This document shows positions 1 to 64,000 of a DNA stretch of 64,000 bases, piece after piece. Each line of letters opens with the position of its first letter. The first letter of the stretch is position 1. This stretch comes from Owenia fusiformis (Eukaryota; Annelida; Polychaeta; Sabellida; Oweniidae), in NCBI GenBank assembly GCA_903813345.2, contig CAIIXF020000004.1, forward strand, positions 19,810,477 through 19,874,476. Reading direction: 5' to 3'. Below the pieces are notes generated by a model, which saw nothing but the letters and a program-made list of their open reading frames with translations, ran no database searches and was not told where the DNA came from. The position numbers and the translations under genes are program-made.

Positions 1-672
1 ATTATACACTTTTACTTGAATAAAATATGTCACCAGCGTCTCACTTAAACATGTGGTGTGCCATGAGAAATAAGCATAATTTGCAAAATGTTCCTGAACT
101 GATACGACATGATGATCGCTAAGCTAATAGCCCTGATGCAAACCCCAGTGAGTATAAGGTTTTGGAAGGTCTCCAGGAGATTGTATGAAGGCACCCAATC
201 TAGAAAATTGCTCTACTAAAGCTGGCAATTAAAACAGGTTGAAAAAAACTTAGCTAACATTTCATTAATACTGCTATATCAGCAAGGCGACTAAAACTAA
301 AATATATCATTAAATAAGGCGGCGGACCAATTGAACTCCTCTTTTAGATCAAATTTAATTCAAGTTGAAGGACTTGTTATATTATATTATTACTATAAAA
401 AGTGGCGTTTTTGGCAGTTTTACAGAATTGTTTGCATGAAAGCTCATGAAATAATTCAATAAAAACGGTAAATCTCCCAAAACGTATTAAAACAAGTTAG
501 AAGATGGACATTGAAACTACAACAATGTCAAATCAATTACCATTCAAGTTTATAAAAGTTATTGTATATCCAATTTTCAATTTGAAATAGCAATGGGCAG
601 CATCGAAATGAAACAGCTGGTAGTGTAAAGCATATCAATTGTGTTTTAAACTAAACTCATTTAATTATTAAG
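1..672. other. Intron or upstream sequence, no exon seen
   Basis: AT-rich sequence with no recognisable exon. It ends in a short acceptor-like AG just before the first exon I can support. Because that exon opens in the middle of a protein domain, the stretch is most likely the 3' part of an intron, with earlier exons outside the window. Confidence 0.5.
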
Positions 673-868
673 ATGGATTGCTCATTGAGGATAAGTGGAA
701 GACTAGAGACCGGATTTTACGCCGCAGCCATCATGATCGAAGATTTCGACGATGTTTCCTCTACGACACCACTCAGTAGTGTTCCCGTACAATTCCTGCT
801 ACTTGTATTTAACTCAGATGCTGGTTGTTCAAGTGCACCAACCTTTTCGACAACTACGCGAAATGAAG
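673..868 (+). CDS. Exon 1 in window: ectodomain module, first part
   Basis: Open from an AG acceptor to the donor GTAATC, phase 0 in and phase 1 out. It encodes CSLRISGRLETGFYAAAIM, then a stretch with TTPLSSVPVQFLLLVF, then CSSAPTF. From memory of the family, this Y-A-A-x-x-IEDF ... LSSVPVQFL ... CSSxPxF pattern opens a module found in large extracellular proteins of many marine invertebrates. The first ATG at 673 lies inside the module and is not believed to be a start codon. Confidence 0.75.
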
Positions 869-3800
869 GTAATCTATTAATGAAGAACACTTTGAATTAT
901 GTTGATTCATATTGAAGTGACTTGGCCTCCTTGATTTCCCTTACGTTAGAGCCACTTTTGGTATCACATTTGGTGAACGTAAATTTAATATTCTTGGAGA
1001 AGACAGCTAGAAAGACAGACTAATAGGCAGACCAATTGGTTAATTTCGTCGCTTTTTTATTTTTGCAAATATACAGAATATATTTCTTTACAGGTGCGTG
1101 TGTTGGTGTCACACAATCTTTCGTCGAGCCTATCACTGTTAATACAGGCAATGCCAGAGGAATGTAAGTAAACAATAAGCCTATCACTGTTAATACAGGC
1201 AATGCTAGAGGAATGTAAGTTACCAATTAGCAAATCACTGTCAATAGAGGCAATGCTAGAGGAATGAAAGTTACCAATTAGCAAATCACTGTTAATACTT
1301 GCAATGCTAGAGGAATGTAAGTTACCAATTAGCAAATCACTGTTAACACAGGCAATGCTAGAGGAATGTAAGTTACCAATTAGCAAAGCACTGTTAATAA
1401 GGCAATGCTAGAAGAATATAAGTTATCAATTAACAAATCACTGTTAATACAGGCAATGCTAGAGGAATATAAGTTACCAATTAGCAAATCACTGTTAATA
1501 CAGGCAATGCTAGAGGAATATAAGTTACCAATTAGCAAATCACTGTTAATACAGACAATGCTAGAGGAATGTAAGTTACCAATTAGCAAATCACTGTTAA
1601 TACAGGCAATGCTAGAGGAATATAAGTTACCAATTAGCAAATCACTGTTAATACAAGCAATGCTAGAGGAATGTAAGTTACCAATTAGCAAATCACTGTT
1701 AATACAGGCAATGCTAGAGGAATATAAGTTACCAATTAGCAAATCACTGTTAATACAGGCAATGCTAGAGGAATATAAGTTACCAATTAGCAAATCACTG
1801 TTAATACAAGCAATGCTAGAGGAATGTAAGTTACCAATTAGCAAATCACTGTTAATACAGGCAATGCTAGAGGAATGTAAGTTAACAATTAGCAAATCAC
1901 TATTAATACCGGCAATGCTAGAGTAATGTAAGTTACCAATTAGCAATCACTGTTAATACAGGTAATGCTAGAGGAATATAAGTTACCAATTAGCAAGTCA
2001 CTGTTAATACAGGTAATGCTAGAGGAATGTAAGTTAACAATAAGCAAATCACTATTCACACAGGCAATGCTAGAGGAATGTAAGTTACCAATTAGCAAAG
2101 CACTGTTAATACAGGCAATGCTAGAGGAATGTAAGTTACCAATTAACAAAGCACTGTTAATACAGGCAATGCTAGAGGAATGTAAGTTACCAATTAGCAA
2201 AGCACTGTTAATGCAGGCAATGCTAGAGGAATGTAAGTTACCAATTAGCAAAGCACTGTTAATACAGGCAATGCTAGAGGAATGTAAGTTACCAATTAGC
2301 AAATCACTTTTAATACAGGCAATGCCAGAGGAATGTTATGTTAACAATTGACATATTACTGTTTAACACAAGCTTAAAGACAACTGAGTTAAGTGCGACC
2401 TTACTAATGACAAGGGTAAGAAAATGGAATATTTCGAGACCATAATTGGAGACAACGGTCATACATGGGACGTACAAGTTTAAGTTCAATGAGACCATAA
2501 CTAACGGCAGAACAAAATACAAAATTAAATGCTTGTAATGTGGCAATATATTACGCCAAAGTAAACTTGTAAATTCTTATTTTAAAGTACGAGTTTAAAT
2601 CAATGATTTTAGAATAACTGACATCGACACAGTTTCACCACAAGGACTTGAGAAGTCGGAGGTTTTGCAACGTGGACCAGGTGAATACTACATTAACATA
2701 ACATGGACACCCGAACGGAGCCAAGCAGGGCCGAATATATTTTGTTTCAATGCAATTGACAATATAGGGTATGTCTAAAATCCAAAGACTACAATTTACT
2801 TGTTGATATATACAGGGTGTCAAATAAATATTTTTCCCCCTCAACTTTAACATCCACGGTTGCATAACTAATTTGCCTGTATTATGTCTGAATTGTTCTT
2901 AGCACCTTAACCAGGCATCATCGAGCATTTCTACAAGAGGTTTCAGATGACTAGTTCATTTGAGGTGCATTTTTATGCACAATATTTCATACTCTTGAAA
3001 TCAAGGGGAGAACATTTTTATTTGACACCCTGTAATCTCATGACGTTGTAAGGAATCCCCAGCATACCATTTCATGTGACCAAACAGCAAGAAAATGTTA
3101 AGTTTGCCTTCGTGTGATATATTTGTTATGTCTCTTGTAATTTGCTGACTATATTATTGTATTTTAGTTTATCATCTGGCCAAAGGTGTATTACATTTTT
3201 GGTAGGAACTGCGCCACCTGAGTTTGTGGAAGGTACTGAGAGCCCCCCGAATGGGAGTATCATTCAAGAATGGCACAATCAGTTCTCCATACGAGTCAAC
3301 AGACCAGTAAATATCATATAATATTAATATTATAAAAATAACTAAATAAATTAGAAATTAGTTAAGATGCCGCCAACATTCACTGATTTATCAAGTACCT
3401 TTGAATGTATTCATATAAAATAGTAACAATAGAATTTTTCTCGACAACGATCCAACTAACTCTTAATCATTCAATATATCAGTTTGTTAAACCAAGACGG
3501 CACAGAGCCTTCATTCGATTCTTTGAGAGCAGATCTGAAGGTGTATATCGAGAGGTGTATCAGATCGACACCCGCAGCTCCGAGTTGGTACAATGGCCAT
3601 CAGAGGCAGACAATAGACGTACAATTAGAGAACTGAGATTCAACACAACGTATCAGTGGCGAAGAGGATATAACTATTATATAACGCTCGACCACGGTAA
3701 GAATATAACGCTAGAAAAGGTTTTGCTTTCGGCTACATGTCCCTTTGCAGCAATTTTGACAATTTGAGGAATCTATGCGTCGGTATCTCAGAAGGCCATG

Positions 3801-6800
3801 CCCTTATAAAAAAAATCAACCTTGAAAGTCCGAATTTAAACCGTTTCCACCAATCATTGAATAATGATTGTTTCAACTACCAAGATCAAAGGAAAAACCA
3901 TTGTACGATGATAAGCAATCATTGTGCAACCATTGTGTTCAACCAAGCGAAGTCAACTCTTTTTCAATGAATGCGCAACCGTTTCTATACAATCATTGTA
4001 ATCTGAAACCATCGTAAACTGCAACCATTTCACATTGAAATGTAAATGGTTGCAATTTGTTTTGTTCAATGATTACATAGTTCAACCCCTGCAACCATCC
4101 TGAATTAGTATCGTTCCAAAAAATTATCATTTTACCTGAATTAAAATTATCTTTAAGTAAGGATTTGAATCTACCTCTATTAAACAATAGTATATTAGGA
4201 TATTTTTTCTGCAAGCATACATGCATGTTTATTATAGTAAATAACTTAATTCATGTTAATATGTTTCTTTCTCCAGTATGAATTTAGGAATGCGATACCA
4301 GACTAGTTTTCCACTCAATGGCATATGATAATTTATGTTCTCTGTCATTTACATTATTTACACAAATTAAAAGTACCATATTTAGTATTTATTTCCCTTT
4401 ATCAGATATTGCCAAAATGATGTTAATTATGAAAAGAATTGAGCAAAATTCCAATTTGGTTAAGAAATTGACCAAGGAACATCTTAAGATTTCCTTTAAA
4501 CTTAACAAAATCACAAGATGAGACACAATGGTTTTTGTTCATGACTGATGATCAAACAATACCTACTACATATTGATATTCTCATGGGTTTAGGCAAATC
4601 AGAATGCTTGAACAGCCAATTAAAACGGTTGAACAGCTAATTAAAACGGTTGAACAGCTATATAAAACGGTTGAACAGCTAATTAAAATGCTTGACCAGA
4701 AATAGGGTTCATATTCCTAGTTTCTGTTATATTTATTTTCATATTGTGTTATACTATATATATTTTTTTATTCTCTATTTCATGCAGAGGGGGGGGGGGG
4801 GGGGCAAAAATTTGAAAAGCGTTTTCAGATTTTTGAGGGTTTATTTCTTTATTCAATTACTTTAATAAGTGCTGAGAAATCTCAAATAGCAAGTATATGA
4901 AACTGCAAATACTATTTTCTGAATTTTTTATTTCATTTTTATTTAGTTTTTTTACCATGGGCATTCAATAAATTGAAAGTTCATGGCTTTACTGTATTCA
5001 CTAGGGCATAGCATTTGTACTGAAACTTGTTTTCAGTTTAAATAATATGTGTCAATGATTAAAAACAACAAAAAAAACAGGGCTTATTTTTCAAAACTCT
5101 CAACTTGAAAAAATCTGGAGGAAAATATGGGAAATTTTCTTTGGCAAATTATTTATCATGTTCTGTGTATGGAATAATTAAATTACATAGGATGCTTCCT
5201 TTATAGCAGACTCTAATCAAACTGAGAGTCTCTCTGTTATAAGGTTTGTTTTGCCTTGCCGAATTACTTTTGTTTTGTTTATGGATTAATGGATTAATAA
5301 AGTTTCTTTAGACACATCCTTCAAAGCAGACTCTAATCAAACTAAAGAGACTGAGTCTTTCTGTAATCAGAATTTTTTAAGTTATGCTTATTGACTTAAT
5401 TATTTAAAACACATCCTTTACTGTCTGATTGCATTTTCTCTATCAAATCAAAAATATCAAATCAATAAACAGATTATTTTCTGATTGAAGGATTTCTTCC
5501 TTCCAGACAGATTTTCCCTCCTTTATAATTGTGACAATTACTCAGGTGAAGGTGAAGTATAGGTGTCTGAATTTGTAAAATTCAAGACTTGACCCAATCA
5601 AAATTATTTCAAATGTTTTTGCAATAACTTAAAAAGTAGTGAAGGGATTTTGTAAAAATGATTGTCATGACAGCGAGGGGATTTGCTATGCCTTAGCATT
5701 GCTGTTATCTAGATAATATATATGTGAGTGGGACAATCACCATCCTTCAAGGTTAGATGGAAATTGGTTCAATATATTTTCATTCACAAGATAAGTTTAC
5801 TAAACTATTTCAATATTTTAAATATCTTTTTGATCAAAAAAATTAAATTCTGACATGTATGCATGAAATACATACATTTGAAATATATATTTTAAAGAGC
5901 AATATAATTATTTTATGTTGTATTGAGATAATATTGCCATAGGTTTAAAGGGTTGCATTCGATTGAAACGGTTGCAAGAAATTCAATCAAAATTGTGAAG
6001 CGTTCACAATGGTTACATATGATTGAAACATTTTCAATGAGTTTACAACCAAAATTGTAATGGTTGCATTGTAACGGTTGGCATGGTTGCATAAATGATC
6101 GGATCAATGATTGTACAATGATTGTGCAACGGTTTAAATTCGGACTTTCAAGGTTGAATTTTTTATAAGGGTGGTTTCTCATGATAACGGCAACCATACG
6201 AGGGCCGTAACTTTACAAAATCGAAAGAAATATGCAGCATAAATATATAGGAATAAGCAATACGATGGGGATTTTCTGTATCGATTTTGTGTAGCTACGG
6301 TTGGAAACGTCTGAAAAAATTTTAAAGTTGTATGTTCCCAAGCATACAAGGACGTTGTTATCATTATACATAGAATTGGGTAAATTACTATTTACTATCA
6401 TATAGTTCAAAGATAACACAAGGTCTATTTCATACAAGCCTATATCATGTACATGTGTATAGAATGTGGTACTTTTCCAGGTGTGGTGATAGGTACCGTC
6501 GGATGTGGCGCAGATTCACCTGGTATATTCAATCCAACTTTTTGGACATTTACTGCTCGTAAGTCATAACTTCCAAATAAATACTAGCAGGGAAAACTAC
6601 AATACTCGAAACATAGAAGACAAAATGCGTATTAAAAGGAGAATCAGGTTAAGCAAGCAACCTTTACACAAATTGTTTCAATTTTAGATTTTTTGGCTCT
6701 ATCATTCCTTCTTCATTCCTTGGCATGTCTATTCTCTAAAAAATCCAAAAATGTCTTTGATTCCAACTATTATTTCACGGTCATATGCTAGATCGTTCAG

Positions 6801-9800
6801 AATCAAAATCACAGTTCACACATTTATTATCTGACGGATATTTCAGAGTCATAAAAATGTAATTGCATGGACGTAGTAAGTGTTCATAAGAGATCACTCA
6901 TGTCAATGATAATATAACATATACGTGCATATTTAGGACCACCAGACTGTAGTATTCTGAATGACTGCAGTGGTAATGGAACATGTGTAGCTGATAACCT
7001 TTGTAAATGTGATTTTGGATTTACTAAAGACGATTGTTCAGAATGCGAGGAGAATCGCTGGGGCTCCGATTGTAAACCCTGTTTGAATTGTAACAATGGA
7101 CATTGCAGCCCCAAGAACGGTGTGTGAATACGATCTCTACATTGCATATTTAACAGATATTTGTCTATTTTGTACAGAATATAGTTTTTACCACCTCCGT
7201 GTTAACTATGGTTTCGATTTCAATTAAATAGTAACAGACGATACGATAAGAGCAGCACAAAAACAACAAGTTATTGAATGATTTGAATTGTAGTACAGTA
7301 TATATTCTGCTCGAGAAATTCTGCATTGGAACGAGACAAAGTCGAGTGCCAATACAGAATATCGAGAGCAGAATACTGTATTGCACTTCAAATCATTCTT
7401 TAACGTTTTTATTGTATGGTCTTAGGTAAATACATTTTACCTAGGAGATTATCCCTAAGAAATTTTCTGTATTGCTACTGATTGTCTCATCCGTACCTAT
7501 ATTTTCTGTATTGCTCCGAAGATGATCAAAAGGGACAATCTCAGTAGCAATACAGGTTGGTACAGTACAAGAACTGACCAATCAGAGAGTGATATTGGAA
7601 TCAATTTTTAAAACGTTTTCTATCGTTTCTGTGTGCAAGGCATGTCCAAACTACCAAATCGAAATTATACATACTAAGTTTGTACGCTGGATCTCACAGA
7701 ACTATACAGTCCTGGTAATGGATAAATGGACATAATCATATAACTATTCCGTTTCTGTAGGAGAGTGCATATGTGATGAGGGGTGGGCTGGCCTGATCTG
7801 TTCATTTTGTGCAGAGGGTTATGTAGGACCATCGTGTAAAAGGTGCCCAGTTTGTCTAAATGGCGGAAGGTGCGACCTACGAACAGGTACGTTTACGAAT
7901 CCACAATTTGGTTTATTAATGCAACAGTTCATCTCAATTTGGTTCATAAATCACGCGGTAAATATTTCCACAATCGCCATCCAGTTTGGTTTATCAAGCC
8001 AACACTGCCACATAATACATTTTGGCTTATTATCAATTGACTCGTAGTAATTTGTCAGACTGGGTGGCGACTAGAAAATGCAAAAGGTCGCCGGAAAACG
8101 GGAACACATCGCAAGAAAATGTCCCACACATTACAACATGAAAAAAATCGCGTCCTGTGCGATAAGTTCACTACGTTCGACGCGTCCGTCACTTTCCCGT
8201 CATCGTAGCAGCGCAGTATGGACGCATCCCGGTCTGACGGTTGGTATAACACACATTTTCTGCACATGCTGTAGGTGGCTGTATTTGTGAGATAAACTGG
8301 AAAGGAGAGAGGTGTGAATCACCGACCTGTTCATTATACAACGAGTGCTGGTAAGTGGTAACTATACAACAAATGAAAATACAGTATAAAAGTCAATCTA
8401 AGTCGGATCCAAAGATTATTAATCATGTCTTTAGTATTTTGTGCTTTGCTATATCCGAACAGTAAAATACTTACGGCCAAAATATAGTATCATATGAAAA
8501 GGAAAATTGCGGAAATATTCCAAGTATTTTAGCTTGAATTGTGTACTCTCACACACAGGAACCATGGAGAATGCATAGCTCCGAATGAATGTCGTTGCGA
8601 CGAGGGGTTCTTAGCACCAGACTGTAGGCTTTGTATGCGGGACGTACCTAGATTTGGAACATCATGTACATCGTGTCAATGCACACATGGCACTTGTAAC
8701 ACACATACTGGTGAGTTCATTTGGATGTTTGAATATCTAGATGAAAGTCAATCTTAGATTAAATATTATTGGAGATATTGGGTGGATTGAGAAGTTGCAA
8801 TAAGTGTACACTACAGGTATAGATATGATTGTGCCATTTTGGGATCTTTTGTATGATTGATTGCTGCATCCCCTTTGAAAATTATTAAGTTATTGCAATA
8901 TGGACGTTTGTTGCCCACCACCTACTCTACTAGTTCATTTGCCACTGTGACTGTACTAGCACTTTCGGAATTCTATTTGTGATAGGTGCCTGTACTTGTC
9001 AAAGAGGTTGGGTGGGACCTTTATGTGACGAACCAGATTGCAGATTACTCCGTCATTGTAGTGGTCATGGCAAGTGTGTCGGCCCTAATCGGTGTGAATG
9101 CGATGAACGTCATAGCGGGCCAACGTGTTTGTCCTGCGGCGCCGATAGGTGGGGCGACAATTGTGAATTGTGTCCAGCCTGTGTCAATGGTGGATGCGAT
9201 AAAATAACAGGTATAAGATGCAATATATAACAATGAGACAAAAATAATTGTCGAATTGATTTATACTTTATTGTTTTTTCCTCAGTTCTTAAGTTTTATA
9301 AGTTTATTTACGGAGTGTCCAAGACCAACGGAGCATAATCTGTCCTTCGAAATGGCCATATCATTTTGTGTAGTAATTACCAAAATAAAGTACTCTTCTC
9401 TTTTTGCCCTGGTTAAACACCAAAATGACTTCTTAAAATTAAATCACAAGGGAATTTAATTTATTTAGTAAAAACATGTTTGTTATCCGTTGTTGATTCT
9501 AAAGACACTTTAAATGATACTGGAATATCAAGTTGAGAATGTGTTGAAAGCAACTTCACATATTCTTGACAGGAAATCTTACAGGTGCACCGGTGGAATT
9601 AAACTGATACACCTTTTTAAATAATTGTACCCTAAAAACCACATTCATTGAGAAGAGAGCATTTTGAATCTATAACATCAAGTTAAATTGATCATTTCAG
9701 AACTAAGAGTGTGTGTATACATGTATGCATATATATTTTATTGATCTAAATCACACTAGGTGCTTGTGTGTGCGAAGCTTTATGGGAAGGGGAATTGTGT

Positions 9801-12800
9801 GACAAGTGTATACCAAATCACGCTGGACCACTTTGCCTCCCTTGTCCGAAGTGTGACCATGGAACGTGTGACTTGATCAATGGTTTGTCCGTTTACTTAC
9901 CCTACTATCACACCAAACTAGTTCTCACTACGTTCTCGAAAACGGGCTTCAACTGTGTACGAACGGACTGGACGTACTTAGAACCGTTTGGGATCTATTT
10001 ACAAACTTCATCGAACGTACTCGAACGGGTAGGTCCTCTAGAACTAAGACAATGCTCAAAATATTCTCATGGTCGTCACGTTCTTCAATAAGAACGAGTG
10101 ACAACGTACTAACGACGAGCTGGACGTACTACGAACGGAACCGTCGTACTTCAACCCTACTAGGGACGTTTTAAAAACGAGTTGAACTGTCTGAGGACGT
10201 GTTGAGAACGAGGTAGAACTAAGTGCAAACGGGTTTAAACTGATTAAGAACGTATTTAACACTGCTTATGAACGAATTAGCAAAAATATAGCTATCACAC
10301 CAAACAAGTTGCCACTGCGTTCTTCAAAACTGGTTTGAAACTGTGTGCGAACGGAATGAACGTACCTGCAACTTTCTAAGGTCTATTTACGAACTTTATG
10401 AACGTTCTCAGACGGGAATGTGATTTTAGAATTTTGAATCGATTCAAAATTCGATGGCGACCATACCGTTCTGTAATCAGGTCATGTTGACCTTCTAGAC
10501 TAAGGAACGCGTTCTACGACGTTGCACACCGACGTGGTGCGACCTGAACGAACTGCAAACGAGATGGACGTATTGAAGACTGTTTAAGAACGAAGAAGCT
10601 AATTATTTTAGACATATTTTCCGACCACAGCCAGATTGAGCCCGTTTTACGACGTTTTCGTAAGACTGGCAAGAACGGGTAAGAACTAGTTTGGTGTGAT
10701 AGGGGGGTAAAGAAGATAGCACAATACAAGTACCTTTTCCAATACTCCCATTTGCAATTATAGATTGTTCTTTGTATTGTCATATCATTTTGTCATTTTG
10801 TGCCGCAAAAGAACTCGATACCTATAAGTAACAATTTGGAAAAATACAAAACAGATCAAAATTGATTTTACAATATTATAAAACAAACTTAGTTCACTCG
10901 GACACACTACTCGATGCATAACATGGAATGCAATAACGTGACATATTTATATGAACTGTAGGAGGCTGCACATGTGGATCTGGGTACGTTGGTCCAAATT
11001 GTGACGAGACGAGTTGTAGTGATGTTAATAACTGCAATGATCATGGGAATTGTGTTGGACCAAATGTATGCAGCTGTGACATTGGTTATAGTGGGTCTGA
11101 TTGTTCTGTACCACTGTGTGAACTCACGCACAACTGCAATGGGAATGGGTTTTGTATTTCGCCAAACAAATGCCTTTGTAATGTAGACTTTACAGGATTT
11201 GATTGTGGGTCCCCAGCCTGCACTGGACGACTGGACTGTAATGGACATGGCAATTGTATTAGTCCGAATGTATGCGAGTGTGACAGTGGATACAGTGGTG
11301 ACGATTGTGCAATTCCTACGTGTAAAGGTTTGGATGATTGCAACGGTCGCGGGATGTGTACAAGTCCCGATGTGTGCATTTGTAATGTTGGCTATACAGA
11401 TTCTGACTGTAGTACACCAATGTGCACAACTTTGAGTGATTGTCATGGCAACGGTGAATGTATTCATCCTGAAATATGTCAGTGCAACGATGGCTACACA
11501 TCTAAGGATTGTGCCGTACCCATATGCACATCATTGAATGACTGCAATGGGAATGGAAACTGTGTAAGTCCGGATAAATGTGCATGTAGTAAAGACTATA
11601 GTGGTGACGATTGCAGCACACCAATGTGCAATGGAGTAAACGCATGTACCAATCATGGGAAGTGTATCGCACCTGATTTGTGTGAATGTATGGACGGCTA
11701 TACAGGAGATGACTGTGGCAAGCCAATCTGTGCCACTGTGAATGATTGTTCCAGTCATGGCCAATGCATTTCACCAGATCGGTGTCAATGCGACGCTGGT
11801 TACTCAGATAAAGATTGTGCTACTCCTTTGTGTGATAAAGTCAATGGTTGTAATAACAATGGTGAATGTGTGAGGCCGGATGTTTGTTCATGCCACAGTG
11901 GTTACACAGGTGATGATTGTTCAATCCCAAGTACTCCATTCACATCATCTACGGTGGATGGTTTGATATCATCGACAGTGTCACATTCACCATCAACAAC
12001 GTCAGAATCACCATTAAGAATAACAGTGCAAACTACATTGGCGTCGCTGACATCAACAAACACACTTAAACAATCTACGTCTGCATATAACTGTGCCAAG
12101 GTGAATGACTGCAGTGGACATGGCGTGTGTATAGGAACAAACCTATGTCGCTGTCATGACGGGTTTACTGGAGGAAAATGTAAGCGTTGTATAAGGAACA
12201 GAGTCGGTCCCAACTGTATAGAGTGCCCTCTTTGTGTACACGGGATATGTAACATATTAAAAGGTATGTATCATGATGAGATGTGCGGAGTTTACCTGTA
12301 GAGATATACTCCTTTAAAAAAAGTTAAGGACCAGTCTTTTTCCTCATAGGTTTACATGTTAAACACCATGTATCTTTGAACTCTATTTTCTAAGCGAAAC
12401 AAAAGGAAAACTGATAAATGGATATGTACCTTGACTCTATTCTCTATATTTCAGGAAATACTCAATTTAATCTCTTCATTACAAAAGGTCAAAATTGATG
12501 TTAAAGTTGAGGAATTTAAAAAAATGGTAGAACCCATGTTAACCAACTTACGTAAAACTTACTATGTGAGAATTACTGATACTCAGCATCAAAGTATTTT
12601 TGACAATTCATTTTTTCATTTATTCAGAAATAATTTTTGACCTTTGAAACTCATATTAACTTTGTAAAAGCCGGAAAAACAAATCAATTTTTTGTTGTAG
12701 ACAAGTTAGCAAATTCAATTGTCTATGTAAATTCCATTTTCGAGAAAGAGATTAGAGTCAAGGTACACATCCATTTATCAGTTTTTCTTTCGTTTCAGGC

Positions 12801-15800
12801 TAAGATTATAGAGTTCAAAGATACATGGGGTTTAACATGTAAACCTATTAGGAAAAAGACTGGTCTTTAACCTTTTTTGAGGAGTATAATAGGGAGATTA
12901 AGTTCCACATTTTTTGAAAATCGTGTACGTGAACGTGTAGAATTATTCTCATCTATGGATTAGTTCTCTCATTTTGTAGTGTTTTCTTGGCCGATTGAGT
13001 ATACGAAAAATAATTGTAATTAGCTTCCTGGAAAAGTGAATTTGGAGCGGGATAGTAATCGCCGGGGTTAAAATATTACACGTTCACCTACAGCTGGTTC
13101 TCGTAAAATAGGAAGTTTAAGCTTGCAATGTTTTTCACAACCTAACGTGAACGGAAAATATTTAAGCGACGCATTTGTATTGGCGATTGGTCATACGTAT
13201 AGGTTCACTGGCATGTAGCGATTATAGCGGTCCTGTCTTGGCTTATTGAATTGTTACGAAGTTACGTATGCGGTGCGGAAGTTAGAGAGCAAATGACCAA
13301 CATTTCAATGTAATAGTTTATGCAGGAAAATTGAGATTAGGCCATTGGAGTATTTGTTTCATGCATTTGTAAAACATTACCCACTCATAGGTCATACTTA
13401 TCGTTAAACCAATAACTCAAATATATGCCCTTGTACACCGATCACCTGTTGAAATTAATACAGGCCGATTTCAACAAATGTAAACGGCGATATATTTAAA
13501 ATCGTATTCAAGCATGACCACGTCCCAACTTCTTTTGTTTTCTTTACAACTAAGCTATGACTGCAGTCTATTCAGTGTTGCGTATCGAACCTGGTTTTTT
13601 ATAAAAATAGTGCAACAACAAGCAGAATTCACACATTTACCTTATACTTATTCTCAACTGAAGACATTGAATTTATCTCTTGGGTTTTACATAATAAATA
13701 TCTTAACATGCAGAATACGAAAATAGAGGCTTAGGCCCAACTTTGTATGAATTTTATGAGAATAGTCTGATTTTAGAGAAATGAAAAGAAAAATGTCCAC
13801 ACCCTACACAAAATATTTATGGTTCCCCGGGAATACGTATGTGCTGCTTGTATATTAGAATCGTATTCCAGTTACAGAAAGAAGTACATATCATGGTAAA
13901 TTATATACAACAGTTATGCACTTGGAGGTTTTGGATACAGGGAATATCCCGAGGGATATATAATATATCTTCCCTTGGTCCCTTCGGTCCCTCGGGAAGA
14001 TATATTGTATATCCCTCGGGATATTCCCTGTATCCAAAACCTCCAATTGCATAACCCCTATATATTGGCCAAGGGATAATCCCAATATCCTGAACCGCGA
14101 GTTTACATCCAGTTTACACTCAGTTTACACTTAATTTACACCAGACCTTGGTGTATACTTCGATGTTAACTTTACCTCAAGTAAATAGGTATTTACCAGC
14201 AGAAAGTAAACACTGATTTACAAGGTGTAAACTTGACTTTGAATTTGTTAAAAGTGAAAACTGGATGTAAATTAGACTCAGAAAAATCAAATATTGGTCA
14301 AAGTGTAAACTAAGTGTATACTTGACTGAATCCTAATTCCAAAACGAGGCTCATGCAGCCTCTCTTTCAATCAAAGCTGTCTTAGCCATTTTGGTTTTGG
14401 TAAGTCTTCACAAAATCCTATACCATCGGCCCTGATACAGTTTTACTTTATTTAATTTTGGTGTCAACTTTACCATTAGGTATTAGTTGTGCATTTGTTC
14501 CAGTTTCATCATCATTGTTCATTTAGTTATCCATTTTCTTAAGCTTCAAATTTCTTTTCAATATATCCATTGAATCTTTCTACCTTTTGTGCTTGCCTGC
14601 TTGTTTTGATCTTTTCACCTAGAATTCATTCTAATCTGAATCATGATGGCATTATACCCTGGGCTGCAATTCAATATGGGTCAGTTTATTTGTATAGGTT
14701 TTACATAGGACATATACATTCATTAACTCCTTGGAGACTGGCAACTTTTAAGAAAAATGAAGAAAATAAAAAAGTTATTTGTAAAAGAATCTAGAAGCAA
14801 GAGAAGGAAACAAGGCCCAATAAATTATACAGACCCATATTTTACGGAGTTTTTTCTTGAAAAAATTGAATATGCAAAAAAGTGTCATTGTGACATCATA
14901 ATTCAAGATGGCGGATTTGGACTTTTTACAAAACAGAATTATTTTAGCATTTTTTGTTTAAAACTTCAATTTAAAAATCTGTGCAGAACTACTTGTATAG
15001 ATCTTTAATGCTGATCATTCTGTGATATTTGTACTATAGCATAACTCCTACTATTACTTTTTAAAGCGCTTGGACAGTAAATTCCAGGAAAATCCCCATG
15101 GCGATTTAACATGGGATTTTTGTTTTTGCAATTTTTTTCGATTCGTTACGCTTTGGACCCCCTGTATCTTCATTAATATTATTCTCTGATCACAGTGCTT
15201 CAAAATTCAGAATATCTTTGCATTCTCTCCCCCTGCGATAAGCAGTTAGCATTTTGCCAATTAAGGATTAGGTGAACTTACTATGTGAACTAACTGTAAA
15301 TTAAGTGTAAAATCTGACCAATCAGAATGTGCTCTTGATGTAAATTGGATATATACTAAAGTGTAAACTGAGTGTAAACTTAGGTGTAAATTAGCTCATT
15401 TGCATGTGAAATTGGTCACCTATTTACTGGGTGTAAAGTAAGTGTAAACTGAGTGTAAACTTAAGTGAAAACTAAGTGCGAACTGGATGTAAAGTAGATG
15501 TAAACTTAAGTGTAAAGTGGGTGTACACTAAGGTGTAAACTGAGTGTAAATTAAAGAGTAAATTAGCTCATTTGCATATGAAATTGGTCACCTATTTACT
15601 GGGTGTAAAGTAAGTATAAACTGAGTGTAAATTGTAGGTGTAAAGCCTTTGTAAATTTTGATATGGGCGACTATAGGATAATATGTTTATCCCATACCAA
15701 TCTTGGTCATCTGGTTCACATTGTTAAATCGTGGAAACATTTTAGAATATTCATGTCCAGTTTTGTTTTCTTGGCCGTGGGCGGATTTTCATGTTCTCTC

Positions 15801-18800
15801 AAATATTCCCATATTTATTTTCTAGGATTTTTTATTTATTAAGTGGATGCTCTTTCCCTTTTTTTAACTATCAAACAGACCCTGATTGTCTGTGTTTTCT
15901 CCATTGCCGTTTACAGTCATTCCGCGAACGTTACAAATTATGAACAAATATGCAAGCGGCGATTATGACGTAGCGGGCAGATATACTATATCTGCCCGCT
16001 TGGGAGCGGGACGTAAAGCTCTATCCCATGGTTGCAAGGAGGATATAGATCGAATATCACATGATGATATATTTGATATGTGGACCAAGATATCATATTT
16101 TAGCAAACAATTTACAAACCATCGAATATCACTTTTAAACTATCGAATATCACATCTTAAACAGAGGATATCCTATGATTTATGAGTGATATGATTTTTA
16201 TCCACAAATGGATATGATATCTGCACGAGTGAGCGAAGCGAGAGAGTGCAGATATCAACATCCATTAGTGGATTAAAATCATATCACGAGTAAATCATAG
16301 GATGTTCTTAATATTCCATAGTTAAAGTCATCATCAGAATCGTCGGGAATTAAGTGATTTAAAACGTATTTTCCAAACGATACGGCGATATTGACACTTA
16401 GCCTCGTTTTGAGTCTGAAGTAGCAAAAATCCATAAACCATGGCATACGGCGCCGTATGTCATGGCTAAAACACCGTATGCTATGGTTAAGTGAAAATTT
16501 GCCAAAAATATCATATTTTACCACTGATTTCAAAAATACCGTTTTTATTTTGACATGTTATCCTTTGGATATCATGCTAACTATGGAATAATGTAGGAAT
16601 ATCCTATGGCTCTGAAAAAATATCACTTATATCCATGAGTGGATATTGATATCTTCGCGAGTGAGCGCAGCGAATGAGTGAAGATACTGATATCCATGAG
16701 TGGATATAAGTGATATTTTTGAAAAACCATAGGATTGTCCGTTTATCCCATTGGGAATTATTATCCAGCGAACATTGAATAGTCAGATAAATTGCAATGG
16801 AAATTCCATTTCGTCTGACATTTTGATTGCGATAATTCAACGAACGTCATATACGTGACGTAACAGAGTGGTTTGTATTTAATGCGAACGCCGTAAAAAC
16901 AAGATCCCAAAAAATAAAAATATATAATAAATATATAAACAATCGTTTTGCTGAATTAATAAAAAAATTGAAAAAATCAAACCATCGAATATCACTTTTG
17001 AAACCATCGAATATCACTTTTGAAACCATCGAATATCACCTTTCAAAAAGTGATATTCGATGGTTTCAAAAGTGATATTCGATGATTTGGGAATTGTTTG
17101 CTAAAATATGATATCTTCATCCACGTATCAATTATATCTTCACGTGATATTCGATCTATATCCTTGTAACCATGGGATAAATAAGGGTTATGTACTGGGA
17201 GGTTTTGGATATGGGGTTTTTCCAGAGGGAGATATGCATATCTACCTGAGGGACCGTAGAGACAGAAAGTAGATGTGCATATCTCACGAGGGATGAACCC
17301 AATATCCAAACCGACCGTACATAACTGCTTTATCCTATACCAAGTATAGTTTTCAGTAGTGCAAGGTGTAAAAAATAAACAAATCATTCATATGCAAAGT
17401 CATTTTATTGCATTTCCACTTTTTTGGAAGCGGGAAGATATGCCCCGAAGCGGGAAGATATGCACCGAAGCGGGAGATATGACGGGAGATATGGAGGTTC
17501 TTGATATGGAAACCTCAAAATCAGGATACGGGATATATCTTACCAACTTATCTCCCTAAAACCCTACTTGGCATAGGATAAATCAAGATAATTTCTACTC
17601 GCATCTAGTCTATTCCACATGTTTGGGAAAAGTGTACAGGAAAATCTCCATGTTCAATTGATGTATGATCAATATATACGAATCGAATGTATTCTCGTGT
17701 GCATAACAATATCCACATTGAAACATTTTTGGCCTGCAATGGACGTATAATGAATTAGAATATGAGGCCGTGTTATCATTCTAATGTAAAGTCATGGTAT
17801 TTACTGTGGTATTGGGTTGCAAGTTAATATCAGATTCAATGCAAATTAATCATCTAATATCAGATACGCGATCAGTCCAATAATCTAATTTCAGGTCATC
17901 AGTTCGATATCTAGCACTTGTTCTAACGACACGGTATTACTAGGCTATCATATTATAAATACACACACATATAAAACAATCAAACTGGTACACGATATAA
18001 GCACGACTGCTCTTTCAATTGAGTATAAACGTTGATAAACTTTCCCGGAAGCCAAGACATACACGTTTAGACGATGCTATTTTCAGTTCAGTGTAAGAGT
18101 AAATGCCCGGATTTCGAGGCTTTTTCGTGTAAAGTTTTAACCAAGCATCTAAAATCGGGTTATATTGCGTGTAGAATTTATCGATATCAGGGCCGCTACA
18201 TGCCAGTGTAGGTTGGTGTTTCGATTTTATATGCAAGCTTAAACTTCCCAATGTCTAACTAAACCATCCTTATATTTACATGTTAGAATTACAAAGGTCG
18301 TGGAGAGGAGAACACCTGACGTACTAAAATATTTAAAGACTCTAAAACTCCTATCACACCAAACTAGTTCTCAACCGATCTTTCCAGTCCGACAAAAAGC
18401 CATAAAACGGGCTAAATCTGGCAGTGGTCGGGAAATAGCTAAAATAATTAGATACTTCGTTCATAAACCGTCTTCTATATGTCCATCTGATTCGCAGATC
18501 GTTTAGGTCGCACATCGTTCACGCGTCCCCAGTAGGGTCAAAGTACAGCAATTACGTCCGTAGTCTATTAGTTTATCTCGTTCGTTCTTTTGCGCACAGT
18601 TTAAAACCAGTTCGGCAACGCTTTACAGAACGCAGTGACAACTAGTTTGGTCTGATAGCTATTTTTGGCTAATTCGTTTATAAGCAGTTTTCAATACGTC
18701 CATGTCGTCTTTATTCCATCTGCAGTACGTTGCTATCAATTTTAGATCGGGTATAATTGCGCGTTTATCTCTACATAACCTATCCTAGAAGTTAAATTAC

Positions 18801-21800
18801 GTCCTTAATAAGTTTACAATTAGTTCTACATCGTTCCCAACACGTCCCATGCAATATATTATTGAATTACCACCTAATATCCAGTTTAACTCGTTCCTTC
18901 AAAATATACATTTTAGAACATATTTGCACGGAATAATGACTGACTAAGGACGTTATTCGGTCGAGTTGGGTCTGTCTACGAACAGAATGAACGAGCAACA
19001 AACGACCAGGTTGGTGTGCACACGACTGCAAAGTTGAAATACGTTCCTAGTGGGATTGAAGCACAACAGTTCCGTTCGTAGTCCATCCAGCTCGTCTTAG
19101 TACGTTTTCAATCGTTGCAAAATCAGAAAGAAAGTTCTCGAGAATCTTCCCGTTGAGATCTAGTTTGGTGTGATAGTGGGATTAGGTCTCAATAATCAAT
19201 AATAAAAAAGAAGTGCTACCGAAGTGTTTCTAAATTTTTCCATTTGCGAAAGGACAAGTCTCTGTTTGGAGAACAGTCTCCTAGGCTAATATTCTTTAAT
19301 AAAAAATATAGAAATATTACCCAAATGAAATTATGAATATTAAAAAGAGATGTAAAAATATCACAATTGTCCGAAGCAGGGATCTCAATTTGGAGAAAGA
19401 AGTCCATCAGTGTACTGCGCTAATGATTTTATATGAAAAATCTAGGAATAACACCCAAATTAAATTATGACTAATCAAATGAAGACACTCAAATCTATAT
19501 TATGTAAAACATCAAAGTCCGAAGCAGTGGTAACGCTCAATTAGAGTGATGAACTTCGTTCTCCAAACGGAGAATAGCCCTTTCAATTGTAAATTCTATT
19601 TTGCAAAAATCGAAAAATAAAACAGTTTAGTCTTGCAACCAATTTTGTCAAGTACAGTAAGATCTTGGAAGAAGAATAGACTCACTATCCCGGGCTCACT
19701 ATGCATATTGATGTGCCAAACTGTTAAACATCACATGTTGTGCATATAACCAATTTGTAAGTAAATGCGCCCCACACACAAAAATGTTTTAAATCTGTTC
19801 ATATGCTAAAACATTTAGTTTGTCCTGAAAATTTCAGGTACATGTGATTGCAAGTCTGGTTATGGTGGTGATCTTTGTCAGCATCTGATTATGACATCAA
19901 CAGTCACCCATTCGACAACAGATACAAAAATTGATGTCACGCCGACGGAACTGTTTTTAAACAATTCTTCGACTAATCCGACTAGTGGTTCTCCGGCTCA
20001 TGGCTGTAACAATGTTAACAACTGCAGTGGACATGGTTATTGTGTAGGCCCTGATGTGTGCAAATGTCACGATGGATTTGCTGGTCGCAAGTGCAAGCGA
20101 TGTAGTAAGGATAGATTCGGACCAACTTGCTCAAAATGCAAAGATTGCGAAGAAGGCAGATGCAATGAAATCACAGGTAGACTCTGACGTTAATTTTCCA
20201 AAATGAAATATGAATACTAGTACTATTATAAAACAATTTGTTTTTGTTTTAAGCTTGACAAAATAATTTTAGGAATCTGTGATATAACAACAACAAAGCG
20301 TGTGCATACAGACGTCATGAGAGAAACTACTTCTTCACCTAAAAAAACAACAATTGATACATTTGAACCTACGACTTTAGCTGCTAAAACAACAATTAAC
20401 AATGGTGAATCCATGACTTCACCTGCCATAACAACAATTGATGCAAGTGCATCTAAGACTTCACCTGGTATAACAATAATTGATAATAGTGCACCTGAGA
20501 CTTCACCTGGTATATCAACAATTGATACTAGTGCATCTTCGACTTCAACTGATATATCAACAACTGATGCTAGTGCATCTAAGACTTCACTTGGAATAAC
20601 AACAATTGATATAAGTGCATCTAAGACTTCACCTGGTATAACAACAATTGATACAAGTGCACCTGAGACTTCACCTGGCATAACAGAAAATGATACTAGT
20701 GCATCTACGACTTCACTTGGAATAACAACAATTGATATAAGTGCATCTAAGACTTCACCTGGTATAACAACAATTGATACAAGTGCACCTGAGACTTCAC
20801 CTGGCATAACAGAAAATGATACTAGTGCATCTACGACTTCACTTGGAATAACAACAATTGATATAAGTGCATCTAAGACTTCACCTGGTATAACAACAAT
20901 TGATACAAGTGCACCTGAGACTTCACCTGGCATAACAGAAAATGATACCAGTGCATCTACGACTTCACTTGGAATAACAACAATTGATATAAGTGCATCT
21001 AAGACTTCACTTGGAATAACAACAATTGATACAAGTGCACCTGAGACTTCAACTGGTACAACCGAAATGGACACTGAAGAATCTACAACTTCACCTGGTA
21101 TAACAACAATTGATACTAATGCATCTACGACTTCACCTGGCATAACAACAATTGAACCTAGTGCCTCTACAACTTCACCTGGTATATTAACAACTGAAAC
21201 TAATGCATCTACGTCTTCAACTGATAAAACAATAATTGATACTGGTGAAACTACGACTTCAATTGATATAACAATATACCCTGGAAAAACTACTGATAAA
21301 ACATCAACTGACACTGGTGAAACAACGACTCCAAATGATATGTCAACAATTGATACAAGTGAATCTAAGACTTCACCTGGTATGACAACAATTGATACAA
21401 GTGAATCTAAGACTTCACCTGGTATGACAACAATTGATACAAGTGAATCTATGACTTCACCTGGTATGACAACAATTGATACAAGTGAATCTATGACTTC
21501 ACCTGGAATAACAACAATGGACACTAAAGAATCTACAACTTCACCTGGCACAACAACAACAACAATGGGCACTGGTGAATCTATAACTTCACCTTACATA
21601 ACACCAATTGATGCTAGTGCATCTAAGACTTCACTTGACATTACAACAACTGACATTAATGAATCAAAGACTTCATATGGTATAACAACAATTGATACAA
21701 GTGAATCTATGACTTCACCTGGTATGACAACAATTGATACAAGTGAATCTAAGACTTCACCTGGTATGACAACAATTGATACAAGTGAATCTAAGACTTC

Positions 21801-24800
21801 ACCTGGTATGACAACAATTGATACAAGTGAATCTATGACTTCACCTGGTATGACAACAATTGATACAAGTGAATCTAAGACTTCACCTGGTATGACAACA
21901 ATTGATACAAGTGAATCTAAGACTTCACCTGGTATGACAACAATTGATACAAGTGAATCTATGACTTCACCTGGTATAACAACAATGGACACTAAAGAAT
22001 CTACAACTTCACCTGGCACAACAACAACAACAATGGGCACTGGTGAATCTATAACTTCACCTTACATAACACCAATTGATGCTAGTGCATCTAAGACTTC
22101 ACTTGACATTACAACAACTGACACTAATGAATCAAAGACTTCACCTGGTATAACAACAATTGATGCTATTGCATCTAAGAGTTCACCTGGCATAATAACA
22201 ATTGATACAAGTGCATCTAAGACTTCAACTCATATATCAACATTGGACACGGAAGAATCTACAACTTCACCTGGTACAACAACAATTGATACTAGTGCAT
22301 CTAAGAGTTCACCTGGTATAACAACAATTGATGCTAGTGCATCTAAGAGTTCACCTGGTATAACAACAACTAATGCTATTGCATCTAAGACATCATCTGG
22401 CATAACAACAATTGATACAAGTGCATCTAAGACTTCACCTGGTATAACAACAATTGATGGTAGTGCATCTAAGAGTTCACCTGGTATAACAACAACTAAT
22501 GCTAATGCATCTAAGACATCACCTGGCATAACAACCATTGATACTAGTGCATCTAAGACTTCACCTGGCATAACAACAATTGATACACGTGCATCTAAGA
22601 CTTCACCTGGTATAACAACCATTGATACAAGTGCATCTAAGACTTCACCTGGTATAACAACAATTGATACAAGTGCATCTAAGACTTCACCTGGTATAAC
22701 AACAATTGATGCTATTGCATCTAAGAGTTCACTTAGTATAACAACAATTGATGCAAGTGCATCTAAGACTTCGCCTGATATAACAACAATTGATGCTAGT
22801 GCATCTAAGAGTTCACCTGGTATAACAACAATTGATACAAGTGCATCTACGACGTCACCTGGTATAACAACAATTGATACAAGTGCATCTAAGACTTCAC
22901 CTGGTATAACAACCATTGATACAAGTACATCTAAGACTTCACCTGGCATAACAACAATTGATACAAGTGCATCTAAGACTTCACCTGGTATAACAACAAT
23001 TGATACAAGTGCATCTATGACTTCAACTCATATAACAACATTGGACACTGAGGAATCTACAACTTCACTTGGCACAACAACAATTGATACTAGTGGATCT
23101 AAGACTTCACCTGGTATAACAACAATTGATACTAGTGCATTTAAGACTTCAACTCTTATAACAACATTGGACACAGGTGAATCTACAACTTCACCTGGTA
23201 CAACAACAACAATTGATAATAGTGCACCTGAGACTTCACCTGGCATAACAACAATTGATACTAGTGCATCTGAAACTCAACCTGGTATAACAACAATTCA
23301 TACTGGTGATCTTACGACATCAACTGACATAACAACAAATAAAAATGGTGAAACTGTGACGCCTGGTGTAACAACAATTGAAGATGGGGAAATTTCGACT
23401 TCATCTGATGAAACAACAATTGACAATGGTGGATCCACGATTTCATTTGGTGTAACAGCAATGGTTACAGGTGAATCTACAACTTCACCTGGCATAATAA
23501 CAACTGATGCGAGTGCATCTAAGACTTCACCTGGTATAACAACAATCGATACTGGTGCATCTAAGACTTTACCTGGCATAACAACAATTGATACTCGTGT
23601 ATCTCAGACTTCACATGGTATAACAACAATTGATACAAATGCATCTACGACTTCAACTGATATAACAACAATAAACACTGGGAAAACTGATGATATAGCA
23701 TCAACTGACGGTGTTGAAACTACGACTCAAGTTGATATAACAACAATTAATACTGGTGAATCTAAGACTTCAATTGATATAACAAGAATGAACACTGGAA
23801 AAACTGCTGATGTAGTTTCAACTGGTAAAACAGCTATGGGCATTAGTGAAACTACGACTACAATTGATATAACATCAATTGACACTAGACATAGTGCTTT
23901 TACAACTTCGCCTAACATAACAACGATAACCACAAGTGAAAATATGACGCCACATGATAAAACAACAATTGATATAATAACAAATGAAACTGGTGAATCT
24001 ACGATCTCAACTGGTAAGACAACTATCGACATTGTAGTATCCTCCACAATCAAATCTACTACAAATCCAATTTTTGATGTTTCAACTACAGCTGAACTAT
24101 TATTAAATCATTCTCTGACCATTCTCACTTCTCCGGCATATAGCTGTAAAAATGTTAACGACTGCAGTGGACACGGTTATTGTGTAGGCCCCGAGATATG
24201 CAAATGCCATGATGGATTTGCTGGTCGCAAGTGTAAGCGATGTAGGAAGGATAGATTCGGACCCAGTTGCTCAAAATGCAAAGATTGCAAAGAGGGAAGA
24301 TGCAATGAGATTACAGGTAAACTCTGGATTTAATTTAGTTTTCTCATTCGAAATGAATAGTATTTCAAAATGATCTGTTTTATCTGAGTATCTAAATAAT
24401 AATTTTAGGAAGATGTGATATGATTACAACTACTGTCAACGTCATGAATGAAACTATTTCAAATACAACAGCTGCACGTGCAACATCTACAACTTTAACT
24501 GATACATCAGTCACTGGAGCATCTACGACTTTGGCTGATATAACAACAATAGAAAATGATGAATCTACGATTACAAGTAATATACCAACAGCAGGCACTG
24601 GTCCATCTTTGACTTCAGCTTATAAAACAACGATGGGCACTGGTCCAACGACGGCTTCAGCTGGTGTTTCAACAATCGACACAAGTCCATCTATGACTTC
24701 AGCTAATACAACAACGATAGGCACTGGTCCAACGACGGCTTCTTCTGATATTTCAACAATCGACACAAGTCCATCTATGACTTCAGCTAATAAAATAACA

Positions 24801-27800
24801 ATTGACACTGGTCCAACGACAGCTTCAGCTGATATTTCAACAATAGACACAAGTTCATCTACGACTTCAGCTAATAAAATAACAATTGACACTGGTCAAA
24901 CGATGGCTACAGCTGATATTTCAACAATAGACACAAGTCCATCTATGACTTCATCTGATAAAACAACAATTGACACTGGTCCAACGACGGCTTCAGCTGA
25001 TATTTCAACAGTAGACACAAGTTCATCTATGACTTCAGCTAATGAAACAACGATTGACACTGGTCCAACAATGGGTACAACTGATATTTCAACAATAGAC
25101 ACAAGTCCATCTAGGACTTCAGCTAATAAAACAACGATTGACACTGGTCCAACAATGGGTACAACTGATATTTCAACAATAGACACAAGTCCATCTATGA
25201 TTTCATCTAATAAAACGACGATAGGCACTGGTCCAACGACAGCTTCAGCTGATATTTCAACAAGAAACACAAGTCCATCTATGACTTCAGCTAATAAAAC
25301 GACGACTGACACTGGTCCAAGGACAGCTTCAGCTGATATTTCAACAATAGACACAAGTTCATCTATGACTTCAGCTAATAAAACAACGATAGGCACTGGT
25401 CCAACGACAGCTTCTTCTGATATTTCAACAAGAGACACAAGTCCATCTTTGACTTCAGCTAATAAAACAACGATAGGCACTGGTCCAACGACAGCTTCAG
25501 CTGATATTTCAACAATAGACACAAGTCCATCTATGACTTCAGCTAATAAAATAACGATTGACACTGATCCAACGACAGCTTCAGCTGATATTTCAACAAT
25601 AGACACAAGTTCATCTATGACTTCAGCTAATAAAACGACGATAGGCACTGGTCCAACGACAGCTTCAGCTGATATTTCAACAATAGACACAAGTCCATCT
25701 ATGACTTCAGCTAATAGAACAACGATTGACACTGGTCAAACAATGAGTACAGCTGATATTTCAACAATAGACACAAGTCCATCTATGACTTCAGTTAATA
25801 AAACAACAATTGAAGCTACTCCAGCTGTGACGTCAACTAATATGACAACAATTAACATTCGTGCATCTAGTATCTCAACTTATACAACAGCAATTGGCAC
25901 TGATGAATCAAATACTCCAACTGATATGATAACAATTGAAACTGGTTCAACGACAGCTTCAACTAATAAAACACCAATTTACACTAGTGCATCGACGAAT
26001 TCCATGGAAACAATTTCAACTGATCTAACAACAATTGACACTGGAGTATCTCCGACGTCAACTGATATCACAACGATTGACAATGGAGTATCTTCTACTA
26101 TCAAATCTACTACAAATCCAAAATTTGATGTTTCAACTACAACTGAACTATTAATAAACTATTCTTCGACCATTTCAACTTCTCCGGCATATAGCTGTAA
26201 CAATGTTAAAAACTGCAGTGGACATGGTTATTGTGTAGGCCCTGACATGTGCAAATGCCACGATGGATTTGCTGGTCGGAAATGCAAGCGATGTAGAAAG
26301 GATAGATTTGGACCCACCTGCTCAAAATGCAAAGATTGTAAAGAAGGAAGATGCAATGAGACTACAGGTAAACTCTAAAATTCATTGATTTTTCAAGTTC
26401 CATATGAATAGTGATTGCAAAGAGAGAAGGTGCAATGAGTTAACAAGTACACTCTGAATTTAATTCATTTTTCAAATTTGAAATAAAAAGTATTTCAAAA
26501 TGATTATCAAACTGTGTATTTATCTAAATCCGAAATGATTTTAGGTAGGTGTGATATAATTACAACTACTACCAATGTCATGGATGAAACTACTTTACAA
26601 AAGACAGCTACTCATGCGACATCTACGACCTTGACTGATACGCCAATAGAAAATGATGAATCTACAATAACAAGTAATATACGGACAACACTCACTGGTG
26701 CATTTGTGACTTCAGCTAATAAAACGACGATTGAAACTGGTACAACGGCGACTTCAGCTAACAGAACAACAATAGACACAAGCCCATCTATGACTTCAGC
26801 TAGTATCACAACAATTAATATTGGTGCATCCAGCACTTCAAGTGATACAACATCAATTGACACTGATGAATCAAAGACTTCAACTGATATGATAACAATT
26901 AAAACTCGACCGACGACAGCTTCAACTGACAAAACAACATTTGACACTGGTGCATCTACGGATTCACCTGATGTAACAGCAAATGACAATGGTGCATCCA
27001 TGAGTACAACAACAATCGATACTCATGCATCTATGACGTCAACTGGTACAACAGCAATTGACACTGGTGAAACAACATCAACTAACATAGCAACAATTGA
27101 TACTAGTGCTTCTAAGCCTTCATCTGGTATAACAACAATGGACACTGGTGCATCAACAACTTCATCCGGAATATCAACAATTGATACTAATGCATCTGAG
27201 ACTTCACCTGGTATAACAACAATTGATACTGGTGCATCTGCGTCTTCAACTGATAAACCAACAACTGATACTAGTGAAACTACGACGTCATCTGGTATAA
27301 CAACAACTGATACAAGTGCATCTAAGACTTCAACTTCAACAAGTGGTGAAATTATAACGCCAAATAGTAGTACAGCAATTGACACTAGTGAAACAACATC
27401 AACTGACATAGCAACAATTGGTACTATTGCATCTAAGACTTCATCTGGTATAACAACAATTGATACAAGTTCATCTAAGACTTCAACTGATATAACAACA
27501 ATTGATACTAATGCATCTACGACTTCAGCTGGTATAACAACAATTGATACTAATGCATCTACGACTTCACCTGGTATAACAACAATTGATACTAATGCAT
27601 CTACGACTTCACCTGGTATAACAACAATTGATACTAATGCATCTACGACTTCAGCTGGTATAACAACAATTGATACTAATGCATCTACGACTTCACCTGG
27701 TATAACAACAATTGATACTAATGCATCTACGACTTCACCTGGTATAACAACAATTGATACTAATGCATCTACGACTTCAGCTGGTATAACAACAATTGAT

Positions 27801-30800
27801 ACTAATGCATCTACGACTTCAGCTGGTATAACAACAATTGATACTAATGCATCTACGACTTCACCTGGTATAACAACAATTGATACTAATGCATCTACGA
27901 CTTCAGCTGGTATAACAACAATTGATACTAATGCATCTACGACTTCAGCTGGTATAACAACAATTGATACTAATGCATCTACGACTTCATCTGGTATAAC
28001 AACAATGGACACTGGTGCATCAACAACTTCATCCGGAATATCAACAATTGATACTAATGCATCTACGACTTCACCTGGTATAACAACAATTGATACTAAT
28101 GCATCTACGACTTCACCTGGTATAACAACAATTGGTACTAATGCATCTACGACTTCACCTGGTATAACAACAATTGATACTAATGCATCTACGACTTCAG
28201 CTGGTATAACAACAATTGATACTAATGCATCTACGACTTCAGCTGGTATAACAACAATTGATACTAATGCATCTACGACTTCAGCTGGTATAACAACAAT
28301 TGATACTAATGCATCTACGACTTCACCTGGTATAACAACAATTGATACTAATGCATCTACGACTTCAGCTGGTATAACAACAATTGATACTAATGCATCT
28401 ACGACTTCACCTGGTATAACAACAATTGATACTAATGCATCTACGACTTCACCTGGTATAACAACAATTGATACTAATGCATCTACGACTTCAGCTGGTA
28501 TAACAACAATTGATACTAATGCATCTACGACTTCAGCTGGTATAACAACAATTGATACTAATGCATCTACGACTTCACCTGGTATAACAACAATTGATAC
28601 TAATGCATCTACGACTTCAGCTGGTATAACAACAATTGATACTAATGCAGCTACGACTTCAGCTGGTATAACAACAATTGATACTAATGCATCTACGACT
28701 TCATCTGGTATAACAACAATGGACACTGGTGCATCAACAACTTCATCCGGAATATCAACAATTGATACTAATGCATCTACGACTTCACCTGGTATAACAA
28801 CAATTGATACTAATGCATCTACGACTTCAGCTGGTATAACAACAATTGATACTAATGCATCTACGACTTCACCTGGTATAACAACAATTGATACTAATGC
28901 ATCTACGACTTCACCTGGTATAACAACAATTGATACTAATGCATCTACGACTTCAGCTGGTATAACAACAATTGATACTAATGCATCTACGACTTCAGCT
29001 GGTATAACAACAATTGATACTAATGCATCTACGACTTCAGCTGGTATAACAACAATTGATACTAATGCATCTACGACTTCAGCTGGTATAACAACAATTG
29101 ATACTAATGCATCTACGACTTCAGCTGGTATAACAATAATTGATACTAATGCATCTACGACTTCAGCTGGTATAACAACAATTGATACTAATGCATCTAC
29201 GACTTCAGCTGGTATAACAACAATTGATACTATTGCATCTACGACTTCAGCTGGTATAACAACAATTGATACTAATGCATCTACGACTTCAGCTGGTATA
29301 ACAACAATTGATACTATTGCATCTACGACTTCAGCTGGTATAACAACAATTGATACTAGTGAAACTACGACATCAACTGACGTAACAACAATTTTAAGTA
29401 GTGAAACGATGACGCCTCATGGTATAACAGCAGTTGACAATGGTGAAACTACGACCTCAAGTGATGAAACAACAATTGATCCTGGTGAATCAACGACTTC
29501 ATCTGATATAACGACAATCGATATAAGAACATCTAAGGCTTCACTTGTTATAACAGCAGTTGGCACTGGTGCATCAACGACTTCAGCTGATACATTAGCA
29601 ACTGGCAGTGATGCTACGACGTCAGCAGATATAACAAAATTTGACACTGGTGCATCCACGACTTCAACTTATTTGACAAAAAATGACACTGCAGTATCTT
29701 CGACATCAACTGATATCACAACGATTGACAATGGAGTATCTTCTACTATCAAATCTACTACAAATCCAACATTTGATGTTTCAAGTACAACTGAACTATT
29801 ATTAAACTATTCTCCGACCATTTCAACTTCTCCGGCATATAGCTGTAACAATGTTAACGACTGCAGTGGACATGGTTATTGTGTAGGCCCTGACATGTGC
29901 AAATGCCACAATGGATTTACTGGTCGCAGGTGCAAGCGATGTAGAAAGAATAGATTCGGACCCAGCTGCTCAAAATGCAAGGATTGCAAAGAAGGAAGAT
30001 GCAATGAGACCACAGGTAAACTCTAAAATTAATTGATTTTTCAAATTCCATATGAATAGTATTTCAAGATGATGTGTATTTATTGAAATATATTTATATC
30101 AATTTTAGGAAGATGTGATATAATTACAACTACTACCGACGTCATGGATAGAACTACTTCACAAACAAGATCTGCCCATAATACATCTACAAATTTAACT
30201 GATACAACATCAGTAACTGGAGAATCTACGACTTTGACTGATTTAACAACAATAGATAATGATGAATCTACGATTACAAGTAATATACCAACAGCAAATG
30301 AAACCACGACTGACACTGAGCCAACGACAGCCTCAGCTGATGATACAACAATTGACACTGGTGCATATACGATTTCAACTGAAATAACAGCAATAGATAC
30401 ATCTGGTACATCTACGACTTCCATGGATAAAACAACAATTCCTAATTTAACTGTTAAATCTATGACTTCAAATGATAAAATGACAACTCCTGCTATTGAA
30501 TCTACAACTTTAGGTAGTACAATAACTGAAACTGGTGAATCTACTTCTCCGAATTATAATACTATAATCAAAACTGTTGGATCTTCTACTTCAAATGATA
30601 TTATCACAACAGACGTTGGTGAATATATGACTTCAAATGATATAATAACTGAAACTGTTGATTTTACTTCTTCCGATGATATAATAACAAATGACATCGG
30701 TAGATCTTCTACACCAAATGATGTAACAACAATTGATCATGACAATAGTAGATCTTCTACACCAAATGATGTAACAACAACTGATAATGACAATAGTAGA

Positions 30801-33800
30801 TCTTCTACACCAAATGATGTAACAACAATTGATCATGACAATAGTAGATCTTCTACACCAAATGATGTAACAACAATTGATAATGACAATAGTAGATCTT
30901 CTACACCAAATGATGTAACAACAATTGATAATGGCAATAGTAGATCTTCTACACCAAATGATGTAACAACAATCGATTATGACAATAGTAGATCTTCTAC
31001 ACCAAATGATGTAACAACAATTGATAATGGCAATAGTAGATCTTCCACACCAAATGATGTAACAACAATCGATTATGACAATAGTAGATCTTCTACACCA
31101 AATGATGTAACAACAATTGATAATGACAATAGTAGATCTTCTACACCAAATGATCTAACAACAATTGATCATGACAATAGTAGATCTTCTACACCAAATG
31201 ATGTAACAACAATTGATAATGACAATAGTAGATCTTCCACACCAAGTGATGTAGTAACAATTGATCATGACAATAGTAGATCTTCTACACCAAGTGATGT
31301 AGTAACAATTGATCATAACAATAGTAGATCTTCTACACCAAGTGATGTAGTAACAATTGATCATAACAATAGTAGATCTTCCACACCAAATGATGTAACG
31401 ACAATTGATCATGACAATAGTAGATCTTCTACACCAAATGATGTTACAACAATTGATCATGACAATAGTAGATCTTCCACACCAAATGATGTAACGACAA
31501 TTGATCATGACAATAGTAGATCTTCTACACCAAATGATGTAACAACAATTGATCATGACAATAGTAGATCTTCTACACCAAATGATGTAACAACAATTGA
31601 TCATGACGATGGTAGATCTTCTACAACAAATGATATTACAGCAATTGATCATGACAATAGTACATCTTCTACACCAAATGATGTAACAACAGTTGATCAT
31701 GACAATAGTAGATCTTCTACACCAAATGATGTAACAACAATTGATCATGACAATAGTAGATCTTCTACACCAAATGATGTAACAACAATTGATCATGACG
31801 ATGGTAGATCTTCTACAACAAATGATATTACAGCAATTGATCATGACAATAGTACATCTTCTACACCAAATGATGTAACAACAGTTGATCATGTCAATAG
31901 TAGATCTTCTACACCAAATGATGTAACAACAATTGATCATGACGATGGTAGATCTTCTACAACAAATGATATTACAGCAATTGATCATGACAATAGTACA
32001 TCTTCTACACCAAATGATGTAACAACAGTTGATCATGTCAATAGTAGATCTTCAACATCAAATGATGTAACATCAATTAATGTTGGATATACTACTTCAA
32101 ACGATATAACAACAATTGATCATAGCATTAGTGGATCTACTTCTTCAAATCTTAGAACAACAATTGATATCGGTAATGGTCGACCTACTTCTTCAAACGA
32201 TATAACAACAATTGATCATAGCATTAGTGGATCTACTACTTCAAATCTTAGAACAACAATGGATATCGGTAATAGTCGACCTACTTCTTCAAATGATAGA
32301 ACAACAATTGCTTTTGGAAGTGTTGGATCTACAAATTCAAATCTTGAAACAACAATTGATATTAGTAAGAGTGGATCTACTACATCAAGATTTATTGATA
32401 TTAGTAATAGTCAATCTACTTCTTCAAACGATATAACAACAATTGATCATAGCATAAGTGGATCTACTACTTCAAATCTTAGAACAACAATGGATATCGG
32501 TAATAGTCGACCTACTTCTTCAAATGATATAACAACAATTGCTTTTGGAAGTGTTGGATCTACTACTTCAAATCTTAAAACAACAATTGATATTAGTAAG
32601 AGTGGATCTACTACACCAAGAACGATTGATATTAGTAATGGTCGACCTACTTCTTCAAATGATATAACTACAATTAATCATGACAAAGGTGGATCTACAA
32701 CTGACATTGTTGGATCTACAGGTACTTCTTTCAATGGTATAATAACAAATGCAACAGATAGGAGAACAACCGTCCCTTTAAGTAGTATAATTACAAATAC
32801 TAGAACTGCATCAGATACTTCACCTAATAAAATGACAATTAACACTGTTCGATCTACAACATCAACAAGTAAAATATTAACTGACACTGTTGGATCTACA
32901 ACATCAACTAATAAAATATTAACTGACACTGTTGGATCTACAACATCAACTAATACAATATCAACTGACACTGTTGGATCTACAACATCAACTAATACAA
33001 TATCAACTGACACTGTTGGATCTACAACATCAACTAATACAATATCAACTGACACTGTTGGATCTACAACATCAACTAATAAAATATCAACTGACACTGT
33101 TGGATCTACAACATCAACTAATACAATATCAACTGACACTGTTGGATCTAAAACATCAACAAATAAAATATCAACTGACACTGTTGGATCTACAACATCA
33201 ACTCATAAAATATCAACTGACACTGTTGGATCTACAACATCAACTAATAGAGTATCAACTGACACTATTGGATATAAAACCTCGACAAATAAAATGACAA
33301 TTAACACTGTTGGATCTACAACATCAATTAATGGAATATCAGCGGACACTGTTGGATCTACAACATCAACTAATAAAATATCAAGTGACACTGTTGGATC
33401 TTCAACATCAACTCATAGAATATCATCTGACACTGTTGGATCTACAACATCAACAAATGAAATATCAACTGATACTGTTGGATCTATATCAACTAATGAA
33501 ATATCAATTGACACTGTCGGATCTACAACATCAACTGATAAAATATCAACTGACACTGTTGTCTCTACAACATCAACTAATAAACTATCAACTGACACTG
33601 TTGGATCTACAACATCAACTAATAGAATATCAACTGACACTGTTGGACCTACAACATCAACTAATAAAATATCAACTGACACTGTTGGATCTTCAACATC
33701 AACTAATAAAATATCAATTGACACTGTTGGATCTACAACATCAACTAATAAAATATCACCTGACACTGTTGGACCTACAACATCAACTCATAGAATATCA

Positions 33801-36800
33801 ACCGACAATGTTGGATCTACTACATCAACTACTAAAAAAACATCAACTGACACTGTTGGATCTCCATCATCAACTAATAAAATATCAACTGACACTGTTG
33901 AATACACATCAACTATTAGCGTTATGAATACAACGTTCACTACACACACTAACATTGATCTAACAACACTCGACATTTCGAAATCAACAATTAAATCGAG
34001 TCCGTCTAGTTCGCCGTATGTTCCAGAGAGAGGCTCGTGTCAGTTCGGAATGCCACCTTGTTTACGGTTTTATAGGAAAAAATGCTGCGGCTGCAGGTTC
34101 AAGTTCGCTAATCCTGATAAAGACGGGGTGATTATTGTTTTCATGTACACTAACTCTATTGTAGTAGTGTTCCTCGGAAATAGGTTTTTTTACACATTTG
34201 TTTCGACAATCAAGCGTATCGACACATTGAGATCAAACGTGCTCATTTTTGTTTTCTTTGATACACGGACTAGTGAATTAGTTTCACATTTCCTAAAGTA
34301 GTTTTAAAGATTTGTGTATTTTATATTGCCATTAACCATGTTTATAGCAACACGGCTATCCAGAGATTGTGCTTGCTCGAGGCTACTGCTCAAACGAAAC
34401 CTGCCTCAGGACACCATGTAACTACGACAGAGAACTTAAAGCAATCTATGATAAAGAAAATGCGATGATCACTACTCCATATCTCTCAACAACACAAAGG
34501 CTATCGTGTGTTATGAATGAGACGTGCTTCCATGGGAGATGCATCGATGGTGAGTTCGGACAGGGAAGTCATTTAAACTATAATAGAAACGCCCAATTCA
34601 ACGCAACCACTATTATGACTAATATAAGCTGTACGGCTTGTAATATATTCATGGGCGTAGCCAGGGCAGACATTTTTCAATTAAAACCATGAACATTAAG
34701 TCTAGTTAATGAAGTCTATATTGCGTTAACTCAATTTTTGCCTCCCCAATGTTTAGTTAGATCCTGGTTACGCAATGGATATTGTTTGGATCCATCTTTT
34801 GAAAGCTCGTGTCCGATGGGCTTTTCCCATGTTATCCGTACACATATGGTGCTGTATTTAATGCTTCTACTCCACCACATTTTAAAGGAAAATGCAAATG
34901 CACACAAAAATGGAAAGGTCAAAGCTGTAATGAGCCACGCTGCAGAAAGAAATGTCTACATGGTGGGATTTGCAATGCCCCAAATCGATGCACATGTCCC
35001 TTCAACAGAGTTGGCAGCCAATGTAGAACTTGTAGGAAAGGGTATTATGGTAAACATTGTTTTCCATGCCCTGACTGCAATCATGGCCGATGCGACCCGA
35101 TCACTGGTAAGAATAATCATTTGAAATACAAGATCTCGAAGTATTAAATGACAGGGGAATCCCCCATATTAGATACATTATAACAAATGATTGTACAACA
35201 TTTAACATTTTCGCATTTTGTCAAGGTGATTGCCTTTGTGACCATGGATGGTTTGGTGATGTATGTACGGAAAAAATACATAATCCAGGTAATAATTAAC
35301 TAAGATATACCATATTGTTCACAAAATTACATAAGTTCAATTACTAGTAATATTAAATGTCGAATAATGTCCAGTTTTTTAATATATTTCCGATGGTTAA
35401 GTTTGGTGATGGATTATAATACTCAACATATGAGGTGTTTTGGTTGACAATTTGTGAGTCTTTCTACCTGCATACGAAAACTAGACGTGACAAAGAATAA
35501 ACATTTTAAATGAAAAACGAAATATGAAGCTGATTATGTATGTTTTAAAGAAATTATTTCATTTTTGGAGGGTTTTGTTTTGGGGCCACCCTGTAGACTT
35601 CACTCGGAAAGTTTAGGAATATCAGGTTTAGCTGGACCCTCATATTATGCAATCTGACACCATATATTATTTGCGGCCCACTTGGCAATATTTGTCTTCT
35701 CAGACATAAATGAATTCGTAATATTCTGGAGTACACACGTCACTCTCTCCCCACTCTCGTCATACCCCTTAGACGTGAAGGAATGAATATTGCAAATAAA
35801 CAATTCAAACCAACCCCTATCCAATCCAGACATTTCTTGCTTTCATTTTGTACATTATTCGAACATTCCTTTTCTTTCACCGTTGACAGTCATTCTTCCA
35901 TTTTAAGCACTCGAATTGTAGCTTTCTTTTTACTTTTTTTACAATTGTAGTCTTCGTTCTATAATGTTGTGTTGATATAATAACAATATTGCAATTTTTG
36001 TAAGGTTTATACAGTGTATGTATGTTAACATCCATTAATATAAATGTGTTTGGGATTATAAAATCAAATTGCTTTCAGGGGGAAATAATAAATCTTGCAC
36101 GCGAGGTATGCCAAGATGTAACAGACTATGGAGAAATAAGTGCTGTGGTTGCCAGAGAATGTTTGCAGACCCTAAAAATAATGGAGTATATATTTTAATA
36201 CTTTAAGGCAGAATCACATCTATGGAGCAACCATTCCAAAAATTGTTTCAATTTCAGAATCTTGGAATATTTCATTTTTAGGAGAACTAAAGGCATTAGT
36301 AATAAGGTATAGAGAGTGTCAAATGTTGGGAGTAATATTTATAAAATATGCCAATGCTTACTTTTGAATTCGAATTTTATTTAGAATTGAAAAAGAGATT
36401 AATCGATCGATTTCTTTGAAACTCACCTCTCAACTCGTCTCTACATCTCATCTACTCCCTTTAATAACTTTAATTTGATAAGTTATGATCAATGTTTTGG
36501 GAGATATTATATTTTGAATGGTTATGAACACATTACAAGGTCAATCATAAATATTGCTTGTAATTTTGTCACACCCTGTATTGGTACACTCTGTATATCT
36601 GATTCTGCCTTAAACTCAGTTATAGGATTTATTTTTATGGGCACCATTCACATCAGATATTAAGTAAAATCTTGAACGTTGACCAACCGATATATATTTA
36701 TTAATAAACCTCTCCGTTCTATACCATCCAAAATATGATATCTTAAAATGGATTAACGTCATATATCTTATCAAATAACGCTAGGTGATTTCTTCAACAT

Positions 36801-37872
36801 ACGAATGAGAATATAACATCGACTGTGTATTATGGAATGTTTTCTGCTTCATTATTTGTATTATTATTCATAAATTGAATTTGTACATTTAATATTTACG
36901 AACTGAATGTCAAATAACAATGGATATTGAATAAGTACTAGCCTTGGCATATTATTTTTGTTTTGTCGAATTTATTTTCGTAACAAAGTAATATGTTGTC
37001 GTGAAAGTGCAGATTTATTGTTCGTAAATATTGTCATTTGAATTCGTAAATTGCATACGAATATTCGTTTTTCATTGGTTCATTGAGATCACGTGATCAT
37101 TATTAAGGAGACATGGTCAAGTCATCACCATCCACTTACAAACACAACTTAAAGTATCTTGTCACGTGACCTATGCCTCGAGACTTGCAGTTTATATTCG
37201 TTAACACACATTTTGTATTCGTAAACTCACATATACATATATACATAAACATATATTAGTAACGTTTAATTTTGTTATTCACTAATGTACAAATACTTAT
37301 TTGCTTTCTGCAATAATTCATGGGTAATATGCAAGGTTATATTCGTAAAAATCCATTTCTTTGATAAAACAACAGGCAGCTTATTTGAAATTGATGAATT
37401 ATACGCGGTAGTTAGCGAACAATAAATTGTTAGTTACAAAATATTTCTTGTCCTTTCAAACTTAAATGTCCCCGATTTTAGGACCTATTTGTTCATTTGC
37501 TACATCATATACTTATTTGTAATTTAGGCATTTTATTTGTAAATGTTACATTAATATTCGTACAATGTATAAGGAACTTAATTACTTACGAATAATGAAG
37601 CAGTTATGACACTATACTATACTGTGAATCTGTAGATACTAATCGATTCATGGGATGCATCCAATATTCTTCGAATTATAACAATATACAAATTCTTCAT
37701 ATATAAGCTCATGATCATTTTTGTATTTATTTAGAAACCTGAATGGCCACGCACTCTCGTTTTCAAAGGACATTGTCTTGATGAACCTTGCCTGGTATTG
37801 CCTTGTAAACTGGACAAGAAAAGTGAAAAACAATTCAAGGCTACATATAAGAACATCACACGTGTAACATAA
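673..37872 (+). CDS. Giant secreted mucin-EGF protein, 23 inferred exons (5' partial)
   Basis: Join inferred from splice sites and phase: 673-868, 1094-1163, 2613-2768, 3168-3306, 3483-3696, 6481-6558, 6937-7119, 7761-7886, 8275-8350, 8559-8710, 8986-9210, 9760-9882, 10962-12263, 19838-20176, 20273-24316, 24409-26367, 26545-30015, 30109-34127, 34348-34549, 34757-35106, 35226-35288, 36079-36185, 37735-37872. Seen: consistent phases across all joins, about 5,910 codons, one apparent missing base near 34814. Domain order: ectodomain module, EGF exons, nine tandem EGFs, four mucin arrays, Cys-rich modules. Known: such Thr/Ser arrays are normally O-glycosylated and extended, and EGF repeats are extracellular. 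Inferred: a very long secreted or cell-surface adhesive or mucus-like protein. No transmembrane segment is visible before the stop. The N-terminus and signal peptide would lie upstream of the window. I cannot name an orthologue. Confidence 0.8.
1094..1163 (+). CDS. Exon 2: short ectodomain exon with amplified donor
   Basis: Acceptor TTTCTTTACAG, then 70 bases reading GACVGVTQSFVEPITVNTG and NARG, then donor GTAAGT. Phase 1 in and phase 2 out, which fits exon 1 before and exon 3 after (AT joins A to give Ile). The cysteine followed by a beta-strand-like T/V-rich stretch is where the family carries its second cysteine. Its 3' end and donor are the founding copy of the 51-bp array that follows. 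Reading past the donor meets TAA at once. Confidence 0.7.
1125..2340 (+). repeat. 51-bp minisatellite containing the exon 2 splice donor
   Basis: About 24 head-to-tail copies of a 51-bp unit. Each holds the last ~35 bases of exon 2 (ATCACTGTTAATACAGGCAA, then TGCTAGAGGAAT), the donor region and about 16 intron bases. About 15 copies keep GTAAGT; about seven have ATAAGT, which lacks the GT; one has GAAAGT and the last one GTTATG. Because 51 is divisible by three, long open frames appear on both strands, but they do not look like proteins. Confidence 0.92.
2613..2768 (+). CDS. Exon 3: ectodomain module, WTP segment
   Basis: Acceptor GATTTTAG, donor GTATGT, phase 2 in and phase 2 out. It encodes ITDIDTVSPQGLEK, then YYINITWTP, then FCFNAIDNIG. 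The pattern ixxIxTVSPxG ... vxWTPxxxQxGxxxFCFxAxxxxG is typical of the module begun in exon 1 (family memory). NIT is a possible N-glycosylation site. Confidence 0.8.
2811..3034. mobile_element. Short TIR element (MITE), TACAGGGTGTC ends
   Basis: Starts TACAGGGTGTCAAATAAA and ends with the inverted copy TTTATTTGACACCCTGTA; the arms continue imperfectly (TTTTTCCCC against GGGGAGAACA). The TA at each outer edge fits a TA target duplication, as in Tc1/mariner elements. 224 bp, no coding capacity. It lies in the intron between exons 3 and 4. Confidence 0.8.
3168..3306 (+). CDS. Exon 4: ectodomain module, CITFLVG segment
   Basis: Acceptor TATTTTAG, donor GTAAAT, phase 2 in and phase 0 out. It encodes LSSGQRCITFLVGTAPPEF, then SPPNGSIIQEWHNQFSIRV. 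The cysteine pairs by pattern with the FCF cysteine of exon 3 (inference). The exon continues the same module directly. Confidence 0.78.
3483..3696 (+). CDS. Exon 5: Arg-rich beta segment
   Basis: Acceptor ATATATCAG, donor GTAAGA, phase 0 in and phase 1 out. It encodes KPRRHRAFIRFFESRSEGV, then TRSSELVQWPSEAD, then WRRGYNYYITLDHG. The ending YxYYITLDxG joins directly to the VVxGxxGCG segment of exon 6. This looks like the family's second beta-rich module. Confidence 0.78.
3801..6171. mobile_element. 2.4-kb non-autonomous TIR element filling intron 5
   Basis: The ends are inverted copies: CCCTTATAAA at 3801 and TTTATAAGGG ending at 6171. The similarity runs inward for about 45 bases (AACCTTGAAAGTCCGAATTT against AAATTCGGACTTTCAAGGTT). 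Subterminal regions on both sides carry many AACCATT/GGTTGCA-type motifs. The interior has a run of 16 G at 4789-4804 and four direct copies of GGTTGAACAGCTAATTAAAA-like units near 4613-4690. No transposase frame is visible. It occupies most of the intron between exons 5 and 6. Confidence 0.82.
6481..6558 (+). CDS. Exon 6: GCG segment closing the ectodomain module
   Basis: Acceptor CTTTTCCAG, donor GTAAGT, phase 1 in and phase 1 out. It encodes GVVIGTVGCGADSPGIF, then NPTFWTFTA. The pattern GxVxGxxGCGxxSxxIxxxxFWTF is characteristic of the close of this module (family memory). The exon is only 26 residues long. Confidence 0.78.
6937..7119 (+). CDS. Exon 7: EGF-like domain plus Cys-rich tail
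   Basis: Acceptor ATATTTAG, donor GTGTGT, phase 1 to 1, 61 codons. It encodes DCSILNDCSGNGTCVADNLC, then CKCDFGFTKDDCSECEENRW, then CKPCLNCNNGHCSPKNG. This is a tenascin-type EGF followed by the half-domain CxxNRxGxxCxxCxxCxxGxC that recurs through the rest of the gene. The symmetric 1-1 phase allows duplication or skipping without a frame change. Confidence 0.85.
7271..7556. repeat. Two adjacent hairpins in intron 7
   Basis: Arms at 7271-7315 and 7361-7405 are inverted copies (GAATGATTTGAATTGTAGTA against TTGCACTTCAAATCATTC). A second pair at about 7461-7486 and 7532-7556 repeats CTGTATTGCTACTGA against TCAGTAGCAATACAG. The layout looks like a small non-autonomous element. Its edges are uncertain. 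Confidence 0.65.
7761..7886 (+). CDS. Exon 8: laminin/EGF-like half-domains
   Basis: Acceptor TTTCTGTAG, donor GTACGT, phase 1 to 1, 42 codons. It encodes GECICDEGWAGLICSFCAEG, then YVGPSCKRCPVCLNGGRCD. It continues the CxCxxGWxGxxC chain from exon 7. Confidence 0.85.
8275..8350 (+). CDS. Exon 9: split EGF, first half
   Basis: Acceptor CATGCTGTAG, donor GTAAGT, phase 1 in and phase 2 out. It encodes GGCICEINWKGERCESPTCS, then LYNECW. With exon 10 it makes one EGF split by a phase-2 intron, the only EGF in this gene that I see interrupted. The preceding 8050-8270 stretch is richer in GC than its surroundings but holds no exon I can support. Confidence 0.75.
8559..8710 (+). CDS. Exon 10: split EGF, second half
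   Basis: Acceptor CACACACAG, donor GTGAGT, phase 2 in and phase 1 out. It encodes NHGECIAPNECRCDEGF, then DCRLCMRDVPRFGTSCTSCQ, then CTHGTCNTHTG. The tail follows the recurrent CxxCxCxxGxC half-domain pattern. Confidence 0.85.
8986..9210 (+). CDS. Exon 11: EGF-like domains
   Basis: Acceptor TTGTGATAG, donor GTATAA, phase 1 to 1, 75 codons. It encodes GACTCQRGWVGPLCDEPDC, then HCSGHGKCVGPNRCECDERH, then CELCPACVNGGCDKITG. The fixed ending CxxITG/CNxITG marks exon ends in most of the later exons. Confidence 0.87.
9760..9882 (+). CDS. Exon 12: EGF-like half-domains
   Basis: Acceptor TCACACTAG, phase 1 to 1, 41 codons. It encodes GACVCEALWEGELCDKCIPN, then CLPCPKCDHGTCDLING. The donor GTTTGT is weaker than those of its neighbours. 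Confidence 0.8.
9905..10702 (+). mobile_element. 0.8-kb element with perfect 21-bp terminal inverted repeats, copy A
   Basis: The first 21 bases (CTATCACACCAAACTAGTTC plus T) are exactly inverted at 10682-10702. A third, internal copy of the end motif starts at 10292 (CTATCACACCAAACAAGTTG). The interior is rich in short GAACG/CGTTC words. No coding frame. It sits in the intron between exons 12 and 13 and is related in reverse orientation to the element at 18351-19176. Confidence 0.85.
10962..12263 (+). CDS. Exon 13: nine tandem EGFs, mucin linker, tenth EGF
   Basis: Acceptor GAACTGTAG, donor GTATGT, phase 1 to 1, 434 codons. A half-domain (GCTCGSGYVGPNCDET) is followed by nine EGF repeats of about 33 residues with the spacing CxxxxxCNxxGxCxxPxxCxCxxGYxGxDC. 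A Ser/Thr linker of about 50 residues comes next (STPFTSSTVDGLISSTV and on). A final EGF with the CKRCIRNRVGPNCIECPLC tail closes the exon. The linker is a short version of the mucin stretches in the later exons. Nine EGFs in one exon, against one or two in earlier exons, suggests expansion within the exon. Confidence 0.92.
13914..14056. repeat. 143-bp near-perfect palindrome
   Basis: The left arm at 13914-13974 (TTATGCACTTGGAGGTTTTG and on) is mirrored by the right arm ending at 14056 (CAAAACCTCCAATTGCATAA), with a short centre near 13980-13990. A related but more diverged hairpin is at 17187-17325. This is probably a foldback element in the 7.6-kb intron between exons 13 and 14. Confidence 0.85.
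14101..15655. mobile_element. Element with inverted arrays of TTTACACT / AGTGTAAA words
   Basis: The left part (14101-14290) has repeated TTTACACTCAGTTTACACTT. The right part (about 15290-15655) has many AAGTGTAAACTGAGTGTAAA, i.e. the reverse complement. The right part also holds a 172-bp direct repeat (AGCTCATTTGCAT at 15393 and 15565). About 1.0 kb of plain sequence lies between the arms. It looks like a non-autonomous element with repetitive subterminal motifs. Exact ends are uncertain. Confidence 0.65.
15972..16000. repeat. Short perfect palindrome
   Basis: AGCGGGCAGATATA is followed at once by its inverted copy TATATCTGCCCGCT. It is a lone hairpin just upstream of the large inverted repeat at 16023. 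Confidence 0.7.
16167..16304. repeat. CCTATG...CATAGG hairpin, copy 1
   Basis: ATCCTATGATTTATGAGTGA is mirrored on the right by the copy ending CATAGGAT. The tip reads GCACGAGTGAGCGAAGCGAG. It is the first of three relatives in the window (also 16601-16735 and 38976-39109). Confidence 0.8.
16601..16735. repeat. CCTATG...CATAGG hairpin, copy 2
   Basis: ATCCTATGG at the left and CCATAGGAT at the right; the arms carry ATATCACTTATATCCATGAG and its inverse. The tip is CGCGAGTGAGCGCAGCGAAT. Same architecture as copies 1 and 3, with different arm sequence. Confidence 0.8.
17187..17325. repeat. Diverged palindrome related to 13914-14056
   Basis: Left GTTATGTACTGGGAGGTTTT, right a partial inverse ending GTACATAAC. 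The arms share GGAGGTTTTGGATA with the palindrome at 13914 but mismatch more. Just downstream (about 17430-17480) are three direct GAAGCGGGAAGATATG-like units. Confidence 0.65.
18351..19176 (-). mobile_element. 0.8-kb element with CTATCACACC ends, copy B (inverted)
   Basis: Starts CTATCACACCAAACTAGTTC and ends GATCTAGTTTGGTGTGATAG. An internal inverted end motif lies near 18641-18658. Its reverse complement resembles the element at 9905-10702, including the GTCACTGCGTTCT stretch after the internal motif. So the two are the same family in opposite orientation, in two introns of one gene. Confidence 0.82.
19838..20176 (+). CDS. Exon 14: short mucin linker plus EGF and Cys-rich tail
   Basis: Acceptor AATTTCAG, donor GTAGAC, phase 1 to 1, 113 codons. 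It encodes GTCDCKSGYGGDLCQH, a Thr/Ser stretch with N-glycosylation sequons (NNSS), then an EGF (CSGHGYCVGPDVCKCHDGF) and the tail CKRCSKDRFGPTCSKCKDCE ending RCNEITG. It looks like a short, unexpanded version of the four mucin-EGF exons that follow. Confidence 0.9.
20273..24316 (+). CDS. Exon 15: mucin array 1 plus EGF tail
   Basis: Acceptor ATTTTAG, donor GTAAAC, phase 1 to 1, 1,348 codons. It opens GICDITTTKRV and carries about 80 imperfect copies of a 14-residue (42-bp) unit TTIDTSASKTSPGI. Blocks of variants (SESMTSPGM, SAPETSPGITENDT) repeat as higher-order groups, for example near 21480-21600 and 21960-22080. It ends with the EGF SCKNVNDCSGHGYCVGPEIC and the tail with RKDRFGPSCSKCKDCK. 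High Thr/Ser with Pro fits dense O-glycosylation. Long antisense frames here are a by-product of the repeat composition. Confidence 0.93.
24409..26367 (+). CDS. Exon 16: mucin array 2 plus EGF tail
   Basis: Acceptor AATTTTAG, donor GTAAAC, phase 1 to 1, 653 codons. It opens GRCDMITTTVNVM. The main array is a 28-residue (84-bp) unit alternating TTIDTGPTTASADI with STIDTSPSMTSANK, about 15 copies. A less regular Thr/Ser stretch leads into the EGF (NCSGHGYCVGPDMCKCHDGF) and Cys tail. The opening and closing parts match exons 15 and 17 closely, while the array differs. So the copies shared one ancestor exon and their arrays expanded separately. Confidence 0.93.
26368..26544 (+). other. Intron holding a relic of an exon 3' end
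   Basis: This intron is about twice as long as its sister introns (about 92-96 bp). At about 26412-26460 it carries GATTGCAAAGAGAGAAGGTG followed by CAATGAGTTAACAAG, a copy of the last bases of the mucin-EGF exons and their donor, with the donor GT mutated in AACAAGTAC. The remainder copies the sister intron. It looks like the scar of an unequal crossover or partial exon-unit duplication. Confidence 0.8.
26545..30015 (+). CDS. Exon 17: mucin array 3, N-glycosylation sequon array, EGF tail
   Basis: Acceptor GATTTTAG, donor GTAAAC, phase 1 to 1, 1,157 codons. It opens GRCDIITTTTNVM. From about 27500 to 29360 it has the most uniform array in the gene: TTIDTNASTTSAGI or the SPGI variant, 14 residues (42 bp), about 45 units. 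About 40 of these contain NAS, a potential N-glycosylation sequon that the sister arrays lack. A marker variant (TTMDTGASTTSSGIS) recurs 714 bp apart at about 28031 and 28745, which is 17 units, so recent block duplication is likely. It ends with the EGF and tail (CNNVNDCSGHGYC, RKNRFGPSCSKC). Confidence 0.93.
30109..34127 (+). CDS. Exon 18: mucin array 4 ending in a CCGC module
   Basis: Acceptor AATTTTAG, donor GTGATT, phase 1 in and phase 0 out. It opens GRCDIITTTTDVMD. First array (about 30690-32050): 16-residue (48-bp) unit RSSTPNDVTTIDHDNS. A mixed middle part follows (GSTTSNLRTTIDIGNSRP). Second array (about 32820-33900): 14-residue (42-bp) unit STDTVGSTTSTNKI. Unlike its sisters it lacks the EGF end and instead closes with GSCQFGMPPCLRFYRKKCCG and CRFKFANPDKDG. 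That module returns alone in exon 22. Confidence 0.9.
34348..34549 (+). CDS. Exon 19: PE-x-VLARGYC module
   Basis: Acceptor GTTTATAG, donor GTGAGT, phase 0 in and phase 1 out. It encodes QHGYPEIVLARGYCSNETC, LRTPCNYDRELKAIYD, then CVMNETCFHGRCIDG. The first half is mirrored by the terminal exon (37735-37872). NETC occurs twice as a possible N-glycosylation site. Confidence 0.8.
34757..35106 (+). CDS. Exon 20: Cys-rich exon with an apparent 1-base frameshift
   Basis: Acceptor AATGTTTAG, donor GTAAGA. Before about 34814 the sensible frame reads SWLRNGYCLDPSFESSCP, resembling LARGYCSNETC of exon 19. After it, another frame reads DGLFPCYPYTYGAVFNAS, then GKCKCTQKWKGQSCNEP, an EGF half-domain and CFPCPDCNHGRCDPITG. 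The second frame has a TGA at 34800-34802, and the first runs on into a nonsense sequence, so neither frame alone encodes the exon. One base appears to be missing between TGTCC and GATGGG. It could be an assembly error or a disabling mutation; a hidden mini-intron is unlikely. Confidence 0.7.
35226..35288 (+). CDS. Exon 21: short EGF half-domain
   Basis: Acceptor TTGTCAAG, donor GTAATA, phase 1 to 1, 21 codons. It encodes GDCLCDHGWFGDVCTEKI. This CxCxxGWxGxxC half completes the domain begun at the end of exon 20, in the same way that exons 8 and 9 continue exon 7. Confidence 0.8.
36079..36185 (+). CDS. Exon 22: second CCGC module
   Basis: Acceptor TTGCTTTCAG, donor GTATAT, phase 1 in and phase 0 out. 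It encodes SCTRGMPRCNRLWRNKCCGC and QRMFADPKNNG. It aligns with the end of exon 18 (GMPxC, KCCGC, FAxP, then G) and uses the same phase-0 donor position. The pair exon 22 plus exon 23 is therefore a duplicate of the exon 18 end plus exon 19. Confidence 0.8.
36844..37603. mobile_element. 0.76-kb TIR element in the last intron
   Basis: CTGCTTCATTATTTGTA at 36844 is inverted as TACGAATAATGAAGCAG ending at 37603. The interior is full of TTCGTAAAT/ATTTACGAA words in both orientations. No coding frame. Probably a non-autonomous element. Confidence 0.7.
37735..37872 (+). CDS. Exon 23: terminal exon with stop
   Basis: Acceptor TATTTATTTAG, phase 0 in, 45 codons then TAA at 37870-37872. It encodes KPEWPRTLVFKGHCLDEPC, then LVLPCKLDKKSEKQF, matching PEIVLARGYCSNETCLRTPC of exon 19 (PE, VL or LV, G-Y/H-C, then CL and PC). 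Exon 19 continues to further Cys-rich sequence, whereas this copy stops early. There is no membrane anchor before the stop, so secretion is inferred. The exon is too short to stand out as an open frame. Confidence 0.75.
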   Translation, partial: KPEWPRTLVFKGHCLDEPCLVLPCKLDKKSEKQFKATYKNITRVT

Positions 37873-38079
37873 CATATTTCACACCTATTTGTGTCAGCCA
37901 CAGAATGCAGAATAGCTGCCTTATAACACTGGAAGTCAAAGATCGTCTGACCATTCATAAGCTCACCCGTCTAACTAACATTCTCATCAACGACTCGCCA
38001 AAATGGTTGGTCATTATTACGACATGAAGTTGTGTGTCTACGGTTTTGGGGTTTAGGAAATTAGTAATGATTTGAGACA

Positions 38080-38085
38080 AATAAA
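38080..38085 (+). terminator. Poly(A) signal AATAAA of the giant gene
   Basis: AATAAA about 208 bases after the stop at 37872, followed by TTATTTCTTGTC. Its position supports exon 23 as the true 3' end. Hexamers of this kind are common in AT-rich DNA, so this is suggestive only. Confidence 0.5.
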
Positions 38086-38975
38086 GTTATTTCTTGTCAT
38101 TATACGTGCCTTCTCTTCCAGTGTTTAATAGAGAACCAGCATATTGATCATGATACACGTCACACAACCAAGGGAAAATAAAAAGTTTAATTAGTAACTT
38201 CTCGAAAAACTGAAATTGGATAATTTCCTGGGTGTTCAGAAAGTAGCATTACTGGTGTTACTATTTCATACACTACACCATTCGCTACCCACCATTCTTA
38301 CATGTACAGTTTAATGTATTAATTGTTATTAGAAGTGTAGTCTGGAACATTTCATTCTATGGTTCTATGGTAACGTAACAAAAGTACCAAGGGCAACATT
38401 CATATTCAACAAAGCATCCTCAAAAACTTAACATTTCTGTCTTCCACATATATAACATGAGAAATAAAAAAAGTAAAAATAGCACTACATACCGCGTACC
38501 CCTCTGAAGGCTGAATATTTGGCACATTTGGAAAAGTTCATTTTCAGTCGGAACTTTTTGATTTAACCATGATCAAACGTTGCCATGGTTACCTGGGTAA
38601 TGTGATACTAATATTGTGTCTATAGAAATTGATTGCGAGCAAATAACAGGCGAGAGCCATTATAGAATTTTTTATCATTGTAAGAATATTACAATTTTAT
38701 ATTTTGTGCCTAAAATGCTGTAAAATTGACACTAAAATGGCGGCTATTTTTAAACACGCAACCATTTTGAAAATCGGCCTTCGAGCAGAACTTGTACTCC
38801 CATGGGACATGCATATAAAATATCTACAATATTGGTCCAACGGTATTCGAGTTTAAACCCGGACGGACGGAGCCATTCTTTATATCCCCGAACTTTGTTC
38901 AATGAGATAATTATCACTCAATACGGGATTGATATTCTCTGAATGTTTTTCAAATGAAGTATGAATTTATAAGAT
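38086..38975. other. Intergenic, nothing recognised
   Basis: About 0.9 kb of AT-rich sequence downstream of the giant gene. I see no exon, RNA gene or clear repeat. Confidence 0.5.
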
Positions 38976-39109
38976 ATCCTATGATTTTGAGGAATATTAT
39001 TTTTATCTACGAGGTGATATTGATATCTGCACGAGAGAGCGAAGCGAACGAGTGCATTTATCAATATCACCGAGTAGATTAAAATGATATTCTGAAAAAA
39101 TCATAGGAT
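38976..39109. repeat. CCTATG...CATAGG hairpin, copy 3
   Basis: ATCCTATGATTTTGAGGAAT is mirrored by an arm ending CATAGGAT. The tip is GCACGAGAGAGCGAAGCGAA. Same plan as the hairpins at 16167 and 16601, but outside the giant gene. Confidence 0.8.
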
Positions 39110-39118
39110 GATCTTATT

Positions 39119-39412
39119 ATCCTACACTTACAAGGAGTGTATTAAATGTATAATATCATTGCAAAATGAATTCCATGCCAAATAGAGTCAATTTGGCGGG
39201 AAATCAACAAGCGGAGTATATCGTCAGAATATCCTCCGCATGTATTGGGTTTTCCGGAGTATATCGTCACGATATCCTCCGCCCGGAGTATATCGTCACG
39301 ATATCCTCCGCCCGGATTATATCGTTACGATATCCTCCGGATATACATTTTCCCAATAAATATCAAATTTATTTTTAATGTTATTATACATTTAGTACAC
39401 TAAGTGTAGGAT
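39119..39412. mobile_element. 0.29-kb TIR element with internal CGGAGTATATCG palindromes
   Basis: Begins ATCCTACACTTACAAGGAGT and ends with an imperfect inverse (ACACTAAGTGTAGGAT); the arms are about 40 bp. The centre carries four tandem palindromic units of the type CGGAGTATATCGTCACGATA followed by TCCTCCG. The 67-bp satellite begins right at its right edge. Confidence 0.75.
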
Positions 39413-42400
39413 AAATGGCAATATGTGCAATCATCCTATTGATACAGCATTGGGATGTTAAACTACAAATGAAGTATAAAGATGGCAATATGTCCAATCA
39501 TCCTATTGATACAGCATTGGGAGGTTAAACTACAAATTAAGTATGAAGATGGGCAATCATCCTATTGATGCAGCATTGGGAGGTTAAACTACAAATGAAG
39601 TATAAAGATGGCAATATGTGGAATCATCCTATTGTTACAGCATTGGGAGGTTAAACTACAAATGAAGTATAAAGATGGCAATATGTCCAATTATCCTATT
39701 GATACAGCATTGGGAGGTTAAACTGCAAATGAAGTATAAAGATGGCAATATGTCCAATCATCCTATTGATACAGCATTGGGAGGTTAACCTACAAATGAA
39801 GTATAAAGATGGCAATATCTGCAATCATCCTATTGATACAGCATTGGGAGGTTAAACTACAAATGAAGTATAAAGATGGCAATATCTGCAATCATCCTAT
39901 TGATACAGCATCGGGAGGTTAACCTACAAAGGAAGTATAAAGATGGCAAATATGTCCAATCATCCTATTGATACAGCATTGGGAGGTTAAACTACAAATG
40001 AAGTATAAAGATGGCAATATGTGCAATCATCCTATTGATACAGCATTGGGAGGTTAAACTACAAATGAAGTATAAAGATGGCAATATGTGCAATCATCCT
40101 ATTGATACAGCATTGGGAGGTTAAACTACAAATGAAGTATAAAGATGGCAATATGTGCAATCATCCTATTGATACAGCATTGGGAAGTTAAACTACAAAT
40201 GAAGTATAAAGATGGCAATATCTGCAATCATCCTATTGATACAGCATTGGGAGGTTAAACTACAAATGAAGTATAAAGATGGCAATATGTGCAATCATCC
40301 TATTGATACAGCATTGGGAAGTTAAACTACAAATGAAGTATAAAGATGGCAATATCTGCAATCATCCTATTGATACAGCATTGGGAGGTTAAACTACAAA
40401 TGAAGTATAAAGATGGCAATATTTCGAATCATCCTATTGTTACAGCATTGGGAGGTTAAACTACGAATAGAGTATAAAGATGGCAATATGTGCAATCATC
40501 CTATTGTTACAGCATTGGGAGGTTAAACTACAAATGAAGTATAAAGATGGCAATATGTGCAATCATCCTATTGATACAGTATTGGGAGGTTAAACTACAA
40601 ATGAAGTATAAAGATGGCAATATGTGCAATCATCCTATTGATACAGCATTGAGGGTTTAGACTGCAAATGAAGTATAAAGATGGCAATATGTGCAATCAT
40701 CCTATTGATATAGCAATGGGAGGTTAAACTGCGAATGAAGTATAAAGATGGCAATATGTCCAATCATCCTATTGATATAGCAATGGGAGGTTAAACTACA
40801 AATGAAGTATATAGGTTGCATTATGTCGAATCATCTTATTGATGCAGCATTGGGAGGTTAAACTACGAATGAAGTATAAAGATGGCAATATGTGCAAGCA
40901 TCCTATTGATGCAGCATTGGGAGGTTAAACTACAAATGAAGTATAAAGATGGCAATATGTGGAATCATCCTATTGATATAGCAATGGGAGGTTAAACTAC
41001 GAATGAATTATAAAGATGACAATATGTGCAATCATCCTATTGATGCAGCATCGGGAGGTTAAACTACAAATGAAGTATAAAGATGGCAATATGTGCAATC
41101 ATCCTATTGATATAGCAATGGGAGGTTAAACTACAAATGAAGTATATAGGTTGCATTATGTCGAATCATCTTATTGATGCAGCATCGGGAGGTTAAACTA
41201 CAAATGAAGTATAAAGATGGCAATATGTGAAATCATCCTATTGATATAGCAATGGGAGGTTAAACTACAAATGAAGTATAAAGATGGCAATATTTCGAAT
41301 CATCCTATTGTTACAGCAATGGGAGGTTAAACTACGAATGAAGTATAAAGATGGCAATATGTCCAATCATCCTATTGATGCAGCATTGGGAGGTTAAACT
41401 ACAAATGAAGCATAAAGATGGCAATATGTGAAATCATCCTATTGATATAGCAATGGGAGGTTAAACTACAAATGAAGTATAAAGATGGCAATATTTCGAA
41501 TCATCCTATTGTTATAGCAATGGGTTGTTAAACTTCGAATGAAGTATAAAGATGGCAATATCTGCAATCATCCTATTGATACAGCATTGGGAGGTTAAAC
41601 TACAAATGAAGTATAAAGATGGCAATATGTGTAATCATCCTATTGTTACAGCATCGGGAGGTTAAACTACAAATGAAGTATAAAGATGGCAATATGTCCA
41701 ATCATCCTATTGATGCAGCATTGGGAGGTTAAACTATAAATGAAGTATAAAGATGGCAATATGTGCAATCATCCTATTGATACAGCATTGGGAGGTTAAA
41801 CTACAAATGCAGTATAGAGATGGCAATATGTGCAATCATCCTATTGATACAGTATTGGGAGGTTAAACTACAAATGAAGTATAAAGATGGCAATATGTGC
41901 AATCATCCTATTGATACAGCATTGGGAGGTTAAACTACAAATGAAGTATGAAGATGGGCAATCATCCTATTGATGCAGCATTGGGAGGTTAAACTACAAA
42001 TGAAGTATAAAGATGGCAATATGTGGAATCATCCTATTGTTACAGCATTGGGAGGTTAAACTACAAATGAAGTATAAAGATGGCAATATGTCCAATCATC
42101 CTATTGATGCAGCATTGGGAGGTTAAACTACAAATGAAGTATAAAGATGGCAATATGTGCAATCATCCTATTGTAACAGCATTGGGAGGTTAAACTACAA
42201 ATGAAGTATAAAGATGGCAATATGTGCAATTATCCTATTGATATAGCATTGGGAGGTTAAACTACAAATGAAGTATAAAGATGGCAATATGTGCAATCAT
42301 CCTATTGTTACAGCATTGAGGGTTTAAACTACAAATGAAGTATAAAGATGGCAATATGTGCAATCATCCTATTGATACAGCATTGGGAGGTTGAACTACG

Positions 42401-45145
42401 AATGAGGTATAAAGATGGCAATATGTGCAATCATCCTATTGTTACAGCATTGAGGGTTTAAACTGCAAATGAAGTATAAAGATGGCAATATGTGCAATTA
42501 TCCTATTGATACAGCATTGGGAGGTTAAACTACAAATGAAGTATAAAGATGGCAATATGTGCAATCATCCTATTGTTACAGCATTGAGGGTTTAAACTGC
42601 AAATGAAGTATAAAGATGGCAATATGTGCAATTATCCTATTGATACAGCAATGGGAGGCTAAACTACAAATGAAGTATAAAGATGGCAATATGTGCAATC
42701 ATCCTATTGATACAGCATTGAGGGTTTAAACTGCAAATGAAGTATAAAGATGGCAATATGTGCAATTATCCTATTGATACAGCAATGGGAGGCTAAACTA
42801 CAAATGAAGTATAAAGATGGCAATATGTGCAATCATCCTATTGATACAGCATTGAGGGTTTAAACTGCAAATGAAGTATAAAGATGGCAATATGTGCAAT
42901 TATCCTATTGATACAGCATTGGGAGGTTAAACTACAAATGAAGTATAAAGATGGCAATATGTGCAATCATCCTATTGATATAGCAATGGGAGGTAAAACT
43001 ACGAATGAAGTATAAAGATGGCAATATGTGCAATCATCCTATTGATACAGCATTGGGAGGTTAAACTGCAAATGAAGTATAAAGATGGCAATATGTGCAA
43101 TTATCCTATTGATACAGCATTGAGGGTTTAAACTGCAAATGAAGTATAAAGATGGCAATATGTCCAATCATCCTATTGATACAGCATTGGGAGGTTAAAC
43201 TACAAATGAGGTATAAAGATGGCAATATGTGCAATCATCCTATTGATACAGCATTGGGAGGTTAAACTACAAATGAAGTACAAAGATGGCAATATGTGCA
43301 ATCATCCTATTGATACAGCATTGAGGGTTTAAACTGCAAATGAAGTATAAAGATGGCAATATTTCGAATCATCCTATTGTTACAGCAATGGGAGGTTAAA
43401 CTACGAATGAAGTATAAAGATGGCAATATGTGCAATCATCCTATTGATACAGCATTGGGAGGTTAAACTACAAATGAAGTATAAAGATGGCAATATGTGC
43501 AATCATCCTATTGATACAGCAATGGGAGGCTAAACTACAAATGAAGTATAAAGATGGCAATATGTGCAATCATCCTATTGATACAGCATTGGGAGGTTAA
43601 ACTACAAATGAAGTATAAAGATGGCAATATGTGCAATCATCCTATTGATACAGCAATGGGAGGCTAAACTACAAATGAAGTATAAAGATGGCAATATGTG
43701 CAATCATCCTATTGATACAGCATTGGGAGGTTAAACTACAAATGAAGCATAAAGATGGCAATATGTGCTATCATCCTATTATTACAGCATTTGAAGGTTA
43801 AACTACAAATGAAGTATAAAGATGGCAATATGTGCAATCATCCTATTGATACAGGATTGGGAGGTTAAACTACAAATGAAGTATAAAGATGGCAATATTT
43901 CGAATCATCCTATTGTTACAGCAATGGGAGGTTAAACTACGAATGAAGTATAAAGATGGCAATATGTGCAATCATCCTATTGATACAGCATTGGGAGGTT
44001 AAACTACAAATGAAGCATAAAGATGGCAATATGTGCTATCATCCTATTATTACAGCATTTGAAGGTTAAACTACAAATGAAGTATAAAGATGGCAATATG
44101 TGCAATCATCCTATTGATACAGGATTGGGAGGTTAAACTACAAATGAAGTATAAAGGTGGCAATATGTGGAATCATCCTATTGATATAGCAATGGGAGGT
44201 TAAACTACGAATGAATTATAAAGATGGCAATATGTGCAATCATCCTATTGATGCAGCATCGGGAGGTTAAACTACAAATGAAGTATAAAGATGGCAATAT
44301 GTGCAATTATCCTATTGATACAGCATTGGGAGGTTAAGCTACAAATGAAGTATATAGGTTGCATTATGTCGAATCATCTTATTGATGCAGCATCGGGAGG
44401 TTAAACTACAAATGAAGTATAAAGAGGGCAATATGTGCAATCATCCTATTGATGCAGCATTGGGAGGTTAAACTACAAATGAAGTATAAAGATGGCAATA
44501 TGTGCAATTATCCTATTGATACAGCATTGGGTGGTTAAACTACAAATGAAGTATAAAGATGGCAATATGTGCAATCATCCTATTGATACAGCATTGAGAG
44601 GTTAAACTACAAATGAAGTATAAAGATGGCAATATTTGCAATCATCCTATTGATACAGCATTGAGAGGTTAAACTACAAATGAAGTATAAAGATGGCAAA
44701 TGTGGAATCATCCTATTGTTACAGCATTGGGAGGTTAAACTACAAATGAAGTATAAAGATGGCAATATGTGCAATCATCCTATTGATACAGCATTGAGAG
44801 GTTAAACTACAAATGAAGTATAAAGATGGCAGTATGTGCAATCATCCTATTGATACAGCATTGAGAGGTTAAACTACAAATGAAGTATAAAGATGGCAAT
44901 ATTTGCAATCATCCTATTGATACAGCATTGAGAGGTTAAACTACAAATGAAGTATAAAGATGGCAAATGTGGAATCATCCTATTGTTACAGCATTGGGAG
45001 GTTAAACTACAAATGAAGTATAAAGATGGCAATATGTGCAATCATCCTATTGATACAGCATTGAGAGGTTAAACTACAAATGAAGTATAAAGATGGCAGT
45101 ATATGTAATCCTCCTATTGTTACAGCATTGGGAGGTTAAACAGCA
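39412..45145. repeat. 67-bp satellite array, 5.7 kb
   Basis: About 85 copies of a 67-bp unit containing AACTACAAATGAAGTATAAA, GATGGCAATATGTGCAATCA and TCCTATTGATACAGCATTGG. The period was checked directly at 40001 and 40068. Variant monomers (GAGGGTTTAAACTGC, TATATAGGTTGCATTATGTC, ATTTGAAGGTTAAAC) recur at multiples of the unit; one pair is 268 bp apart, i.e. four monomers. It has frequent stops and no coding potential. Confidence 0.95.
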
Positions 45146-46521
45146 CGTTTTAAGGAGAACTTGTACGTGCACGTGTAGAATTGCGGCCCAGGGAATAAAT
45201 AGAGATTATCTTATATGAGCTTCAGGATATTGGGATTATATTGGGTTCTGATCGTGACGTCATGTTATTTTTCCTGGAAATCTTATTTTGGCACTGAAAG
45301 ACAATCAGATGAAGATGTGACTCTGTTGGTATACTGTTTCTACCAACCAATACCCATTGAATCTATTTGTGGAAAGAAAGATAAATGGAAATTACCGAAT
45401 TGGCACTTTAAAACTAGCTAAGATTACAACACTACTGGCTCTAATCTTTGATCCAAACACATGTTTGTCATAGAGCACCACTAATGTTCCACCTAACAAA
45501 ACAAAGCATTGCTAAGTTCTCTTTACAACGATACATTAACCTTCTTAATATTGCCGCGCATTTGTACGAATCATATATTCATAATCATCGTATATTGAAA
45601 TTTAGCACTGAATGAACTTTGGAACAATCTAATTAAATCTCGATATCTTGATTAATGAGGTTCGGCATTACACTAAGTTTAATATCATTAGGTTTTTACC
45701 AAGGTATACAAAATTAGGTCCAAAGTACAGAACTTTATTAATAATATTTTTTACTTCGAGTATCAGGAAATATTTGAATTTCAAACTGTAATAATTAGTA
45801 ATAAATCGTGGACCCAAGAGAGCAATACGGGTATCGCCGTTAAGGTTCGTATTACCATTTCGTATGATATAATTATATATTACTTATATTATTACAATTC
45901 CAGTTAATATTGTGAGTGAATTAAATTAATGCATTGGAAGCATGAAGAGAATAATGATAGAGATCAAATGTTTTGGAACATTGAAGAAGCGTTTATTGAC
46001 TATACATTTGTTATAATAAAGGGATGAAATGTTGGTTATTATGAGCCATCCTGCACTTTCAAATAACTTCCAGTGCCAACTGAACATTTGAACATTTGGT
46101 ACCTTTTGGGCCTTTGACTGGTTTGACCATTTTATATATCGAAAAGGTGTCTGATGGGCTTTCCCATCAACAGGTGTCTGTTGATGTGAAATCGAACCTA
46201 CCACGTGTCCCGTTATGTCCGTTATTGAGGGATAATACCCCAACATCCAGGACGTATCCCTCTTAGGGGCGATTTTTACAAATCTTCAAAATCCTCGAAA
46301 ACAACGACATTACATTTATGAATCATGTTGAGAGATATCTAGATTTATTCTAAATATCTTATGAAACTTGACTGTATATGTTGAACCATATCAAATCGAG
46401 AGCTCTCCGATGAGAAAACCTGAATCCTGAAATACCCCGTATCATTTTCATCGGAAAGCTTTAATTTTCTTTACTTTCAGTTAAGTTATTGACACCTAGG
46501 CGGAAAGAAGCAGAACGTAAA
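45146..46521. other. Intergenic and upstream region of the proline-rich gene
   Basis: AT-rich, no exon supported. TTTTCTTTACTTTCAG ending near 46475 would make a good acceptor for a 5' untranslated exon leading to the ATG at 46522. No promoter element is clear enough to claim. Confidence 0.4.
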
Positions 46522-46540
46522 ATGTACCAAGGAACTCCAG
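46522..46540 (+). CDS. Proline-rich protein, exon 1 with start codon
   Basis: ATG in the context GTAAAATGT, with A at -3. It encodes MYQGTP plus the first base of Gly, then donor GTAATC. It was chosen because its phase 1 and its TPG ending join smoothly to ATAPSAPP in exon 2. An alternative start at 47841, just before the exon 2 acceptor, would read MFFVLG through the acceptor and is less likely. Confidence 0.65.
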
Positions 46541-49009
46541 GTAATCACTTTATCCAGATTTATAACATGAACAATTTTAAACATATTCACACATAACTAG
46601 ACAAGGTGTGTCCGATTCCAGCCAATCCGAACAGAGTATTCAAAGAATGAACAATGTGTGAAATATCAATAACACACGCAAGGTCAGTAGTTAAACAGTT
46701 GTCATGATGATGAATGGATTTTTCAAATTGGATTTGATGACTTGCCAACTTGACACTTGCAAAAGATTTTTTATTGAAAATGTGTTCTTTCAGTGATTTT
46801 GTTCCTTTTAGATGATTTTATAGAAAAAATTGCAATGTGTGAAAAGGATTCAAGCCAAGTAAAACCTGGTGAATGAAGATGGTTGCAATAACGAAAGCGT
46901 AACGCCGAACGCAAACATCGACCATCGAATTTGAAGTGCTCACATTAGTTTATCTATTCACATACGTGATTTTCGTGATCACTTTCGTCATATGTGAACC
47001 ACATAGCATGAGCGTACCCAGGGGTAGGGGGCATTTTACGATCCCTTTGAGTCAATTTTACATTTTTCCTGGGGATTTTGTTTACGGTACAGAGGAACTT
47101 AGTATTCAGGATATGCAGCATTTGATGCAAGGTTTAAGTCAAAAGTCCTAGTACATAATTGTTTGAACCTCCACGTTTCTATTATTGTCCTCAGGTATTA
47201 TAATGATATTCTTGTCTGCTAGTGTACGAGTCTGTTCACTTTGCATATTTTCAATTTTTGGGCAAAATAAACACTTACATTTGATTTTTATAGAATGTCC
47301 AATGTATTGATAAGGACCTTATATTTCATTTGACACAAATAACAGCTCAAACGGACCATATCAAAGCTTATACTAATCAATCAAAAAGTATTTTCGATCT
47401 CTCAAGCTTTATATATCAAGTTTTATCGATGTCGTTGAAAGATGGAGAAGTTGTTTGTATTACATATGATACACCAATTGTATAGAAGTGTCGCCATCTT
47501 TTAAATCAAAAGTAATTTAAAACATGCACTTTGTTAACATGTGCATGTGTATCTAATGATCTCTGAACTTCAAATGCTTTTTTCTATGTGAGTTATTTTG
47601 GGGATTCAATATTAATCAAATCAAACTTTGTTTCATATTTGAGCGAGTGTGTGAGTAACATGTTTCAATGATTATGTTTTTCTTTTTTCTTCTAAATCAA
47701 GTAAAGTGGACCTTTAAGTCTTAATGGAGAAAATTACTTTTACATATTTGATTGCACACAGAAAGGTGGATAAACACGTTTTATTGGTGTTTTAATTTAA
47801 AAGAGGTTGGGATAGTGAAACATACCCAATATAGTTGGCCATGTTTTTTGTTTTAGGTGCAACTGCACCAAGTGCACCGCCAGTGAGTCAGCCTCCGACG
47901 ACCGGAGCACCGCCACCCGGACAACCCAGTCAGCCCCAATACGCAGCTCCACCTGGTGCACAACCGCCACAATATAGTGGACAGCAGCCTTACTATCCAC
48001 CTCCTCCAGGGGGTCAATACCCAGCACCTCCTGGTGGCCAACCCGCGTACCAACCACCACCTGGTGGCCAACCTGCGTACCAGCCACCACCTGGTGGCCA
48101 ACCCGCGTACCAACCACCACCTGGTGGCCAACCCGCGTACCAACCACCACCAGGACAACCAATGTATTACATGCCTCCCCCTGGCCAACCAGGCGCCCCA
48201 CCACCAGATGGACAATCACAACAGCCCCCGGCCCAACCTTATCCATATCCTTATCCTTATTATCCACCACCTCCACATGGATACCCATACGCCGCACCCC
48301 CAGGTGCTCCTTACTATTACCCACCTCCACCTGGGGGCGCTGCACCAGCCGAGCAAAACAAACCCCAGATAGTGGAACACCATCATATTACAGTTGAGAA
48401 GAAGGAGGAAACTCCCAAAGCTACTCCGGCGAAATCGACTCCTGCACCAAAACGCCCGGAGCCAACAGTAGAAGAGAAAATACCAGATCCCGTTGCTGCG
48501 CCACAGCCTCGTGCTGTTCCCCAAGCACGCCCCGCAGCTCCACTGGCATCTAGTGCAGCACTTCGACGACCTGCTCCCCAGCAGTTTTCTGCACCCCCAG
48601 AAAATCCATTCGCCATGTCTGGACCACAAACTATAACCATCAAAGAAGAGGTAATTGATTGTCATTAACATACTTTACATATTATACACAATGTAGTACT
48701 GGTAACAAATTGTTGTTCCCAATTAATTTATTCACAATTCTATATAGTCTTGCTTCAAGACCCTGGATCCTTTATATAACTACAGTGTTGTGTTGTGTTG
48801 GGAAGGGGGTGGGAGGGGTACACAGTCTTGAGGCAAGACTTAATTCCATGTTAGCTAAAGTGCATTTTTAAATGTAGTATTACATTGTTTATACTGTTTA
48901 TTTGAAGAGTGATCCTGGCGGTGTGGCTGCAGAGGTGGCGAGTGGTGTATTGGCCGGAGTGGGCACAGTGGCAGCCATAGATCTCGTAGCATCTATATTT
49001 GATGACTAG
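46522..49009 (+). CDS. Proline-rich PGGQPAYQPP-repeat protein (3 exons)
   Basis: Join 46522-46540, 47857-48650, 48908-49009; 304 residues. Phases agree (1-1, then 0-0). N-terminus MYQGTPGATAPSAPPVSQ. Residues about 20-170 are Pro/Gly/Tyr/Gln-rich with four to five PGGQPAYQPP repeats (30-bp units near 48023-48150) and PYPYPYPYYPPPP runs. Residues about 175-265 are more charged (HHHITVEKKEE, PKATPAKSTPAPKRPEP). The C-terminus SDPGGVAAEVASGVLAGVGT and VAAIDLVASIFDD is a small-residue-rich, mildly hydrophobic tail. Pro/Tyr-rich low-complexity heads of this type occur in many adaptor and membrane-linked proteins. I recognise no catalytic domain and no specific family. Confidence 0.8.
47857..48650 (+). 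CDS. Proline-rich protein, exon 2
   Basis: Acceptor TTTGTTTTAG, donor GTAATT, phase 1 in and phase 0 out. It carries the whole Pro-rich repeat region and ends SGPQTITIKEE. It is markedly more GC-rich than its surroundings, as expected for Pro/Ala/Gly codons. Confidence 0.88.
48908..49009 (+). CDS. Proline-rich protein, exon 3 with stop
   Basis: Acceptor TTATTTGAAG, then SDPGGVAAEVASGVLAGVGT and VAAIDLVASIFDD, TAG at 49007-49009. The phase-0 join follows KEE of exon 2. Reading straight on from exon 2 instead gives VIDCH and a stop, an alternative if the intron is retained. An AATAAA lies downstream at 49542. Confidence 0.8.
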   Translation, partial: SDPGGVAAEVASGVLAGVGTVAAIDLVASIFDD

Positions 49010-49541
49010 GCTGGAGTAGGACTCCATAATTAACCTAATATAATATCAGACGATAATCTGAGATGCGGTTGCAGCCATACAGTTTTGCTTTTGCGACATT
49101 TATATAAATTATATAGTTCTTGATATAGACCAGTGTTGTCGATGACTGCGTCTCACCGACTACCGTTACTGATCTGTTCTGTCAGACGCGTGACGCAGTC
49201 AGTTCAATCTATTCTTGAACACACACCGTGTATTGTGTTTTTAAGTGTGAATATTAAGATTATAACAACACCCTGTATACAAATTGGCCAAAAATGCAAC
49301 AATCTGTGAGAACTGATGCGACAAACCTGTCGGATTTCAAATGTATTCCAGCAGTTATTTTGTAAATCTTTAATGCTACTACGGAGAGTTCTTTCTTTGT
49401 TTTGTACTAGTAGGCATTGGACATTTGCCATGGAGAGTTAATTGATGATTGTTATCATATTGTATGCGATTAACTTTACGATGTTAATATGAAAATGTGA
49501 GAGAATCAATGTCAAAAAGCTGCCCAATTTTTAAAACAAAC

Positions 49542-49547
49542 AATAAA
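49542..49547 (+). terminator. Candidate poly(A) signal of the proline-rich gene
   Basis: AATAAA about 530 bases after the stop, in AACAATAAAACTTTT. Position only; no transcript evidence. Confidence 0.4.
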
Positions 49548-50199
49548 ACTTTTAGACCATATCACATTTTGTATAAACCTTGCTTTCGCCTTCAATTGCC
49601 CCTGGTAATATTCATTTTTCCTCATAGATAACATGGAATAAATATTCAAAACGCCGACATTGTTAAGACGAATAATGCGGAGATTTTAGCAGACTAGAAA
49701 ATAACTGATAGGCCTAGAATATATTTCAAATCAGAAAGATTTGTCGCATCTGTTCTCACGGGTTCTCATATTGGCCGATCTGTATGGGTGAATATGACTA
49801 ACGATGTAAATGAACAAAAATACGAAAGTTATTTAGAGCAGATAGGATAACCTCTAAACTGGAAATTAAATGACGTTACGGATGAAATATTAAAACTGTT
49901 TTGACGACATGAATGTGTGAAGTACCAATGATTCGGACCAAATGCTCTCTAGGTGATTTTTACACATCTATGAAATCATCATACCTTGGAAATCCAAGAT
50001 GATTTCTACATGCATCACTCGGTTCTTGTAAACTAGCCTTAAACGTTAGCTTCAGCCTATTTTCCATCGAAAGAGCATACTAGAAAGGTGTGATAAATCA
50101 CCCAAAAAGCATTGAGTACTGGGCCAAAACCCAAAATAATAACATTCGATGATATAATTTGAATAAACTGATACACCACATTGACAAAGCAAACTGTCA

Positions 50200-50484
50200 T
50201 ACAGGGTGACCGGAAAAAAGGAGACCATTGAAGTAGGCAATATCTCCTAAACTAGACAAGTGACATCAATGAAAATTTGTTCACACTAGAACAGTTCCTG
50301 AAAGTTTCAATATAACCAATTGCGGCCATTTGGAGCATGTAATGTAAATGATCACAGTCCGGAACCAGTTGACTAGTTATACTGAAACCTTCGGGAACCA
50401 TAGTTCTGTTCTGGTGTGTACAAAATTTCAACAATGTCACTTGTCTAGTTTAGGAGATATTGCCTACTTCAATGGTCTTCTTAA
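50200..50484. mobile_element. Truncated TIR element, TACAGGGTGACC end
   Basis: The left edge is TACAGGGTGACCGGAAAAAA. The arms ACCATTGAAGTAGGCAATAT ... and inverse ATATTGCCTACTTCAATGGT run about 80-100 bp. The right copy lacks the final CCCTGTA, so that end is lost. No coding capacity. The CAGGGTG end type is shared with the element at 2811. Confidence 0.75.
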
Positions 50485-50999
50485 AAGTTAGATTACCTAT
50501 GATTTTATTTACCTTCGCGAGAGAAGCATCTTTCTAATGCCTCGGTCCAATATAATCAACGGCAAGCATAATATATCACCCTCTCCTTAATACTGATAAT
50601 GCTGATATACCAGAGAGATTGCTTGAAAATCAATTTTTTAGTTTCACTAAAGTGATTTTTATTAAAAATCAATGCGTAACATCTATACAAAAACAGATGC
50701 ATACGTTTCCCTTTACTTTTATATCGCCATATACTAACGATACAAACGGTACATAAGCAAATAGAAAAAATAAAATAAAAATAAACTAAAATTGAAATGA
50801 ACCCTTGTCCGTGGCAAATCCAATCATTCCAAAACCCAATTATGGGAACTTTCATTACATTATTGAGACATTAAAGCTTGCTCTATGAATCACATAATTA
50901 AGCACTATCATTCACATTAGCACTATTATTCACAAGCAATGTACAAATAGTTTTTGATCATTCAAACGAACATTTACATATTCAACAAAATTGTAGATG

Positions 51000-52045
51000 T
51001 ACAGGGCGTTCATAAAGTTCTTGCAAAAGTACTCTAATTTTTTTGTTTCTCAATCAATCTGGCTGAAATTTTCACTCAGTATACCTACAGTACACTATTC
51101 ATACATTTGAATCTTGAATAATAATGAATATGTCCTTGAAGAAAAAAGTTATGATTGCTAGAGTAACACAAGTTGGGGGTAGGCAGAGCAGCATTGAAAA
51201 AAAGAAAATTTAGATAAAAAATATGGGTTAGAGGTAACTTTAACATACTTTTAAGTGTCCTTGAAAGGACAAAACTAGCCAATGTTCCCATGTCAACAAT
51301 AGGATGTCATATGATGACATCATAGTTGAAATTTCTTTGATTCATGACATCACTCATGGTATCATAGTGACCTATATTGGTTGATGACATCGGACTTTGT
51401 GAAAGGCAGCGTCAATTTTATTTTTGTGGAAATGGCAGCAAAATCAGCAAAAGATGATGATTTGCAATTACAAATAATCAGTAGTATTGGGATGTATGTT
51501 TAACGGGGAAATTCAAGAAAACAAACACGATGATATTCATACGGTGTTTTTTAAGTAGGCTATGGCCAAAAGAACCATTTACAAAACAGACTAAGACATT
51601 TATACTGATGGTAGAACAAATGGTAAGGACAATGCTAGATCAGGCCGTCCAAGAACGAAATCCAGTGAGGATCAGATGACGTTGATAAAAGCCATCCATA
51701 CAAAGATTAATTGCAATAGATTTTCAAAAAGGGTTCCCCCATATATTTGAGGAATGGTAAGTAAGACAGCAGAGGTGTATAGACCACGATGGACACTATT
51801 TTGAACACCTATACTCTTGAAATACTGTTATTAAAGTAAACAGGACAAGTAAAAACATTTTGAACATCCAAACAAAACATATCCTTTTTTGCCTGCTCCG
51901 CCTATCCCTGGCTCATGTGACTTTAACAACCATAACTTTTTTTCCTCAAGGACTTATTAATTATAACTTTTGATCTCAATGTATGAATAGTGTAGGTATT
52001 CTGAGTGAAATTTTTTTATAGAGTACTTTTGCAAGAACTTTATTA
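51000..52045. mobile_element. Decayed Tc1/mariner-like element
   Basis: Left end TACAGGGCGTTCATAAAG, with long arms of about 200 bp: AAGTTCTTGCAAAAGTACTC against GAGTACTTTTGCAAGAACTT near 52021-52040. The interior at about 51607-51730 (plus) reads DGRTNGKDNARSGRPRTKS, the GRPR-type segment that follows the paired helix-turn-helix of Tc1/mariner transposases, and just upstream AMAKRTIYKT then a stop. The catalytic domain is gone. It is a non-functional deletion derivative. Confidence 0.75.
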
Positions 52046-52187
52046 AAAAACTAGAAACACACTCAGGAATGAAGTTCCCCTCCTATGTCGACGTTCAGCA
52101 GGTTCGAAGTGAAACCTTACTCTTGAGATCGAGTCCATTTAATAGAGCAAATATATACAATTCATGTAAACTGTTGAAATGATAAAA

Positions 52188-52552
52188 TCATAAAAATAAA
52201 TTCTCTATTTGCCTCGTACAATCAGTGCCGTCTGAATATCCCCCTTTTGAAGTCTCAAAGAAACTTTCTTGTGGTGAAACTAAACGCGCATGTGCATTAT
52301 ATCCAGCACGAGATTCACCGTAATCGTCTTCTTCTATGTTGAAATGTTTGAAATTGGAGGCACTGTCACTTGACGTATTAACAACATTTTCAGGCACACT
52401 CTCTTCATCTACATCTTCTCCGCTAGAATCAGAGTCGCTGTTGTCAAGTGTAAGATAGAGGTCTGTCTCATCTTCTTCTTCTTGAATATGTGAAGTGTCA
52501 TCAGCCTTCCTTTTAGCCTCAACGGCGTTGATGTACTTCATGAGTTCTTCGG
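52188..52552 (-). CDS. Roco exon 3: acidic C-terminal tail
   Basis: Minus-strand acceptor ATTCTTTACAG, phase 1 in, stop at 52188-52190. It encodes AEELMKYINAVEAKRKADD, an acidic Ser/Asp/Glu stretch, and ends RQIENLFL. The AEELMKYINAVEAKRK part is likely helical. A variant poly(A) signal ATTAAA lies 45 bases downstream (52138-52143 on the map). Confidence 0.82.
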
Positions 52553-55500
52553 CTGTAAAGAATTAATGTTATTCTCAATAAAAGTGGGTAAAAAGATGTC
52601 ATTGATAATTGTATGACAGCAATTTAGAAATGACATGAATGATGGAAAAGACAGAAAACCTCTTTCTGTTGAATTTTAACCGACAAACGACCATTCCTAT
52701 TCCAAATAGGCTTGCCTTTATAATTAAGGCCTTGTACAATTATTCCTGAAAACCAATCCTCTGTTAAAGGTACACCTAGTCTTTCTTGGGCACAATGTTT
52801 AATATATAGTGTATGGTGTTTGGATTGGATGAATGATGAATTTATGATGCCAGTAAAGTACAAGAATAGAAAAGTCTGTTTGATATACAATAATTTTCGT
52901 AAAATAATATGTGTATTCAAAACTGTCAAAAGTTTATTTCAATCGGCTGGGATCAACAGATTTATCGGGCAGAGTATTTTCTGTAGTGTGCTCCATTTAT
53001 TGAGTAAATGATGATGTTTCAGAATTAAATTTAAAGTACACATTTCTGTATCTGTCCCCTCACCCTGTTTCCTCTCCTTTGGCTGGACCAGGTAGTCAGT
53101 GTTAACCATCTTCTTACAACATTCGCATATCTTCTTAGGAATGTTCTGTAGTTCTTTGGGTGTGAGCCATTCTCCTAAAAATGACAGGTCTCGACATACT
53201 GGGCACTCCGCATATCTGACTAACCAAATTCCTATAAAGTAAATATAAAGAGCAATGTAAGTTGTGTTAGACTACGCGCATGTCAATCTATTCTATGTTT
53301 ACTGGTAACTTTTATTTAAGATTGGAACTCAATCTTTATCAAAATTAATATGCGGTCTCGCACGTTGCAATAGTCTAGCTTTTTCGTATTTGCCAAACGT
53401 ATCATGGAGTGTGCATTAACTGAAATAGATAAATAAATTACATGTCACGTTGCTGAAACCAAAAATCCATAGTAGCCTTAGCTCATCATCGATCTCTAAA
53501 CGAAAATTGTAACCGTTTTTCAGTTTCACGGGTCTGCTCATATACAGGTATTAACAATTTGTTAATATGCATTATAAATGAGAACTTGAGTTGCCAAACC
53601 CATGGAAGAGAATATGAAATTCAAAATACTAGTATAAGTCCTGAGCTGGTTAATTTACCTGTAAACCTTGAAATCACATCTTCGCAATCCTTTAGTAAAG
53701 GTAACATTACTGTCCACAGTTGCTGAACTTCTATTTCTTCCTCTGCGTTGGCAAACCTCACATCTATACGTAGTTGGGTTCCGCCATCTCTGTCACGAAG
53801 TCTACGCATGACTACGAATACAGGCTTCCCGTTTGCCGTCGCCTTTGCAACGACGCCTTCTTTCCAATGGAATTGAAATTGTAGATTGTGTTTCGGAAAG
53901 TTTGCTCGAACAGTGATTTGCTCGAACAAGCCTGGTGGGATATAACGTGGGAACTTGTAGACCGACACAAGTCCCGGTCTGTAGCTAAGGTTCGCCCAGA
54001 TTTGCACGAACTTCTCTGGTTCAGAGTCATGAATGCACCAAGGGATAGCAAGTTTCACCATTCTCACTTTGCCATATCCAAAAACTTCTTTTTCATCAAG
54101 ATCAGTGACGTCACTTTTTACTGATCTTGCTGCTGCTGATTTTATCCTAGCATTTTCAACCGGGTATGCAAGTTCAAAATTCTCCACCAGTAGAGACAAA
54201 ATTGTTTGGACAGCCTGGCTAGATTCTGTGTTCACTAGTCCAGCCCATAGGCATTTAAGGAGATCGCGTTCAACCACGCCTTGTTCTATCAAGTCTCGTT
54301 TTACTTGATTGAACTTCAGTTCGTTCAGTGCGAATCTGAACATATCATCGTTTTTGTAATCAATGTATTCGTCAACATTGTGTCGTATAAATTGTTTTAT
54401 AACATCGATCAACCAGGAAGGTCTGAGGAAGACATACTCCTGTAGGTTTGGGTTATCTCTAAACCACAGCACCTTGCCACTATCGTGTAAGTATTGTGTG
54501 ATATTTGGCATTAGGTGTCTCATTCCGAACTTTTCACTGCATTCCTCAACATATTCGTCCCACTTCATGTAGGCAACTTGCATGGCGTATCCCTTCTCCT
54601 CGATGTAATTAGCCACCTCGACCCATAATGACGGCACCACTTTCAGAATATTCGGAAAATGTTCCTTTATAGCCATTTGCTCAATAGCTCTACACATATT
54701 GTCAAAACCATCCATATTTGATGAACTTATGGCAATGGTGGATTCATAGATTTTAGTTTTGGCACGAAGGAGATTCATGTACAATTTCAACTGTTCAGAT
54801 AAAGATGGCGGTATATTACTTCGAGACTCGATCTTCTTCACCTCTTTCTGAATGGACTTCGTATAGTTAGTTAGATATTGAGATATTCGCCCAGTCACTT
54901 CAGCGCAGATCTTCTTAACTTTGTCTTCACTAATCAAATCAGAATGGGTTCCAACTGGAATCGCAGTAATCGTGTTGTTCTTTGCTAAAACCCAATCGAT
55001 CCAGCGTCCTATCATTTCATGAAACTTTGTTGAATCATATTCCTCCATGTTAAACACTATCAAGATCAGTGACTCTCTGTGGAGGAAGAGATACGACGTA
55101 AACGTATATGACGGATGGCCAGATACATCCCATAAGGAAATATCGAGTTCCTTGGTTGGTGCATCTTCACTGGTCAATGTAATACTTGCTTCGTATATGT
55201 CACATGAAATTGTTCGTTCCTGTTCCCGAACTAACCGAGGCTGTTCATCAACAATTGTTTGTACCATGCTTGTTTTCCCTGAATTATACGCCCCCAAGAC
55301 GAGCACTTTGAGACCTCTGTAGACTTTACTCATGCATTGCTTCTCGATGAAATACTCCATCATTGACCTTAGACCAGATTCACAGATTTCCTTAGGAGGG
55401 AAATTGAGGGGATTACCTTCTAGTTTCAAAGATTGCCCATCGTCTAGTTTCATCTTCCTGATAACATTTCCATTAACCACTTTTATTTTGTTCCCTGTGA

Positions 55501-56362
55501 GATCAAGTTTGTCGGACATGTAAAGAAGATGCTCAGGAAATCTCACAATCTCGTTATCAGATAGATCAACGCACATTATCGTTCTTTTTGCACGCGTCTT
55601 GATATTGATGGTCGGGATCCTAGTAATCTTATTCCCACTCGCGTTAAGCACATCTAAATGCTGCAACTTGAAGACTTCATTTGGCAATGCAGTTAAAGCA
55701 TTCTTAGACACATCCAAAACTTGAAGAAATTTCAAATATTTTATATCAATTGGCACGTCGGTAAAATTGTTGCTACCTGCGTATATTGTTTCTAGTCTTC
55801 TCAAAGAGGAGAATATTTCTTTGAGGGTTGAATTTTCAAGTTTATTGTTTTCTATGACAAGTGATATCAAACGCCTGAACTTATCGATACCCTGCATGTC
55901 TTCTAGTCTGTTACTGCCAACATTAAGCCTTGTCAGTTGGCGCAATTTCAACAGTACATTTGGCAAATGTCGCATTTTGTTGTTCTCCAAGTTTAACTCC
56001 ACTAGCTTTTCTAGTCTTTCAAATTCATCTGGAAAACTGCTATCGGTAAGGTTATTTTTGTCCAGGTCCAACTTTTCAAGATGGATAAACTCTTTAATCA
56101 AATCTTTGCTGATGACGCGTAGTGATCTATTACTAATATCCAGTCGGCGTAAAGTGTCCGCGAGATGACGTATTTGTGATACTGAGTGAGAACTGACATC
56201 GATCAGACGAGCAGACCGACATCTTTCCAAGGTGTGTCTCGTTGATGCTCTATCTGACATCAAATGACGGCCTCCCTCGTATTCTAATTTTAACCATGAC
56301 GGTTCACGAGGCACGATAGCTGAGCAGCTATTACTCCGCCTCATGAACTTCCCTTGGCTCAT
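52188..56362 (-). CDS. Roco protein: LRR-ROC-COR GTPase (3 coding exons)
   Basis: Join (minus) 56362-53659, 53231-53064, 52552-52188; 1,078 residues, all joins phase 1. Residues about 70-325: leucine-rich repeats (LRRLDISNRSL, LEKLDLDKNNL and on). Residues about 350-540: ROC GTPase with P-loop GAYNSGKTS (357-365), DVSG (412-415) as the DxxG motif, and THSD (472-475) in the base-recognition position. About 560-800: COR-like region (LRPSWLIDVIKQFIR). The middle of the tail ends the 2.7-kb exon; residues about 905-960 have CPVC and CECC, a possible zinc-binding pair. The C-terminus is acidic (EEEDETDLYLTLDNSDSDSS). No kinase domain is present. Known: Roco proteins are intracellular GTP-binding proteins that work as dimers through COR. 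The nearest type seems MFHAS1-like; the exact function is unknown. Confidence 0.88.
53064..53231 (-). CDS. Roco exon 2: CxxC/CxxC segment
   Basis: Minus-strand acceptor ACTTTATAG, donor GTGAGG, phase 1 to 1, 56 codons. It encodes IWLVRYAECPVCRDLSFLGE, WLTPKELQNIPKKICECC and KKMVNTDYLVQPKERKQ. The two CxxC pairs 35 residues apart suggest a small zinc-binding fold (inference). It is supported by exact phase agreement on both sides. Confidence 0.85.
53659..56362 (-). CDS. Roco exon 1 (coding): LRRs, ROC and COR
   Basis: Begins MSQGKFMRRSNSCSAIVP at the first ATG after an in-frame TAG, and ends in VISRFTG at donor GTAAAT. It holds 901 codons without an intron, which is common for this class. If the donor were ignored, the frame would stop 12 codons later (KLTSSGLILVF), a truncated alternative. 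Confidence 0.92.
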
Positions 56363-56383
56363 ATTGTAACAACGAATGGAGAA

Positions 56384-56548
56384 CTATCGAACAAAATCGT
56401 TGAGATTTAGATCCTTCGTGGTTTGACGTGGCGAAGCATGTACCATTGTTGTTGAATTCTCACAGGCTACGTACAGTTCCATTACATTCGTCAAGTTTGT
56501 GTCAAACTCGAGCAACTTTTGTAGATTGTTATCTTCAAGTATCGCCAT
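56384..56548 (-). other. In-frame upstream ORF of the Roco gene, 54 codons
   Basis: Directly after a minus-strand acceptor (ATATTTTCAG, exon edge 56549) an ATG opens MAILEDNNLQKLLEFDTNLT ... KDLNLNDFVR and ends at TAG (56384-56386). It is in the same frame as the main ATG, 21 bases after the stop. It could be a translated upstream ORF that lowers main translation. It could also be the 3' end of a coding region that once continued into the LRR protein, now separated by one stop codon. Confidence 0.6.
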
Positions 56549-56549
56549 A

Positions 56550-59154
56550 CTGAAAATATAAATTACAATATTAGATTGATCTCATAATTAAGACCTTATA
56601 TACACTCTATAGGTTCTCGAGTTTGACTTGCAACGAAAATATGCTATATGACTGCATTCAGAATATATTTGTCAATAAAGTGATTTTAAATTATTATTTT
56701 TTATCTTATTAAAGCAAAACCTATATTATAAACTGTATACTGTTATTACCAATTCAAACATTAACATGCCTTAACACTTAATCCAATGGGAAAGTTATGG
56801 TTGCGTACTGTTGAATGGGACTGAATGAACTATGAAATGATCATATGTTAAAAGTTTATCAAAGGCTGATGAATGGAAACACATATACTGTTCAGTGTTC
56901 ATAGATCAACGTGAGACGTTCGCCATTTCATTTTGCTTTATATCAATGCAAATAATACATCATAATGATAACATGAAAACCTACTTGTTGCATTATCCTA
57001 TTACCTGCTCATTTCAATAGTATTTTAAAATACAGTTGCCGTTACAACGATAACATAAATTACATAAATCTGCATCATATCAAGTATTTGCTTAAAAACC
57101 TCGAATAAAATCACACAACATAACATTTTTAAATCAGTCAATACTGTAATAGTGGCCCTTCACAATTCCGTCTGAGGAAATACACAAACAAATGAGAGAA
57201 AGAAGATGATCCATCCGTTCAATCACTGAGATGCGTTCTTTGTTTTTATAAAGAAAACATGTCCACATATCTTTTCTTATAATTATCCCCTGCCTTTATC
57301 ATTTCACTGACCGTAAAAATAGGAATAAAGTTGGTATTCAACATATGTATGATAAATGGAATACTACTAGCAGTGAACTATATTTTATACTTTAGGCCTA
57401 AACCCTTTGGTTCTCTCCTGGGAATGCTTTCAAAACATAAGCTAAATTGGATTTTAAAATGAAAGATATAACGAAACAATGTCCTTGGACAGTCATTAAT
57501 CTACGCATTGGAGTCGCCAAAGAGTATTAATTTGCAAATACTACACAATGCTATAATAAATTGAACATTTAATACCAATATCATTATCATTATTTTAACC
57601 ATGGATAGACACATCCTAAATTGTAATGTTGTATTAATTTAACTTCAATTTACTCTGTACACTAGAGAGCGTTGATAGAAACTATAGTAACGACCTAGTT
57701 AAGTAAACTCCTTAAATCTACAGGTACTTAACAAATGTGTTATGTATCTTTATTGCTAAATAGTATACATAATCAAAAGCTTATCACACACTAGGGGCTT
57801 ATACTATTAGCGTTTCAAAGTTATGATCGATACAACAGTTCCATAGACTATATAAATATTCAAAATAATGAAAATAGTAGATTTGTAATTCCTTTTTGAC
57901 AGTTACCCCCCTGTTGATGGACTTGCACATGTAAGATCTTGAAAAAGTGAAAATGTTTACAATCTTTGGATATGTTCTGAAAAAGAATGCTGTTGCTAAA
58001 TGACACTAGCTAGTTAAGTTGTAAATGTTTCACAGTGTACTGTCGACCTATTCCTCATTGGAATATAAAGCTACAGTACTATCATCAGTTACAAAGTTGA
58101 ATACAACGTTACTGACTTACCTGTTGTTTTGTCACATATCCAACAGCAATGTTTCTATGAAATATACCAGGATTTCACACTTAATTCCACACTCCAGTTT
58201 TAATGGAGTCGGATCAATTGAATTATTGGTTTTTCGGTAGCCAATTCTTTAGACTACAGTATTGTTCGATTAGATTAGAGCTAGTTGATAGCAATACACA
58301 GGTCTAACCACGTCGTGTCTTTAGTTATCGATAAACAGTACACAGTTATGAAATCATAAGCACAAAAAACTTGCTAATAAGCCTTGTTTTTATGGCATTA
58401 ACTCTCTTGGCTTTGTTCAACATACAAACAGTTTATGCGGCTTACTGATAACTTTATAAACACGATTTTTTGATTTTTCTTTATTCATATTCATTAATTT
58501 TGATACCAATACTTGAAGTTTTCTTTAACACATTCTATTACTTCAAATTCTCCTGATAAGGTGGTCAATTTGGGATATCAGTTATTTGAAAATTACATTA
58601 TTGGGAACATCATATTGCACATCGTGTTCGTTGTAAGACCGGTGACCTTACAATAATATCGTGTTACGCTATTGATCGTATTCGTTGAGATTTCTCTGTG
58701 TAGTTAAAATGCGGCGCTATTTAAACAAGGATCAATGTAAACTTAGGTACGAGAGCTTCAAAAGGCTAGTTTAGACTCTATATTTAAGCTAAAATAAATG
58801 ACGCAATTCGGCCCAAGGCTACAATACACCATTGGAAAGATGAGCGTGTCACCTCTAGCTGGTTACGGAAATAGATAATTTGAAGGGGGGGGGATTGATG
58901 CAAAACTCAACTGGATTCTTTTTTCTTTAAATATTATCCAACATTTATGCCCAGAACTTTAAGTATAAAGTATGGTCCTGAATCAAGGTTTTAAATAAAC
59001 ACATCAATTTTAATGCAAACTATTCAATTCAATCCAAACCTGACAAGTGAATACAGAGTAAACACACTTCTTTTCTGTTTTGTATTTCTTTATTTTTTGT
59101 AATGTTTTATGTTCACTTCAATTGATCATGAATTCTTTTTTAGTTTACAGGCGA
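56550..59154. other. Upstream of the Roco gene, nothing recognised
   Basis: About 2.6 kb of AT-rich DNA that should include the Roco 5' intron, any untranslated first exon and the promoter. I could not identify any of these. A run of nine or more G lies near 58885-58895. Confidence 0.45.
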
Positions 59155-59485
59155 TACACCTTCATGGCCATTTCTTTATAAGAATAATAACTGTTTGTTG
59201 GTGTTCCGATTTTTGACGGCCATTTGGACCATGCGAGGCATGACGGATCCCTTCTTATAAACTCCAAAAAGGGAGCTTCATAGACAGCACTTCACGCTTT
59301 GTGTCATCCAGGGCCTCTAGATAATGTACAGCTTTGGTCATCATGTTTGTCATTGTCCTGATCTTGTGTCGAAAATTCCGAATTCATTTTAGAGCGGGGT
59401 GTCATAGTGTCACCAGCGGTTCCGCTATAGCCATCAATGGTCATTCTGTACTTGTCGTCAGCGTCAAAAATAAATGTAGAATACT
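59155..59485 (-). pseudogene. Fibrinogen C-terminal domain exon, broken
   Basis: Minus-strand acceptor GCTTTTGCAG, then (G)AG TAT TCT: EYSTFIFDADDKYRMTIDGY, SGTAGDTM, EFSTQDQDNDKHDD. This matches the fibrinogen-related core AEYxxF ... YRLxxxGYSGTAGDSL ... FSTxDxDND. After SRGPG the frame is lost: TGA replaces the expected Trp. Further pieces appear in other frames (KCCL, stop, SSLFGVYKKGS; then AWSKWPS ... SYKEMAMKVYRL and TAA). At least two frameshifts and two stops. The first half of the domain is not found upstream. A dead or dying lectin-type gene. Confidence 0.78.
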
Positions 59486-59551
59486 CTGCAAAAGCATTTG
59501 AAGGAGTGACTGAAGGCCATGGATGGAACGTGAAACCTCACCTCATATTTT

Positions 59552-59700
59552 ATTGTCTGAAATGAGAAAGATCATTGATTGCAATTAATCGCCAACATAT
59601 TTAATTGTCTGAAATGAGAAAGATCATTGATTGCAATTAATCGCCAACATATTTAATTGTCTGAAATGAGAAAGATCATTGATTGCAATTAATTTATTTG
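59552..59700. repeat. 52-bp tandem repeat, about three copies
   Basis: ATTGTCTGAAATGAGAAAGA ... recurs at 59552, 59604 and 59656, nearly identical, followed by partial decayed copies to about 59760. It lies between the two remnants of the fibrinogen-related gene. Confidence 0.85.
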
Positions 59701-59995
59701 GAAGGAGAAAAGTCGTTGAAAGAATTATTCAATATAATTGTCTAAAATGCGAAACCTGGCTGATCAAAATTATCGATGTTTTTCTCTGAAATGAAAAAGT
59801 TCATTCATAACAGTCTTTAATACAGTCATTAAAATTTCACTTAAAATGTTATCATTGTCCACCATACATTTTCTATTACAGTTAGTCTCGTACTTTATTG
59901 ACATGTGCGCAATTTTTTTTTGACTTGAACGCGCATAGTTTTCAAAAATGTCATCCAAATATGCTCATATAATTTCAGTATTTTTGCAAACTTAC

Positions 59996-60143
59996 TGCTA
60001 CATCTAGCCTCGTGAAGGGAATTTATATCCATCCTCATCAGGTCCGTCAGATCATCTTTGACATGATCAAGGCAAACGCTGCACTTATCGGCTGCACTTA
60101 TCACAAGGACCACTACATTTATAAGAATTACGTATCGCTTCAT
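59996..60143 (-). pseudogene. Signal-peptide exon of the fibrinogen-related relic
   Basis: ATG at 60143 (minus) gives MKRYVILINVVVLVISAADK, a classic signal peptide, then CSVCLDHVKDDLTDLMRMD and a short helix-like stretch. It ends at donor GTAAGT, phase 1. The phase fits the acceptor of the fibrinogen exon at 59485. Short Cys plus helical N-termini are usual in secreted fibrinogen-related proteins. Alone it could be an intact first exon; with the broken 3' exon I treat the gene as a relic. Confidence 0.55.
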
Positions 60144-60235
60144 TGTTACATTGGTGTTGTATTTTTGGTTGTTGTTGTGGAATACAAAATGTCAAAGGAG
60201 CCTTTGTTAACTTAATAACCCTCTCAGCATATTTT

Positions 60236-61790
60236 TTCTGAAACTTTTCACCCAAGAAATCTTGAAGGTGATAAACTCAGCATATTTTTTTCTAAAACGT
60301 TCCACCCAGGACGCCTTGAAGGTGATAAACTCAGCATATTTTTTTCTAAAACGTTTCACCCAATACGTCTAGAAGGTGATAAACTCAGCATATTTTTTCT
60401 AGAACGCTTCACCCAAGACGTCTTGGAGGTGATAAACTCAAATATATATTTTTTCTAAAACGTTTCATCCAAGACGTCTTGAAGGTGATAAACTCAGCAT
60501 AATTTTTTTCTAAAACGTTTCATCCAAGACGTCTTGAAGGTGACAAACTCAGCATAATTTTTTCTAAAACGTTTCATCCAAGACGTCTTGAAGGTGATAA
60601 ACTCAGCACATTTTTTTCTAAAATGTTTCATCCAAGACGTCTTGAAGGTGATAAACTCAGCATAATTTTTTCTAAAACGTTTCATCCAAGACGTCTTGAA
60701 GGTGATAAACTCAAATATATATTTTTTCTAAAAAGTTTCATCCAAGACGTCTTGAAGGTGATAAACTCAGCATAATTTTTTCTAAAACGTTTCATCCAAG
60801 ACGTCTTGAAGGTGATAAACTCAGCACATTTTTTTCTAAAACGTTTCATCCAAGACGTCTTGAAGGTGATAAACTCAGCATAATTTTTTCTAAAACGTTT
60901 CATCCAAGACGTCTTGAAGGTGACAAACTCAGCATAATTTTTTCTAAAACGTTTCATCCAAGACGTCTTGAAGGTGATAAAATCAGCACATTTTTTTCTA
61001 AAATGTTTCATCCAAGACGTCTTGAAGGTGATAAACTCAGCATAATTTTTTCTAAAACGTTTCATCCAAGACGTCTTGAAGGTGATAAACTCAGCACAAT
61101 TTTTTCTAAAACGTTTCATCCAAGACGTCTTGAAGGTGATAAACTCAGCATAATTTTTTCTAAAACGTTTCATCCAAGACGTCTTGAAGGTGATAAACTC
61201 AGCATAATCTTTTCTAAAACGTTTCATCCAAGACGTCTTGAAGGTGATAAACTCAGCACAATTTTTTCTAAAACGTTTCATCCAAGACGTCTTGAAGGTG
61301 ATAAACTCAGCATATTTTTTTCTAAAACGTTTCATCCAAGACGTCTTGAAGGTGATAAACTCAGCACAATTTTTTCTAAAACGTTTCATCCAAGACGTCT
61401 TGAAGGTGATAAACTCAGCACAATTTTTTCTAAAACGTTTCATCCAAGACGTCTTGAAGGTGATAAACTCAGCACAATTTTTTCAAAAACGTTTCATCCA
61501 AGACGTCTTGAAGGTGATAAACTCAGCACAATTTTTTCTAAAACGTTTCATCCAAGACGTCTTGAAGGTGATAAACTCAGCACAATTTTTTCTAAAACGT
61601 TTCATCCAAGACGTCTTGAAGGTGATAAACTCAGCACAATTTTTTCTAAAACGTTTCATCCAAGACGTCTTGAAGGTGATAAACTCAGCACAATTTTTTC
61701 TAAAACGTTTCATCCAAGACGTCTTGAAAGTGATAAACTCATGATCAGCACATTTTCCTAAAACGTTATACCAAAGATGTCTGAAATGCT
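60236..61790. repeat. 54-bp minisatellite, about 28 copies
   Basis: The unit contains AAGACGTCTTGAAGGTGATA, AACTCAGCACAATTTTTTCT and AAAACGTTTCATCC. Copies become more uniform toward the right (61400-61730). Because 54 is divisible by three, the plus frame reads RFHPRRLEGDKLSTIFSKT-like units and the minus frame MKRFRKNCAEFITFKTSW. Both are by-products. Each unit carries the palindrome AAGACGTCTT. Confidence 0.95.
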
Positions 61791-64000
61791 AGGGTTGAGT
61801 AAATTGGGGCAAACATAATGAAAACATTGTCATTGTTGTTGAGCTGCTTTTTAGACATTTGCTTTAATTATAAAACAAGCAATGCAATAGATACTATCAT
61901 TGTAATGTAATTTATTTAAAATCCAATATGACCTCTTGGATCTTGCTTGCAACCTCATGTATTTTAAACGTTTCATGACATTTTAATGAGCTACTCATCA
62001 TTGTGGTTATAATGTGTGAATATAGTTCTAAGAAAATTCTAAACATTTTTAGCACGCATGTGTTTTGTTTAAGCTGACCATGCTTCAAAAAGTAAATAAA
62101 AGTAACTTTTAATAGCATGATATGATACATAAAGAATAATAAATGAAATATAGCAGGCTGTAATAAGCAAACCAACATGCAATAAATTCACAATATAAAT
62201 AGGCCTACTCAAATCATGTTTTATTCAAACAAAATATACTGATGAAACAGATACGAATGACATTTCAACGAAGCTATATTCCAACCACACGGCTGTGTAA
62301 ACTTTCCTCCAAATACTATTATCTCCTTGCCATGAACACTCCACAATAGCGAGATAACAAACAATGTAATTAACGTGGATTAAAGAAATAAGGAATAAAT
62401 AGTACTTTCTATATTTTCTTTGTCGTTCAATAAAGCAAATCTATTGATTTCAAATGCTCTTGTTGTAGTTTCTTTGAAAGACCACAACTTGCCACGAATT
62501 TCTAGCCTGTGTTTTTGAGAATGGGTAATAATTTCACCAGCCAACGTTAGTATAAATAAAAAGAAACATTTCCATAAATTACAATTAAACAGGAATAATA
62601 CGTTATTTCTGAATAGATTTAAGAGTCCTATGTTTCATTCTTGAATGTTTGTTTGTATTCTAGATACAATTTAATAGAGGGAGGCGATTATGATTTTTTG
62701 AAATTTTTTAGTTTCTTTCTATTTCCATATTGTTTTACTTTTTTGGTGGTATTATTGAGGTTTATAGTTTATGATTGTTTAATTGTTCATGAATAATTTA
62801 CATCCTCGATCTGGTTGTTGGTTTAGCAATAACTCACCACGCATGTGTTTCGAGGATCAGGTAGAATCGAAACCACATAACTAGATAGCTGAATGTAAAT
62901 GAACAATAAAAAAACGATTTCGATATTTTTAGTTTTCATCGAATTAAACTACTTTATAGTTGACAAAATGTTTTGATATTTGAACTAGATCAGGCTTATA
63001 TGATATTGAAAATCTGGAGTATGACCAGATTTGGGACTTCTCATAATTTCTCATAAATTCAAGTTGGATAGTCCTCCAAAAAGCATCAACCAAATACAAG
63101 GTAGTTATTAGCCCCACTGCATACATTCCCACTTTGATGGGGAGGGAGGGGGGCAGTTTTTAAAAACTTCAAAGGGGGAGGTCAAACAATTTTGACCAAA
63201 ATCAATAGACTAGATGCGAGTAGAAATAATCTTGATTTACGTCATTTAATATTCAAAATTCAGTCAAAGTGATGTCATATTTGAAATCTACATGTAAAAG
63301 TACATCTACAAATATGGTTTCGAAAATTGTTAATCAACTTTGAAAATTTAATATTTTTGAAAATGTGACTTCTAGTACGGGTTGATTCCCCATAGACCCC
63401 ATGTTACAAAATCACAAAAAGTGAAATATCTTTTCTTGTATTGGACAGATAACATTTTCTTTTACTGGACATTTTTTAATTTACATAACAATTAGATACA
63501 TAAGGGTTATATGAAAATTGAACCACTAAAATAGAAGTAATTTAAGTTAAAGGGAACTTTCTACTATACCCGCCATGCTATCTGACCCGAGCGAGCCACC
63601 TGGTGGTGAAACTGGTAACTACCTACTCGCATTTGCGTTATTGAACGTGCTCAAAATGGTGAAGAACTTTATGAATTGCAAGAATTGCAAGAATTTGCGG
63701 TCCTTATAACCATCCATATATACGTCACCGAATGGAACTAGTTTAAAAGGAAATCTTACCTCTGAATCTTACCTACACGCGAGAGAGAGGACATGCTGTC
63801 TTTCCCATCCGCCATTTTTTTTATCGTCACCGCAAAATTTAGCAAATCGCCTTGACGTAATTGTCATGGTATAACAGCGTGTTTTGGTTTAATCTGAAGC
63901 AATGTTGTTGGGAGGTTCATTATGATGGAATAAATTCAAAGATTGCCCAGCACTAGACGAACAATGAATGAAATGAATTCTCGGAAACTTTGCAAATATT
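61791..64000. other. No gene recognised
   Basis: AT-rich. I see no exon with convincing splice sites. At 63205-63242 ATAGACTAGATGCGAGTAGA is the inverse of a segment near 17580-17620, so an unnamed dispersed repeat is present. Confidence 0.5.

Follow-up and report, generated by a model that had tools for sequence, protein, structure and literature searches.

Two previously described systems lie closest to the array analyzed here, the minisatellite of human IFI6 and the lancelet "mirages", whose original papers are reportedly those of Turri in 1995 and Canestro in 2002, respectively. Mirages are tandem duplications of exon-intron boundaries which reportedly do not disturb splicing (PMC3087553, PMC3902484); variable array length and somatic instability also count among the traits of the class. 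As described there, they affect both 5' and 3' boundaries and occur at Adh3, the globin genes BflGb6 and BflGb9 and other loci (PMC3087553, PMC3902484), to which PGBD5 and troponin C were added (PMC3902484), and one of the papers proposes that new introns may originate from them (PMC3087553). In the human IFI6 gene (also 6-16 or G1P3), a minisatellite at an exon end reportedly gives several donors (PMC4526556). For annelids, one study describes minisatellite arrays inside a gene intron, namely intron 1 of an earthworm metallothionein (PMC12783039). No description of boundary-spanning arrays in protostomes was found in the open-licence literature, as far as its available excerpts go and with its annelid and mollusc part sampled narrowly.

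We analyzed a 64,000-nucleotide stretch of Owenia fusiformis DNA, termed the window, in which TRF (threshold 50) located a minisatellite at positions 1132-2363 of the plus strand, with a 51-bp tandem unit, 24.2 copies, 93% matches and a score of 2077. In each of the 24 copies, 36 bp correspond to the end of the exon and 15 bp to the beginning of the intron; judged from the sequence, with the boundary backed by paralogues, the unit would span an exon-intron boundary as in the mirage class. The array further shares with mirages its tandem, minisatellite-like organization and the presence of splice signals in many copies (GTAAGT in 15/24). The 24 donor positions span 1164 to 2335, with steps of 51 bp in 21 of 23 cases and of 50 bp in the other two. 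Fifteen of these donors have the hexamer GTAAGT and seven have ATAAGT, with GAAAGT in copy 3 and GTTATG in copy 24, which leaves 23 decoy donors at 1215-2340 (plus strand; 14 GTAAGT, seven ATAAGT, one GAAAGT and one GTTATG) behind the first. Compared to copy 1, the exon part of copies 2-24 is identical at 30-35 of 36 bases, excluding copy 6, which has lost its register through the deletion of one base and matches at 20/36. The intron part matches at 11-14 of 15 bases in copies 2-23 and at 5/15 in copy 24. TRF and the copy alignment therefore confirm a unit composed of an exon end, its donor and the first intron bases in about 24 copies, and the earlier estimates of about 15 GTAAGT and about seven ATAAGT came out at exactly 15 and 7.

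The host gene has an open-frame exon with a provisional 5' end at 673-868 (plus strand; exon 1 in the numbering of the original prediction), which codes for a segment ending in NSDAGCSSAPTFSTTTRNEG and has the donor AAG/GTAATC. The 70-bp exon 2 (1094-1163, plus strand) follows an acceptor TTTACAG, has an open frame and ends in phase 2 as in the paralogues; repeat copy 1 supplies its last 36 bp, including the exon end GGAAT/GTAAGT. Donor 1, AAT/GTAAGTAA (1164-1169, plus strand), is the sole donor of the 24 that leaves the frame open. It would join in phase 2 to exon 3 (2613-2768, plus strand), which is homologous to two exons elsewhere in the genome and whose 3' end at 2768 was set from the reading frame. 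If any later donor were used, or the intron kept, an in-frame TAA at 1165-1167 (plus strand) would be read: splicing donors 2-24 to 2613 in silico kept this TAA in frame in 23/23 cases, with an identical truncated end GNARGM followed by the stop. The exon 2 end at GGAAT/GTAAGT, on which frame, splice sites and paralogue phase agree, and the avoidance of the TAA by the first donor alone were thus both correctly anticipated in the original prediction. A Pfam search with the joined exons 1-4 of the host gene gave no match, and the three forward frames of window positions 1-9002 gave two Pfam matches, both below their cut-offs. A teneurin-type EGF exon is present at window positions 10955-12301.

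When the joined exons were used as a protein query, two paralogous exons came up, at G000:C9:4294916 (E 4.7e-4) and C9:4253790 (E 0.0039). These homologues of exon 3 share 44% and 39% identity with the query over 52-54 residues, with E-values that are weak alone. In both paralogues, the intron before the exon-3 homologue is in phase 2, with two bases of the codon before and one after it, as in the host gene. That intron is 175 and 181 bp long in the paralogues, compared to 1449 bp at the array locus; it contains no GTAAGT in either paralogue, and TRF called no tandem repeats in the two 3.2-kb paralogue loci. The sequences read SPQG ... NLFCF in the paralogues and SPQG ... NIFCF in the array gene, and a presumably shared cysteine, aligned by eye, lies 40 residues from the junction in the paralogues, compared to 37 in the array gene if donor 1 is used. 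Donor 1 as the exon end is supported because the paralogues share an array-free phase-2 intron, and the previously suggested gene model is backed by the agreement in phase, position and sequence, though the E-values are weak. A PDB search with one paralogue peptide, of which the first 15 residues came from a wrong frame, gave no match. By eye, the intron at 869-1093 has no counterpart in the two paralogues on C9, where the corresponding region is one exon; the gene structures are therefore not identical.

To compare the donors, we predicted their pairing with the U1 5' end. Donor 1 pairs at -7.0 kcal/mol, the 14 intact decoys at -5.4 and the ATAAGT sites at -2.5, the advantage of donor 1 stemming from an A at position +7. 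GTAAGT is lost in 9/23 decoys of the window. The donors had been described as near-identical, a description that calls for some qualification, since donor 1 has a longer predicted pairing with U1 and nine decoys lack GTAAGT. Within this array, with copy 24 left out, the GT is the most variable adjacent pair, a level that 0/47 other pairs reach. Strength is not a general rule, because in 15/15 other arrays, several of them covered only in part, the best decoy matches or beats the first donor in predicted U1 pairing (e.g., -12.6 versus -10.7). In the MRPL52-like gene, a 2.5-kb stretch contains 42 GT[A/G]AGT decoys, every one of them identical to the first donor along 11 bases. When nine arrays were pooled, decoy GT was lost at 16/404 sites compared to 387/11184 in other columns (permutation p 0.33), in a test biased by the fact that eight of the nine arrays had been found via intact donors and that one (L030) has no recognised exon. 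Selection against decoys as a general trend found no support, as the nine pooled arrays display no excess of GT loss (p 0.33). The arrays seem to be tolerated, because a general decay of decoys was not found.

Similar arrays recur in the same genome (G000, 498 Mb), which was searched for three spaced copies of donor motifs with the reversed motif as control; the counts are of overlapping triplets, not of arrays. Bare GTAAGT triplets spaced 30-60 bases apart are in no excess (4039+3571 = 7610, versus 4197+3724 = 7921 for the control). By contrast, AGGTAAGT triplets number 422+146 = 568 against 184+144 = 328 for the reversed control, and CAGGTRAGT triplets are in clear excess (167+126 = 293 against 66+1 = 67). 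Single CAGGTRAGT sites, array copies counted in, amount to 8875 compared to 6057 for the control, so that about 32% of them may be true donors, with the reversed motif as a crude background. Among the 14 distinct CAGGTRAGT arrays listed, 10 look exonic (binomial p 0.0027); the six backed by homology alone give p 0.27, so that a preferred birth of arrays at exon ends is no more than possible. In the class III-like Adh gene, no boundary array was seen over profile positions 30-364, a range that leaves the first exon uncovered. The large intron of this gene (G000:C9:33409501-33417300) has one set of tandem repeats in two places separated by ~5 kb, as would follow from the duplication of a segment.

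We read the 5' flanks of all 21 other arrays among the AGGTAAGT and CAGGTRAGT matches listed, a non-random sample from contigs C1-C6, in which GTAAGT-triplet arrays were included only where they were also among the AGGTAAGT matches, and in which the neighbouring clusters C1:6976937 and C1:6978852 were counted as one array. At 10/21 arrays, an exon with a homologue ends at the first donor, with a best E per exon of 4.9e-6 or better and homology matches that reach to within five residues of the donor. These arrays belong to genes for BLOC1S5/Muted, a NIF-type phosphatase, a Cys-loop receptor, UGDH, MRPL52, a Rieske ferredoxin, a BTB protein, INTS9, SMC4 and a KIAA0895-like protein. Another 6/21 have an open frame with weak or no homology at the first donor: a tetraspanin-like frame (L010; E 0.058 in Pfam, nothing in the PDB), L043 and L045 (neither a useful Pfam match nor a PDB match), and L011, L036 and L046 (no Pfam match). 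At the remaining 5/21 (L013, L035, L038, L039 and L041), no exon was seen in the 5' flank. The first-donor junction was aligned for two of the 10 homology-supported arrays: when the SMC4 exon is joined at its first donor to the exon that follows, the product matches solved homologues gap-free across the junction (E 5.5e-44, 76/76 residues), as do the joined INTS9 exons (E 1e-26, residues 2-74 of 76). In addition, the UGDH junction at the first donor appears continuous by eye.

An in-frame stop lies ahead of every decoy covered in 11 of the 16 genes scored, including the window gene, or in 12/17 with BLOC1S5. At least one decoy precedes the stop in five genes, namely the tetraspanin-like gene, L036, the BTB gene, L045 and L046. 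The clearest case is the tetraspanin-like L010 (G000:C1:442000-444400), with an open 54-bp unit and 16 decoys ahead of the stop; judging from the reading frame, use of these decoys would extend the protein by 18-residue repeats rather than end it.

Boundary arrays also occur on the acceptor side. In the UGDH gene (G000:C2), which has a donor-side array as well, four copies of about 91 bp comprising an acceptor and an exon start were recognized by eye at L053 976-1249, where a scripted pattern search for the array gave no match, and three acceptor-side copies precede an earlier exon at L015 45-305. The last copy of each of these arrays continues into the exon body. The tetraspanin-like exon has two acceptor-side copies. 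In the window itself, a candidate second boundary array at 59544-59693 (minus strand) was identified by eye, with three 52-bp copies of an acceptor-like TTTCTCATTTCAG and the bases that follow; it lies beside a frame that appears broken and fibrinogen-like.

Other features of the window and the genome were recorded alongside. A 67-bp satellite with 85.7 copies and 91% matches occupies 39415-45141, with no exon end at either edge by eye; nor was an exon end seen by eye at the left edge, the only one inspected, of the array at 60223-61741. Long tandem repeats, mostly of 42-48 bp units, lie at 20333-34301 within four open frames, which are 660 to 1404 codons long, and a 920-codon frame on the minus strand at 53621-56383 encodes LRR, Roc and COR-A domains. 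Elsewhere in the genome, a mir-2 cluster contains, within 5.2 kb, three matches above the gathering score and one more that falls short of this score, in a search that scored 60 of 155227 first-look candidates and in which a match below the cut-off also occurred in one bacterial control. To our knowledge, mir-2 is confined to protostomes. A search of the genome for the GFP family, run without a positive control, found no match. The mir-2 cluster suggests a protostome, and together with the GFP result and the class III-like Adh gene it argues, indirectly, for a genome that is probably not that of a lancelet. A search for COX1 found no match.

We propose that the array is very probably a boundary-spanning minisatellite of the mirage type, of which the exon-attached donor is used and the rest is a tolerated by-product rather than a device. 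As the sequence shows, a 51-bp segment, with 36 bp from the end of exon 2 and 15 bp from the start of the intron, was tandemly amplified into the intron, presumably by slippage or unequal exchange. The sole copy that acts as an exon end would be the one still attached to the exon body. This copy would most likely be chosen through exon definition, in which the acceptor upstream pairs over the exon with the donor closest to it, and the 23 later copies would remain intronic; in this array, a somewhat stronger predicted pairing of donor 1 with U1 may help, as may the loss of GTAAGT in 9/23 decoys. A transcript missing donor 1 would read the TAA at 1165-1167 and yield a truncated, probably degraded product. 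We prefer the copy attached to the exon over the first transcribed site as the winner, because the former fits donors and acceptors and the latter fits donors alone: the copy required is the first in donor arrays and the last in acceptor arrays, and pairing across the exon would give both. In mammals, site strength as well as SR and hnRNP proteins reportedly influence which of several competing donors is chosen, and the intron-proximal site can win (PMC5585400). Such a preference counts against our proposal, because the intron-proximal site here is a late copy.

That exon 2 is unreal or unused, and that the array is just a common minisatellite, intronic or intergenic, with GTAAGT in it by coincidence, appears very unlikely to us. 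GTAAGT triplets are no commoner than the reversed control (7610 versus 7921), so that donor-like arrays arise without exons, and no exon was seen at 5/21 of the other arrays examined; against this, the two paralogues are in accord with the open frame, the splice sites and the phase, and the fuller consensus CAGGTRAGT is clearly above control (293 versus 67). The copy number could be an artefact of an assembly in which the array was collapsed or expanded, as tandem arrays are often mis-sized and one lancelet globin mirage was reportedly misassembled, by appearance, in a genome draft (PMC3087553). We consider such an error improbable, given the sequence differences between copies and the 50-bp length of two units, which argues against one copy repeated by error, and it would touch the copy number alone and not the arrangement.

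A further alternative grants the array a function: the decoys would be used on purpose, with donors 2-24 or a kept intron leading to a truncated protein or to expression lowered by decay, and with array length as the tuner. The full GTAAGT kept in 14 decoys and the one identical stop reached from 23/23 decoys are in line with such a role, as is human IFI6, where two downstream repeat units reportedly serve as donors (PMC4526556). The same 23/23, however, make product diversity impossible, the lancelet papers argue against aberrant transcripts (PMC3087553, PMC3902484), and the array is absent from both paralogues; deliberate use thus seems to us an unlikely explanation compared to the tolerated boundary-spanning minisatellite. 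A wider reading of that preferred explanation is that this lineage repeatedly turns exon boundaries, donors and acceptors alike, into minisatellites above chance, and that splicing skips dozens of identical sites by position alone. We advance this wider reading tentatively and regard it as somewhat doubtful. If true, the genome would amount to an extensive natural experiment on competing splice sites, and it would be giving rise to new introns at present. Two-site minigenes are the usual means of studying the choice among equally good 5' splice sites, whereas several genes here have one presumed true donor followed by many equal copies, for which the prediction is that the exon-attached copy wins. 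The recurrence of the arrays also suggests that boundary duplication, a proposed source of introns, is not peculiar to lancelets.

The arrangement had been called rare, a description that does not stand: the class is known in lancelets, human IFI6 provides a precedent, and arrays recur at other genes of the same genome. The Owenia array is of a known kind, and the point that may be new is the recurrence beyond lancelets, on donors as well as acceptors. The array resembles the origin of introns from tandemly duplicated AG/GT proto-splice sites in that local duplication copies splice signals; in Owenia, however, the intron position and phase are common to the paralogues and no new intron is seen. 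The earthworm metallothionein minisatellites are likewise intronic, but in the accessible part of that study they are not described as copying an exon-intron boundary (PMC12783039). In IFI6, the use of two downstream units reportedly leads to protein variants, whereas every decoy of the Owenia array would give the same stop. Compared to the lancelet mirages, as reported, the 51-bp Owenia unit falls within the 10-72 bp of Adh3 and is shorter than the 150-160 bp of the globins, and its 24 copies exceed the 6 and 3 units found in two BflGb6 haplotypes.
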